A stretch of 64,000 nucleotides of DNA from assembly GCA_021521415.1 (NCBI GenBank), contig JAIQDT010007680.1, positions 33,826 to 97,825 of the forward strand, given 5' to 3'. A model generated the notes under the pieces. The model saw only the letters and a program-made list of their open reading frames with translations. It ran no database searches and had not been told where the DNA came from. This document shows positions 1 to 64,000 of this stretch, one piece after another (position 1 is the stretch's first letter; the number at the start of each line of letters is the position of its first letter). The translations under genes were made by a program, and so were the position numbers. Origin of the DNA: Bidens hawaiensis. Taxonomy: Eukaryota > Streptophyta > Magnoliopsida > Asterales > Asteraceae.

Positions 1-2570
1 CATCCGCCGACTTGTTTTCGCTTCTTTTTATGTGAATGACTTTGCACGTAAAAAACTGAAGGATCAAGTTCTCTGCTTGTGACAGGTACGAAACCATTAC
101 ATCGTTTTTTGCTTCATAAGTTCCATGGATCTGTCCCGCAATCAACATAGAATCCACCCGGGCTTCTAAATGTTTTACTCTGAGCTTTTTAGCTATCCGC
201 AAGCCTGCCAAAAAAGCTTCGTATTTTTCCTTGTTATTGGTGCTTTCACTAAGCATTCCTCCGCTTTGCTTTGCGGGACCTCTGTAACAAAGTCTGCTAA
301 CACTTGGCCTTTTATCGCGGGTCTAGGTTTGTACTCGATTGCATGTTCCCCTAGTTCAATAGCCCATTTTGCCAAACGACCAGACAATTCTGGCTTACTC
401 AAAACATTTTTTAACTTGTACCCTGTCAGCACATTGATGGGGTGGCCTTGGAAATACCTGCGGAGGCGCCAGGCGGCATATACAAGTGCCAAAACCAGTT
501 TTTCGAGCATTGAGTACCTGGTTTCTGGACCGGTCAACATTCTACTGATATAATAAATTGGTGTTTGAACGTTTTTCCTCTCTGTCAGTAGCATGGCACC
601 GATTGCAATATCAAATGCTGACAAGTACAATGTAAGAAGCTCTCTCTCTTGCAGTGCTCTCAAGGTGGGCAATTCCATTTAACACTTTTTTACTTTCAGG
701 AACGCTTGTTCAGCTTCTGCGGTCCACTTGAAATGCGCTTTCTTTATACAATTTCTTAGAGTCGACACAAATGGATAAGATTTAGCCGCATGATTGGCCA
801 AAAATCTGTTCAGAGCAACAAGTCGTCCATTAAGTGTTTGCACCTCTTTGAGGGAAGATGGGGAAGGCATGCGGGCCACTGCTTGAACTTTGTCTGGTTT
901 AGCTTTGAAACCCGCACCCGTAACGATCACGCCTAAAAATTTCCCTTCTTCCATCCCAAAGGAACATTTACTCAGATTGAGTTTCACGGTTATTCTTCTC
1001 AGAGTATCAAACGTTTCTTCTATGTCCCTTAGCATTTGATCTTCTTCAATGCTTTTTATGACTAGATCATCCATGTAAACTTCCAAGTTTCGCCCAATAT
1101 GATCCTTGAAGGCTTCATCCATTAGTCGTTGGTATGTAGCTCCCGCATTCTTCAACCCAAAGGGCATCATCTTGTAACAGAATGTGCCTTGATCTGTGCG
1201 AAAGGCTGTTTTTTCCTCATCGCCTGCTGCCATACAAATCTGGTGATAGCCTTTATAGGCGTCGAGGAAACACTTAAACTTGAACGGAGCTACCGCGTCC
1301 ACCTTAAGGTCGATTTCGGGCAAAGGATAGCAATCTTTTGGACATGCCTTTTTTAGATCTTTGAAGTCTATGCACATCCGCCATGTTCCATTGCTCTCTG
1401 GAACAATGACGGGATTAGCCACCCAAGTTTGGTACTGGATTTTACGGATGATCCCAGCATGCAAAAGATCTTGAACCTGCTCATTTATTGCTTTAGTCTG
1501 TTCAAGGCCCATCTTACGTTTCTTTTGAACGATTGGTGTAAAATTTGGGTTGACCCTTAGTTTGTGTTCCGCAATCTTCCACGGGACACCAGTCATGTCC
1601 GCGTGTTGCCAAGCAAATATGTCTATATTTTTGGTCAACAATTGCTTCAAAAATGTTCTTACAATCTCAGAGATAGCGGGTCCTATCACAATCATTTGAT
1701 CTAGAAATTTCTTGTTCAAAACCCACTTCTCCGGCTCAGTTCGCTGAACTTGTTTTGGCATCTTGGATGGTTTTGAACTTTCTGCTATAAAACAATGACG
1801 ATTTATGTGGATGATTTCTACGCCAGTGCGGGTCGGGACCCCCACTACACCATGAGCTGTAGAGGGGTGGGTATTGAAATCACCAATCGCCTCACGCCCT
1901 AAGATGATATCATGTTTTGATGTCATCGGTAAGACTAAGAATTCGACATCTTCGGTTCTAGATTGTATTCCGTCACTAAGTGTGACCGGATAAGAAATTA
2001 CTCCCCGTGGATGCATCACCTATCCTCCAAAACCAGACACAGGTGCGTGAATTGGCTTCGGCTTCACCTTGTCGTCTTCATCAAGTTGCTCAAAGCATTG
2101 TTCATACATTATGTCCGAGGTACTTCCGGTATCAAAAAAGACATAATGTGAACGATAATGACCTATAAGGGCAGTGATTATCAGCGGGTTTTTGTTACAT
2201 GGACCTCCCTTGACCCTTGGAAAAATTACTGGTTCATTCTTCCTCATCAAATTCTCTCCTCTTTCCTCCAACCTTGTGCCCGCCTTGGATCATATGAACA
2301 TTTAGGTCCTTGACCTGCTTCTTGGACGGGCCCTGGTATCTCTCGCGGTAGCCTTTCCAGTTCCTGGTTTTGTATTTCTGACTAAGTGTCCAAGCTTTCT
2401 AGATTTCTCGGCTGCCTCTATTTCACCTTTCAAGGCAACGCATTCATTCGTGTTATGACCTATGTCATCGTAAAATGAACAATTTTTTTAGGATCAAGGA
2501 ATGATCTCCTTGTGAGTGATTGAGGTTTCCTAAAATTCACGTTTTCGGTGGTAAGAATCTATGAAGGAGT
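1..2570 (-). pseudogene. Decayed Ty3-gypsy (Tat lineage) gag-pol fragment
   Basis: On the minus strand, reading from 2570 down to 1, this holds the end of gag, then protease, reverse transcriptase, RNase H and part of a second RNase H. The gag end shows a C-x(6)-H-x(4)-C box near 2400-2485 that is typical of Tat gag. Reverse transcriptase carries YMDD near 1065-1080 and the phrase KFLGVIVT. The RNase H part has the pattern SAFDIAIGAMLL. Frame-matched text at 1-215 (VDSMLIAGQIHG, EAKNDVM) matches the additional RNase H that marks the Tat clade. The copy is dead: in-frame stops fall at 2020-2022 and 676-678, there is a frameshift or deletion near 215-260, and a large part of the second RNase H is missing. 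Integrase would lie left of the window. No LTR is visible. The family call is firm and the exact lineage is likely. Confidence 0.85.
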
Positions 2571-2644
2571 CTTCGTCAATGGTGTTCAATTATTGACACG
2601 TTGTGTTGAAGCACCGGCTTTGTTCTTGTTACCTATCAATAAAA

Positions 2645-2870
2645 AATAGTAAAAAATATATGGATTAGGGGTGTCAATTCCCGACAAGACCCGAAACCCG
2701 ACACGAAAAAATATAGGTTTTGGGCCGAACTCGACACGTTTAAAAAACGGGTTGACCCGAACACGACCCGCTTTCTTAAACAGGTCAACCCGAACTCGAC
2801 ACGTTTAAAAAACGGGTTGACCCGAACATGACCCGTTATGGTTGACCTGTTAACCCATTTAAGAACTTTA
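2645..2870. repeat. CCCGA-rich repeat with a 65-bp tandem duplication
   Basis: A stretch beginning AGGGGTGTCAATTCCCGAC is followed by two copies, 65 bp apart (2726 and 2791), of a segment containing CGAACTCGACACGTTTAAA and GGGTTGACCCGAA. The GGGTTGACCC core is itself palindromic. Dispersed plant repeats with this start are often hAT-type non-autonomous elements, but I could not find the opposite terminus, so this is a partial copy at best. A looser relative of the same wording occurs at 24890-25020. Confidence 0.5.
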
Positions 2871-3149
2871 GAGAAGTTAATATTTTGATTTTAGAAATAA
2901 GAAGTTTTTAAATTTTGAAGTTAAATACTTATATTTTAATTTTTCATATATCAATTAACTTTTAAAAGTAAAACAAATTTCTTTATCCGTCAACCCGACA
3001 TGATTGGTACATATTATAATACTATAATATGGAGTTATGGACTAATAAAAAGAAAGCAAAATGAAATAACGATTACGTGATTGAAGAAAATTTCGGCAAT
3101 TAATATTTTTTAGTAATATAATAATATTTCATAGAAACATCCAAACGAT

Positions 3150-3749
3150 TTACAATGAAGTGGCAGGTAAGCGGGCAACAAGCTGCGCCGCAACCTCTTT
3201 TTGGATAGCAAACCCAATCCGACTAAAAACAAAGTTTTGATTCTTATGGGCTGATACGTTACTATACACAACTTTCTGAACCCTATTCAAAAGGTTCACG
3301 GCATCCGGAGCTAAGAAACCAAAAGTGTTAAAGGCGAAGGGGATAAACACGTGTTGATTCTCCAAACAAGCTCTCTCGTGTTTAGCAACCTTGCCCGATG
3401 CCGCCTTCAATGCTGCCTGGCCTGCTACAAATCCAGTGTCCCTAATCCCAACAAGAGGAGACACTCCTGTGAGGTCGACACAAGCGTGTTGTCCCCCTAC
3501 CCACCCAAAAACAAGTATATCGGCCGGTCGTAATATAGATCTTCCTTCTTGAGGATCCGTAAGAAAGTTTACAGGGGCTTCCTTTTTAGCCGAAATTCCG
3601 GCTCGTTTAAGAACATCGCATAGAACATCCCTCACCAAATCATGCCTGTACTTAAACCCAGGCAACTCTTTGCAGTGAACCACATGCTCGCCAAAAAAAT
3701 CCAAACAAACCTTACGGCAAATCAAGCATGACTCATGTACCGGAAACAA
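3150..3749 (-). CDS. Orphan ORF: zinc knuckle plus restriction-like endonuclease fold, non-LTR retrotransposon tail
   Basis: This 199-residue ORF is uninterrupted in otherwise non-coding AT-rich DNA. Residues 8-26 form a C-x2-C-x10-H-x3-C knuckle (C8, C11, H22, C26). RH at 34-35 follows, then E57, the phrase RPADI (D77) and VDLT (D92). The order knuckle, RH, E, RPD-like, D-x-T matches the C-terminal part of non-LTR elements that carry a restriction-like endonuclease, where the acidic residues bind metal and nick target DNA. No reverse transcriptase domain lies upstream: the sequence just above 3749 gives no recognisable protein. The first ATG is used, but the true frame may begin earlier and be broken. 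It is either a 5'-truncated insertion, which is common for non-LTR elements, or a domesticated fragment. I see no poly(A) tail at its 3' side. Family is inferred from motif order only. Confidence 0.5.
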   Translation of the reverse strand: MFPVHESCLICRKVCLDFFGEHVVHCKELPGFKYRHDLVRDVLCDVLKRAGISAKKEAPVNFLTDPQEGRSILRPADILVFGWVGGQHACVDLTGVSPLVGIRDTGFVAGQAALKAASGKVAKHERACLENQHVFIPFAFNTFGFLAPDAVNLLNRVQKVVYSNVSAHKNQNFVFSRIGFAIQKEVAAQLVARLPATSL

Positions 3750-5734
3750 AAGGAAATATTCAAAAACGTTGGTTTTAAGTCGGCTGAATTAAAATAGGCA
3801 TATGAGTTAAAAAAACTGAAAGCTTTGTGCATTGTAAAGTATTAAATATAAAATAATTAAAAAGTAAAATCACTTTTGATAGATTAAATAGCCTTTTAAT
3901 TTCTAAAAAGCAATATATCATCTTTTATTAAAGAAGAAAATAAGCCTCTTTCATTTTGTATTTTCTAAGTGGATTTAGTTGTTGAAGGAATAATGACAAA
4001 CAAAAATGTTAATTTTGTAGGCCTCGTGTTTTATTATAATAATTCGATTGTCTTTTAGAAAGTATAAATAAAATATTGAATGGTGTTTGCTGACTCTTTA
4101 AAAAAATGTTGATTTATGTATTGATTTTTTATTTTGGCACTTATAATCAGATTTTGGGTATAAAGTTGTATCGGCAATTTGCTTGAAAAGGTTCAAATGG
4201 GGTTTTATTTGATGAGTGGTAAAATGTTGCAAGGAAAAAAAATTAGTGTACTTCCTTCTAGGACGCTGGAGATATTAATAAAAACTGTTTTCTGAGTATA
4301 ACTTAAAAGACTATTTTTTTTTTAAGTTTAGAAAAACCGCAACCAATCGTACAAGAATTGTCTTCGGCCCCTCTATTCATGAATCTACCCACAAAGTATT
4401 ATTCGTAACACTTGAGAACAAGTTTGTAGTTAAATCATCATGCTAGCTAGAGCATTTCCTTTGAGAATGTCCTTTGCTTTTTTTTTTTTTTTTTTTTACA
4501 AAATATACATTTTTGAGTTCGACTTAATGTTCTTGCACTTGTAAGGTAAGTGATGTCTGGATTTCATAGTTGAAATGTTTTTTCTCTTGAATGCACATGG
4601 CAATTGAGTCGCTTTTTCATTTTCTTTATTGTATGTTGAAATTGTTTTAAAGCTTCAAAATGTGAATGGAGAATGAATTGGGAAACTCACTATTGGTTCA
4701 GTCTCAACAATTTTGGGCCTAACTCAGAAAGTTACATTAAAACCCTAGTCAGTATGTTCGCTATAGAATAAATACGCACTTCTAATTTTAGGATTCTCTT
4801 CTTCTACCCAATAAAACATGTACTTGTTTTCAACACTAACTTAAGCGTCAAAGAGTTATATCCAGAGATCTTGGTCCCTTCTAATGACTTCTTCATGGTT
4901 TTGCAAATATGACATGTGCTGAAGGAGTTGAAACGTGATTGGTTTATCTCTTTAACTAGTGGATTTGTTGGCGCGTTACGCCATGGTTTGATGGTTGTTG
5001 TTTACGTTTCTTTTGGTATAGCAATAGACTTGTTTGTCTAGTTAGGCAAAAGGTTTTCATAGCAAACTAGGAGCATAACTCATCAGGGGCCAAAACATAT
5101 TTCACAAATAAACAAAGGACTAAACATGTAAATCTCAAAAGTTTACCATAGCAGAAGGTTGTCTATCTATATATTTCGTAATTGTTGTGAAGTTACACGA
5201 CTATAATTTTCTTCAATGCATTAAATTAAGAAAACAAGAATGTGTTATTCACATAAACATTAGTATGATTTTTAATAATACAATTTTCCTGTTGCAAATT
5301 TGATTTCGATCAAATGCTAGGAAGTTTCCACATGTTGATTATTATAAATTTCTCATTTTTCTAATTTCATCAGTGACAAAATACCATTATTATATCTGTT
5401 TTTTTCCTCATCTTTTCAACTTAGATTAAAGAAGCACATGCGTGTGTATTGTTTCAATATGATATTGAAAGAAAGTTAGTAATTAAGTCTTCTTAGTTGC
5501 AGATTTACATAGGAGTGATAGTCGATCAAAATAAGATTGTCGTGTAAACTGATAATTATATCAACTTATATATATAATAGTTTATTGATTAATAACTAAC
5601 TATAATAATCTAACAATTAATCTGGGGGCAAAAAAATATCGCTCACGCCTACAAATAAGTTTAGCTTACATGCACATCACATTCTTAAGTCTTTAACTCG
5701 ATACACTTACTCACGTCCGCAATTAATGCTATTG
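3750..5734. other. AT-rich spacer without recognisable genes
   Basis: No ORF longer than about 60 codons and no protein-like reading was found on either strand. There is a T-run at 4480-4497 and otherwise unremarkable AT-rich sequence. I see no tRNA or rRNA signature. Confidence 0.6.
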
Positions 5735-5865
5735 ATCGTCTGGTCCAATGACATTGGGTGACGGTTTAACACTTGGAATCTTTAAAGTTTGAGGTTCAAA
5801 CTTGACTTAAGAGGGTTTTCCCACAATAGTGGGTTTCCTCAAACGCATTATTGGGTGAATCATAT
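5735..5865 (+). repeat. SINE-like fragment (tRNA-derived)
   Basis: The stretch has a TCTGGTCCAATGACA segment resembling a degenerate Pol III A box. About 50 bp later GAGGTTCAAACTTGA resembles a B box (consensus GGTTCGANNCC), and a short CCCACAATAGTGGG hairpin follows. The spacing fits tRNA-derived plant SINEs. No clear poly(A) or T tail or target duplication was found, so this is a tentative call. Confidence 0.3.
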
Positions 5866-6163
5866 ATGAAACGTCAAAATACCTACAATTAATAATCTCT
5901 AACACACAATCTCTATCAACTAAAGACATCGACGCACCAAAACACTGCTTGATAATCTATAACACACAATATCCATTTATTAAGGGCTTCTTAATAGAAG
6001 TAAGAAAGATTAAGATTGTGGCTTCATCCTTCTCTTTAAAGATAACGATCCTTATAAGTAAGTAAATCAATTTTAAAATCTAACTTAATTATGTTCATGA
6101 TTGAATCCACATATTAGTGGTGATTATTAATTTAACCCACATACTAATGATATAACCAATATA

Positions 6164-6180
6164 TGGTATCAGAGCATATG
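6164..6180 (+). other. Isolated primer-binding-site-like sequence
   Basis: TGGTATCAGAGCATATG matches the 3' end complement of initiator-Met tRNA used by most plant LTR retrotransposons. No paired LTRs or coding domain were found around it, so it is likely the remnant of an old LTR element whose boundaries I cannot fix. Confidence 0.5.
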
Positions 6181-6286
6181 TTACGTATATCGAATTCAGT
6201 CATAAAATTCGTTAACGGTGGATTGAATAAGTTTCTAGAAGATTAAATTTGAGCCCCACAATTTTTTTTGTGTATGGGCCACAATC

Positions 6287-6758
6287 TCACGATTCACGAA
6301 TGACTATTAATATTTTCTGTGTGGCCCAAATTAATTTCTCAACCCAACTTTCACGGCCCAAATGATAATTGGTAATCAAATAAAACCCATACGTGTTTCG
6401 AATGAATCTTGATTTCCAAAGTTGAATGGGCCCATTAATTTTTAGTGAATAGTAAATTCTCACTATTTTTACCGTATTTGTATTTGAAATCACAAAATTT
6501 AATTGTGATGAGTTTACAAGTTTCGTGTACAGCACATAAGTGGGACTTATCACTTTAATCTGAAATATTATGTGTATAAAATACTTATTAAATAAAAATA
6601 TAATTTATAATATCATACACCGTTAATATAAAGACATCATACAGTATAGTTTACAACAACAATTTAAAAATAAACAATTAATTGGTAAACTGGCATTATT
6701 TGTTGAATTCCTTCAAGATTAAACGGGTTTTCTAAAAACATAATATATATATATATAT
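6287..6758. other. Non-coding AT-rich stretch
   Basis: An 88-codon minus-strand ORF at 6287-6553 has no recognisable domain and reads like chance AT-rich sequence. Nothing else is seen up to the MITE at 6759. Confidence 0.5.
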
Positions 6759-7253
6759 GGGAGGGTTACTCTAAAAATAAATAGAATTTTAGGAAGACTA
6801 AGAATAAATCATAGTCACTGATCATGTTAATCAATGGTTGAGATTTAAAATCACCAATAACCGACATAGTTTCCTATAATTGTTCTTTCATCATCATTTG
6901 TAATGTCAAATGTCAAAAATTGATTGGCTCTTACAATTCTTATGAAACTTTTTATTCTTATTTGAACCCTTTTATATATATATATATATATATATATAAA
7001 AGGGTTCAAATAAAAAGAAAGAGTTTCCTAAGAATAGTAAGAACCTATAGATTTTTGACAAGTGGCATTACAACCTATGGTGAAAGAAGAATTCTAAGAA
7101 ACTATGTCGGTTATAGTGGTGAAAGAGTAATTATAAGAAACTATGTCGGTTTTTGGTAATTTTAAATCTCAACCATTGATTAACATAATCCAATGGCTAT
7201 GATTTATTTTTAGTCTTCCTAGGAAACAACTTCTTTTTAGTATAACCCTCCCC
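6759..7253. mobile_element. Hairpin MITE, about 495 bp
   Basis: The left end GGGAGGGTTACTCTAAAAA pairs with the right end TTTTTAGTATAACCCTCCC. Inside, AAGACTAAGAATAAATCATAG pairs with TATGATTTATTTTTAGTCTT, and CCGACATAGTTTC pairs with GAAACTATGTCGG, which occurs twice on the right arm. The centre is a TA palindrome flanked by TTTGAACCC and GGGTTCAAA (about 6962-7008). The arms together cover nearly the whole element, so its RNA would fold into one long stem. Flanking TA-rich DNA hides any target duplication. Confidence 0.75.
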
Positions 7254-7266
7254 TATATATATATAT

Positions 7267-7480
7267 AGGGTAGGGTTAATGTAAAAAACAATATTTTTTT
7301 GAGAAGAATAGAATAGATATAGGCCCTAGATCTATGATCTAGTGGTTGAGATTGATAGTTTTTAAATAACTGTATTGTTTCCTATTTACATGGTATAGTG
7401 TCATATTTAGGTGGTTTGTTTTATTTTAAGGCTCTTCTCATACTTCTTACAAAACAATTGTTTTTTATTTAAACACACAC
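7267..7480. mobile_element. Small MITE-like element
   Basis: The left end GGGTAGGGTTAATG followed by AAAAAACAATATTTTTTTG is mirrored by CAAAACAATTGTTTTTTATT near 7450-7470. The interior includes GATCTAGTGGTTGAGATT, a phrase common in short non-autonomous elements that sit next to each other in TA-rich sites. The right end runs into an AC/TA microsatellite, so the boundary is approximate. Confidence 0.45.
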
Positions 7481-7500
7481 ACACACACACATATATATAT

Positions 7501-8894
7501 GAGATGATTCAAAAGAGAATTTATATTACTTCAAAAAATGCGAGAAATGAATATAAGACACTAGTTTTATTTTAGGTTTTAAAAGTATAAACATAAATTA
7601 AGAAGGTATAAATGCATCTCTCTCTTCGATTAATATATCTATTCATTTAATATAACTAATGAAATTACTATATTTGAAAAATATTAAGAATTATTTTATT
7701 TTTATAACTATTTTTTGTCTCTTGAATTTTTATCATACACAAGTACAATTTATTCATACGTTAAAATTTCTTTTTATCCAAATTTCTTCCAACTTAATAT
7801 ATTAATATCCATCAACACGTAGTTACATTGTGATAAATATTGCAAAAAACTATTTTACATGTGCTTGCATTAAATATCAATAAAAAAATATAATATACAC
7901 AAAAACATATAGCCTACACTTGTTCTAAGAATAAGAAAACATATAACCTACACACAAAATTCATTATCAATAAAATACACACACACACGAAAACATATAA
8001 CCTACACACGAAAAACATATAAGCTACACACGAAATTTTATCCTACACAAATACAATTTATTCATACATTAAAATTTCTTTCTATTTAAAACCAATTTCT
8101 TCCAACTCAACTTATCAATATCTATCAACACGTAGTTACATTGTGATGAATAATATAAAAAAAACTATCTTACACATGTTTGCATTAAATGTGAAATATA
8201 CAACCTACACAAAAACATATAATCCACACTTGTTCTAAGAATAAGAAAGCATATAACCTACACATGACAAATATATAACCTACACACGTGTAGGATATGT
8301 GTATATTTGTGTAGTTTATATAATTGTTGATGTCGAATTAAATATGTAAGTTGTATGTCTTTTTGTATGTTGTACGTTTTTATTGCTCAAAACAAGTGTA
8401 TGTTATATAATTTTGTGTAGGTTGTATATAGTTTATATTTAATGGACACATTTGTATGACATATTTTTATTATTTATAACAATAGTTTTTCTAGATATGT
8501 CAATTGAAAAAAAAAATATTATGTTTCAATATTTATTGTTAAAAATTACGCTTTGATATGCTAATAAATTGAGTGGAAAAAAATTGTTTTTTTTAATATA
8601 AAGAACTAGTATTAGATGAATAAATTATATTTTTGTTAAATAAAATGAAGATGATCTAAATAAATTATAAAACTAAATTAGTGTTTTTATCTTTTTAATT
8701 ATTGTAGTTAAATTAGGTAGATATATTAAGTAGAGAGAGATTTATTATGGTTGTATTCGTTGTATTAATTGGAGAGAGAGTATGCATTTATTGTTGCATT
8801 TACATCTTTTTCATTTATTTTTAAGCTTTTAAAGCCTAAAATAAAACTAGTGGCTCGTATTTATTTCTCGTAGTAATTTCATTTCTCTCTTGAA

Positions 8895-8895
<1 letters not shown>
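7501..8895. mobile_element. Large foldback (terminal inverted repeat) element, about 1.4 kb
   Basis: The left arm (7501-7670), containing GAGAAATGAATA, ACTAGTTTTATTTTAGG, AAATGCATCTCTCTC and GATTAATATATC, is matched by the complement on the right arm (8700-8895), including CCTAAAATAAAACTAGT and GAGAGAGTATGCATTT. Inside lies a direct duplication of about 240 bp (7728-7962 and 8037-8278) sharing CAACACGTAGTTACATTGTGAT and TTGTTCTAAGAATAAGAAA. Reverse-complement relatives of the same text occur around 8290-8500. There is no coding capacity, so it must depend on a transposase elsewhere, if it is mobile at all. Confidence 0.6.

Positions 8896-8957
<62 letters not shown>
8896..8957. repeat. TA dinucleotide microsatellite
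   Basis: About 60 bp of almost perfect TA repeat lie between the foldback element and the next MITE-like arm. Similar runs occur at 6973-7000, 25693-25726, 26911-26946 and 61987-62050. Confidence 0.9.
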
Positions 8958-8961
<4 letters not shown>

Positions 8962-9865
8962 AGGTTATTATAAAAGTGAAGTGTGTCTAAAAAGTGTATG
9001 AAGTGATCTGGTGCGTTAGATTGGATGATTTAATGGTTAAGATTAAAAGTTGGTTTATTTGTGGGTGTGTCATATTTTGATACTATTTCATAAAATTGCA
9101 AGGGCAAAAATGTCTTACATATAGAAAACATGTAACCGTAATATTGTTATGCTTATAACCTTCGAAATTTTAGGCTTAATTTAGACAGAATTAAATAATT
9201 AACATATGGTTATTCTAATATTTGGAGCACAAAATATCTAGTTTCTCCCCAAAATAAGAAATCGTATCCCTCTACAATCATAATTAACCAAAATTAAGTT
9301 TCCAAAAATAAACAAGAAACCGAATCAAGGTCTCAAAGGATGCATAAATGGAGGGAACCAGTGATGAATCCAGAAAATTTTGTCAGTGGGCGCAAAAAAC
9401 GGTCAACATAGAACGGGTTAAGTCAAACCAAATGGGTCAGGTCAAATTAAATTACTTTTAATAAACCACGTATAGAAATGTAAGCAACATATTTCCCCAA
9501 AACACAATAACAAAATACATATTACAGTTGATAAAAAACTTTGCATAATTGTTACGGCACAAAGCGCTCTTATGTACAAATAAAAAAATTAAAGTTAAAA
9601 TAGTGTAGAATTATAAAAAAGAAATGATACTATGAATACTATCATATTTTGGTCTAATATTTATAATGGTCCAATTAAACTAACAAAATATATCACCATA
9701 TTAATAGCTAATTAATGAAGTGATTAGACAATTAAACAATCTAAGCTTAATTGTTAATTTGTAAAAGAAAAACTACACTTGCGTTTGAAAAGTTGGCTCG
9801 AAAAGTTGAGTTTGGGGCACTAAAAAAACACGGATGGAGCACGTGGGGTCTTTGAACCTAATATA
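8958..9865. mobile_element. Left halves of two DNA-type elements split by element A
   Basis: Sequence at 8958-9010 contains GTGTGTCTAAAAAGTGTAT. Its complement-like partner TGTACACTTTTTAGAGAGAT lies at 15863-15883, beyond element A. Inside that pair, GATGAATCCAGAAAATTTTG (9364) is matched on the other side by CTGAATCCGCCCCTTG (15808), complement CAAGGGGCGGATTCAG, a terminus seen in many plant DNA elements. This suggests one MITE-like element containing another, with A inserted last. The boundaries are approximate and target duplications are not clear. Confidence 0.4.
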
Positions 9866-10280
9866 TGTAAGGCCCCGTTACCGGAAGCCCTACTTTCGCG
9901 TTGGATTTACTCATAAACACAGTTCTAAATATCAGAGTTAATTAAAACATTTACACGGAATATAAAACTTTCATAAAACTTTGCATAATTCATAACTTGT
10001 CTCAAAACATTCTTTGTCTTTCAACATTAAAGCATTAAATTAAAACATCATAAGTCTTCAGATGCCAGACTCTCGTTCAGTGCCATGTGTCCCCTCAAGC
10101 GAGCTGCCTCATTCTACTCACCTGCGTGCATACTAAAAGTCAGCTACGCTGAGTGAGTTCTAGATAATCACATAATCATACCATTCACATAACATAATGT
10201 TCTTTCATTCATACTTTCATACTTTCATACTGTATTAACTTACTGTCATATCTTACGTTATAAAGAGCATTACGCCCTAC

Positions 10281-10512
10281 ATTCCTCGAGTATTATTAGG
10301 GCTCGGTACCCTCCTTCCTCGAGTATTATTAGGGCTCGGTACCCTCTTTCCTCGAGTATTATTAGGGCTCGGTACCCTCCTTCCTCGAGTATTATTAGGG
10401 CTCGGTACCCTCTTTCCTCGAGTATTATTAGGGCTCGGTACCCTCCTTCCTCGAGTATTATTAGGGCTCGGTACCCTCTTTCCTCGAGTATTATTAGGGC
10501 TCGGTTCCCTCT
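10281..10512 (-). repeat. 33-bp minisatellite in element A LTR (seven copies)
   Basis: Seven tandem copies of a 33-bp unit containing CTCGAGTATTATTAGGGCTC are present. Units alternate between endings CTCC and CTTT, giving a 66-bp higher-order period. Because 33 is a multiple of three, an open frame (PSPNNTRG repeated) appears by chance. The identical array is in the other LTR at 14059-14290. Confidence 0.92.
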
Positions 10513-11007
10513 TCGTTACCATACAACCATACATTATCATTTCTTTCTTTTATTATCTTTATCACGTTCATACACGTAAACATACATATCATACTTACCT
10601 TACACCTGGCGTTACAACCTGACAGTACGTGCAATATCCGAAGATCGTTCACGTAACATCAAGCAATCATTCATACATATCATATCATTCACATAAGGCA
10701 TACACTTATCTCGTAGGATAAGTGTATTAACAAACATATTGAGTATGCACACAGCCCCGAAAACATAACACATAAGGGGGCTAGAAACTCACCTGAATAC
10801 GGTTACGTTCTCCGTTGATTGTAATTCCTTTCTTTAACTGGGCTCGGCTAACTGTATAATATTTACACATATCAATTAACTACTACTACCCGTTTTCAAT
10901 AACTGCCTTAACACATTTCCCATTAGGTTTTTAATTCATTTTAAAAAACGAACTTCGCTTCAGGCGAAGTTAAACCTTAGGCGAACTTGGAAACAACTTG
11001 GTTCTGG

Positions 11008-11262
11008 CTTGATTCGATCGAATAGGAACACGTTCGATCGAATAGGAACACGTTCGATCGAATACAACACGTTCGATCGAATACAACACGTTCGATCAAA
11101 CAGGAACACGTTCGATCGAATAGGAACACGTTCGATCGAATACAACACGTTCGATCGAATACAACACGTTCGATCAAACAGGAACACGTTCGATCGAATA
11201 GGAACACCGATCGATTACAACATTCATTCGATCGAATACAAAACTCATTCGATCGAATGAGT
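11008..11262 (-). repeat. TTCGATCGAA palindrome array in element A LTR
   Basis: About a dozen units of 19-20 bp each begin with the perfect palindrome TTCGATCGAA (or TTCGATCAAA) and end TAGGAACACG or TACAACACG. The order of unit types repeats with a period of about 78 bp. More scattered copies continue to 11360. In element orientation the array lies downstream of the TATA motif, so it would be transcribed. The same array is at 14786-15040. Confidence 0.9.
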
Positions 11263-11958
11263 TGGAGACCATTCGGTTGCTTCCCTATTCGGTCGACTGG
11301 ACTTGTTCGATCTACGCATTCGATCGAATGGACTGATTCGATCGACTGGTTCGATCGAATGAGTCTGGTTCGACTCCTTCAAGCTGGCGACGGAGAAACC
11401 CACGGGTTTTCCAGATTTTCCAGATTTTTGACCCAAAATCGACGTTTTTGACATGGAAATGCTCGGGATTGAAAGGGCTATCGATTCCTTGTACTTTTAA
11501 ACACACAAGCTTGCATTTTGACACCAAAACAAGGCGGTTTTTGACCCGAAAACTCAAGTTACAAAAACGGGAGTTTTTGCTCGATTTGAGGTCGAAAATG
11601 GTTATGAAAACGGATGATTTTCAAGAGGGACTTACCAAAAACGATTAGGAACAAGATTGTGGACTCGGATTTGTGATTCGAGAACTTTCTCTCTCTAGTT
11701 TCTCTCTCTAGAATTGAGAGTGTTTGGGTGTGGGAGTGAAAGGGAGTTGGTGAAAATGGTGAAAGTGTCAAGAACTTTCGTTTATATACTACGGGTTTGG
11801 TTAGGCTCGGGTTGGCTTCCTACGGGTCGAGACAGGCCGAGTTCATAAAATAACTAAGCCCAAGACCCGTTCCTTACTCGACATTAAATAACTAAAACGT
11901 GAAATTACTAAACATAACTTTCTTTTATTTATCATTATAAAAATTTCGGGATGTTACA

Positions 11959-12400
11959 AGTCTTCCCTCCTTAAAGAGGTTTCGTCCCCGAAACCTAACT
12001 TATTCCCTATAAAAGGAAAACTTCTTATATTTACACGCTTTATTGAATCGCCTTCGCTTTCTGAGTTACCCTTCTTACTTCCGGCTTTGCAGTCATCGAA
12101 TGGTGGTCATGTGTTTTAGCTATTTAAGGTAGCTTGTCCATGAGACCCTCGATGCACCAAGACTCATCTCATCCTTCTAAGGGTTTCGATTAGTACTTTT
12201 AACACTATTGTCTAAATCAACATTTCACCATAACATAATAATCATTCTTAACCAAACTCAAAATAATTACACACCACAGATAAACATAAGTTTTAAACCT
12301 TAACACAAAACAAGTTCTTAAGCAAATGTAATTTAATAGAACCATTGCATGAGCAATTATTCCTTCATCAGGTGTTCCTCTCTGCAGTTTCCCAAAGTCT
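11959..12400 (-). other. Element A 3' internal non-coding region with polypurine tract
   Basis: On the minus strand the sequence ends TTCGGGGACGAAACC, then AAGGAGGGAAGACT directly before TGTAACATCCCG of the LTR. This is the purine tract that primes plus-strand DNA synthesis. The rest (12000-12400) has no recognisable coding sequence. Confidence 0.85.
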
Positions 12401-13240
12401 TCATCCTTTCGCACCTACCGCCCCTGATTCCTTGCAATCCCTAGCCATGTGGTCAGCTTTTCCGCATTTGAAGCACTTTGGACGATCAGGGCATTCTCGA
12501 GAATAATGCCCACTCTTTCCACACCGATAGCACCTGTCTGTCCCAGTCTTGCATTCTCCCTGGTGCACTCGCCCACATGTCTCACATGTATCCTTGTTCC
12601 CACCCTTGGCCTTCCTCTCATCAGTTGTTGTCACCATCACGCCAGACCGCTTAGTAGAGGTAGCCCATTTCTTTTCCTTCTCTCCCCCCACCGTTCTTGT
12701 TTCCCCACAATCCCTAGCAAAGTGACCCGACTTACCACACTTATAACATTTCTGGTCCTCGGTGCAATCACGAGTTATGTGTCCCTTCTTCCCACATCGG
12801 TAGCACTGATTTGGACCAGCCTTGCATTCACCTAGGTGCATCTTCCCGCACACTTTGCACGTTTCCCTTCCCGCGACCCTTGGTATCTTTTTCCCAGCAT
12901 ACTCCACGACATCTACAGATCTTTTGGTTCCTTTCGCTCCTCCCTTTTCATCATCACCACTCTCACTGTCCTTTCCTGCCTTCAAAGTGGCCCTTGCATG
13001 GTTTTCAGCAGACCTGTCAGTACGAAATTTCTTCTCTGTAGCAGCTACAGCGTAGGAAATGGCAAATCGAACAGCAGGATCCAGCTGATATCCTTCATCG
13101 CTGCTTGGTCCTTGCAAAGTTTCACTTTTCTCCTTTCTCGAGGTAGTAACTAGTTCTTCAGAAGGTTTTCGGACAACGCGTAATCCAAGAGGACGTCCAG
13201 TGTGACCTCCCTTACCAACAAACCTTTTTGCTCCAGCCAT
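12401..13240 (-). CDS. Six-zinc-knuckle nucleocapsid-like protein of element A
   Basis: This 279-residue basic protein is the only ORF of element A. It has no capsid domain. Residues 1-120 are low-complexity and charged and unlike the usual gag N-terminus. Two blocks of three zinc knuckles follow. Block one has a short C-x2-C-x3-H-x3-C at C128-C139 and two standard CCHC knuckles at 146-159 and 165-178. Block two repeats the same order at 219-230, 237-250 and 256-269, shifted by exactly 91 residues, so a 273-bp duplication created it. The triplet (short knuckle, then two CCHC) is the same arrangement as in element B gag, which suggests a nucleocapsid copied from a chromovirus. The likely role is RNA binding and packaging while a helper supplies the particle and enzymes. 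The start is the first ATG after the primer-binding site and leader. The ORF is intact. Confidence 0.88.
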   Translation of the reverse strand: MAGAKRFVGKGGHTGRPLGLRVVRKPSEELVTTSRKEKSETLQGPSSDEGYQLDPAVRFAISYAVAATEKKFRTDRSAENHARATLKAGKDSESGDDEKGGAKGTKRSVDVVEYAGKKIPRVAGRETCKVCGKMHLGECKAGPNQCYRCGKKGHITRDCTEDQKCYKCGKSGHFARDCGETRTVGGEKEKKWATSTKRSGVMVTTTDERKAKGGNKDTCETCGRVHQGECKTGTDRCYRCGKSGHYSRECPDRPKCFKCGKADHMARDCKESGAVGAKG

Positions 13241-13625
13241 CGTAATCTAAAAGGGAAAACACAAACATCATCACTCAAGGAACTATCTAGTACAAGGATA
13301 GTAAGGCTAACAGGTAATAACAGTGGCCAGTTGTGATTAGCTGATCACGTTACTTTCCGTGTCCTATACACTTCCCTTTATGAGTCTATTTGTGCTGGTT
13401 CTACTTAAGCAGTTTGTCAAATCAAACAATCAATTATTCCTATCCCTGACGTTCTCATATCTTTCCTTTCTCATTAACATATATCATTTAATCATACACC
13501 TTACCTTTACTGATCTTGCCTGAGCGACACATGGCATTCTTGAACTGGCATCTTCTTTCCTTTCTTACTTAAATCCCATTTTCTGTTCGAGTCTAAGCAT
13601 GTAGGATGCTTAAATCTCTCGAACT

Positions 13626-13643
13626 TATGCTCTGATACCAACT
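13626..13643 (-). other. Element A primer-binding site
   Basis: On the minus strand AGTTGGTATCAGAGCATA directly follows the LTR end. It is complementary to the 3' end of initiator-Met tRNA, which primes minus-strand DNA synthesis. About 385 bp of leader separate it from the ORF. Confidence 0.93.
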
Positions 13644-15736
13644 TGTAAGGCCCCGTTACCGGAAGCCCTACTTTCGCGTTGGATTTACTCATAAACACAG
13701 TTCTAAATATCAGAGTTAATTAAAACATTTACACGGAATATAAAACTTTCATAAAACTTTGCATAATTCATAACTTGTCTCAAAACATTCTTTGTCTTTC
13801 AACATTAAAGCATTAAATTAAAACATCATAAGTCTTCAGATGCCAGACTCTCGTTCAGTGCCATGTGTCCCCTCAAGCGAGCTGCCTCATTCTACTCACC
13901 TGCGTGCATACTAAAAGTCAGCTACGCTGAGTGAGTTCTAGATAATCACATAATCATACCATTCACATAACATAATGTTCTTTCATTCATACTTTCATAC
14001 TTTCATACTGTATTAACTTACTGTCATATCTTACGTTATAAAGAGCATTACGCCCTACATTCCTCGAGTATTATTAGGGCTCGGTACCCTCCTTCCTCGA
14101 GTATTATTAGGGCTCGGTACCCTCTTTCCTCGAGTATTATTAGGGCTCGGTACCCTCCTTCCTCGAGTATTATTAGGGCTCGGTACCCTCTTTCCTCGAG
14201 TATTATTAGGGCTCGGTACCCTCCTTCCTCGAGTATTATTAGGGCTCGGTACCCTCTTTCCTCGAGTATTATTAGGGCTCGGTTCCCTCTTCGTTACCAT
14301 ACAACCATACATTATCATTTCTTTCTTTTATTATCTTTATCACGTTCATACACGTAAACATACATATCATACTTACCTTACACCTGGCGTTACAACCTGA
14401 CAGTACGTGCAATATCCGAAGATCGTTCACGTAACATCAAGCAATCATTCATACATATCATATCATTCACATAAGGCATACACTTATCTCGTAGGATAAG
14501 TGTATTAACAAACATATTGAGTATGCACACAGCCCCGAAAACATAACACATAAGGGGGCTAGAAACTCACCTGAATACGGTTACGTTCTCCGTTGATTGT
14601 AATTCCTTTCTTTAACTGGGCTCGGCTAACTGTATAATATTTACACATATCAATTAACTACTACTACCCGTTTTCAATAACTGCCTTAACACATTTCCCA
14701 TTAGGTTTTTAATTCATTTTAAAAAACGAACTTCGCTTCAGGCGAAGTTAAACCTTAGGCGAACTTGGAAACAACTTGGTTCTGGCTTGATTCGATCGAA
14801 TAGGAACACGTTCGATCGAATAGGAACACGTTCGATCGAATACAACACGTTCGATCGAATACAACACGTTCGATCAAACAGGAACACGTTCGATCGAATA
14901 GGAACACGTTCGATCGAATACAACACGTTCGATCGAATACAACACGTTCGATCAAACAGGAACACGTTCGATCGAATAGGAACACCGATCGAATACAACA
15001 TTCATTCGATCGAATACAAAACTCATTCGATCGAATGAGTTGGAGACCATTCGGTTGCTTCCCTATTCGGTCGACTGGACTTGTTCGATCTACGCATTCG
15101 ATCGAATGGACTGATTCGATCGACTGGTTCGATCGAATGAGTCTGGTTCGACTCCTTCAAGCTGGCGACGGAGAAACCCACGGGTTTTCCAGATTTTCCA
15201 GATTTTTGACCCAAAATCGACGTTTTTGACATGGAAATGCTCGGGATTGAAAGGGCTATCGATTCCTTGTACTTTTAAACACACAAGCTTGCATTTTGAC
15301 ACCAAAACAAGGCGGTTTTTGACCCGAAAACTCAAGTTACAAAAACGGGAGTTTTTGCTCGATTTGAGGTCGAAAATGGTTATGAAAACGGATGATTTTC
15401 AAGAGGGACTTACCAAAAACGATTAGGAACAAGATTGTGGACTCGGATTTGTGATTCGAGAACTTTCTCTCTCTAGTTTCTCTCTCTAGAATTGAGAGTG
15501 TTTGGGTGTGGGAGTGAAAGGGAGTTGGTGAAAATGGTGAAAGTGTCAAGAACTTTCGTTTATATACTACGGGTTTGGTTAGGCTCGGGTTGGCTTCCTA
15601 CGGGTCGAGACAGGCCGAGTTCATAAAATAACTAAGCCCAAGACCCGTTCCTTACTCGACATTAAATAACTAAAACGTGAAATTACTAAACATAACTTTC
15701 TTTTATTTATCATTATAAAAATTTCGGGATGTTACA
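13644..15736 (-). repeat. Element A 5' LTR
   Basis: This is the upstream LTR in element orientation and is identical in length (2093 bp) to the 3' copy, at an offset of 3778 bp. A TATA motif is at 15559-15568. The donor-like AGGTGAGT is at 14565-14572, the palindrome array at 14786-15040 and the 33-bp minisatellite at 14059-14290. Confidence 0.92.
15559..15568 (-). promoter_or_regulatory. Element A TATA motif
   Basis: AGTATATAAA on the minus strand lies about 170 bp inside the 5' LTR and is the best TATA candidate there. Transcription would start near 15535. The copy in the 3' LTR is at 11781-11790. Confidence 0.55.
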
Positions 15737-15741
15737 ATATA

Positions 15742-16656
15742 GTAGAAGTTTATATAAGAAAACATGAATTTGAGGGGGGTGCATAAGCTCCCCCTGTCTC
15801 AATACTGAATCCGCCCCTTGAGCGAGGGACATTTGTACTTTTACACAAAGTGATGAAGATGTACACTTTTTAGAGAGATAACTATTGATATATTGATATA
15901 ATATTTATAAGTTGTTTGTTAGTTTGATTTTGATAGTGGTTTAAGCTAAACATTTTGCATATTTGCTCCAACAGTTTGATAACGTGGTGGGCGATATCGC
16001 ACACAATTTGGAAGAGGAATTTTAATCACTTCCAGATAGTCTAATGATTAAGGATCTATTGACGAGGATGAACTATAACACACCACTTGGTAACTTGATG
16101 AACGATAGCACAACGATAGACATGTATGAACTATAACACATCAGTTCACGAGGATGAACTATAACACATCAATTAGAAGATATGAAGTATTAACACATTA
16201 GTTAGTTAGGCTTGATTTATAACACAACAATAGAAAGTTGACACATCTTGTACTATAAACCTACAACGCATTAGGTAGCAACTAAAAGTCAATACAATTG
16301 TTGTTGGTAAACCAATGAACAATAACAAAACAACTCATATGTATGAACTATAACACATCAGTTAACGAGGATCGATGAACTATACCACGCTGACTGCGAA
16401 TCAATGCAACAATCGTGTTGCGGAACAAACAGATTTGATGATGAGTGCCAAATCCACACGTTGAAAATTATGTAGGTAATACCTTCAACTATAAAACATC
16501 ACTTACTAGTTTGAACAAAACAAACCAGTTAATGCTTAAGAACCTAAATGCATAAATGGAGTAGATTTGATTAAATGTTCCAACATGAATAATATACGCT
16601 CATTGATTAATGAATATAGGATCGGTAGTTGAAATAAATAATAATTAACATCTTCT
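15742..16656. other. Non-coding region with dispersed GAACTATAACACATCA repeats
   Basis: The right ends of the DNA elements split by element A lie at 15742-15885. From 16067 to 16400 about six imperfect, irregularly spaced copies of GATGAACTATAACACATCA occur. No gene was recognised. Confidence 0.55.
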
Positions 16657-16794
16657 TGTTATAAAACAACGTCCTATTAACATTATCGGAAATGCATATA
16701 ATCATGGAACAAAGGGAAAATGAGAAGTAGAAAAGGAGATAGTTCTTATTCATTGAGAAGTGTGTATATTACCAAATACAAGAGCCACTATATA

Positions 16795-17005
16795 TGATGT
16801 GGATCTGGTCCATTAAGTCGGCCCGGCCCAAGTATTTATTTTTAGTTATAAATATGGTTGTTAGGTCTTTTTGTTAATTCAGTTGATTGTTTTAAATTAA
16901 AGTATTTGTAAGCTTTTAAGCTTGTTCACCGAATCATTCGGTTTAATCGTTTGAATGAAATCATTGGGTTCTTGAGCCATTTGATTGCTAGTCGAAACTG
17001 CATCA
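16795..17005 (+). repeat. Element H 5' LTR
   Basis: The 211-bp LTR has a TTATAAATATG TATA-like motif near 16845. It ends CTGCATCA, followed at once by the primer-binding site. Confidence 0.88.
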
Positions 17006-17019
17006 GTTGGTATCAGAGC
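17006..17019 (+). other. Element H primer-binding site
   Basis: GTTGGTATCAGAGC directly follows the 5' LTR and is complementary to the initiator-Met tRNA 3' end. Confidence 0.9.
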
Positions 17020-17032
17020 TTTGGTTGTTCAA

Positions 17033-17851
17033 ATGGCTCTGCGTGCAGAGAGATGCTTGCTCGATCGTAGATTCTCCGCCAGAGGCAACGAGAGAAGTAT
17101 GTTCGATTCACGTGCCCACGGTAGAGATCGGTATTCTACTAGTAGAGTCACCGACAGAGGCAGCTGTGGAATCTATCCCGACCCGCGGGATCTTAAGATC
17201 AAAAGACTCCGACAACGAGTACGTGACCTCGAGTTACGGCACGAGATTCAACGACTCAAGAAACGGATCCAAGATCTTAAGGCATCATCAACATGGAAGG
17301 AAACGGAACCGGAAGAACTCGTCGGGGACGAGTTAACCGGGGATGAGGAGCATCCTATCCATGGCGATTTTATCTATCGTTCACCTCCTCGTTTTGATAA
17401 TTACGAGGATGAAAAGGTGAATACTTCCGGTGGCGATTTTTGTTATGATTCGCCACCCGTGTTTGATATCTTCCGGGATGAGGAAGAACATACGGTGGCT
17501 ATGGGTGGTGATATGGGGGTAGATGGTGGTGCTATAGTTCCTACGGCTGCCACAGATTGTGTTTCAGTGGTTAGTGGTGACCATGAAAAAGATGACGATG
17601 GTGGTGGTAGCCCTATGGTAGAGATCGGTGGTCCCATAGCTAACGGTGGTGTAGCTTTTGCTGGAGGTGACGACTCGGCGTATATGAATATGTCTAATCA
17701 CATGAAGGTCTCTAGGGTTAATTTTGACGAAGTTCTGATGGGTATTGACAAGGATGATGCGGTGGTTGTGGGAGGCGATAAGGTAGTTGCAAATAATGAG
17801 GAGTCGGTTTTAGAAAGTTTAATCATGTGGCCGAAAATTCATGTCCAGTAA
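17033..17851 (+). CDS. Element H gag-like coiled-coil acidic protein
   Basis: The 272-residue ORF starts at the first ATG after the primer-binding site, 13 bp downstream. Residues 1-50 are basic. Residues 53-83 form a strongly charged helix (RLRQRVRDLEL, then EIQRLKKRIQDL) predicted to be a coiled coil, wording typical of the N-terminal part of some plant gypsy gag proteins. From residue 90 on the chain is acidic and glycine-rich, with two repeats of a GDF-x-Y-x-SPP motif. There is no capsid core, zinc knuckle, protease or polymerase. It is most likely a truncated gag kept open in a non-autonomous element, and whether it still functions cannot be told from sequence. An upstream in-frame extension into the LTR lacks an ATG. 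Confidence 0.65.
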   Translation: MALRAERCLLDRRFSARGNERSMFDSRAHGRDRYSTSRVTDRGSCGIYPDPRDLKIKRLRQRVRDLELRHEIQRLKKRIQDLKASSTWKETEPEELVGDELTGDEEHPIHGDFIYRSPPRFDNYEDEKVNTSGGDFCYDSPPVFDIFRDEEEHTVAMGGDMGVDGGAIVPTAATDCVSVVSGDHEKDDDGGGSPMVEIGGPIANGGVAFAGGDDSAYMNMSNHMKVSRVNFDEVLMGIDKDDAVVVGGDKVVANNEESVLESLIMWPKIHVQ

Positions 17852-18335
17852 GCTGTGGACTCGGAAACAAAGGGATATAATTGGAATTTGTATTTTCAAT
17901 TGAATGGGAGATAGAATTTGCCAAAAATGGGTACGTACTTACCGATAATAAGTTTATTGGTTTAATTATTAAAGGTTCACGTGGAATGCATGTGTAGAAG
18001 AACAAATTATTTAGTGGGCTTCATATGGCTAATATTTATATAGTTATGGTCTTATCAAGAGCCTACGCTTGCAATTTGGTTCCATTGACAGATGCATGTT
18101 TGATTCAACAATTTGTTACAAATCAATGACACAAGTGAGCAAGAAACTGTCCAATGCTTCCTTTGACCCAGGTGGCATATATTCAAAGTCGTGCCAGATG
18201 AGTTGTGAAGTTAAATTGTTCTGGCAAGACGTGATGATAATAATAAGCCGGGAGCGGGTTGATGTTCCGTTTGATCCAGGTGGCTTTGTTCCGAAGACAA
18301 AACTCGAGGTCGAGTTTTTTCAAAGAAAGGAAGTA
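17852..18335 (+). other. Element H 3' internal region
   Basis: Non-coding remnant in which GACCCAGGTGGC (18167) and GATCCAGGTGGC (18272) form two related blocks, each followed by pol-tail-like sequence. The second leads into the purine tract and 3' LTR. It looks like the pol end of the autonomous parent, collapsed by deletion. Confidence 0.5.
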
Positions 18336-18546
18336 TGATGCGGATCTGGTCCATTAAGTCGGTTCGGCCCAAGTATTTATTTTTAGTTATAAATATGGTT
18401 GTTAGGTCTTTTGTTAATTCAGTTGATTGTTTTAAATTAAAGTATTTGTAAGCTTTTAAGCTTGTTCACCGAATCATTCGGTTTGAATCGTTTGAATGAA
18501 ATCATTGGGTTCTTGAGCCATTTGATTGCTAGTCGAAACTGCATCA
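18336..18546 (+). repeat. Element H 3' LTR
   Basis: A 211-bp partner of the 5' LTR. It differs visibly near the start (TGATGCGG against TGATGTGG, and GGTTCGG against GGCCCGG). Confidence 0.88.
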
Positions 18547-18634
18547 ACATATATGGCTAGAACATTAATAAAAGATAATTAAGGATGTAAGTCATGTATG
18601 TGGAAAGTCACTACATTATGGTTCATTCATAACA

Positions 18635-21600
18635 CTCCCCCTTGACTATCCACATAATGATATACACTTAGTAATGTTGCCTCATTAAAAACCTTGCTAG
18701 GAAAACCCAGTGGGATAAAACCATAGCTAAGGGAAAAAGAGTGCAACGCATATAATACTCCCCCTCATTTATACATCCTTTAAGTGACGGGGTCTGATCT
18801 TCTGCGAAAGTTTATCTAAGACTTTGGAGTTGATAATTCACCACTTGATCTTGTAGTGTGCACTTCATTATTCGGTGGAATGATGTACTGTCTTCATGTG
18901 AGACTTTCTCATCTTGTAAATAAGTGACTTGTAATGCGTCTTCTTGTAAATAAGTACAACAACATCCATAAATTTGTTATATTACATTCACTGCATTAAT
19001 ACGACTAACCAAACTTTTTTTTACGGGTTACCAAAATAAGAATTCGTATGTTACATACCTTGCATTTATCAAAATCTTTGTTCGGATCATTTCGGTGTCT
19101 CTTCACTTGAAACAAATTATACCATATCAATAAATAAATAAATAATATGTATATTTATGTATAGCTAACAAAAAATATTGCATAAATTGCAATAAACTAT
19201 GGTACTTCTCGACGAAGAATTTCTATTTAAATTAAGGGAAATTTGATCTATATGAGATGAATTTCATCCGTATTAAATGTTCCAACATCTTCTATACGAA
19301 GTTTGATTAGTATAAAAATATCACTATACAAATGTTCTACCCGCATATAATCCCTTTATGGGATACAATGTAATCATCAACGCGATTTTAAAATTTTCAA
19401 AAGGTGTATCGAATATATCATATTCATATCTCTTTCCCCCGAGATAATCACCGAGTTGATTATAACATGTCAGACTCGGCTATATTAGTTCACATTAGAA
19501 CCTGTTAACTTCATATAGCAAATTTCTTGAGCTTTAGTTTAAATGCTTCATGCGTGTATAATATGTCATGGACTTCCTTTCATGTTGACCATTCATGCAA
19601 AAAATTTTACTCCTCAAGAATTTTGTACATAAACTTTATCTTTTTACCACATCATTTAGATTATATTCAAAGATACCATCATCAATTATCTTATTTTTAT
19701 TTCATATTGCACAATTCGTATAGTTTATTGAATATCACCGCATGCTTAGTGATGCATAGGATTTACATCATTAACATTCTTACTTTTAAGCAACGAATCA
19801 TCTTAGGAAACTCACAAGGAGTTCCATATGTATTTGATTCATCACCGTATACAAGAATAGTAATGTGCTCGGATTCGAATTTATATATTGTAGCCATATC
19901 GTTCTCAAGAACTATATATGATTTTAGCAACTTAAATCCTTTGTAGATTTCATATAAATTTCATTTTAAATATATATTAGGCACATATCAAATCTCTCTT
20001 GTTTCACCAGATGAAACTTGTTGCATTCTCCGTTGAAGAATAAGTCTCCGAATAATTAATTATGAGTTTTTCAACAAATACTTTTTGCCACAATTTGTGC
20101 CTTATATTTTATTATGTCACATTTCTCATTATGCTTCTGCACAAAGGCTCATTTGTATCTAACGCATTTTACAACCGTTAGTTATAAGGACGAATTGCCC
20201 AAAACTTTTAGATTTGTGAGAGATTTCATTTCTGCCTCACTTGTGTCCATTTCTTTTTATTTATTTCAAATTTCATTTATCAGTAGAACTTAATTCTTGA
20301 TCCTCAACTTTTCATTATTTCAAGCGCTATATAAAATTATCAACGACGTCTATTTTCTATCGGTTCCACATATTTTTAGAGATGATATAATATATTGAGA
20401 TCTCTTTATTCAGGTACCTTAGATTCTTTTGAAACCATCATGTCTAATGTCTCTTCGGGAGACCCTTTTATTGTACCTCGACTTGACCATTTTCATTACC
20501 TGCTCCATTTTCGAGGATTTTTATTATGGGAACCGAATCGTCTACTATGCTTCAGGCATGCCATAGACTTATCACCAATATATTGTTGTCCTTTAGGGAC
20601 ACTAATCTTAATCGGAGCACTGGCAGTTGGCATACATGACCTTGCTAGTTACTTTGTTTAGGTCAATAAATGCTTCTAGTAATGAATTAATTTTTAAACT
20701 TCGGGTACATAAATTTTTTTTAGCTTGAGGATCAATATGACATAATGATAATTCATTGCAATTTTGTTTTTTTCTTTTTTATTTTCCAACTGCTTCTTAT
20801 CTCCCCCTCATGTTGGAAATATCACTTTGTTAAAGTAAAAATCAATAAATTGAGTTGTAAACGAATACCACGTTAATGACTCTAAATGCATATTTATCAA
20901 TACTTTTCTACATCCAACATATATTCTCAACTTTACTTGAGGTGGATTAAATTTAATACATATCGCACACCAAAAATCACATATGAAAAATCTTTGGTTT
21001 ATGACGTAAAGCCAGTTGTAACGGGGAGGAAGTATTATAATTTATTGGCCTGATGTGAATTAATATCAAAATATAAAACACATGTTCCAACGTACACATG
21101 AACTTTTGCTCTCATGATTATTGGATTTGCAATCAATCGGAGACGTTTGTTCGTCGTCTTCGACAAAAACAATATTTGCGACAACATTCATCACATGTAG
21201 TTAACACTTATTCCAATAATCATTAGTGATATGGGAATTAAGATCATCACATTTATCAAAATAGTCTATAAGAATGTATATTGCTATAAGCTAAGTCACA
21301 AGTCACGCAAACTTCAGGTTGCGAATTTGATAACCATTTAGACGATGCATCGATTTAAAAACACTAAATGGTATCATGTCGGGATATGCATATCGTTTTA
21401 TCATTTTCATAGTATATTAGAGATTTACACCCAACTTAGTTGGTTAATAATTAACTTCCCCTTGAGAGCAAACATCGTATATTTAATTACCGTGAAGAAC
21501 TTTGTGGTTCTTCAATATTTTCACATCATCAATGACTCGGAATGGTCTAACCGGTCAAGCCATTATATTAAACAATCATGATCCATAAATTTCCTGCTTA

Positions 21601-23973
21601 TACTCATATATAATTTAGTTTCACTCGTGTTTGTCTAATACACAAGTATAAATACAAGAGGGTAATGTATCATCATTCCAAACATTCATGTTAAAACACG
21701 TTTCCTGTATTTATTCTCGTATAACCACTCCCTTAGCGTGCCACTTCTTGTGGTCGATTTTAATATCAACATGGTTGATCTCATTATCAATGTGAGGGTC
21801 ACAATTTCCTTATTTACCATGATCATGATCTTTATAACGATCATTGTATAATCATTACATTATTATCATAGTTAATCTTTTTATTAGCGTGAGCGTCATA
21901 ACAATTTCTTCAATTACCATGACCACAAACTCTACACAAACATTATATCATCACATTCCCTTCAAGAAATGGATTACTAAACAACGTTCATGGTGTCATC
22001 ATTATAATTTTCTTAGTTACATACATAATCGTAACCTTTAAAGTGATCATTCTATCATCCCATTCACTTCAGGGAATGGATTAGCACCACACAACTTTCA
22101 AAGTGGGTATTTTCTTGGCGGTCGCGTTTCAAACCTTTGATACATATTCAATAATATTGTTACTTCGTGAACATATATGAAGTTTGGCAAATTAAAATTG
22201 TTTTATCCAACATCTTCTTATGGAGAATTTTCTCATCACAATCACATAAATGTTAATTGAGAAGTAATCGTGATTGAGCAATGCTCATTTTACAACCATT
22301 AGTAAGATTTAAGAAGTTAGATAGAATACGTGTCATATTATAAACGGACTTTACATAACTCAGTGTTTATAATCTTTTGATAAGGTTGACAATAATGCAC
22401 AAGTTTGGTCTTTTAGTAGTTTTTAATGAATATCATTTATATAAATATGTCATAGCATTCTCTATATTTAAATTTCTCAACCTTTTTCTATTAAGATATT
22501 CCATGAAAATACTTAATGCATGACATGTGTAAACTAATAACTTAAATATAATGATGACTATGTCTTGTAAATTAAAGGTTTTTAACCATACAATAATTAT
22601 TATAATACTTTAAATGCATAACGACTAACAATAAGTGTTTGTAAGATCAAATAATTCCGAAACACAAAAGCATACAACTTTTCTTTAAATTTCATGTTAT
22701 TGCACTGTGGTAGTCATAATAACATAATTCAAGTAAACAATATAATAGACCAAAAATATAAATTAAACACTTAAACCAATATAATAGCACCACAACAAAT
22801 AATGGTTTATAAATTCATGTTGATAATATCAAACCATAAAAAATGGTTTTAAAAGTCTTAAAACGTCATGAAGTAAATGTCTTACTAATAAACAATATAT
22901 TAAAAATCATTAAAGGCCGATAGATCCAAAAATAATAATAATTCATCTTCATGGTGTAATAAAAATATTCCATGAGAGTTAATTCATAATAATAAATAAT
23001 AATCTAAAAACGACTACCATATTAAAATGATAATATTTATCATTAATATCAAATTAGCAAACTATTTCAGTTTATGTTTCAAACACATTTTAGTAACATA
23101 AATTTATTTAGATTAAGAAAAAAAATTTACTAGTGAATTTACTAGAGTAGCCTTAAGTATTACAATAAGTGGATTAGCCTTACGTATCATAATTAAAACC
23201 TTTGCTAACACTTTGAAATCCATTTTAATCCCCATGAAATTATATGTGCAATAGTGATTTTCATGCGAAAGAGTACTAACTAAAATTATGTATATTTTAT
23301 TTAAAACTAAAACATCAAAGATTATATGTAAAATGGCACAAAATATTTTAAATGATTTAATTTAATAAGAAGGTTAATGGAAACTACCATTTAAATGATT
23401 TGATTACATTAATTAGCACCAACGTATTGTTTTCTTTATGCAAAGCAATCTACCAACGAGCATGTGAAAGATTTTATAGCCCCCAAAATAAAATCCCGAA
23501 TATCAACAATTACCAGGGGCCTTCCAACATCTGTTAGCAATTAATAAACATACAGGGTTTCTTCTGGAAATATTTTTTGAAATTCAATTGATTTAACTCG
23601 TTGCAAGCACCGCCTAGGTTCATCATATTAAAATCCAAAACCAAAAATAACAAATATATAAAGAATTCATCATCTATTTTATATTAGATCTAGGGTTAAA
23701 ATATTTGATCCCTATTTATTTATATTCGGTTATATTAAAGTAGTAAATATAAATCTCAATTTCACCTAAAATCATAGGACTTACAATATGGATCTTGTAT
23801 GAGTATCAAAACAAGAATAATGAATTATAAATCTCAGCATAACCTAAAGTTGAGCATAACCTAAAGTTGTGTGAATTACGAAATAGATTATATTTGAGAG
23901 AAAGAAGACGTAATAAACTTAATTACCTTATGATTATATCACCCAACTCTGAAAGCAATTCGTGCTGATAACG
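18635..23973 (-). pseudogene. Decayed internal region of element I
   Basis: Between the purine tract and the primer-binding site, 5.3 kb are present, the size of a copia internal region. No frame longer than about 140 codons remains, and none gave a recognisable copia domain by eye. Short plus-strand ORFs such as 19527-19946 and 20395-20661 look like chance frames. The structure is clear but the protein content has been lost. Confidence 0.6.
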
Positions 23974-24751
23974 TGTTATAAAACAACGACTTATTAACAT
24001 TATCGAAAATGCATATAATCATGGAACAAAGGGAAAATGAGAAGTTTCATTGAGAGGTGTGTATATTACCAAATACAAGAGCCACTATATATAGGGCTAG
24101 AACATTAATACAACATACTTAAGGATGTAAGTTATGTATGTTGAAAGTCACTACATTATGGTTCATTCATAACACTGCTATGGTTTTTTTTTATGTAATA
24201 CTAGTTTGAGGCCCGTGTATTACACGGGTAATTGTTGAAAAGTTTAAACTTTAACCATTAAATAAAATATATTCAACAAATTGATCATATATTGTTAATA
24301 CAATTACTATTAACATTAAAATTTAGATAACTAATATTACACAAATATGTTTCAAATAAGTAAAAACTTCCTTTTACACTACATTTGTGATTGTATTTGT
24401 AGATATACATTGTTTATCAAAAATCATAATTTTTAGTCCATGTCTGCTTGTAATTCTTACTAAGGTAACATATAGGTCTGCTTATAACTTTTGATATATC
24501 CACATATAGCTGTCTGTGTGACAAAAAAAGGTTCTCTAAATACATACAAACTCTAGATAAATGACAATATATCCATGAAATTAATAAAAAAATATATTCA
24601 TACACATAAAATATCATAGCTTTTAATCAATTAATATGATGTTATTTGAGAAAATCTGCTCATGTTTATAAAAAAAAACATGATTAACCCAAAAATCATA
24701 TTACCTACACTTTGATGTTATAATCATCATTAGAATCTTTAAAATTTGAAA

Positions 24752-24828
24752 TTAATTGATCATGATAAATTTGTTGTCATTAATATTAATTGATCATGAT
24801 AAATTTGTTGTCATTAATATTCTGTTTA
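24752..24828. repeat. 38-bp tandem duplication
   Basis: Two adjacent copies of a unit containing AATTGATCATGATAAATTTG and TTGTCATTAATATT lie inside the Helitron. Confidence 0.85.
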
Positions 24829-25691
24829 TAAAATGAAAGTAGTGATTCTTATATATAATAGTTGGACGTAGGACTGTCACTTTTACATGTAACCTAAAAC
24901 CCAACCCCAGAAAACCTGTACCCAAATCCAAACTAACCCGACCCGAGAAACTCGAACCCGAGAAAATACTAACCCGAACATGAATCGAAGCAATTCGGGT
25001 TGGTTCTTGGTTCAGAATTCTAAGTTTCGGGTCAACAAAAATAAACTGTTAGTTTTTAAATCGTATATATTTTTAGGTATTAAAAACCAAGCCTTAGTCG
25101 TTGGCGTTATCAGGATTTAGTCTAAGTCGATTGTTCTCGTTCCACATATAATGAATCGTTGTTTATTGTTATTATTTTGAATATAAACCATAATAAGCAC
25201 TTTAATTATGTACTAATTAACATGTAAAACTAACATAACCTCGATTCGTTGTATTTGAATAAAAATAAAAATAATAAGTTAACATAATATAAGAATTGTG
25301 TAAATAACTGATGAAAACGATATTCTATGTTTCAATATCCTTAATGATTTTTGGAAAACGAAAATAATGGAATGGGATTGAAACAAATTTTTTGGTTTAA
25401 AATATCAAATGCTTTTAATTAGGTAATTTATCTTACAAGGCATATTAAATAAAATATATTTGAATGTATAGAAAAAGTATAAATCAAGTCATAAAAAATA
25501 TGTTTCTGAAACATTTTGGTCTGAGTTATGAAATAAAATATTGAAAACTAAATATTGATCTTCTTATTGCTAAAACCATTTATACTACAAAAAAAGTCAT
25601 ATAAATAGATGACAGATAGTTCATAGAATAAATCGTTATACATATTGATTATAATTATACTACTCAACTTCAATGATTTAATGCTAAACTT

Positions 25692-25731
<40 letters not shown>

Positions 25732-26055
25732 TATACAAAATGTTTGCAGAAAATTAAGAAAAATAAATATTTCATGAGTTCAAATGCATATGAGAAAATT
25801 TTAAATCCAAATTTGAAACCAATCTTATATAAAAAAATTATGTACTACTGTTTGAATCCCTGCTTAAAAACAATTTGTAGTTTATCATACAAATCCAAAT
25901 TTTTCGATAATAATGCACCTCTATTTTTATTTTTTTAATTTGCAATTACTTGTGACTTTCAAATTTTTTTCTAACATGTCTACAACTTCAATTTTGATAC
26001 TTTTCCTTATTTCACCAGTAATGTTAATGAATGAATCAGTTAGTAATTACATTTA

Positions 26056-26508
26056 GGGGTGTTTGGCCTAGCTTTTTTAACAAAGCTTATAGCTTTTTTT
26101 TTACAAAATAAATATAACTTAGTGTTTGGTTTAGCTTTTTTTACAAAATAAATATAACTTAGTGTTTGGTTTAGCTTTTTAAGCTTATGCTTATAAGCTT
26201 ATATAAGCTCATTTGTAGAAACTTATGTGAATATGGTTTTTTAGCTTATTTAAAAAAGCTTATTTGTGTAAGGTTGTAAGTTACTTATTTGTCCTCAAAA
26301 GATGATTGATTAGTAATTATTGAAGCAACTTATTACTCTAACAAATTAAAGAACGGTGAATTTAATAACTTATTTACACATTATTAACTTGTAGAATATA
26401 AGCTAATCCAAACACTTAAAAATAGCTTATCAAATAATAGAAAATAAGCTATAAGCTACTTTAAAATATAAGCATGAGCAAAAAAAAAAAAGCTAGGCCA
26501 AACACCCC
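26056..26508. mobile_element. hAT-type MITE with GGGGTGTTTGG termini
   Basis: The left end GGGGTGTTTGGCCTAGCTTT is complemented by the right end AAAGCTAGGCCAAACACCCC. The interior has a 42-bp direct duplication (AAAATAAATATAACTTAGTG) and palindromes of AAGCTTATAAGCTT type. The GGGTGTTTGG terminus is widespread among plant hAT-like MITEs. The element sits inside the Helitron. An 8-bp target duplication was not evident. Confidence 0.8.
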
Positions 26509-26907
26509 CTTAATAAACATAAACTTGAATTCATATATTGAAATGATTTAAAAGATAAGGACCATATATTATAAATTTATTGAAAAAAAGGTGAAGAGGG
26601 CTATAAGCTTGACAAGTGGCAAAAGTTGTAGTCTTTTATTAGAATAGATAGATATTAAAAATGTCGACTGTGATGATGGAGACATAAATCTTTGAAGCAA
26701 TTGACTAAGTGAAAATAATATAAACGATAAAAATAATTGAATGCTCAAAAATAAAAAGAACAATAACTTCAAGAATTAATAAAACCCTATGGACAAATAT
26801 ACCCTTGCGTGGTGTGGTGCGTTATTGACACATGTCATTATCATGTTACTTCCTATACTTTTTACAAAACTTCATTCTTTTTATTATAACCCTCCTCCTC
26901 TCTCTCT

Positions 26908-26952
<45 letters not shown>

Positions 26953-27281
26953 CAAATTTTGTTTAAATTTAAAGATAAGAAAACCAAAATTGATGAGATT
27001 TTTGAAATTTCAACTTTTATGATATATCTTAACTTTTTTAAACTAATTTAAAGTTCTTTCCTTAAGAGTATCTTTACTTTCGGTATACTTAAAAAAAATG
27101 AACTTGAATTTTAAATATAGGAATGTAGTTAAAATTATGAAAAAAAAATGTTAGGTAATCTGAATAAAAATTATAAATATATGTTTTTATTGGGTTAATA
27201 ATGGGTTTTATAACATGTCCGATTAAATTTAGTAACCGGAACTAGAGATCTAGCGGAAGAGTGTCACAAGCTCTAATACCA

Positions 27282-27672
27282 TGTCACAAAACAATAATCT
27301 TCTTTATTGAACCGATCAACTAATGAGAAATACAATACCGATCTTCAATAACATGAAATTGAAGATCAAACACACAGTGATCAAGATACACAATCAAACG
27401 AAGATAACAAGCATCATTGTGATGATTGTAAACAAAAACGTTTCAAGAACTTGAATAAAATTACAAACCTACCTAACCCTAGAACATAACAAAAGTCGAA
27501 ACGAGATTTGAAATGTGAAAAATATTTTGAATGACAAATCGACTAACGTTCTATGCGTACTATATAACATAACCACTTTTGGATCCACACTACAGCCAAG
27601 CCGATTCTTAAATCCATGTTCACAACTTGTCGACACTGATCTAGCCATTTATATTATATATACTTCACAACA
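27282..27672 (-). repeat. Copia-like LTR remnant with primer-binding site
   Basis: On the minus strand the sequence begins TGTTGTGAAG at 27672 and ends TTTTGTGACA at 27282, followed by TGGTATTAGAGC, a one-base variant of the usual primer-binding site (27270-27281). The sequence left of it carries no recognisable gag. No second LTR was found, so this is a truncated element. Confidence 0.55.
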
Positions 27673-28309
27673 ACAAATTTAAAACAAGTTAGTATCATTG
27701 AATTGCATAACCACTAATACTTTTAACACTTCTGCAATTACCTAACTGTGTTTTTTATTTCGGTGTTGGTAAACAGAGAGACCAGAAAATCTTTTAGTCA
27801 ATATTGGATAATTTTTTGAAGCTTGAAGAATTAAAATTATGTTGAATTGCTCTTGGTTTATGACCTTTTTGAAAGAATTAAAAGCCACTTCCTTTAATCG
27901 TGTCCTAACATAATCTCGTCCTTGTCTACGATCCATTTGACCCAAGCGCGTTGTTTGATATCTATTGAAATGTCAAATTGTAACATTTCAGGTTTTCGTT
28001 TTTTTGTATTGTAGCCTTTACACGACCCGTATCAATAAAACATCGAATTTATTAGTCTATTTATTTCAATTAATTATTAGTATTTGAGTATTATATTATA
28101 AATTTACAAATAACTATGTGGATGTAGCACAAATAGCCCCTAACTAAAATTTTACCTATTTATTGTAAGGCGCCAATCCCGTTGTCCTACTTTGGCGTTG
28201 GATTTACTTATAAACACAGTTCTAAATATCAGAGTTAATTAAAACTTTTCGCGGAATAGATAATGTCAACCATTCACTACATAAGCCTTAAAATTTAAAC
28301 AATATTAAA

Positions 28310-28800
28310 CATGTCTTTAAGGTCCACTGTCTATACCTATACTCAAGGTCATGAACACGTACAAGGTCCGCAGTCCTTACCTGTGTTCACCATTCATGGT
28401 ACGTACAAGGTCCGTGGTCATTCCCTATACCATCATGCATTAACAACACGTATAAGGTCCACCATCCTTCCTTATGTTGTCACCTATATCATAGCACGTA
28501 CGAGGTCCGCAGTCCTCCCCTATGCTACCACATTACATTTACAACACGTATAAGGTTCACAATCCTTTCCTATGCTGACACCTATATCATAGCACGTACG
28601 AGGTCCACAGTCCTCCCCTATGCCACCGCATTACATTTTCTGCATGTATAAGGTCCGCAGTCCTTTCCTATGCTGACACCTATCTACAATACATATAAGG
28701 TCCATAGTCCTTATCTGCGTTGGCATCTATCATATATAACACGTATAAGGTCCATAGTCCTTAACTACGCTATCACATGCCACGTCTATGTCCAACAAAA
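28310..28800 (-). repeat. Imperfect minisatellite in element G
   Basis: About nine to ten diverged copies of a unit near 45-60 bp occur, each with ACGTA(C/T)(A/G)AGGTCC and AGTCCTT. It lies at the same place in the LTR as the minisatellites of elements A, B and E. Confidence 0.75.
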
Positions 28801-29389
28801 GTTAGAGGGATTTGCCATCCTAACTTACTATGTCAGACGTAGAGCCAACATACCGTACATACACCTGCTTACACGTACCACATATACAATAAATTTATAT
28901 AACGTACCAGCGTAAATAAAGCAATTTACATCATAACACACGGACACACTAGGCATCCTTCACCTTAATCTTCTAACAATCACCTTCCTTGGTTATACGT
29001 GCAATATTCGAAGATCGTTCACGCACCGACAAGCATTCATTCATAACCTCAATATAATTATCACGTAAATCATCTATGACATACACTTACCGCTTAAGGT
29101 AAGTGTATTAACATTTCACATTGTGTACGCACACAACCCCGAAAACATAACAAGGAAATAGGGCTAGAAACTCACCCGCGTCCTGCTTCCGATGACGGTT
29201 ATGTCCTTCATTTGCAACGTACGCCTGGCTGTGTAATAAGGCACATTAATCAATTACTTCTGCTATAGTTCGTTTACTTCACTGGCCTTCTTTCTAGGTC
29301 TTTCTTATTTTAAACATTACCTTACATTATTAAGCGGTTCCACGTTCTTAGCGTATATACCGTATAAGCCTATGCTCTTTGTTTACATA

Positions 29390-30170
29390 TGTATGCGTCA
29401 TACATGCATATGTGTCATACATGCACTTGCATGGATATACGCCATACATACATACACTTGTTCATACATATACATTATATACATATACACATGCACGACA
29501 TTCATACACGACATACTCGACATACATTCTTACATATATGGCATACACATACACATCATACATATATATATATATACATCATACACATACACGTCATACA
29601 TATATACAGATACAACATACATATATACATGTCATACATATATACATGTATAACATACATATACATGTCATACATATATACATATACAACATACATATAT
29701 ACATAAATAACATACATATATACATGTCATACATATATACATATATATACATAAATAACATACATATATACATGTCATACATATATACATATACACCATA
29801 CACATACACGGTATACATACATACATACATACATACATACATACATACATACATACATACATACATACATACATACATACATACACATTATATACATACA
29901 TACATACACACTATATATATACGTATACGATATACATACATATGCGTCTTACATACAAACACGATGTACATACATACACGCCGTATATACTCATACATAC
30001 ACGCCATCATACATACACGCTGTATACATATACGGCTTACATTCATACATACACGCTGTATACATATACGGCTTACATTCATACATACACGTTGTATACA
30101 TATACGGATTACATCTACGTATGTGCTGTATACATACTTATACGGCCATACATACTTATACGGCCTATAC
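29390..30170. repeat. CATACATATACAT microsatellite expansion
   Basis: Nearly 800 bp of ATAC- and ATATAC-type repeat, including about 17 uninterrupted ATAC units at 29815-29884, occupy the leader part of LTR G. It creates long false ORFs on both strands rich in Tyr, Ile, His and Thr or in Met, Tyr and Cys. Confidence 0.92.
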
Positions 30171-30687
30171 TTATACGCCCGTATAAGTGCAGGTCAGCCT
30201 TCTTTTTCGCGTTTTTTGGGTTTTTCTTCGATTCCGGCGTTATCATTCGTCGTTAACCACCATGGTTGGCCGGATTTTGATTGTTTATAACCCAGGTAGC
30301 TTCGGGGTGTCCAAATCCAAGCTAAGGTGGCCCTTAAGCTCGTTTTTGGTTGATTAAACACCCGAATAAAGCAAGATCCAAATTCAAACGGCTCATTCGG
30401 CATCTCGGGGCTGCGGTGTCAGATTCTAAATGGTTGGGTCAGCTAAGATAAATGATTTCTTACCTTCGGTTGGTCTTGGATCATTGAATAGAATAGTGTA
30501 GAGAGTGTTTGGCTTAAGTGTGTGTTTTCGATGGTGTAGTCTAAGGTGTAGAATGATGGAGATGGAAATGATTTAGGGTTTAAGGGGGTATTTATACTCC
30601 CAAAGCCCATGGACCTTAGACCCATATTCATCTTAAGTCCATAATTAAATCCATCTATCATAGCCCACCATCCTTTTATCTTTATTA

Positions 30688-30693
30688 TAATTA

Positions 30694-30740
<47 letters not shown>
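30688..30740. repeat. ATT trinucleotide microsatellite
   Basis: About 16 ATT units lie close to the 5' end of LTR G, upstream of its TATA motif. Confidence 0.9.
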
Positions 30741-30741
<1 letters not shown>

Positions 30742-31070
30742 TGGAAATTTCCGAATGTTACATTTTTGCACACAAACCCATTGTTTAGGGATCAAGATGC
30801 AATTAAATTAAAACCCTTTTCCCTCCACCCCATCATCATCACTATTGGCGCAACCCCCCCCCCCCCACCTTGCTTGTTCCTCATATCTCAAATTAATCAA
30901 GGAATTTGACATCTCCAAATCATTCCTTACTTTAATCCACCGACTATCTAATTGTAGAAAATATTAACGTTTTGACAGCTAATTTGAACCATACCAAAAC
31001 ACTGCTTAACTGGACCTAAAACGCTATATAAACAAAATAAAAATGCTATTAAATAATACAACACCATCTC

Positions 31071-32647
31071 TGTAACACCACGGGACTTCACCCTAATACA
31101 ATTTTGATATACGAAGCCATCAACATTTGTTTTTGAGTTCGGGTCAGGGCCGCAACTTATAGTTTATCGTTCTCTAGCTATTTGGCCTCCTAAGAGGTAA
31201 TTGTTATGTGCTTTGAGGTCGTTTTTAACTGGTAATCGTTAACCCCTTATCAATTATAATCAACATCAATCAATTGGAACCATATTGATTTTAGGGTTTA
31301 GTTGAATTTGGGAATAAAGTCTAACTCTGATTAAGTATTTTAAAGATCATTATCATTCACAAGTAAAGCACTTGCCTGATGGCTGGTGCGTGTTTGCTTA
31401 AAACACTTAGAACGGGCCAGGTGTGGGTTCGAATCCCCTGGACCCTGTTTTGAGTTTTTATTTTTTTTAAATTTCTTTTTTTCATTTGCTTGTTAACATA
31501 ACTTTAGTTTTGATTAACCGAACCGATACCCTTTGTTCAAAACAAATGCTCGGTTACCTTTCTCATATTATATATGTATATCATATTACATAATGTTTAT
31601 TCTTAATTATTTGTAAAACTAACATAAGTTTTAACAATAATAATAATAATCATAAAAAAAGTAATAGTGTAAACCTTAAAAGGCTTCAAAATTCTTTTAA
31701 ACCGATTTGTAACCGTTATGTCATGTCATATCATTTTATTGTGTATACGCTCTAGTTTATACTATTTATTTATGATAATTAAACTAATGATATTTTAGTT
31801 AAAAATTCTACTTTAAGCCCAATCGAATCCTGAATTCATTGTAAGTCCTGTTAATATTTCATTATAATTAATTAATATTATATGTAAACAACTAGGTACT
31901 CTTGTCGGCGTATCCCGATGAGCTCAGCCACATTTAACTTAATTTTTATCGTCGTCTCATACTCACATATCTTACTATATAATGTGAGTAATCGCAACCC
32001 TCATTTATACCGTTTTTAAATTTTTGGGTCCGTTATGCGTTCACAATTTAAATGAATTTATTTTAGTTACTACAATTCGACTATTTGCGTCTATATGCAA
32101 TTGCTCAATTAATGATATGTGCGAACGTGACTGTCTTTATTTTTGAATTATGGTTGGTGTTATCTAATCCTCATCATCATCCTCATCCTCATTAGTATAA
32201 TCATACGTCGCGGAGTAACTCGACCCGTTTGGGACGAGAGAAATGGCCCTCTTTATTATTATTGTTATGCTAGTTGTAGTGATTCATGTTTATCGCAAGG
32301 AATTGTCATTTTCAATATTATTATATACAAAAATTGTGATTACTTGCTCAACTTTATGTTGACAAACCTATATATTTTCACGCATGACGCAGATAGCTAT
32401 TTGGGATGAAGAAAGAAGTTAAAGAATAGATTGATACCTTAGGTTGCATGATAAGTGAAAAATAATTTTTTACTTTTAAGTTTTTGATTGTAATGTTATT
32501 TTCTTTTGAGACAATGTTTGTGCTTTGCATATTTGATATATGAAATGAATAATTTAGATATTACACGTGTAATTACTTTAGTGTCTTTTGAGTTATGATA
32601 CAATATTGTCGAACCCCAAAATGTTCCGGCTAGGTTGGGGTGTGATA
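31071..32647 (+). repeat. Element C 5' LTR (decayed gypsy)
   Basis: The sequence begins TGTAACACCACGGG and ends TTGGGGTGTGATA, followed by the primer-binding-like TTAGTATCAGAGCC. Near 31384-31445 it contains a Pol III B-box-like GGTTCGAATCCCC. GTGAGTAATCGCAACC (31984) is a mutated version of the donor module found in the other LTRs. The start is inferred from the terminal dinucleotide and the partial inverted repeat. Confidence 0.6.
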
Positions 32648-33617
32648 GCTTAGTATCAGAGCCGAATGCTATAAGATAGGTGGTTAGACGTAACGACCAA
32701 GTAGCATGCTTAGGCTCCCTATACGTGCACCATACTTATTTAAATTTTTGTACATAGCATATTTAAATTGTTTATCATATACAATTGTACACAAAGCACA
32801 CACTTATTCCGAGGCTATGCCTCAATCTTAAAATTATTTTCAAAACTTTAAGACGATTTTTAATCGGGAATTTCCTTAAGAAATTCCACATTTTTATTCC
32901 CCTTTCCTTGAGGATGATTCATGTGACGGATATGTAGTAACTGTAGGGGAACACACTTGCTCACCGAACCTGTGACACCAAGGCTTGTGAGCCTAAGGAA
33001 GTGCAATGGGCATACATCTCAATCAACCACGAGACCCGGTTGCCATTCTGGAGGGTTTGGTGAGGGCGTGAAACATATTAAGGCCAAATTATATCACACC
33101 AAACGTTCACAAATCTACCACCCTCATTGTATTAAACGTGGCCATGTGACGATCACACCCTAAATTTATAACCGAATTCACGGTAGTTCGTGGGTAAACT
33201 CAGTTTTTCCGTATTGTGTTTTAGTTGAATAAATGGGTGATGTAAATACGGGGTGGTTCCCGAATTACTTCAACCGTCTACCTCAACACCCCCCAATTCG
33301 ATTTTTATTGATTTTGTTTATTTGGTGTTCGCTATTTTTCATTTTGTTGGAAGGACCATGGTGGTTCATGAAGCTCTAACCAACAAATGAACCCATATAT
33401 CGCATTTTATGTAATGTTGTTATTATTATTAATATTATTATTTTTTCCTCATAATGTTAAAGATGATAAAACTTTATCAACTAATGAAAATTCTCAACCT
33501 CAACCACAATTTCAACCTCAAATTGCTAATAAAATTCATAACCATCAATTTACGCAAACTCTATGTTTACAACAGTTACCCGAGTCTCATAAAATTTTTC
33601 ACATTTTATACTTGTAG
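32648..33617 (+). other. Element C primer-binding site and leader
   Basis: TTAGTATCAGAGCCGAATG (32650-32668) is one base off the usual primer-binding site. The leader includes the phrase CCGAGGCTATGCCTC (32809-32823) with counterparts in element D at 48690-48830. No ORF is evident until gag near 33618. Confidence 0.65.
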
Positions 33618-35728
33618 CATGTCTTCCACCTCATCAACTGTAAACGTCACACTGGCAACTCTGGCCGTAGCATGTCAGCTCGCATCACGAAGGAAATCTT
33701 GGAATCCCTTTCGACACTCATTTCCCAGCTCCAACCGTGAATGATGCTACCGCACCCATGAATCCAAACCCAACTGCTTGCTCCTTCAAGCAATTCATGA
33801 ATGCTAACCCAACCGATTACGTTGGAGCCGAGGGTACTACAAGCCTCTTCCAATGGTTCGAACATATGGAAAGTGTGTTTCTCCATTGGGCTTGTCGGAA
33901 GACCAAAAGACCACCTACACCTCAAGCGTCTTCAAATCAAGTGCCCTCACTTGGTGGAATGGTAAAAAGTACTCTCTTGGGGCTGAGGTTGCCATGGCTT
34001 TACCGTGGGACGATCTCAAGAAAACTCATGCTTGAAAGGTTCTGCCCAAAATATGAACTCTAGAAGTTGGAAGAGGAGTTTTGGAACTTGAAGCAAGAAG
34101 GTGGTGATAATACCGCTTACAATGATCGATTCCAAGAATTGAGCCTCCTCATCCAGCATATGGTTACTTCTTTGGAGCAGACCATTGAAAAGTACATCTC
34201 GGGTTTGCCTATGCAAATCCAAGATTCTGTTCTGAGCCATGACCCGAAAATCCTTCATGATGCCATCACACTAGCTGGTACCCTAGCTGAGAACCATGTT
34301 AAGGCTAGGACCTTGACGCGAAAAATTTACAAGAAACCAATAATAAGCCCACACCCGAGCCCACTAAAAAATCCAAGCCTGAATCCTCCAAGCACAACAA
34401 GCACAACAACTCTTCCCTTTACCATAACAACAAGAGAAAACCTAACTCCCAAAACTATGTCTTGGCCCAACCAGAAGCCCAACAAGCCCCTCCAAACAAG
34501 AAGCCCTACACTGGCCCGCAACCGTATTGCAACACTTTCCAATGCCACCATCCGGCTTAATCCACTTGTCAGGTGTGCGTAAATTGCCACCGGTTCGTCC
34601 ACCTTACCCAATATTGTCGAGAAGCATCCTGTGTGCAAGCCGCTCCACCGTAGTTCGCATCATCAAACCAAATCAACCGAGTCATTCCCCGTACTCCAAT
34701 CATTAACCCCGTTAGGGATTGCTACAATTACGGTGACCCAAATCAACTCCGCAACACGTGTCCTCGACTCGCTCAAGCCCACCAAGCCTATGTTGCACCA
34801 CAACCATACTACACCTCTCAAGCCTATCAAGTGCAAGCATACCAACCCTAAGTACCCCAACTAACGGCTCCTTTAACTCCTCAAGTCCAACCCATGGTCA
34901 TGCAAGCCTATCTGGCCCCTACTCCTCAAGCCCAACCCATGGTCATGCAGGCCTATCAAGCTCCAACACCTCAAGCTTTAACTTGTCAAACCCAAGCACC
35001 TCAAGGAACTCAAGGGAGAGTTTTCACCATCAATGCTCACCAAGCCCGTAACTGGAATGATGTGGTGAACGATACGTTTCTAGTTAATAAGCACCATGCT
35101 TCGGTATTATTTGATTCATGAGACGATATGAGCTTTATTTCCTTTGATTTTGAATACATACTTGATGTGCCCCGTAATAAATTATCTAAGCCCTTCACGG
35201 TAGAGATAGCTAACGGTAGTTCGATCACTATTAAATCCTTCATTCGGAATTTCATGCTTACTCTCAATGGTCAAAATTTCTCTATCGACCTTATCCCTAT
35301 GAAAATGGGTAGCTTTGACGTCATCGTTGGTATAGATTGGCTCTCCCTAAACCATGCCAAAATTCTATGTTTCTAGAAACTCATTCGAATCCCTGTCGAT
35401 GGGGGAGTGATTCTAAATGTTCCCGGAGAAAGACCATTCACAAAGCTACACCTCATGTCGTGCTTCGAAGCCCAACGTTACTTACGCAAGAATTATGTCG
35501 CTTTCTTAGGCCATGTAACCACAAAATCCGATGAAGAAAAGGAACTTTCCGATATCTCGATTATCCAGGACTTCCCTGAAGTCTTTCCTGATGACGTTTC
35601 TGGACTCCCTCCCGTCCATCAAGTGGAGTTTAGTGTTAATCTCATACCAGGAGCAAACCCCATAGCCAAAACACCTTACCGTCTTGCACCTTCCGAAGTG
35701 CAATAACTCTCCAACCAAATCCAAGAAC
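33618..35728 (+). pseudogene. Element C gag, protease and start of reverse transcriptase (broken)
   Basis: Pieces of a Ty3-gypsy chromovirus polyprotein lie in several frames. Capsid text occurs at 33737-34258 (FKQFMNANP, SSALTWWNG, then EFWNLKQEGGDN and YISGLP). A Gln/Pro-rich stretch with repeated PMVMQAY spans 34890-34980. The protease region is at 35090-35370, where the active-site motif reads LFDS followed by a stop, then SFISF and GSFDVIVGIDWL. The linker to reverse transcriptase is at 35407-35706 ([23 protein letters not shown] then a stop). At least five stops or frameshifts inactivate it. Element B interrupts the reading frame at 35733, and it resumes at 45071. Confidence 0.85.
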
Positions 35729-35733
35729 TCACG
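35729..35733 (+). other. Element B target-site duplication, left copy
   Basis: TCACG here and at 45071-45075 flanks element B exactly, showing that the whole unit sits in a single integration site in the reverse transcriptase region of element C. Confidence 0.9.
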
Positions 35734-36234
35734 TGTCACACCCGGCCCTGAGCGGCGGAAACAGCCGGGCGCGCGCGAGTGGGGATTGATAATTAAGCAC
35801 GGGCCATTGCAAACATTCAAAGTAAGATTTTCATTGCGCATGAAATGTTTAATACAAATACATTACATTGTTTAAAAATTACATAAAAACATCCAAGTAT
35901 AAAAACTGTTGAAGATTTCCACGCCGTATCCCCTTGCGCGGCGGGAACAACCACGCGCATCGAAGGGATAGAACTAAAATCTTCCAAAAAGCTAGTTTTA
36001 GATGTTCAGCGTGAGGTGCTCTAAGTGTGACTCCATGCGCTACCTAGTTATCTCCTGAAAGACACGTAAAAACATTTGAATCAGTATAAACTGAGTGAGT
36101 TCACAAGTTTTAGTAACTTGATAAATCGTATTGCATCATAATCTTGATAAAAATCATTCTGAAACATAATTCTGATAGCATCATTAAAACACATGCTTGG
36201 TAAAACATAGTTCTATCAACACATTCTGATAAAA

Positions 36235-36560
36235 TCGTCCCGCGGGTTACGCGCGAACATTTCTGGGAACTGTGCTCGTCTGTGTAAGTGGCGCTGCCAC
36301 TACGAGCGAAACAAGTAATACCGTCCCGCGGGTTACGCGCGGACACATCTGAAAAACCGTGCTCGTCTGTGTAAGTGGCGCTGTCACTACGAGCGAATAA
36401 TACCGTCCCGCGGGTTACGCGCAGACGTTGTGCCGGAAAACAAGGCGCTCGTCCATGCAAAGAGGCGCGACCCCTACGAGCGGGCTCAAACCCATAGTAC
36501 TGCCCCATGACCATACTAGGCACTCGTCCATGCAAAGAGGTGCGACCCCTACGAGTGGGT
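36235..36560 (-). repeat. Leader minisatellite of element B (left copy)
   Basis: Units of roughly 90 bp carry CGTCCCGCGGGTTACGCGC and GTGGCGCTGCCACTACGAGC, with a variant arm CATGCAAAGAGG. The mirror copy is at 44215-44575. Confidence 0.85.
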
Positions 36561-37779
36561 GGATCAAACCAGCAGTCCCTACCCTTAGAGTTCCAATGGT
36601 AAAGTGATCACTTACTCGAGTTCTAGCGCACATACATCGAAAACCTTAGATAACCGTTCGCATTGCTCATTATGAAATATAATTTAAACACATAATCGCT
36701 TGCATAGCTTGTAAGTATACCATGATAAAACATTATTTAAGTACGTGTCCCTCGCCCCGAAAACAGTTTAAAAACAGTGAAAACAACGAGAATAGGGGCT
36801 GTGAGACTCACCTGTGGTTCTTGTTAAGGGATTAATCGAGATTCGGGTTTTCTTGGTGTTGGCCTCGGAATTGAAGGTCTAGAATGCGATTAAATAACAA
36901 GAAGTATATATATTAAGATCAAGAATTAGGAGAATATAAGGGTTGGAAAGCAGATCTCAAGGTTATATTCTTGGCTTACCTGGTAACAGGATCGGAAACG
37001 AAAACAACGGATGCTTGGGAGATGATTAGTGCAAGTTGCAGTTCTTAAGAGAGAAGTTTGAAGTGTGTTTTGGGTGATAGTTTAGGTTACATATTTATAG
37101 GCAAACTCAAGGGAACACAATCCCTTGCTTTAGGGGATTGTAATCTTTTCATATCTAGGTGTAATGATGATAAGGTATGGAAATTATTATTATTTATTTA
37201 AAAGTGGAGTAGTGGATAAAAGATTTTGATTTGATTTGGTCAGGACATGCAGGTCTGGGGTTGGTGAGAATAGGGTGGCTGACAGTTGACTTTTCATGTT
37301 ACAGTGTGCTTTTTCAGGTACTTTTGTCCGTGTACAGTAAAAAGTGGAAAATCTCTGAAACACGCTACTGTTTCCTTTTGGGCGGGAGTAATCTCCTTAC
37401 GTCTGGAGAATAGACTAAGTGTTCTGTGCGTATCACTTTGTGCGCATAGCTTTCTGCTTGAAGGACATTTCTTTGCTGCGGGTAGGTGCGTAACCTTCTC
37501 GCAGTTAGGACATTGAGTTTCATTTATAGATTCTCCAGGTGGTCTTGGTATTTCAACATAGTGATCAGTTATGTTGAAGTCAATTCCATCTTGGAGCTTC
37601 AGACAAACTAGCTCTCAATGTTCCCGCCATGCGGGGAGGTTAGTTCCCTTCCGCACGCGCATAAACGATTTAGGATGCACCCGCCTTAGCATCATGCGGG
37701 ATGGTCAACCCATTAGACAACATAACGTTAAGGTACATGAAAACATAAAGCCAAAACATTCGCGCATGGCGCATATAAC

Positions 37780-37990
37780 ATATGCCCACGCTGGTTCTTA
37801 ACATGGCGCGCTCGCGCAGGGTGCACATAACAAATGCACGCGCTGATTCTAATATGGCGCGCTCGCGCAGGGCGCACATAACAAATGCACGCGCTGATTC
37901 TAATATGGCGCGCTCGCGCAGGGCGCATATAACAAATGCACGCGCTGATTCTAATATGGCGCGCTCGCGCAGGGCGCATATAACAATTAC
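37780..37990 (-). repeat. CG-rich 51-bp repeat in U3 of element B (left copy)
   Basis: Four full units, plus a diverged fifth, contain GCGCGCTCGCGCAGGGCGCA and ATGCACGCGCTGATTCTAAT. They lie upstream of the TATA motif in LTR orientation, where promoter elements would be. The mirror copy is at 42823-43040. Confidence 0.88.
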
Positions 37991-38048
37991 CTAATATTTA
38001 GGTTGATTACTTGGTTTAAGGGATTGGGAATTTACCGGGTGTCACATT

Positions 38049-38068
38049 GATTGGTATCAGAGCACTGG
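38049..38068 (+). other. Element B primer-binding site
   Basis: TTGATTGGTATCAGAGCACT directly follows the left LTR. The TTGGTATCAGAGC core pairs with initiator-Met tRNA. It follows the wrong end of the LTR (U3 end rather than U5 end). Confidence 0.9.
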
Positions 38069-38280
38069 TTATAGCGAACTAGGAAAAGAAGTTTTAACCT
38101 AGACTATAACCGTTGGGGAATCGCATGAAATATTTTTCAAAGAAAATATTTTCAAAAGAAACTATACACACACTTAGGAACACGGGTCACACAGTGTCTA
38201 GTGAATAAAGATAAAGAACATTATGTGCTCAGAGTAAATGCGCTAAGTTTAATATATTTTCATTCTCTTTTAAAGAGAGA

Positions 38281-41200
38281 ATGCCTCCAACTAAAGCCAA
38301 GGGAATTACCATGACACCCGAGGAACTCGCGGAAATAATCGCGCAAGCGATCGCGACACATGAGGCCAGCAAGGCCGAATCAAGTCAGGGTCGTCAGAAT
38401 GAGACCCCAGAACCCGAATCAGGAGCCTTGGACAAAGGATGCTCCTACAAGACATTCATGGCCTGTAAGCCTTGGCCATTCAAGGGTACCGAAGGGGCCA
38501 TTGGGCTCTACAACTGGATTGACAAGATGGAGACAGTTCTCTCCATTAGCGGATGTAGTGAGAACCAGAAGGTCCTTTACGCGACCTGCATGTTCCAAGA
38601 AGCAGCTTCATCTTGGTGGAAGCTTCAAGTGAAGACCTTGGGGCGAGAAGTTGCTCTTCACAAAACCTGGGAGGAGCTGAAGGAGATGATGATGAGAAAG
38701 TTCTGCTCTCGCGCAGAAATCCAGAGTCTGCAGCAGGAATTCTGGAACCACACCATGGTAGGAACGGATATCGACGCCTACAACAACCGGTTCAACGAGC
38801 TTTGCCAGTTGGTGCCAGACATGGCAAACACGGAGGAAAAGAAGATCGAGAGGTATATCTTTGGGTTACCTCCTGTTGTTAGGGTTCCGCTCAACGCCGC
38901 AGCGCCTCCAACCTTTGATGAGGCGGTAGCGCGGGCCATCACCCTTACAAGGGATACGGTCCATGCGGGTATGTTAACTACGCGCGGAATCGAGCAGCGA
39001 ACCTCTGATCCCAAGAGGAAGTGGAACTCTCACCACCGAGGGTCCGACTCCAAGCAACCACCGTTCAAGAAGCAGGAGAGCGTAAGGGCTTACGCGATCC
39101 AAGCCGCGGAGCCATCAAGGAAAGGATACAGCGGGCCTCGCCCATGGTGCAACAAATGCAAGTATCACCACGAGGGTGAATGCGCAAGAATCGAATGTGC
39201 CAAATGTGGCAGACCAGGGCACAAGACGATGAATTGCCGTGTCAGAGAAGCTGGAGCGAGCGACAACTGCTACGCATGCGGGAAGCCAGGGCATTTTAGT
39301 CGGGATTGCCCGCAAAAGGGAAACCAAGCTCGCGGGAGAGCTTTTGTGATCGGCGCGGGCGAAGCTAAAGAAGAGCCGAATGTGGTAACCGGTACGTTTT
39401 TGCTTAACGGCCATTTTGCATCTGTTTTATTTGATACTGGCGCTGACCTAAGTTTTATATCCGCTGAGTTTAAAAACTCCCTAGGCCTAGCAAGCAGTAG
39501 GCTAGACACGCCTTATACTATAGAACTAGCCAATGGTAGGCAGTTATGCGCGAACGAAAGAACTGAACAATGTGTAATAGTCATGGGAGGTCACGGGTTC
39601 AATATTAATTTGTTGCCAATAGACTTGGGAAGTTTTGACATTGTGGTAGGTATGGATTGGTTAGTCGAGAACCACGCGGAAGTTATTTGCCATGAGAAAC
39701 AGGTTCGGGTCCCACTGTTGAACGGAGAAACCTTGGTGATTCAAGGGGAAAGAAGGGGAGTTGCGGCGAAACTAATTTCGTGCCTAAAAGCGCGCAAGTG
39801 CCTAAGGAAAGGGTGCTACGCCTTCCTGGCGCATGTAGTAGAGAAGAAAGGAGATGAGCGAAGAATTGAAGACTTACCAGTAGTGCGCGAATTTCCAGAA
39901 GTTTTCCCTGAAGATTTGCCCGGATTACCGCCGCCGCGACAAGTCGAATTTCGTATTGATTTAGTCCCAGGAGCTGCGCCAGTAGCTCGAGTGCCTTATC
40001 GATTAGCTCCATCTGAGATGCAAGAGCTATCCAATCAGTTACAGGAACTATTGGATAAGGGTTTCATACGCCCAAGCTTTTCACCTTGGGGAGCTCCAGT
40101 ACTGTTTGTTAAGAAGAAGGATGGTTCTTTCCGGATGTGTATTGACTATAGGGAGCTGAACAAGCTGACAGTCAAGAATCGGTACCCCTTACCGAGGATT
40201 GACGACTTATTTGACCAGTTGCAGGGATCCAGTTATTATTCGAAGATAGATCTACGGTCAGGATACCACCAACTTAGGGTCCATGAGGAAGATGTGCCGA
40301 AAACAGCCTTCCGAACTAGATACGGCCATTATGAGTTCTTAGTGATGCCTTTCGGGCTAACTAATGCGCCGGCTGTGTTCATGGATCTGATGAACCGCGT
40401 GTGCAAACCATACTTGGACAAGTTTGTGATTGTGTTTATAGATGATATTCTGATTTACTCTCGGACCAAGGCCGAGCATGAGCAACACCTGAGATTGATT
40501 TTGGAATTGTTGAGGAAAGAAAAGTTGTATGCGAAGTTTTCCAAGTGCGAGTTTTGGCTTAGAGAAGTTCATTTTCTCGGTCACGTTGTAAACGAGAAAG
40601 GAATACACGTTGATCCTTCCAAAGTCAAGGCCATCGAAAACTGGGAAGCGCCAAAAACCCCAACTGAGGTGAGGCAATTCCTAGGACTAGCTGGCTACTA
40701 TCGACGCTTCATTGAGAACTTCTCCAAGATAGCTCTACCACTGACCGCGCTAACTCAGAAAGACAAGAAGTTTGTTTGGGGCGAAAATCAGGAAGCGGCA
40801 TTTCAAATGTTAAAACAGAAATTATGTAGTGCGCCAATTTTGTCTTTACCCGAGGGGACGGATGACATCGTCGTTTACTGCGACGCTTCACATCAGGGAC
40901 TCGGATGTGTCCTTATGCAGCGAGACAAAGTCATAGCGTATGCCTCGCGCCAACTCAAGACCAATGAAAAGAACTACACAACGCATGATCTGGAACTTGG
41001 AGCGGTTGTCTTCGCGCTAAAGATTTGGCGCCATTACCTCTATGGTACAAAGTGTATAATCTTTACGGATCACAAGAGCCTTCAACATATATTTGATCAA
41101 AAGGATTTAAACATGAGGCAACGAAGATGGGTGGAGTTGTTGAATGATTATGATTGTGAAATTAAGTACCACCCTGGAAAGGCGAATGTGGTAGCAGACG

Positions 41201-42723
41201 CGCTAAGTAGGAAGGAGCGAATAAAAACGCTACGAGTCAAGGCTCTAAGGTTGACCATTCGCGCAGATCTCTCTACCCGCATCCGAGACGCTCAGCAAGA
41301 AGCCTTGAAACCAGAGTTTGTTAAAAACGAATCCCTTGGGGGTATGATTAAGGATTTGGAGCTCAAAGAGAACGACACTCGGTATTTTGCTAACCGCATA
41401 TGGGTCCCTCTCAAGGGAGGATTGCGCGAGCAAGTATTAAACGAAGCTCACAAGACGCGGTATTCCGTACATCCTGGCGCAGACAAGATGTACCAAGATG
41501 TTAAAGCGCTGTATTGGTGGCCCAATCTTAAAGGCGCCATCGCGACGTATGTCAGTAAGTGCCTGACGTGTTCGAAGGTAAAGGCTGAATACCAGAAACC
41601 ATCAGGGTTGCTTCAACAGCCAGAAATTCCCATGTGGAAGTGGGAACAAATCTCTATGGACTTCATCACCAAATTGCCAAGGACACCTGGGGGTTACGAC
41701 ACGATCTGGGTTATTGTGGATCGGCTAACTAAGTCAGCGCACTTCCTGCCGATCAAGGAAACCGATAAGATGGAAAAGTTAGCCCGATTGTATATTCGAG
41801 AAGTAGTTTCAAAACATGGAGTCCCAGTGTCCATCATTTCTGATAGAGATAGTCGGTTCACATCAAGGTTTTGGAGATCGTTACAAGGAGCTCTAGGTAC
41901 TCGCCTTGATATGAGTACAGCTTATCATCCTCAAACGGATGGGCAAAGCGAGCGAACAATCCAGACATTGGAAGATATGCTACGCGCGTGCGCGATCGAT
42001 TTTGGAGGTAGCTGGGATACTCATCTCCCATTGGTTGAATTTTCTTACAACAACAGCTATCACACAAGCCTCAAGGCTGCGCCGTTTGAAGCTTTGTATG
42101 GGCGCAAGTGTAGATCCCCACTGTGCTGGGCTGAAGTGGGTGACAAGCAAATGACTGGTCCAGAATTGATCCAAGAAACAACAGACAAGATTTTTCAGAT
42201 ACGGGATCGCCTTAAGACAGCGCGCGACAGACAGAAGAGCTACGCAGATGTGCGAAGGAAACCGTTGGAGTTTCAAGTAGGGGATAGAGTACTTTTGAAA
42301 GTCTCTCCATGGAAAGGAGTCCCCCGTTTCGGCAAGCGAGGAAAGTTGAATCCGCGCTACATTGGACCATTTGAGATCCTGGAAAGGATCGGTCCGGTTG
42401 CTTATAAACTCCGTTTACCCGCCGAACTCAGTGGAGTTCATGATACGTTTCATGTGTCCAACCTCAAAAAGTGCTTATCTGACGAAACGTTGATTTTGCC
42501 GTTGGAAGAGATTCACATCGACAAACAGCTGCACTTCGTAGAAGAACCTATAGCAGTAACCGGTTGGAAAGAACAAAAGTTGCGCAGAAGCAAAATCAAG
42601 TTAGTAAAGGTTCAATGGAAATCAAGGCGTGGGCCTGAATTCACTTGGGAAAGAGAAGATCAAATACGCAAGAAATACCCACACCTCTTTCAGAGCATGG
42701 CTTCTGCCAGCAACATCTCCTAA
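38281..42723 (+). CDS. Element B gag-pol polyprotein (Ty3-gypsy chromovirus, intact)
   Basis: A single 1480-residue ORF encodes everything needed for particle formation, reverse transcription and integration. Capsid lies at about 55-235 (SSWWKLQ, YIFGLPP). Three zinc knuckles start at C290, C306 and C330, the first of the short C-x2-C-x3-H type. Protease is DTGA at 385-388. Reverse transcriptase has FIDD with aspartates 721-722. RNase H begins near YCDAS (D868). The integrase zinc finger starts at H1064, and its core has D1127, D1188 and E1224, a perfect DD35E spacing. [11 protein letters not shown] domain and a C-terminal chromodomain-like tail ([14 protein letters not shown]) follow. No stop or missing catalytic residue was seen. 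The ATG follows the primer-binding site by about 215 bp and has the expected spacing to capsid. It is intact, but the flipped left LTR leaves it without a normal promoter. Confidence 0.96.
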
Positions 42724-42757
42724 ATTTCGGGACGAAATTTGCTTAACAAGGAGAGAA
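42724..42757 (+). other. Element B polypurine tract
   Basis: TTTCGGGACGAAATTTG then AACAAGGAGAGAA ends directly at the right LTR (TGTGACACCCGG). The layout is the same as in elements A and E and marks the right LTR as correctly oriented. Confidence 0.9.
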
Positions 42758-45070
42758 TGTGACACCCGGTAAATTCCCAATCCCTTAAACCAAGTAATCA
42801 ACCTAAATATTAGGTAATTGTTATATGCGCCCTGCGCGAGCGCGCCATATTAGAATCAGCGCGTGCATTTGTTATATGCGCCCTGCGCGAGCGCGCCATA
42901 TTAGAATCAGCGCGTGCATTTGTTATGTGCGCCCTGCGCGAGCGCGCCATATTAGAATCAGCGCGTGCATTTGTTATGTGCACCCTGCGCGAGCGCGCCA
43001 TGTTAAGAACCAGCGTGGGCATATGTTATATGCGCCATGCGCGAATGTTTTGGCTTTATGTTTTCATGTACCTTAACGTTATGTTGTCTAATGGGTTGAC
43101 CATCCCGCATGATGCTAAGGCGGGTGCATCCTAAATCGTTTATGCGCGTGCGGAAGGGAACTAACCTCCCCGCATGGCGGGAACATTGAGAGCTAGTTTG
43201 TCTGAAGCTCCAAGATGGAATTGACTTCAACATAACTGATCACTATGTTGAAATACCAAGACCACCTGGAGAATCTACAAATGAAACTCAATGTCCTAAC
43301 TGCGAGAAGGTTACGCACCTACCCGCAGCAAAGAAATGTCCTTCACGCAGAAAGCTATGCGCACAAAGTGATACGCACAGAACACTTAGTCTATTCTCCA
43401 GACGTAAGGAGATTACTCCCGCCCAAAAGGAAACAGTAGCGTGTTTCAGAGATTTTCCACTTTTTACTGTACACGGACAAAAGTACCTGAAATAGCACAC
43501 TGTAACATGAAAAGTCAACTGTCAGCCACCCTATTCTCACCAACCCCAGACCTGCATGTCCTGACCAAATCAAATCAAAATCTTTTATCCACTACTCCAC
43601 TTTTAAATAAATAATAATAATTTCCATACCTTATCATCATTACACCTAGATATGAAAAGATTACAATCCCCTAAAGCAAGGGATTGTGTTCCCTTGAGTT
43701 TGCCTATAAATATGTAACCTAAACTATCACCCAAAACACACTTCAAACTTCTCTCTTAAGAACTGCAACTTGCACTAATCATCTCCCAAGCATCCGTTGT
43801 TTTCGTTTCCGATCCTGTTACCAGGTAAGCCAAGAATATAACCTTGAGATCTGCTTTCCAACCCTTATATTCTCCTAATTCTTGATCTTAATATATATAC
43901 TTCTTGTTATTTAATCGCATTCTAGACCTTCAATTCCGAGGCCAACACCAAGAAAACCCGAATCTCGATTAATCCCTTAACAAGAACCACAGGTGAGTCT
44001 CACAGCCCCTATTCTCGTTGTTTTCACTGTTTTTAAACTGTTTTCGGGGCGAGGGACACGTACTTAAATAATGTTTTATCATGGTATACTTACAAGCTAT
44101 GCAAGCGATTATGTGTTTAAATTATATTTCATAATGAGCAATGCGAACGGTTATCTAAGGTTTTCGATGTATGTGCGCTAGAACTCGAGTAAGTGATCAC
44201 TTTACCATTGGAACTCTAAGGGTAGGGACTGCTGGTTTGATCCACCCACTCGTAGGGGTCGCACCTCTTTGCATGGACGAGTGCCTAGTATGGTCATGGG
44301 GCAGTACTATGGGTTTGAGCCCGCTTGTAGGGGTCGCGCCTCTTTGCATGGACGAGCGCCTTGTTTTCCGGCACAACGTCTGCGCGTAACCCGCGGGACG
44401 GTATTATTCGCTCGTAGTGGCAGCGCCACTTACACAGACGAGCACGGTTTTTCAGATGTGTCCGCGCGTAACCCGCGGGACGGTATTACTTGTTTCGCTC
44501 GTAGTGGCAGCGCCACTTACACAGACGAGCACAGTTCCCAGAAATGTTCGCGCGTAACCCGCGGGACGATTTTATCAGAATGTGTTGATAGAACTATGTT
44601 TTACCAAGCATGTGTTTTAATGATGCTATCAGAATTATGTTTCAGAATGATTTTTATCAAGATTATGATGCAATACGATTTATCAAGTTACTAAAACTTG
44701 TGAACTCACTCAGTTTATACTGATTCAAATGTTTTTACGTGTCTTTCAGGAGATAACTAGGTAGCGCATGGAGTCACACTTAGAGCACCTCACGCTGAAC
44801 ATCTAAAACTAGCTTTTTGGAAGATTTTAGTTCTATCCCTTCGATGCGCGTGGTTGTTCCCGCAGCGCAAGGGGATACGGCGTGGAAATCTTCAACAGTT
44901 TTTATACTTGGATGTTTTTATGTAATTTTTAAACAATGTAATGTATTTGTATTAAACATTTCATGCGCAATGAAAATCTTACTTTGAATGTTTGCAATGG
45001 CCCGTGCTTAATTATCAATCCCCACTCGCGCGCGCCCGGCTGTTTCCGCCGCTCAGGGCCGGGTGTGACA
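42758..45070 (+). repeat. Element B right LTR, normal orientation
   Basis: It starts TGTGACACCCGGTAAATTCC and ends GGGCCGGGTGTGACA. The TATA motif CTATAAATAT is at 43704-43713, AGGTGAGT at 43991-43998, TTTTCGGGGCG at 44041-44051, the leader minisatellite at 44215-44575 and CTCACTCAGT at about 44705. Confidence 0.93.
43704..43713 (+). promoter_or_regulatory. Element B TATA motif (right LTR)
   Basis: CTATAAATAT lies 945 bp inside the LTR, followed about 35 bp later by a C/A-rich start-site-like region. It would drive transcription rightward out of the element. Confidence 0.55.
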
Positions 45071-45150
45071 TCACGGACAAGGTTTCATTCGCCCAAGTTC
45101 ATTTCCATGGGGCGCACCCGTCTTGTTTGTCAAGAAAGAAAGACGGTACT
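45071..45150 (+). pseudogene. Element C reverse transcriptase, continuation
   Basis: After the second TCACG the frame of element C resumes and reads through the conserved reverse transcriptase block before [10 protein letters not shown] (FVKK, then KDGT). It then stops abruptly at the LTR of element D. Only about 25 codons remain. Confidence 0.85.
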
Positions 45151-48100
45151 TGTGACAACCCCAAATGTAGGGCAATTTTTTTTCTTCTTTTTCTCTCATT
45201 TGATACCGAACATAGTGTTGGTCGAATCGAACCGTATGTCGATAGGCTTGGCCCAAATAAAAACAAAGCGAACCGAAACTCGTTTAACCCAAATGAACTC
45301 GAGCCTGATAGCTTGAAAATTTTAAGTAACATTCCAACAATTATTTAATCTTATCGGGTATCCAAAATATATAACTCAACCGTCAAACACTTCTTAAATC
45401 AACATTCGAACACCGAACCAAACGAATAAAAACTGAAACATGAGATTTGAGATACATTATATATTTACAAAATCACCATCACCTATGTTTTTATAAAACT
45501 AAAAACACTCCTTACTTTAACCAAAAACTAATTATACAAAATTATTAAAATAACAAAATATATTATATCAAAAATCAAAAACAAATATTCTGAAGCCCAA
45601 TTAAATATGCGAACCACCCCTGCCCCCATTCATGTTCTAGCCATCCTCTTCCCCAATCAGACCTTGTGCATGTCTTCAGTATCCAAGAAATTCTCTGATC
45701 AAATATTTCTTCTTCTTAATTTAAATCAATGTTATCATCCTTTTACTTGCAACATCTTCAAAGTAAACTATCTGTTATCTGAATCTCTCTATCTCTCTGC
45801 TGAAGAATCTGAACCAACCAAGGAGCATCCATAATCTGGTAATCTAGTGTTCTAATTTATTCTATTCTGATTCGAACCCTACTCGAGTGTTATAATATTC
45901 TAGTCACTTACAATTGCCCTAATCTTCGTGTGTGTCTCTGTCTTGCTCGTGGAATCAGTCTAGAAGCAAGGAATCTGGTTGCTCGTGAAACCCTAACGCG
46001 CACAAGGTACCACCACGTCCCATATTCGTTTCTGTTTGCATATTATTCTAAGCTTCGGCTCCGTGTTAAACTCGTATGTTAAATCGTGAATGAATAAGTA
46101 AGTAACTCTGCTAAAAATTATCTCAACATTGTTAATAAACATATTAAAAATCTAATTCAGGGCATGTAACAACTCGGATTTTCATATTAATATTATATCC
46201 ATTACCCTACCCGTTTCATGATCGAGAAATTTTATCAACTAATATATCACGTTTATCGAGTTAATTTACTGTTATAATATTATTCTAAATTATTTATTGT
46301 ACATACTTAAAACTTTCTAGTAATGAGAAAAATTACCCTAAACTAAAACTACTACCCAAATGTGTTTCCACCTTCAAACTACAAGGGCCATATTGCAATT
46401 TCTGTTATTATTACAATATTATTAACCCATTAACCCAACCCATAAACCCGTATTCATGCTCAAACCAAACCCGAACTCGTTTATTTAGCTTGGCCCGTAA
46501 TTCTCGCGTTTAACTTGGAATTGATTTAGGGGTTTTAATCCTCATGCTATATGCGGCCTACAATCACTCGTAATTAGGAAACTAGATTGTATTATGATAC
46601 GTATTGATCTTATACTAACCGTCTTTGACCTAAAATCGATTCTATACCTTAAGTAAGATTATAACTCAATTCCTCACGTCTGCACAACCCTATACCCGCC
46701 GCAAACCTTTACCCCATCTTTAATTGCACCAACTTCGTCTGGTTGTCGCTGTTTGAGCTCGTCTAATCCACCGTTCACCATCATCTAATAGTTGTATCTG
46801 GTAATTTTTTTTATTATATATGATCGTTTATGCATGTCTAACATTAACCCTATGGTTAATTAATCAAACAAACAACAGATTTATCAATTGGATAATTAGG
46901 GTTCATATCAATTTGGGGTTCTGCTTGTGTTTGTATTTAATCATTGTTTTTCATTCAATAACCAATTGTCAGCTTAGAGCAGATGTTTTAGGGTGGGTTT
47001 TATGTATAGGTGGTCGCGAGTTCGAACCCGGCCACCCCGATATTTTAGGCATTTTCTTTTTAGTAGTTTATTTCTTTATTATTAATTATCATAATTAATT
47101 TTAAGAAAATGTTAAATTAAATTTTAGTTATTAAGTAAATATTAATTTATTAAAACCGAAATCATGGAGTTTATTGTTTTGTCAAACCTCGTTAAAAGCT
47201 TTCGTTTACGTGTATATATATATAAGCATATTTTTAATAATAATAAATCATCATTATTTTATTAAAACGCGACATCAATCTTGGTGTTTTCTCGTTGTTG
47301 AATGCCTTTACAAATTGCCTATATTTATGTTATATATATATAAATATATTATTATTATTATTATAATTATCATCAAATTGTTTTCATTAGATTTTCGCTA
47401 ACGATTCAAAATGCATGTTAATTCAAATATTACTATTATAATTATTTACTTAAAAACGTTTATGTTGTAATTATTTATTTATATTATTATATATTCATAT
47501 TTAGTAAATTATATTTTTAATCAAATCATTTTATTTAATTTGTATATTAGTTGTATTTTATAAATAATAAAGCTAATAATCTTATAGATAAATGGTGAAT
47601 AATAATGTTGATTTCGCAATAATAATAACAATAGAAACCCATCGTTCAATTGATAAACATCCTAATCTCAAACGTAACTCAATCACATCAAAACTTTAAT
47701 TTATTATAAACGTTGTCTCATTATTAATCTGTATTATTATATTTAACTAGGAATCCTTGTCGATGAATCCCGAAGGGGTTTAACAGCTCTCATCCTCACA
47801 TCCTCACTTTTACTTCGTTCATTTTATCAGGTGAGTAATCACTCCCCTATTTTACTTGTTTTCAAATATTTTGGGGACACTTGCGTACCATTTATCAAAT
47901 TATTTATCTTATTATTTCTCAAACGCAAACTGTGACCTTTGTGTTGTGTATCAATTGAATGACTGTTTGTTACTTGCTATTTGCTTACTTGCTTACTTGA
48001 ATCGCATTCGGAGAGGTCCAACATAATCTTATTATAGTATGATCATACGACCGTCGTAGTGGCCGGAGCCCGATCACATTGGCAATGGTTTCACCGACAC

Positions 48101-48512
48101 TCATTACTTGCTTAACACTTTCATTGTTTATACTCACAGATAACAGTTTTGCTTATTTTTACTCTATTATTTATATCATTATATATTATCTTTTTGTTCG
48201 TGTCAAAACTGGTGAATCTACTCACTCAACATGTGTTGTTGACAAATATATATATTTTGTACGCATTTGCAGGTAATAGATTGGATTGCTTATCGAACTG
48301 AAGCTCACGTAGAGATGACCTTAGGATGTTAAACATAAACAAGAATAGTTGGTTTTGTATTGTAATTTTCTCTGTTTTTGTTGTACTTAAATGTTCGTTG
48401 ACAATTAATAAATTAATTAGATATTGTCGCTTTACAATTGCATGATAGTACCTTGTGAGCTGTGGCAATCAACTCACGCCCCCACATTAACGCCGTAGGT
48501 TGGGGTGTGACA
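45151..48512 (+). repeat. Element D 5' LTR (gypsy, same broad family as C)
   Basis: The 3362-bp LTR begins TGTGACAACCCC and ends GGTTGGGGTGTGACA. It carries a B-box-like GAGTTCGAACCCGG at 47019-47032, AGGTGAGT at 47829-47836, a TATTTTGGGGACAC box near 47868 and CTCACTCAAC near 48222. It inserted into element C next to GTACT. The far end of D is not in the window, so a target duplication cannot be checked. Confidence 0.72.
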
Positions 48513-50034
48513 GAGCCGAAGTTTTAAGATAAGTCGTTAGAAAAGTCCTAGAAATATGCTTAGGACCCCATACGTGTCTATTTGTTTACCTTATGTGTTA
48601 TATTTAATTGTTTACAGCTTGCGTAATTACCTGCTAGACTAAGTACTTATTTAGCTGCTTAGTTTAATGTTTATTTTATTGTCATGCACACACAACTCCG
48701 AGCTCATGTCTCACTCTCAAAATATTTTTATAATTCCGAAGCTATGCTTCACTCTCAAATTATTTTATTACTCCGAGACTGTGTCTCATTATCAAAGTAT
48801 TTTTATAACTCCGACACAATGCCTTATTTCCAAGATATATATTTACATTTAAATTTTTGTTGATTGCCTTTGTTGACGGGAATTTCTTTTAGGATTTCCT
48901 AAGTTTTGTTTTTACCTTTTAAGCGTTTAACGTAATTAGTTAACGATTAAATTTTTCCATTGTGTTTTATTGTTATTATTTTATTACTTTTAAATGTCTA
49001 GTCGAGTGAAAATTCCATGGGACGCCATGAACACGCCAACTATTCATTTTCACAATTATTATATTTACGATATTTGGTTTGAGCATTATCACGCGTGGTG
49101 ATACATCGATAAACTTATGTTATTTATTATTATTTGTTTATGTATTTGATTTTATTTGAAACACGTTATTAATTGACTTAATTACTTAATTGAAACTTTC
49201 GTTACTTGTTTAGTTGTTTGTACGTTTGATTTCATTCGAAACAACCTATTATATGATTTAGTTACTCAATTATTTAATTATTCAATTACATTGGATCAAG
49301 ACTTATTGACTCAATTCATTCACATACTCACAAATATTTTTATCCTCATGATGGAGCACAAATCATTCACTCACCGGGACTATGTTATCACAAGTCCATC
49401 TAAACAACTTACTATTTAATTATCTAATCGGTTATCCCGCACTCATATTATCACATTCACAAATTATCAAGAGCAATTAATAGCTATTTTCTTATACGCA
49501 TATTACAACATCATCAAACTATCAATTATAATAAAAGTATTATTAAATACCTTAATATTTGAACAATATCCCTCATGTTCACGATTATCACGTTATCAAT
49601 TAACAAACTTATCACAAGTAACTCAATACCCCCAATAACTATCAATTACATCTAAGTTATCACCCTCAAATCTTAAGTATTAACATTTTTAATTTGTTAT
49701 GCTTCGACAAAAATCTCATATCAAATCACCTCATTGATTATATCAGCTACTTAACAAATTGTCAAATAGATTATCTCATTTAAATTCTGACTTATTCTTA
49801 AGTCATGATTAACGCTAGCACAACTTATGTCGAATATCACTATTTCCTTAATAACCAATAAAAATTTGCACAACTTATTATTTATACTCACTTAATCTTA
49901 ATTTACATAATTATAGAGGGATTTCTACATCAAACAATATAGATAATATATTCTCTACACCCGCTTTATGACCACGAGTACAGTAAGAGAAATAGCTCCT
50001 ACAATCTCTAGAGTATAAATTCTAACTCAAAACG
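48513..50034 (+). other. Element D truncated primer-binding site and leader
   Basis: GAGCCGAAGTTTTAAG follows the LTR. It aligns with the tail of the primer-binding site in element C (TATCAGAGCCGAATG) with the first part deleted. The leader repeats CTCCGA(G/A)...ATGTCTCA-type phrases (48690-48830) related to the leader of element C. No gag was found before element E cuts in at 50035. Confidence 0.6.
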
Positions 50035-53000
50035 TGTAACACCCCGTAACCGCAGCGGAAACGTAAACGGGATGCAACAGACACCTCTGATATCAACCAC
50101 ATTGTTTATAAAGAAAACTGAATACATTAATATACTTCAAATTACGTTATCTCATATTTCATTACCGTCTAGGTGATACACACATCATACAATATGATAC
50201 ATAATTCTATTTAATATTATGTATCCTAACATCCCACACGCAAATCTTACACACATCAAGAACTTAGCACGTAAACAATCACTTCATCTTAATTGTACCT
50301 GAAAAGCCTGTGAGAAAACGGGTCAACTACGAATAGTTGGTGAGTTTCACAATTTGAGTAAACCATGATAAATCCATATCATAATATAATATTATCGATG
50401 TAATTATGCTGAGCCCACAAGTGAAACCTCTGTTAACCCAGTACTGTACCCGTACCGGGGGCAATGTTAACCCAGAAACACTTCTAAGGACATCTGGGGA
50501 CACTGTTAACCCAGTACAGTACCCATTCCGGGGGCAATGTTAACCCAGAAACACTTCTAGGGACATCTGGGGACACTGTTAACCCAGTACTGTACCCATT
50601 CCGGGGGCAATGTTAACCCAAAAACACTTCTAGGGACATCTGGGGACACTGTTAACCCAGTACTGTACCCATTCCGGGGGCAATGTTAACCCAGAAACAC
50701 TTCTAGGGACATCTGGGGACACTGTTAACCCAGTACTGTACCCATTCCGGGGGCAATGTTAACCCAGAAACACTTCTAGGGACATCTGGGGACACTGTTA
50801 ACCCAGTACAGTACCCATTCCGAGGGCAATGTTAACCCAGAAACACTTCTAGGGACATCTGGGGACACTGTTAACCCAGTACTGTACCCATTCCGGGGGC
50901 AATGTTAACCCAAAAACACTTCTAGGGACATCTGGGGACACTGTTAACCCAGTACTGTACCCATTCCGGGGGCAATGTTAACCCAGAAACACTTCTAGGG
51001 ACATCTGGGGACACTGTTAACCCAGTACTGTACCCATTCCGGGGGCAATGTTAACCCAGAAACACTTCTAGGGACATCTGGGGACACTGTTAACCCAGTA
51101 CTGTACCCATTCCGTACGATTCCCGTACAATCAAATATTTATAAATACAAGCAAATCCATGCGTTCAGTATGTACTTAAACATTTCAATAGTAACATGCT
51201 TTCCGCCCCGGGAAAATATTTAAAAACAATTCAGAAAAAGGGGCTCGTGAAACTCACCTTAGCACATGCAAGCAGTTAACAACAATCATTATCAGTTAAC
51301 ACGTCCAATCTGTAATATGATCCCTACGATCGTTATTATACAATTATAGTTTATATAATCTTTAGCCGTGTTAACCAGTACATCTGGGGACACTGTTAAC
51401 CCAGTGCTGTACCCATTCCGGGGGCAATGTTAACCCAGAAACACTTCTCCGGACTCAGATTGTGATATCGTTTAGAGTTCAATAGTCAAAATTACTACTA
51501 GTTTGTTTTCCCCGTTTTGCGTGCCTAGCACGGATATCCGATTTTACGTTTCAAAATGAGTTTGGTCACACACGACCCGAAAATAGTAGTTGAATGATAA
51601 TTTAATTAAAGTTGTGAAATTTGAACTCGGTTTAGACGCCCCGATTGGCCGCGGGACCCGTTTCCGTCTTTAGTTCACCGGAAACTGTTTTATCAGATAA
51701 AATTACCCAAATCATCCGAATTATTTTCGGATGATTTATTTTTACTTGTTTAACTCAGTTATATGAAAATAGTTCATTTTTAGTGTTTTTATACACCAGT
51801 CAGCTCGTTTAGGCGAGCTTTACCGGTTTACGCGTTTTAAGCTTTAAAAGTTTGTTTTTATTTTATTTTTAGCACAAATAATTATCCGTTTAGTCTCGGA
51901 TCTTGAAATTTTGTACAAATCACTTTTTGACAGTGGGGAATTTTATAAAAATATTTCCAGAATTAAGTTTTATATTTAAAATTTATTTATTTATTTTTAA
52001 ACACCATTTAAACACTAAATATGTCGTAAATACCAAACGACCTTAGAAAAATCCCAAATTTTTCCTGGATGTCCCTTGCCATCCACATAGTCCCCTGTAA
52101 TTTTTCCAGAACCAAAATCTATTTTTACATGCCATTTTCACTAAAACCGAGCTAGAAAACCCTAGAACTCGTTTAACACAAAAGCCTACTTAGGCTTCTC
52201 CAACTGACCTAAAATTTTGTGTGTGACTTTTACATGATATAAAAAGCTTATCTGAAATTTCCCAGAATTTTTCATGATATTTAACTATTTTTTACCATTT
52301 TTAGCCAAAACCAAGAATTAAATTCACCAAATATTCATCCTTTGTCCAAAAATTACCAAAAATTCACAGAACTCATATTTTCATGTATTTAACACCTCTG
52401 TAAAATTTCATGACCTAACTCTAAACGCACCACAATCTGTCCCAAAACACTCATAACCGAACATAAACCGAATATACCTTTTGTTTTCCGCCACTACAAG
52501 CTACAAACTCGTCTTTCCGCCTTATTTACAACTAAATACAGAACCTACAACCAACATACCACAATACCAAGCAAGTTACACTCACAATCAAGCCTCTTAC
52601 ACTATAGTTTCGGTTATTGTTTCAAAACTAAAGTTTAAACCGTAAAAATTCGTTTTTGGTTCGTTTAACTCCTTTCTTGGACCAAGATCCCTTGTATAAC
52701 CCATATACATCACTTGATCATGCAAGAATCGGTTTTCATCTTTGAAACCTCATTTTCTTGCAAATAAACTCAAGAAACGAAGATGGAAACGTAAATGACT
52801 CGATTTTTACCTCGGTTTTCTTGCTACAATTCCGGGTTTTTGGATCATAGAATGGAGAGGAGATTATGAATGTTGAATTGTTTGTGAAAAAAAATAAAAT
52901 GAATGCGGTGTAACCTCTTAATGCCGATCGGAATATGAGGGGGGTGGGGTGGGACCCACCTCTCCATTTCTAGCCACATGTTTGGATTCTCGAAATCCGG

Positions 53001-53555
53001 ATAATGTTTTGGATAATCTGGTTCAGTTTTTTTTTGGTTAAATGTTTAACTCGGCTTAAAACGAGGCTAAAACGGTCGTTTTCGGTTTAAAAATGAAATT
53101 TATTTAAAACCAATTTAAAAACTTTAAAAACTTAAACCATGACATTTATTAACTTAAAACATCATATTATTAATTTTTGCGCATCTTTTTCGGCTTGATC
53201 GATCATTTCTTGCTCGGTTTGGTATTGAAGGTTTCGTTTAATGTACCGACGTATCATTACATCGAAATTCTTTTTCTGTGCCGTACTTTACTTATCCCGA
53301 AGCATTAATGATTCGTAAAATCACTAAATATTATAGATATCGTCTATAATTGAACCCTCGATTCGTTCGGGTTTCAATAACTATCGATCGATTAATCGCA
53401 TATTCAATACGATGAATTATATATTCACGTACAATCAATACAGTGAACCATGTATTCTCGTATAATTACTATGGTAATTCATGTACCCGACATTAAATAT
53501 AACGTAACTATTGTCTACCGGTTAGGGCATATCTGGTTTCGTCGGAATCGTTACA
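50035..53555 (-). repeat. Element E 3' LTR (gypsy, minus strand)
   Basis: The 3521-bp LTR in minus orientation begins TGTAACGATTCCGACG and ends GGTTACGGGGTGTTACA. Its purine tract lies at 53556-53575. AGGTGAGT is at 51252-51259, a TTTTCCCGGGGCGG box near 51205-51218, and a 73-bp minisatellite at 50427-51113. The other LTR would be to the right, outside the window. Confidence 0.82.
50427..51113 (-). repeat. 73-bp minisatellite in element E LTR
   Basis: About 9.4 tandem copies of a 73-bp unit contain CTGTTAACCCAGTACTGTAC and GGGGGCAATGTTAACCCAG. Each unit carries GTTAACCCAG twice, about 36 bp apart, so the unit itself came from an older duplication. Variation between units is only a few bases. 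One extra, displaced copy lies at about 51379-51449, 270 bp away. Confidence 0.95.
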
Positions 53556-54261
53556 TTCTCCCCCCGTTAAGAAATTTCGTCCTCGAAATTTTTCACGCCC
53601 ACTATCCCCTTCCGAGAGAAAGGTGGGGGTTTTTCCTTCAGAATTCACCCTCGCGTTACCAGGTATAATCTGGTCCTCGCTGTGAATTCACTTAATCTAA
53701 ATCAATAAAGCTTGGTGTGTCCAAACTGTTTAGTTTTCCCGTCTACTCTCTCTACGGAATTATTTATGATATCAGGCATGTCTTCTATGAGTACCCCCAT
53801 TACTGGTACTTTCGTTGCCTCGTCGCTTAGGTACTTTTCAATCCGTATACATGGCAAAACATCATGTATAGTACTTAGCCCCTGGAGTACTTTAATCGAT
53901 AAACTAAATGACCAATCATGGAGATAGTCTCATGAGGTCCAATATATTAAGGAGCTATTTTCGGTTTTGCCAAACCTCATATCACCTCTCTAAGGTGATG
54001 CCTTAAAAATGCCTTGTCACCTCTTTCCAGTGACAATGGTTTCCTTTGAATGTTGGCATAAATCCTTTGCCAATCTCGCGCTGCTTTCAACTTATCTTAA
54101 ATATTATAAATCCGATTGGTTGTTTCTCGAATCAATTCAAATCTTATGGCTTGATTGACGCCCATTTTCAATTTAACAAATTGGTGATAATTACTTCACC
54201 CATAGAAAGCTTCAAGCTCTCGATGCTTCCTTCCCCGCCTTCCAATAATGGAAGTAGGATA
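53556..54261 (-). pseudogene. Element E purine tract and decayed integrase tail
   Basis: On the minus strand, fragments of a chromovirus integrase C-terminus can be read: RDWQRIYANIQRKPLSLERG, then YIGPHE near the usual GPFEI, then a KYLSDEA phrase in another frame. Several stops and frameshifts separate them, and the purine tract AACGGGGGGAGAA next to the LTR follows. Element F interrupts it at 54262. Confidence 0.78.
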
Positions 54262-54680
54262 TGTTGGTACATGTATGTCAGTAGTTCATAGTCTAGCATT
54301 TGTAATCGAGTCTGTAATGTAATTATGTTTTGTTTTTGTTTGTTTTGTAATGCGCGAAGTTGTCAACAAGTTCGCTATGGCGAACTTGTTGAATCAGCGA
54401 AGTTATTGACAACTTCGCCTATGGCGAAGTTGTCGTGTATATAAACTGTTTCAGACGAAACAGTTTATGTTGGTCGTTTTAGGGTTTGTTTCAGTGTGTT
54501 TCGTATTGTTACGTGTCATCTTCTGTAATAGTGACCGTGAGTCACGTGTTCGGTTATCAATATAACGTGTTTGATTTATTGCTCGTGTGATTCTATCTCT
54601 ACACTCGTAACTACCTGCGCAGGGATTCCGCACCTGCGTTGTTAGCGATATCCCGTGTACGATCCGTCCTGGAACCTACA
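54262..54680 (+). repeat. Element F 5' LTR
   Basis: It runs from TGTTGGTACATG to GGAACCTACA. It contains the TATA-like GTATATAAAC (54436-54445), preceded by a palindromic cluster of GCGAAGTT and its relatives (54353-54432). The start is inferred because no 3' LTR is available to compare. Confidence 0.72.
54436..54445 (+). promoter_or_regulatory. Element F TATA motif
   Basis: GTATATAAAC lies just after the GCGAAGTT inverted-repeat cluster and about 235 bp before the LTR end, a usual place for a copia promoter. Confidence 0.55.
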
Positions 54681-54681
54681 A

Positions 54682-54694
54682 TTGGTATCAGAGC
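54682..54694 (+). other. Element F primer-binding site
   Basis: TTGGTATCAGAGC begins one base after the LTR and is complementary to the initiator-Met tRNA 3' end. Confidence 0.92.
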
Positions 54695-54879
54695 CAATCG
54701 GCTCGATTGTGAGGTTCGGGATTTCACGCGGGTGTAGAAAACGTCTCGTTTGACCTATTCACGGGACGTGTTTTTGTTGGGATTGAGTTTTGCTAGTGCT
54801 TGACAGTCATTTTCAAGCCTTTGCATTGATCGGGAGCTGCTGGATTGACGAAAACAGATCTGAACAAACTTCCCTGTTC

Positions 54880-55190
54880 ATCGGGCGAAGTTACCGTTCA
54901 TCGGGCGAAGTTACCATTCTTCAGGCGAAGTTGCCGTCGCTGGAATTAGGGTTTTTGGCGAAGATATAAGGATTAGCGAAGTTAACTACAACTTCGCTCA
55001 CTTCATAAGTTCGCCTTAGCGAAGTTATCCGCAACTTCGCTTCAAACCCAAGTTCGCTCAACTCATAAGTTCGCCAGAGCTAAGCGAAGTTATTCTTAAC
55101 TTCGCCCAAATCAAGCGAATTTAAGATCTCAGCGAAGTTCTCTTTCAGCGAAGTTAACCTTCAAGCGAAGTTATTCTTAACTTCGCCAAC
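54880..55190 (+). repeat. Leader cluster of GCGAAGTT / AACTTCGC octamers
   Basis: By hand count nine GCGAAGTT and four AACTTCGC copies lie within 310 bp, plus near-copies such as AAGTTCGC. Several form hairpins (GCGAAGTTAACTACAACTTCGC type). The cluster ends just before the gag start. Confidence 0.9.
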
Positions 55191-55246
55191 TGAGCTGTTT
55201 TAATATTTTTTTTTGTTTTTCCAGGTTTTTTCAGGTTTTTGCAAGG

Positions 55247-57871
55247 ATGTCGTCGATCAATATCTCCGATTTGGTCAAGATGGAGGTAGAAGCGGGGTCT
55301 GCCACTAAGGCCCCGAGGCTTATGAAAGGAACTGACTTCGTGGCATGGAAGGATAGATTCATCCAATACATCAAATACCAGGATGCCAAAATGTGGGTGT
55401 GCATCCAGGATGGATATATCTCTCCTACTATGCAATACGAAGGCCGTGAAGTAGTTAAGAAGTACAGCAAAATGGAGGACGAAGAAAAGAAAATGTACGA
55501 GGCCGAAAGCAAGGCCCATGCTGCGATAACAATGGCACTTCCTCAAGAAGTTCTCCATACGTTCCGAAAGTACACTTCTGCAAGAGAGCTTTGGGATGCT
55601 CTTGAAAATAGATTCGAGGGGAATGTGGGTATCCATGCATCGAAGGTAAAACTTTTGAAGACCCAGTTCTCCGTCTTCAAATTTTTGAAGAACGAATCGC
55701 TGGATGATATTATCACCAGATACTATCATCTAATAACAGAGCTTAGCAATTATTCGATTGCTTACCGAGAAGAAGAGATCGTTGAAAAACTTCTCGATGC
55801 TCTCCCACCGAAGTGGGAAATGTACACCGTTCTTATGAGGGAAGACAGAGACTTTCCTAATTATGATCTTGAAACGGCAGTGAACAAGCTCAGAACTTAT
55901 GAGCTTAATATGGTTCGAAAAGAAACACCTACAGATCAGATACAAGACCCTGGTATGTATGGTGCAAAGGTTAACTCAGGCTCAAGTTCAAAGCCTGAAT
56001 CTGCTGCTTATTACTCTAAAGGGGAGTCAGGCTCTGACTCGTCTCATGAAGGAAACGTTTCTGTAAACACGAATGGTGATGTATGTTTCGTTGCTGGAGG
56101 ATCTAGTACTTCAAAGCCTCAAGCATCCACAAGTAGTTTTTCTGCAAATGCATCAAGCAATAGTTATTCCAAGATGCCTATGAGTGTAAAATCTGCTGAA
56201 GAGCAGTTTGCAGTCTATGCATCATTTATTGCTTCCTATGAAAACTACATCCAGGGGAAGATTGTGGACCCTGCTGTTCTGGATGAGGATTATGACCAGA
56301 TCGATGCTGATGATCTGGAGGAGATGGATTTGCAATGGCAAATGGCCATGATAGTGAGGCGAGTCAAGCGTTTCATGAATAAGACGGGGAGAAAGTTTGT
56401 TGGTGGTCGGCCCGGGTTCGACAAGTCCAAAGTAAGGTGCTATAATTGTCAACAGTACGGGCACTTTGCCAAGGAATGCAGAAATGAGAGGGTTGAACGA
56501 GGACAAGGTCGACCTACACAACACTCAGGAGTTAACAGAGAGATAAATGCCATGTTGACCAGAGAGGCAGGAGAGTACAACTGGAATCAACGCTCAAGTG
56601 GTTCTGGTGAGCAAGCAAACATGGCTGAGTCTGAAGCTGAAGAATGTGAGAAGGTTGAAGAAATTGAGAAAGCAAATGAAGAAGAAACCGCTTTCATGGC
56701 AAATGACAAAGATAATCGCTCCGAGGTAAGTCCTAAAACTATTTGTACTAGTTGTGAGAATTTGTCTGAGCAACTTAAAACAATAACTGATCAGTATGTC
56801 CATTTAGATGCTGACTTTAAAACTATTAAAGAAGATCACCATTTTACGAAAGCAAGAGAAACGAGTTATAAAATTAAAATAAAAGCATGTGAAAAAGACG
56901 TTCAAAGCTTAAAAATTAAACTTGCTGAGAAAATTGAAATAATTGATCTTAGTTATGAAGTTTTGGAGGAAAAAACTAAAGTGATTGCTGATCGGGATAA
57001 ACAGATTGCTGACCACCAGGTAAAGGTGGTGGAACTGAACCGCAAACTTGAGCAGTTCAGGAATTCCTCGGCCATCCTTGATCACCTCGTGAGTGATCCA
57101 GGTACCTCTGCAAAGAGGGGAGGAATCGGATATCACGAAGTTCCACCACCCTTTAACCACAACTATACTTATAATCCAAGTGTTCAGAAATCTGTTGATT
57201 TCGAGGTTTCTCAGACAACTCCTATCAAGATTACAAGTGTTGAACCAAGTGTTAACTGTGGCGAAACAAGTTCGCCTGTTTCTAGTGTGAATATTTCTGT
57301 TTCAAGTCCAGTCTCATCAGATTTGGATAAGTTGTCCGAATCTGGTCAGACAAAAGAGAAGGTAGGTTTACCCACCGATGGAGATAAAAATGAAGTTTCT
57401 AAAAAGAGTTCTCCACTCAATCCGTACGTCCCACCTTATGTGAGACGAACGGCTGGTAACACTGCCTCTACATCCAAACCAACATTTGACAAGAAAATGG
57501 AGAGTCGATGTTGCTTTAGATGTAACAAGTTAGGACATCTAGTTGCAGATTGCCCTTTGAAACGGAGATTTAGAGATGTAAAGACAAATAAAAATGAGAA
57601 TAAGCGTCATTTTGTTCCTGCTAAAAATGAAAACTTTAAAAAATGCCAAAATATAACGAATTCAAGTTTTCATAAAAACCAACCTCATTTTTACAACCAA
57701 ACCTCAAGATATAACACTTTCAATTCTCAAAGGTTTGGAAGGCATTACACCCAATCTGCAAGGAGATACCCTAACAGGACTTACAGAAATTATCGAGTCT
57801 CTAACTTGAGAAAGCCAGGGTACGGGACGTATCGATCCAAGACCAATTGGTCTTGGGTCCCAAGATTCTAA
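55247..57871 (+). CDS. Element F gag (copia, SIRE-like, long)
   Basis: The ORF is 874 residues, much longer than a minimal copia gag. Residues 20-230 are the UBN2-type capsid region ([36 protein letters not shown]). A zinc knuckle C-x2-C-x4-H-x4-C is at 398-411. Residues about 500-625 form a long charged coiled coil ([10 protein letters not shown] to LNRKLEQF). A second knuckle ([14 protein letters not shown]) sits at 756-769 and a basic tail ends at VPRF. The ATG follows a run of pyrimidine-rich acceptor-like sequence (TTTTTCCAGG, TTTTTGCAAGG). The pol frame overlaps the end by 25 bp in the -1 frame. The protein forms the particle and binds the genome. Confidence 0.92.
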
Positions 57872-57891
57872 CTCTTTGTTTTATTGTGCAG

Positions 57892-60330
57892 GAACAGTTG
57901 AACAGGGCTGCAAACAATCTTTGGATTGTAGATAGCGGCTGTTCCAGGCACATGACATGCAACAAACACTTGTTGCAAGACTTAAAACCTGTTCAGGGAG
58001 CTAGAGTTAGTTTTGCTGGTGAAAGCGGAGGAAGGATTACCGGTAGAGGAACTGTGTCGAATGGGAGAATGACACTTGAAAATGTAAACTTTGTGGAGGA
58101 ATTAAAGCACAATCTGCTGAGTGTGTCGCAGATCTGTGATAAAGAATACACTGTCCATTTCACTAAAAATGAAGCGATTGTATTGAAGCCTGGTTTTCAT
58201 ATACCAGAAGAATGGATAGTAATGAAAGCTCCACGTGAAACGAATACATACGTGATGGATATGAGGTCTACTGAAATGGCCACCGGAGAATCTTGTTTAA
58301 TGACAAAAGCAAGCGAATCAGAATCAGAATTGTGGCACAGGAGAATGGGACATATTCATCTTCGTAAGATGAACTTCATTGTCAAAAATGGGCTTGTGAT
58401 GGGCATTCCCTTAAAGAGTTTTAACTTTGAAGATAAATGCATAGCGTGCAAGAAGGGAAAGCAACACAAGAAAAGCCATCTCACCAAGACGATCAACTCA
58501 ATTGCTGGTACTCTAGAACTACTTCATATGGATCTCTTCGGTCCGGTGAATGTACAAAGTCTAGGTGGTACTTCTTACTGCTTGGTGATAACTGATGATT
58601 ACTCGCGATACTCGTGGGTATATTTTCTGAAAACGAAAGACGAGACGACTCAGATGGTGAAGAATCTAATTACAAAAGTCGAGAACGTCATGAGTAAATC
58701 AGTTAAATTCATCAGAAGCGACAATGGGACAGAGTTCAAGAACTTTGAGATGGAAATCTTTTGTCTTCGGAAGGGTATTGAGCATCAATACAGCGCTCCG
58801 TATACTCCACAACAGAACGGAGTAGCTGAAAGGAAGAACCGAACGTTGATTGAAGGAGCCAGAACTATGCTGGCAGACTCAAAGCTTCCTGTGATGTTCT
58901 GGGCTGAAGCAGTTGCTACAGCCTGCTATGTTCTGAATCGGGTGTTAACCGTTAAGAGACTTGGAAAAACCTGTTACGAGCTTATGCACGGAAGGAAGCC
59001 CAACTTGTGCGGTCTTGAACCTTTTGGGTCTCCTTGTTCGATTTTGAAGACTAATTCGAAATTTGGTGAAGTAGCTGATGAGGGAATCCTAGTCGGTTAT
59101 GTTGTTGGGACTCCCAACAGACGGGTCTTCAATACGACAACTTGCAAGGTGGAGGTGGTTTGTAACACCGACATTACTAGTTACCAACCGCCAAAACCAA
59201 GCAATGGACCTGCTGAGCTGTTTGACTATGTTAAACTTTTTAAGTCGTTTAACGTACCTACTTTGGAAATTTCTGAAGAAGACGAAAGAGCAGTGACGAA
59301 GATGATTTTTGATGAGGAAGAGGAGGTAGTGCAACATCAGATGACAGAAAAATCTCAGCCTTCCACATCAAACCCTATCGATACCCCTGCGGCCTCAACT
59401 GAAGATGAGTTTATTAATCCTTTTCACTCTCAGCCTGAAACTACCATAGATGAGATCTCTTCAAACTTGGAAGACAATTTGCATGTCGGTGCTGTTCCGA
59501 CCACGAGAATTCACAAAGATCACCCATTGGAGAATGTTATAGGTGATGTGTCCTCTAGTGTACAAACCAGAAGTAGCTTGAATGAGCACACCTGTGTTTA
59601 TACAAGCATTAAAGATACAGGTATCATGAACGAATGTTTGTACTCTTGCTTCATAAGCCAAGTCGAACCGAAGAATTATCAAATGGCTTTAAAGGACAGC
59701 TCGTGGGTCGAAGCCATGCAAGAAGAGTTGGCTCAGTTCGAAAAAATGGAAGTTTGGACTTTGGTTGAAAAACCAAAGAATGTGCATGCTATAGGCACGA
59801 AATGGGTGTTCAAGTGCAAGAGAGATGAAAAGGGGATTATCGTGAGAAATAAGGCGAGGCTGGTTGTTAAAGGTTTTAATCAACAAGAGGGTATTGACTA
59901 CAATGAGGTTTTCGCTCCTGTTGCCCGGTTAGAAGCGATTAGATTGTTTTTGGCGTTTGCTGCATCTAAAAAGATGAAGGTGTTTCAGTTGGATGTGAAG
60001 AGCGCGTTTCTTAACGGGAAAGTTGATGAGGTTGTGTTTGTTGAGCAACCTCCGGGTTTTCCTGACCCAGACTTTCCGGATCACGTATACAGGTTGAGCA
60101 AGGCGTTATATGGGTTACATCAGGCACCTCGTGCCTGGTATTCAACGTTATCGGACTACTTGCTGGAAAATGGTTTTGACAGAGGATTGATTGACAGTAC
60201 GCTGTTTGTGAAGAGAGAAGGATGTGACTTCTTACTGGTTCAAGTCTACGTGGATGATATCATTTTTGCTGCATCAAGAGTATCCATGTGTCAGGATTTT
60301 GAGGCTGTCATGAAGAACGATTCGAGATGA
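57892..60330 (+). CDS. Element F pol, first part: protease, integrase, reverse transcriptase
   Basis: The open frame reaches back to 57847, but protein similarity starts after the acceptor-like TTTGTTTTATTGTGCAG that ends at 57891, in frame. Counting from 57847, the protease DSG has D29. The integrase zinc finger starts at H164, and the core has D229, D292 and E328 with 35 residues between the last two. Reverse transcriptase runs from about WVEAMQEEL to YVDD (D803-804). The order protease, integrase, reverse transcriptase is that of Ty1-copia. The frame stops at 60330 a few codons after YVDD because of a one-base indel in the A-rich stretch near 60314-60318. The normal copia sequence continues in the next frame. 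Confidence 0.9.
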
Positions 60331-61201
60331 GTGCTATGGGTGAACTAACCTTCTTTCTAGGATTGCAGGTTGATCAGAAGAAGGATGGGATGTTCATTCA
60401 TCAAACAAAGTATGTTCATGATGTGCTGAAGAGATTCAAGATGGAGGACAGTTCTCCATATGACACCCCAATCTGCGTCAATCACAAATTGGGCGCTAAA
60501 TCAGATGGTGACGCAGATGTGGACCCTACTCTGTATCGGGCGATAATAGGTTCATTAATGTATTTAACTGCTTCTAGGCCCGATATAATGTTTTCTGTTT
60601 GTCTTTGTGCTCGTTTTCAGGCAAACCCAAAGGAATCTCACATGAAAGGTGTGAAGAGGATTTTGCGGTATCTTAAGGGCAAGCCGAAACTAGGGTTGTG
60701 GTACCCAAAGGGAGGAGACGTTGAACTGGTGGCGTATACAGATTCTGATTATGGTGGCTGTAATCAGAGTCGGAAGTCAACAACAGGAGGCTGTCAGTTT
60801 CTTGGAGGAAGATTAGTTTCCTGGCAGTGCAAGAAACAGACATCAGTTGCAATTTCAACATGCGAAGCTGAATACATGGCAGCATCCAACTGCTGCTCTC
60901 AGGTTTTGTGGATTCAGCAACAATTGCGCGACTATGGTCTGAATTTCTTACTTACTCCTATTTTAATTGATAACACTGCCGCCATCTCAGTAATTAACAA
61001 TCCCGTGAAGCACAGTAAAACTAAGCATATTGACATTCGCCATCACTTCATACGGGATTGTGCTGAGAAGAAACTAATAAAGATCGAAAAAGTTGATACA
61101 CTTGAAAATTTTGCTGACTTGTTTACAAAAGCGTTTGATAAATCCAGATTTCAAAACCTAATTGAGCTAAACGGGATGATCAATCCGAGTAACCATGTCT
61201 T

Positions 61202-61246
<45 letters not shown>

Positions 61247-61265
61247 ATGGGTCATTTTTGCTTAA
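60327..61265 (+). CDS. Element F pol, second part: thumb and RNase H (frameshifted)
   Basis: The 312-residue frame begins with [15 protein letters not shown], the sequence that normally follows YVDD by about 35 residues in one continuous copia pol. RNase H shows [22 protein letters not shown] and the terminal [11 protein letters not shown]. The stretch [13 protein letters not shown] is the usual pol end. After about residue 293 an A-run (61208-61245) encodes a run of about a dozen lysines and then six residues, so the authentic stop may have been changed by A-tract expansion. The ATG overlaps the previous stop but is unlikely to be a real start. Confidence 0.88.
61208..61245 (+). repeat. A homopolymer at the pol 3' end
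   Basis: About 38 consecutive A bases lie at the end of the pol frame. It could be a slippage-expanded A-tract or sequencing error-prone. A second A-run followed by TA repeats lies at 61969-62050. Confidence 0.9.
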
Positions 61266-61966
61266 AATTAGTCGGTTACCTCAGTTTGATGGACATATCC
61301 TAGGATATGTTTTGGTCCTCGTTTCAACGTAGAGAATGAGGATAGCCATTAACTGGAAGACTGAAAGTGACCGGGGCAGCTATGACGTGTGTTCTTTCAG
61401 TTACTGAAAATTAGTCGGTCATACTTAGTAAGAAGGACACATACTTGTATGTGGTCGGTCCAGTTGATCCATTGGATCTTCAGGATAGCCGTTTACCTGA
61501 CGACTTTGACGTGATTGGGGCGATTGAATTTAAAGTTTTTTTTTTTTTGTGGGAAATGAAATTAATTTTCAAGTCTGTTACTTCGTATGAAGTTCTATGC
61601 TGTGTTTAACAGAAAATTGATCCAACCTTGGAAAATGATATATATACTGATTGTGTGTGCTTAACTAGTGAAGATATTAGGCTTAAAAGGCTTTAGAACA
61701 GTCATTGTATGTCATGGTAATTTTTATGGTGCGTAAAAGTGTATGTGATACTAACTTAAATTTACTCGAATTTACGTGGAAACTCCTTAAGAGTTTTGTA
61801 TGTCTTCATACATATCTTTTCGAAGGATAGGCAGAAAAGCGACTACCCAGTCATACACGAGCCCGTGAGTGTTCTGATTCCGTGAAGAAAGCATTTCAAG
61901 ATACTGCAGTGATCCAGATTCGGGACTTGCAGTGATTTAGTACTCCGAAGTCGATAACAATTTTGA

Positions 61967-62036
<70 letters not shown>

Positions 62037-62580
62037 ATATATATATATACGTGTATATAAATTTCTCAAGTCTGGAGTTAGAAGAAAACGGGAGGCAGAC
62101 ATAGTGTATCTACAAGATAATCAGACATTATGGGTCGAAGTCAATTCGGGGTGACTTGGGTATAGCCAAATACGCTTTGAGAATAGATAGAAGACATCAT
62201 TATCTCTGAGATGTTGCCAACTTAAATTTTTGAGCTTAACTGAACCTTAATCCGTATCACAGAAACGATGAAAACCATTTACGTTATTTACATGCTTACA
62301 ACCTGTGTCTCTATGTCATAATACAGCCAAACACGGATCTAAGTGACAGTCACATCGTTAGTATGATTCCTGTTAGGATCTTTTCTAAAACGTAGTGGTC
62401 CCTGACTAGACTGAAATTTGATCCCTTATTTCGTTAAAATTTTTCTAAGTTTTTTGTTTTTTTTGTAGTTATATTATTGTTGGTTACTAGGTCTTGATCA
62501 TATTTGTTTAACTCTTTTTGGTAATTGATAAGGTTAAATTCAGGATTATTCAAACTTAAAGGGCTGATTTTGAAAATTAC
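61266..62580 (+). other. Element F spacer between pol and ORF3
   Basis: No coding frame was recognised. Two related blocks (about 61266-61385 and 61408-61522) share AATTAGTCGGT, a GGACACAT/GGACATAT phrase, GGATAGCC and a GACTTTGACGTGA/GACTGAAAGTGA phrase, so an old duplication is likely. TA microsatellite at 61987-62050. Confidence 0.55.
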
Positions 62581-63300
62581 GGGCGAAGTTGTTGAATTCG
62601 GCGAAGTTGTGCTTAACTTCGCCTTGGCGAAGTTAAGAGTAACTTCGCCTGAACCAACTCTGCCCTATATAAGGGATTGTAAACGGTAACTATATCACTT
62701 TTTTCGAATTACCGCGAACTTGTTCGAATAACCAATACATTCGGATCTTATTCTTCGCTTTCGATTTCGATCTTGTGTTCCTAGTTTCTACTATACTCGT
62801 GGTATGTGTAGTCAATATCATCCTATCTTTCTCGTTATAGTTTTACCCGGTTCGAGACCTCGGGTCGTCGAACCTTAGAAACCAAGTTTTCCGACCTCAC
62901 GTTACGTGTTCATGGACGACCTTTTCATCCTAACACCATTGAAATATGTTGGACTTCATTGTTAGATCGTTAAATCGGTCCGAAACATCGGATAAACCTT
63001 GTTTGAATCTGAACAGTCGCCGTTTCAGATTCAGGCGAAGTTAAGGTTTACGCGAAGTTATTCTCAACTTCGCCAGTGGCTTAAGTTCGCCTTCAGCGAA
63101 GTTATCCACAACTTCGCTTGAAGCTTAATTTCGCCTATGGCGAAGTTATCCATAACTTCGCCTTGAACACAACTTCGCCTATTTCAAATTTTTTATAAGT
63201 TTTTAGACGAACTTACAGATGAAGCGAAGTTGTTCCCAACTTCGCCTCACCTTTAAATTCGCCTGTACATCACAACTTCGCATATGGTACACAGCGAACT
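62580..63300 (+). repeat. Second cluster of GCGAAGTT / AACTTCGC octamers
   Basis: Two groups, 62580-62650 (three plus two copies) and 63030-63295 (five plus six copies, with near-copies), flank the candidate promoter of ORF3. Many are arranged as inverted pairs. Confidence 0.9.
62663..62675 (+). promoter_or_regulatory. Candidate internal promoter for ORF3
   Basis: CCCTATATAAGGG is a strong TATA-type box. It lies 684 bp before the ORF3 ATG and directly after the first downstream octamer group, repeating the LTR arrangement (octamers, then TATA). Downstream, GTGGTATGTGTAG (62800-62812) could be a splice donor for the acceptor at 63331-63344. Confidence 0.5.
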
Positions 63301-63346
63301 TGTGAGATGATTATATGGTCTCTAACTTGATTTGTTTTGTGCAGAT

Positions 63347-64000
63347 ATGGCTGCTGTTGGAGGTACTGGAGGTGATGATGGTGATGAGCAACGACAATTC
63401 TTCCCAGCCCATAACCAATACATCACTTTGGATCCAGAAGCACGAGGCGTTGAAGACTATAGGGAGATTATCACATTTCTCCAACGATCACGAGTTTTTC
63501 ACGCGATCACTAATACACTACCCATATCTCTGCCCAACATTCAAGATTTCTGGCAGACGGTGTATTATGATTGCAGACCTGAGCCTCCAGTGATGCGAGC
63601 AACTGTCAATGGTCAAGACATACAGTTTTCCTCGGAAGACATACGGTTGGCTCTGCAGTTCGGTGATGAAACGAGAGACGACCCAACGGAATTCGTAGCT
63701 CCTTTCCGTGACGGAGCTTACTTAAGGATGGGTTATTCGGGTCCGCTGGGGGACTCGCAGAGGAGGAAAGGCTTTCTGCTGGATCAATGGCGCTTTTTGA
63801 TGCATGTGTTGATAGTATGCATGTCCGGCAGAAAGGCAGGAACAGACGGGATGGGTGCGACGATGCAATCGGCTATGATTGCGCTGACTTACAACCGCAG
63901 ATATTCTTTTAGTCAGCTAATCTTTTACGAGATTGATCGTCAGAGACGGGCGACGGCGCGCGAGCGTTTTATTATGTATCCTCGGTTTCTACAAATGATT
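63347..64000 (+). CDS. Element F ORF3, env-position protein of unknown function (partial, open at the window edge)
   Basis: The open frame of at least 218 codons runs through the end of the window. The ATG follows TTTGTTTTGTGCAG (63331-63344), an acceptor-like signal nearly identical to the one before pol. The protein starts with a Gly/Asp-rich tail (residues 2-14), then has the pattern ITFLQRSRVFHAIT, IQDFWQTV, EDIRLALQFGD, LRMGYSG, WRFLMHVLIVCMSG, YNRRYSFS and MYPRFLQMI. I recognise this pattern from extra ORFs of SIRE-like copia elements in daisy-family genomes, sometimes labelled plant transposon protein. Position after pol is where SIRE elements carry an env-like ORF, but no signal peptide or clear membrane segment is visible in this part. 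Function is unknown. Confidence 0.75.
   Translation, partial: MAAVGGTGGDDGDEQRQFFPAHNQYITLDPEARGVEDYREIITFLQRSRVFHAITNTLPISLPNIQDFWQTVYYDCRPEPPVMRATVNGQDIQFSSEDIRLALQFGDETRDDPTEFVAPFRDGAYLRMGYSGPLGDSQRRKGFLLDQWRFLMHVLIVCMSGRKAGTDGMGATMQSAMIALTYNRRYSFSQLIFYEIDRQRRATARERFIMYPRFLQMI

Follow-up and report, generated by a model that had tools for sequence, protein, structure and literature searches.

Structure of the Locus

The window, i.e., the whole stretch of 64,000 nucleotides of Bidens hawaiensis DNA that was analysed, contains a retrotransposon at positions 35734-45070 whose two long terminal repeats (LTRs) are inverted relative to each other inside one insertion. The features of this element and of the DNA around it are the following (a slash in a sequence marks a junction throughout the text):

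33779-35733, plus strand: insertion host, a decayed older Ty3-type element (gag, protease, start of RT)
35729-35733, no strand: target site duplication TCACG, left copy
35734-38046, minus strand: 5' LTR, inverted, 2313 bp, with its U5-type end outward (TGTCACACCCGGCCC) and its U3-type end inward (CCGGGTGTCACA)
38047-38048, plus strand: TT footprint, complement of the AA preceding U3 at the purine tract
38049-38051, plus strand: spacer GAT from the LTR to the primer-binding site, typical of the family
38052-38063, plus strand: primer-binding site (PBS) TGGTATCAGAGC
38281-42723, plus strand: gag-pol open frame, 1480 aa (capsid, CCHC, PR, RT, RNase H, integrase)
42748-42757, plus strand: end of the purine tract, AAGGAGAGAA, of which the final AA adjoins U3
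42758-45070, plus strand: 3' LTR in native orientation, 2313 bp, with CTATAAATA in sense at LTR position 947
45071-45075, no strand: target site duplication TCACG, right copy
45076-45140, plus strand: continuation of the host RT (DK, then 19 residues in another frame, one base short)

Read on the opposite strand, the left arm (35734-38048) matches the right arm (42756-45070) at all but six of 2315 positions, without gaps (99.74% identical). This agrees from end to end with the sequence-only reading, in which the left LTR had been described as the reversed right LTR with about six substitutions. The inverted repeat extends 2 bp inward of each LTR: TT at 38047-38048 and AA at 42756-42757. The limit of 38048 proposed earlier for the left LTR is therefore correct for the inverted repeat, but for the LTR proper it includes two non-LTR bases. 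Likewise, the PBS and the purine tract, which had been said to abut the LTRs, are both present, the tract GGAGAGAA being found next to the 3' LTR, but two extra bases lie on the PBS side. The left inner junction reads CACA/TTGATTGG and the left outer border TCACG/TGTCAC; the TCACG reported at both outer ends was recovered at its two positions. Each LTR ends in 12-bp terminal inverted repeats with a single mismatch, at position 4, and the flipped version is present at both ends of the left LTR, just as the reading of that copy as flipped had it. The PBS is presumably complementary to the initiator Met tRNA.

Coding Region and Classification

The frame of 1480 residues, reported as intact, is indeed open throughout. 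By pattern, it contains the PR motif DTGA, the RT motif FIDD, two CCHC motifs, an HHCC region and a DD35E motif. PR, RT, RNase H and integrase follow each other in the order, and with the conserved residues, of a Ty3-type LTR retrotransposon. The 5-bp target duplication, TCACG, is also the one of this class; the direct LTRs that belong to it are lacking in the 35734-45070 copy. The match with the Pfam integrase core reaches 28.7 bits, below the cut-off of 32.6; both the zinc-binding domain and DD35E were found. No Pfam chromodomain was detected in the product at E<=0.001; its integrase C-terminal tail may resemble a group II chromodomain, and the clade of the element is probably Tekay/Del-like. 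Among the 120 protein matches listed (7990 scored), 115 bear the names of genera that we assign to the Asteraceae, four are from other plants and one is unnamed. Scans of the window against Rfam and for tRNAs gave zero matches each.

A DIRS-type or other tyrosine-recombinase retrotransposon is ruled out by the integrase motifs, by the TCACG duplication and by the lack of any recombinase family among the Pfam matches of the frame.

Insertion Site

The element interrupts the RT gene of the older Ty3-type element, to which the 120 retrieved proteins match in tblastn from 33779 to 35730. When the flanks are fused with one TCACG, the host sequence reads QELTDK, followed by 19 residues in another frame, one base short; when they are fused with two copies, the alignment loses DK. 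The host RT motif is thus continuous (one base short) across the flanks with a single TCACG, in line with the one target duplication claimed before. Two nested insertions in opposite directions are ruled out by this single duplication, by the continuity of the host motif and by the private variants common to both arms (see below). A dispersed repeat starts at about 45150.

In all three other copies whose two outer ends could be inspected, the duplication is likewise 5 bp long. A nearby control element at 9866-15736 (minus strand) has direct LTRs with one difference in 2093 and the duplication ATATA. A second allele was not seen: among the best 40 of 2224 candidates scored, the right flank is 100% identical to itself and at most 85% identical to the other 39 places.

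Orientation of the LTRs and Transcription

The purine tract adjoins the right LTR at its TGTGACACCC end, as in other copies. At 24 LTR starts in loci L059-L070, all 14 inner ones are preceded by GAGAA and all 10 outer ones by flanking DNA. In the left LTR, the U3 end faces the PBS and the U5 end faces the outside: the reversed copy is the 5' LTR.

The right LTR matches the TATA-like CTATAAATA at nine of nine bases in sense at position 947, against seven of nine for the best antisense match. TATA-like boxes are weak in the other LTRs tried, and this match counts as support, not as proof. Judged from this box, the earlier statement that both promoters point outward holds. With both LTR promoters facing away from the core, a normal genomic RNA made by the element itself is unlikely, and a normal R-to-R genomic RNA is not expected from this copy. 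Hence, the 1480-aa frame is probably idle unless it is transcribed from outside. Flipping of the core would leave the junction types unchanged.

The Two-Base Footprint

In the 14 distinct other junctions that were read, the PBS spacer is GAT without exception; it is TTGAT in the 35734-45070 copy. Each of L052 and L059-L070 contributes one of these junctions and L067 a further one; L056 and L057 repeat L069 and L070. AA lies between the purine tract and U3 in 14 inner junctions, and the extra TT is its complement. Chance filler bases would give TT in about 1 in 16 cases. A 5-bp microhomology, AATGT, suspected at the inner junction from the window alone, was dropped, since normal copies show the spacer GAT.

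In retroviruses, the unintegrated U3 end carries two bases, such as AA, before TG, and these are trimmed by integrase. We assume, by carrying this over from retroviruses, that the plus strand starts at AA/TG in the present family as well; the AA would then mark a cDNA end. Since target bases, and not AA, lie beside the TG of a 5' LTR once it is integrated, the reversed LTR was probably attached via an untrimmed U3 terminus.

Occurrence in the Assembly

The searches in the own assembly covered 3.47 Gb in 15,902 contigs. The normal U5/GAT/PBS junction occurs 3196 times (1589 + 1607) with up to three mismatches, and a backward control pattern 0 times. The reversed junction occurs once with up to three mismatches, and once when the exact junction is allowed any spacer of 0-12 bases: in both cases, it is the 35734-45070 copy, these searches covering one family, of which more diverged copies would escape both reversed-junction patterns. 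The genome search for further inverted-LTR copies that had been proposed in the sequence-only reading thus yields none besides this one (1 vs. 3196 junctions), which fits an element that is probably without a normal genomic RNA. With an LTR probe, 13 same-contig pairs were found among the best 40 of 2129 candidates scored: 12 are direct, on the same strand and ~6.4-7.1 kb apart, and one, at 35734-45070, is inverted. Inverted LTRs as a design of the whole family are ruled out by these 12 direct pairs out of 13 (40 scored places) and by the ratio of junctions. The 35734-45070 copy is an accident of one copy and not an active lineage.

Outside the assembly, a protein pattern had no match in the viral contigs, the protein query against them brought up 247 stretches and no relative, and two DNA patterns brought up 45 stretches and one stretch. 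A protein comparison across the 50 loci gathered up to the viral-contig DNA searches gave matches in L001-L004 only. The LTR had no match in the plasmid collection. Four relatives lie on contigs titled as bacterial genomes and showed the usual element ends.

Relationship and Age of the Arms

The six differences between the arms were compared with 21-27 LTR segments of other copies per site, after removal of overlapping loci. The other copies carry the right-arm base at three sites and the left-arm base at three, so each arm has three private substitutions. Of 2202 sites examined, two have a base common to both arms that none of 27 other segments carries. Because the differences split three and three and because two private variants are shared, the arms are, as judged from these patterns, sisters made from one cDNA in one reverse-transcription event, which have since diverged equally. 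Their divergence corresponds to an age of ~130,000 years (Poisson limits 48,000-282,000), assuming 1e-8 substitutions per site per year.

Origin of the Inverted LTR

The inversion probably dates from the cDNA stage: before integration, the PBS side would have received the 5' LTR backwards, U3 end first, and the product would have been inserted by two U5 ends. The event would thus be a misjoining of an LTR to the cDNA, in which an untrimmed U3 terminus (5'-AATGTG...) was joined to the spacer-PBS end GAT-TGGTATCAGAGC. The strand prolonging the minus strand past the PBS reads 5'-AATGTG...GTGTGACA, and in its polarity and expected 5' end, it would correspond to plus-strand strong-stop DNA. On the preferred route, plus-strand transfer would fail, and the strong-stop DNA (or its duplex) would not pair by its PBS end but join the wrong way by its U3 end, either through end-to-end template jumping or through end joining. 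The junction ATC/AATG is without microhomology and is compatible with either; end joining can reportedly act on such cDNAs, as one study is said to suggest. The resulting linear DNA would have U5-type ends at both sides, and integrase would insert it with an ordinary 5-bp duplication into the RT gene of the older element. The outer left end is the exact U5 terminus. If the cDNA reading is right, it follows that integrase would have used two U5 ends.

The complete scenario, with plus-strand strong-stop DNA joined backwards and then inserted normally by two U5 ends, the AA as a direct trace of the cDNA and a unit with 2.3-kb inverted ends arising in one step, seems to us slightly more credible than not. 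Some points speak against it. The cDNA origin is read from a single event, and the template-jump variant is opposed by the lack of microhomology at ATC/AATG. For the strong-stop route, copying of the tRNA would leave a PBS tail beyond U5, and this tail must be absent or trimmed.

That an extra event is needed was recognized in the sequence-only reading, and this part stands; of the origins that it offered, in-place inversion and self-integration are opposed by TTGAT, and assembly error is less likely. The TT footprint argues against in-place inversion and integrase-made self-integration because both join a trimmed TG end. In-place inversion, in which recombination at the 12-bp inverted ends would have turned the 5' LTR round after a normal insertion, could draw on the single mismatch of these ends and on a precedent among bacterial insertion sequences: for Wolbachia ISWpi1, flips between terminal inverted repeats have been documented by means of a diagnostic mismatch (PMC3004938). 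However, such a flip adds no bases at the junction and predicts CACA/GAT, whereas TT stands between the LTR and GAT (CACA/TTGAT), and the AA that would be needed sits beside the purine tract. The mismatch at position 4 is also wholly flipped, confining the exchange to the outer three bases, while the two Wolbachia cases gave conversion (PMC3004938). We consider this inversion unlikely. Next below it, and improbable, comes an artefact of assembly or reads, in which gap filling or a chimeric read would have turned round a left LTR that is really direct. In its favour are the high repetition of the family (3196 normal junctions), the short contig of 97.8 kb and the fact that the arrangement is read from the assembled sequence. 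On the other hand, the assembled window contains no N, the ends share just 12 bp, which is short for an overlap, and there is a structured footprint of 2 bp at the junction. Moreover, the left arm, with three private substitutions and two variants in common with the right arm, is not the LTR of another sampled element.

Two further explanations have very little probability, to the same degree. Self-integration would mean that integrase inserted the U3 end of a cDNA at the LTR/PBS boundary of that same cDNA and that the product was inserted afterwards; the process is described as able to yield 2-LTR inverted circles (PMC4751563). But strand transfer uses the trimmed end, so the AA, which is retained here, would be lost; the process normally duplicates internal target bases and yields a circle, while no bases beyond the AA are duplicated at the join; and a hit exactly at the LTR/PBS boundary would be due to chance. 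A chromosomal copy event (template switch or conversion), replacing the left LTR by the inverted right LTR together with two purine-tract bases, would account for the AA and for the likeness of the arms. However, it requires a further exact junction where TCACG meets TG on the left, and the left flank reads TCACG instead of the right flank in reverse complement.

As for the backward joining of the cDNA, one reversed against 3196 normal junctions in one assembly is a rate-like figure for an accident of reverse transcription that is seldom caught as a whole insertion and now has a sequence signature. Any plant genome can be screened for this signature, which consists of the family spacer and purine-tract bases beside a reversed LTR. 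If the cDNA origin is true, concerted integration needs no more than two U5 ends, and a single step is enough to create an inverted-LTR unit.

Comparison with Known Systems

The element shares with plant Ty3-type chromovirus-like LTR retrotransposons the gag-pol order, the PBS, the purine tract, the 5-bp duplication and the LTR ends TGTGACACCC...GGGTGTGACA. It differs from them in its inverted 5' LTR and in TTGAT, which replaces GAT. No plant case of inverted LTRs was found in the open literature searched. In one plant paper, "LTR inversion" denotes an assembly index (PMC9950645), and the available parts of a locust paper on an "inverted LTR" (PMC8786324) and of a tomato circular-DNA paper (PMC11044480) describe no such element.

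As in DIRS-type elements, inverted LTRs flank the genes of a retroelement; in DIRS-1, they belong to the design, and the element has a tyrosine recombinase (PMC5633606), whereas integrase motifs and a target duplication are found here. With ISWpi1, the element at 35734-45070 has in common the near-identical inverted ends, a unit flipped within one target duplication and the same mismatch logic (PMC3004938). In ISWpi1, however, the mismatch was lost by conversion (PMC3004938), while here it is fully flipped and two extra bases are present.

The 35734-45070 copy is not a new kind of element, but probably a rare replication accident with a probable HERV-K precedent. An inverted-LTR HERV-K element that "resembles a DNA transposon" was reportedly described by Hughes and Coffin in 2002 (Genomics 80:453). 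Inverted LTRs are also known from HERV-K124, in a paper that terms LTR inversion a rare event and cites Hughes and Coffin 2002 for a mechanism (PMC3625200). By these accounts, both cases are LTR inversions in an endogenous retroviral element. The inverted LTRs of HERV-K124 are truncated, and it has two internal regions (PMC3625200), whereas both LTRs are whole here, and it is here that normal copies of the same family expose the 2-bp footprint.

Other Repeats and Related Loci

Besides the inverted-LTR retrotransposon, the window contains the following features:

6851-7122: near-palindromic, MITE-like segment of 270 bp
9866-15736: retroelement on the minus strand, with its LTRs in direct orientation and the duplication ATATA
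50430-51114: about 9.4 tandem copies of a 73-bp unit, with 97% matches
55247-61265: three successive frames (874, 792 and 312 aa) with Copia-type gag and pol

The LTRs of the direct-LTR element, 2093 bp each, differ by one base, and by its sequence this element is very young. It is apparently non-autonomous: a 279-aa zinc-knuckle frame is the only one of at least 250 aa among the frames listed. In the Copia-type region, the reverse transcriptase is divided across the last two frames.

Two loci of the inverted-LTR element's family, L055 and L058, are apparent solo LTRs, with the 5-bp duplications ATGAA and CATAC, respectively. Two others of this family, L066 and L067, are arranged in tandem as LTR-core-LTR-core. 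The purine tract precedes both visible LTR starts in each array and, in L067, the spacer and primer-binding site follow both LTR ends.

Ty3-type elements were also encountered on four contigs titled as bacterial genomes (L001-L004: Mycobacterium, Streptomyces, an uncultured Trichormus MAG and Labilibacter), probably representing eukaryotic contamination.
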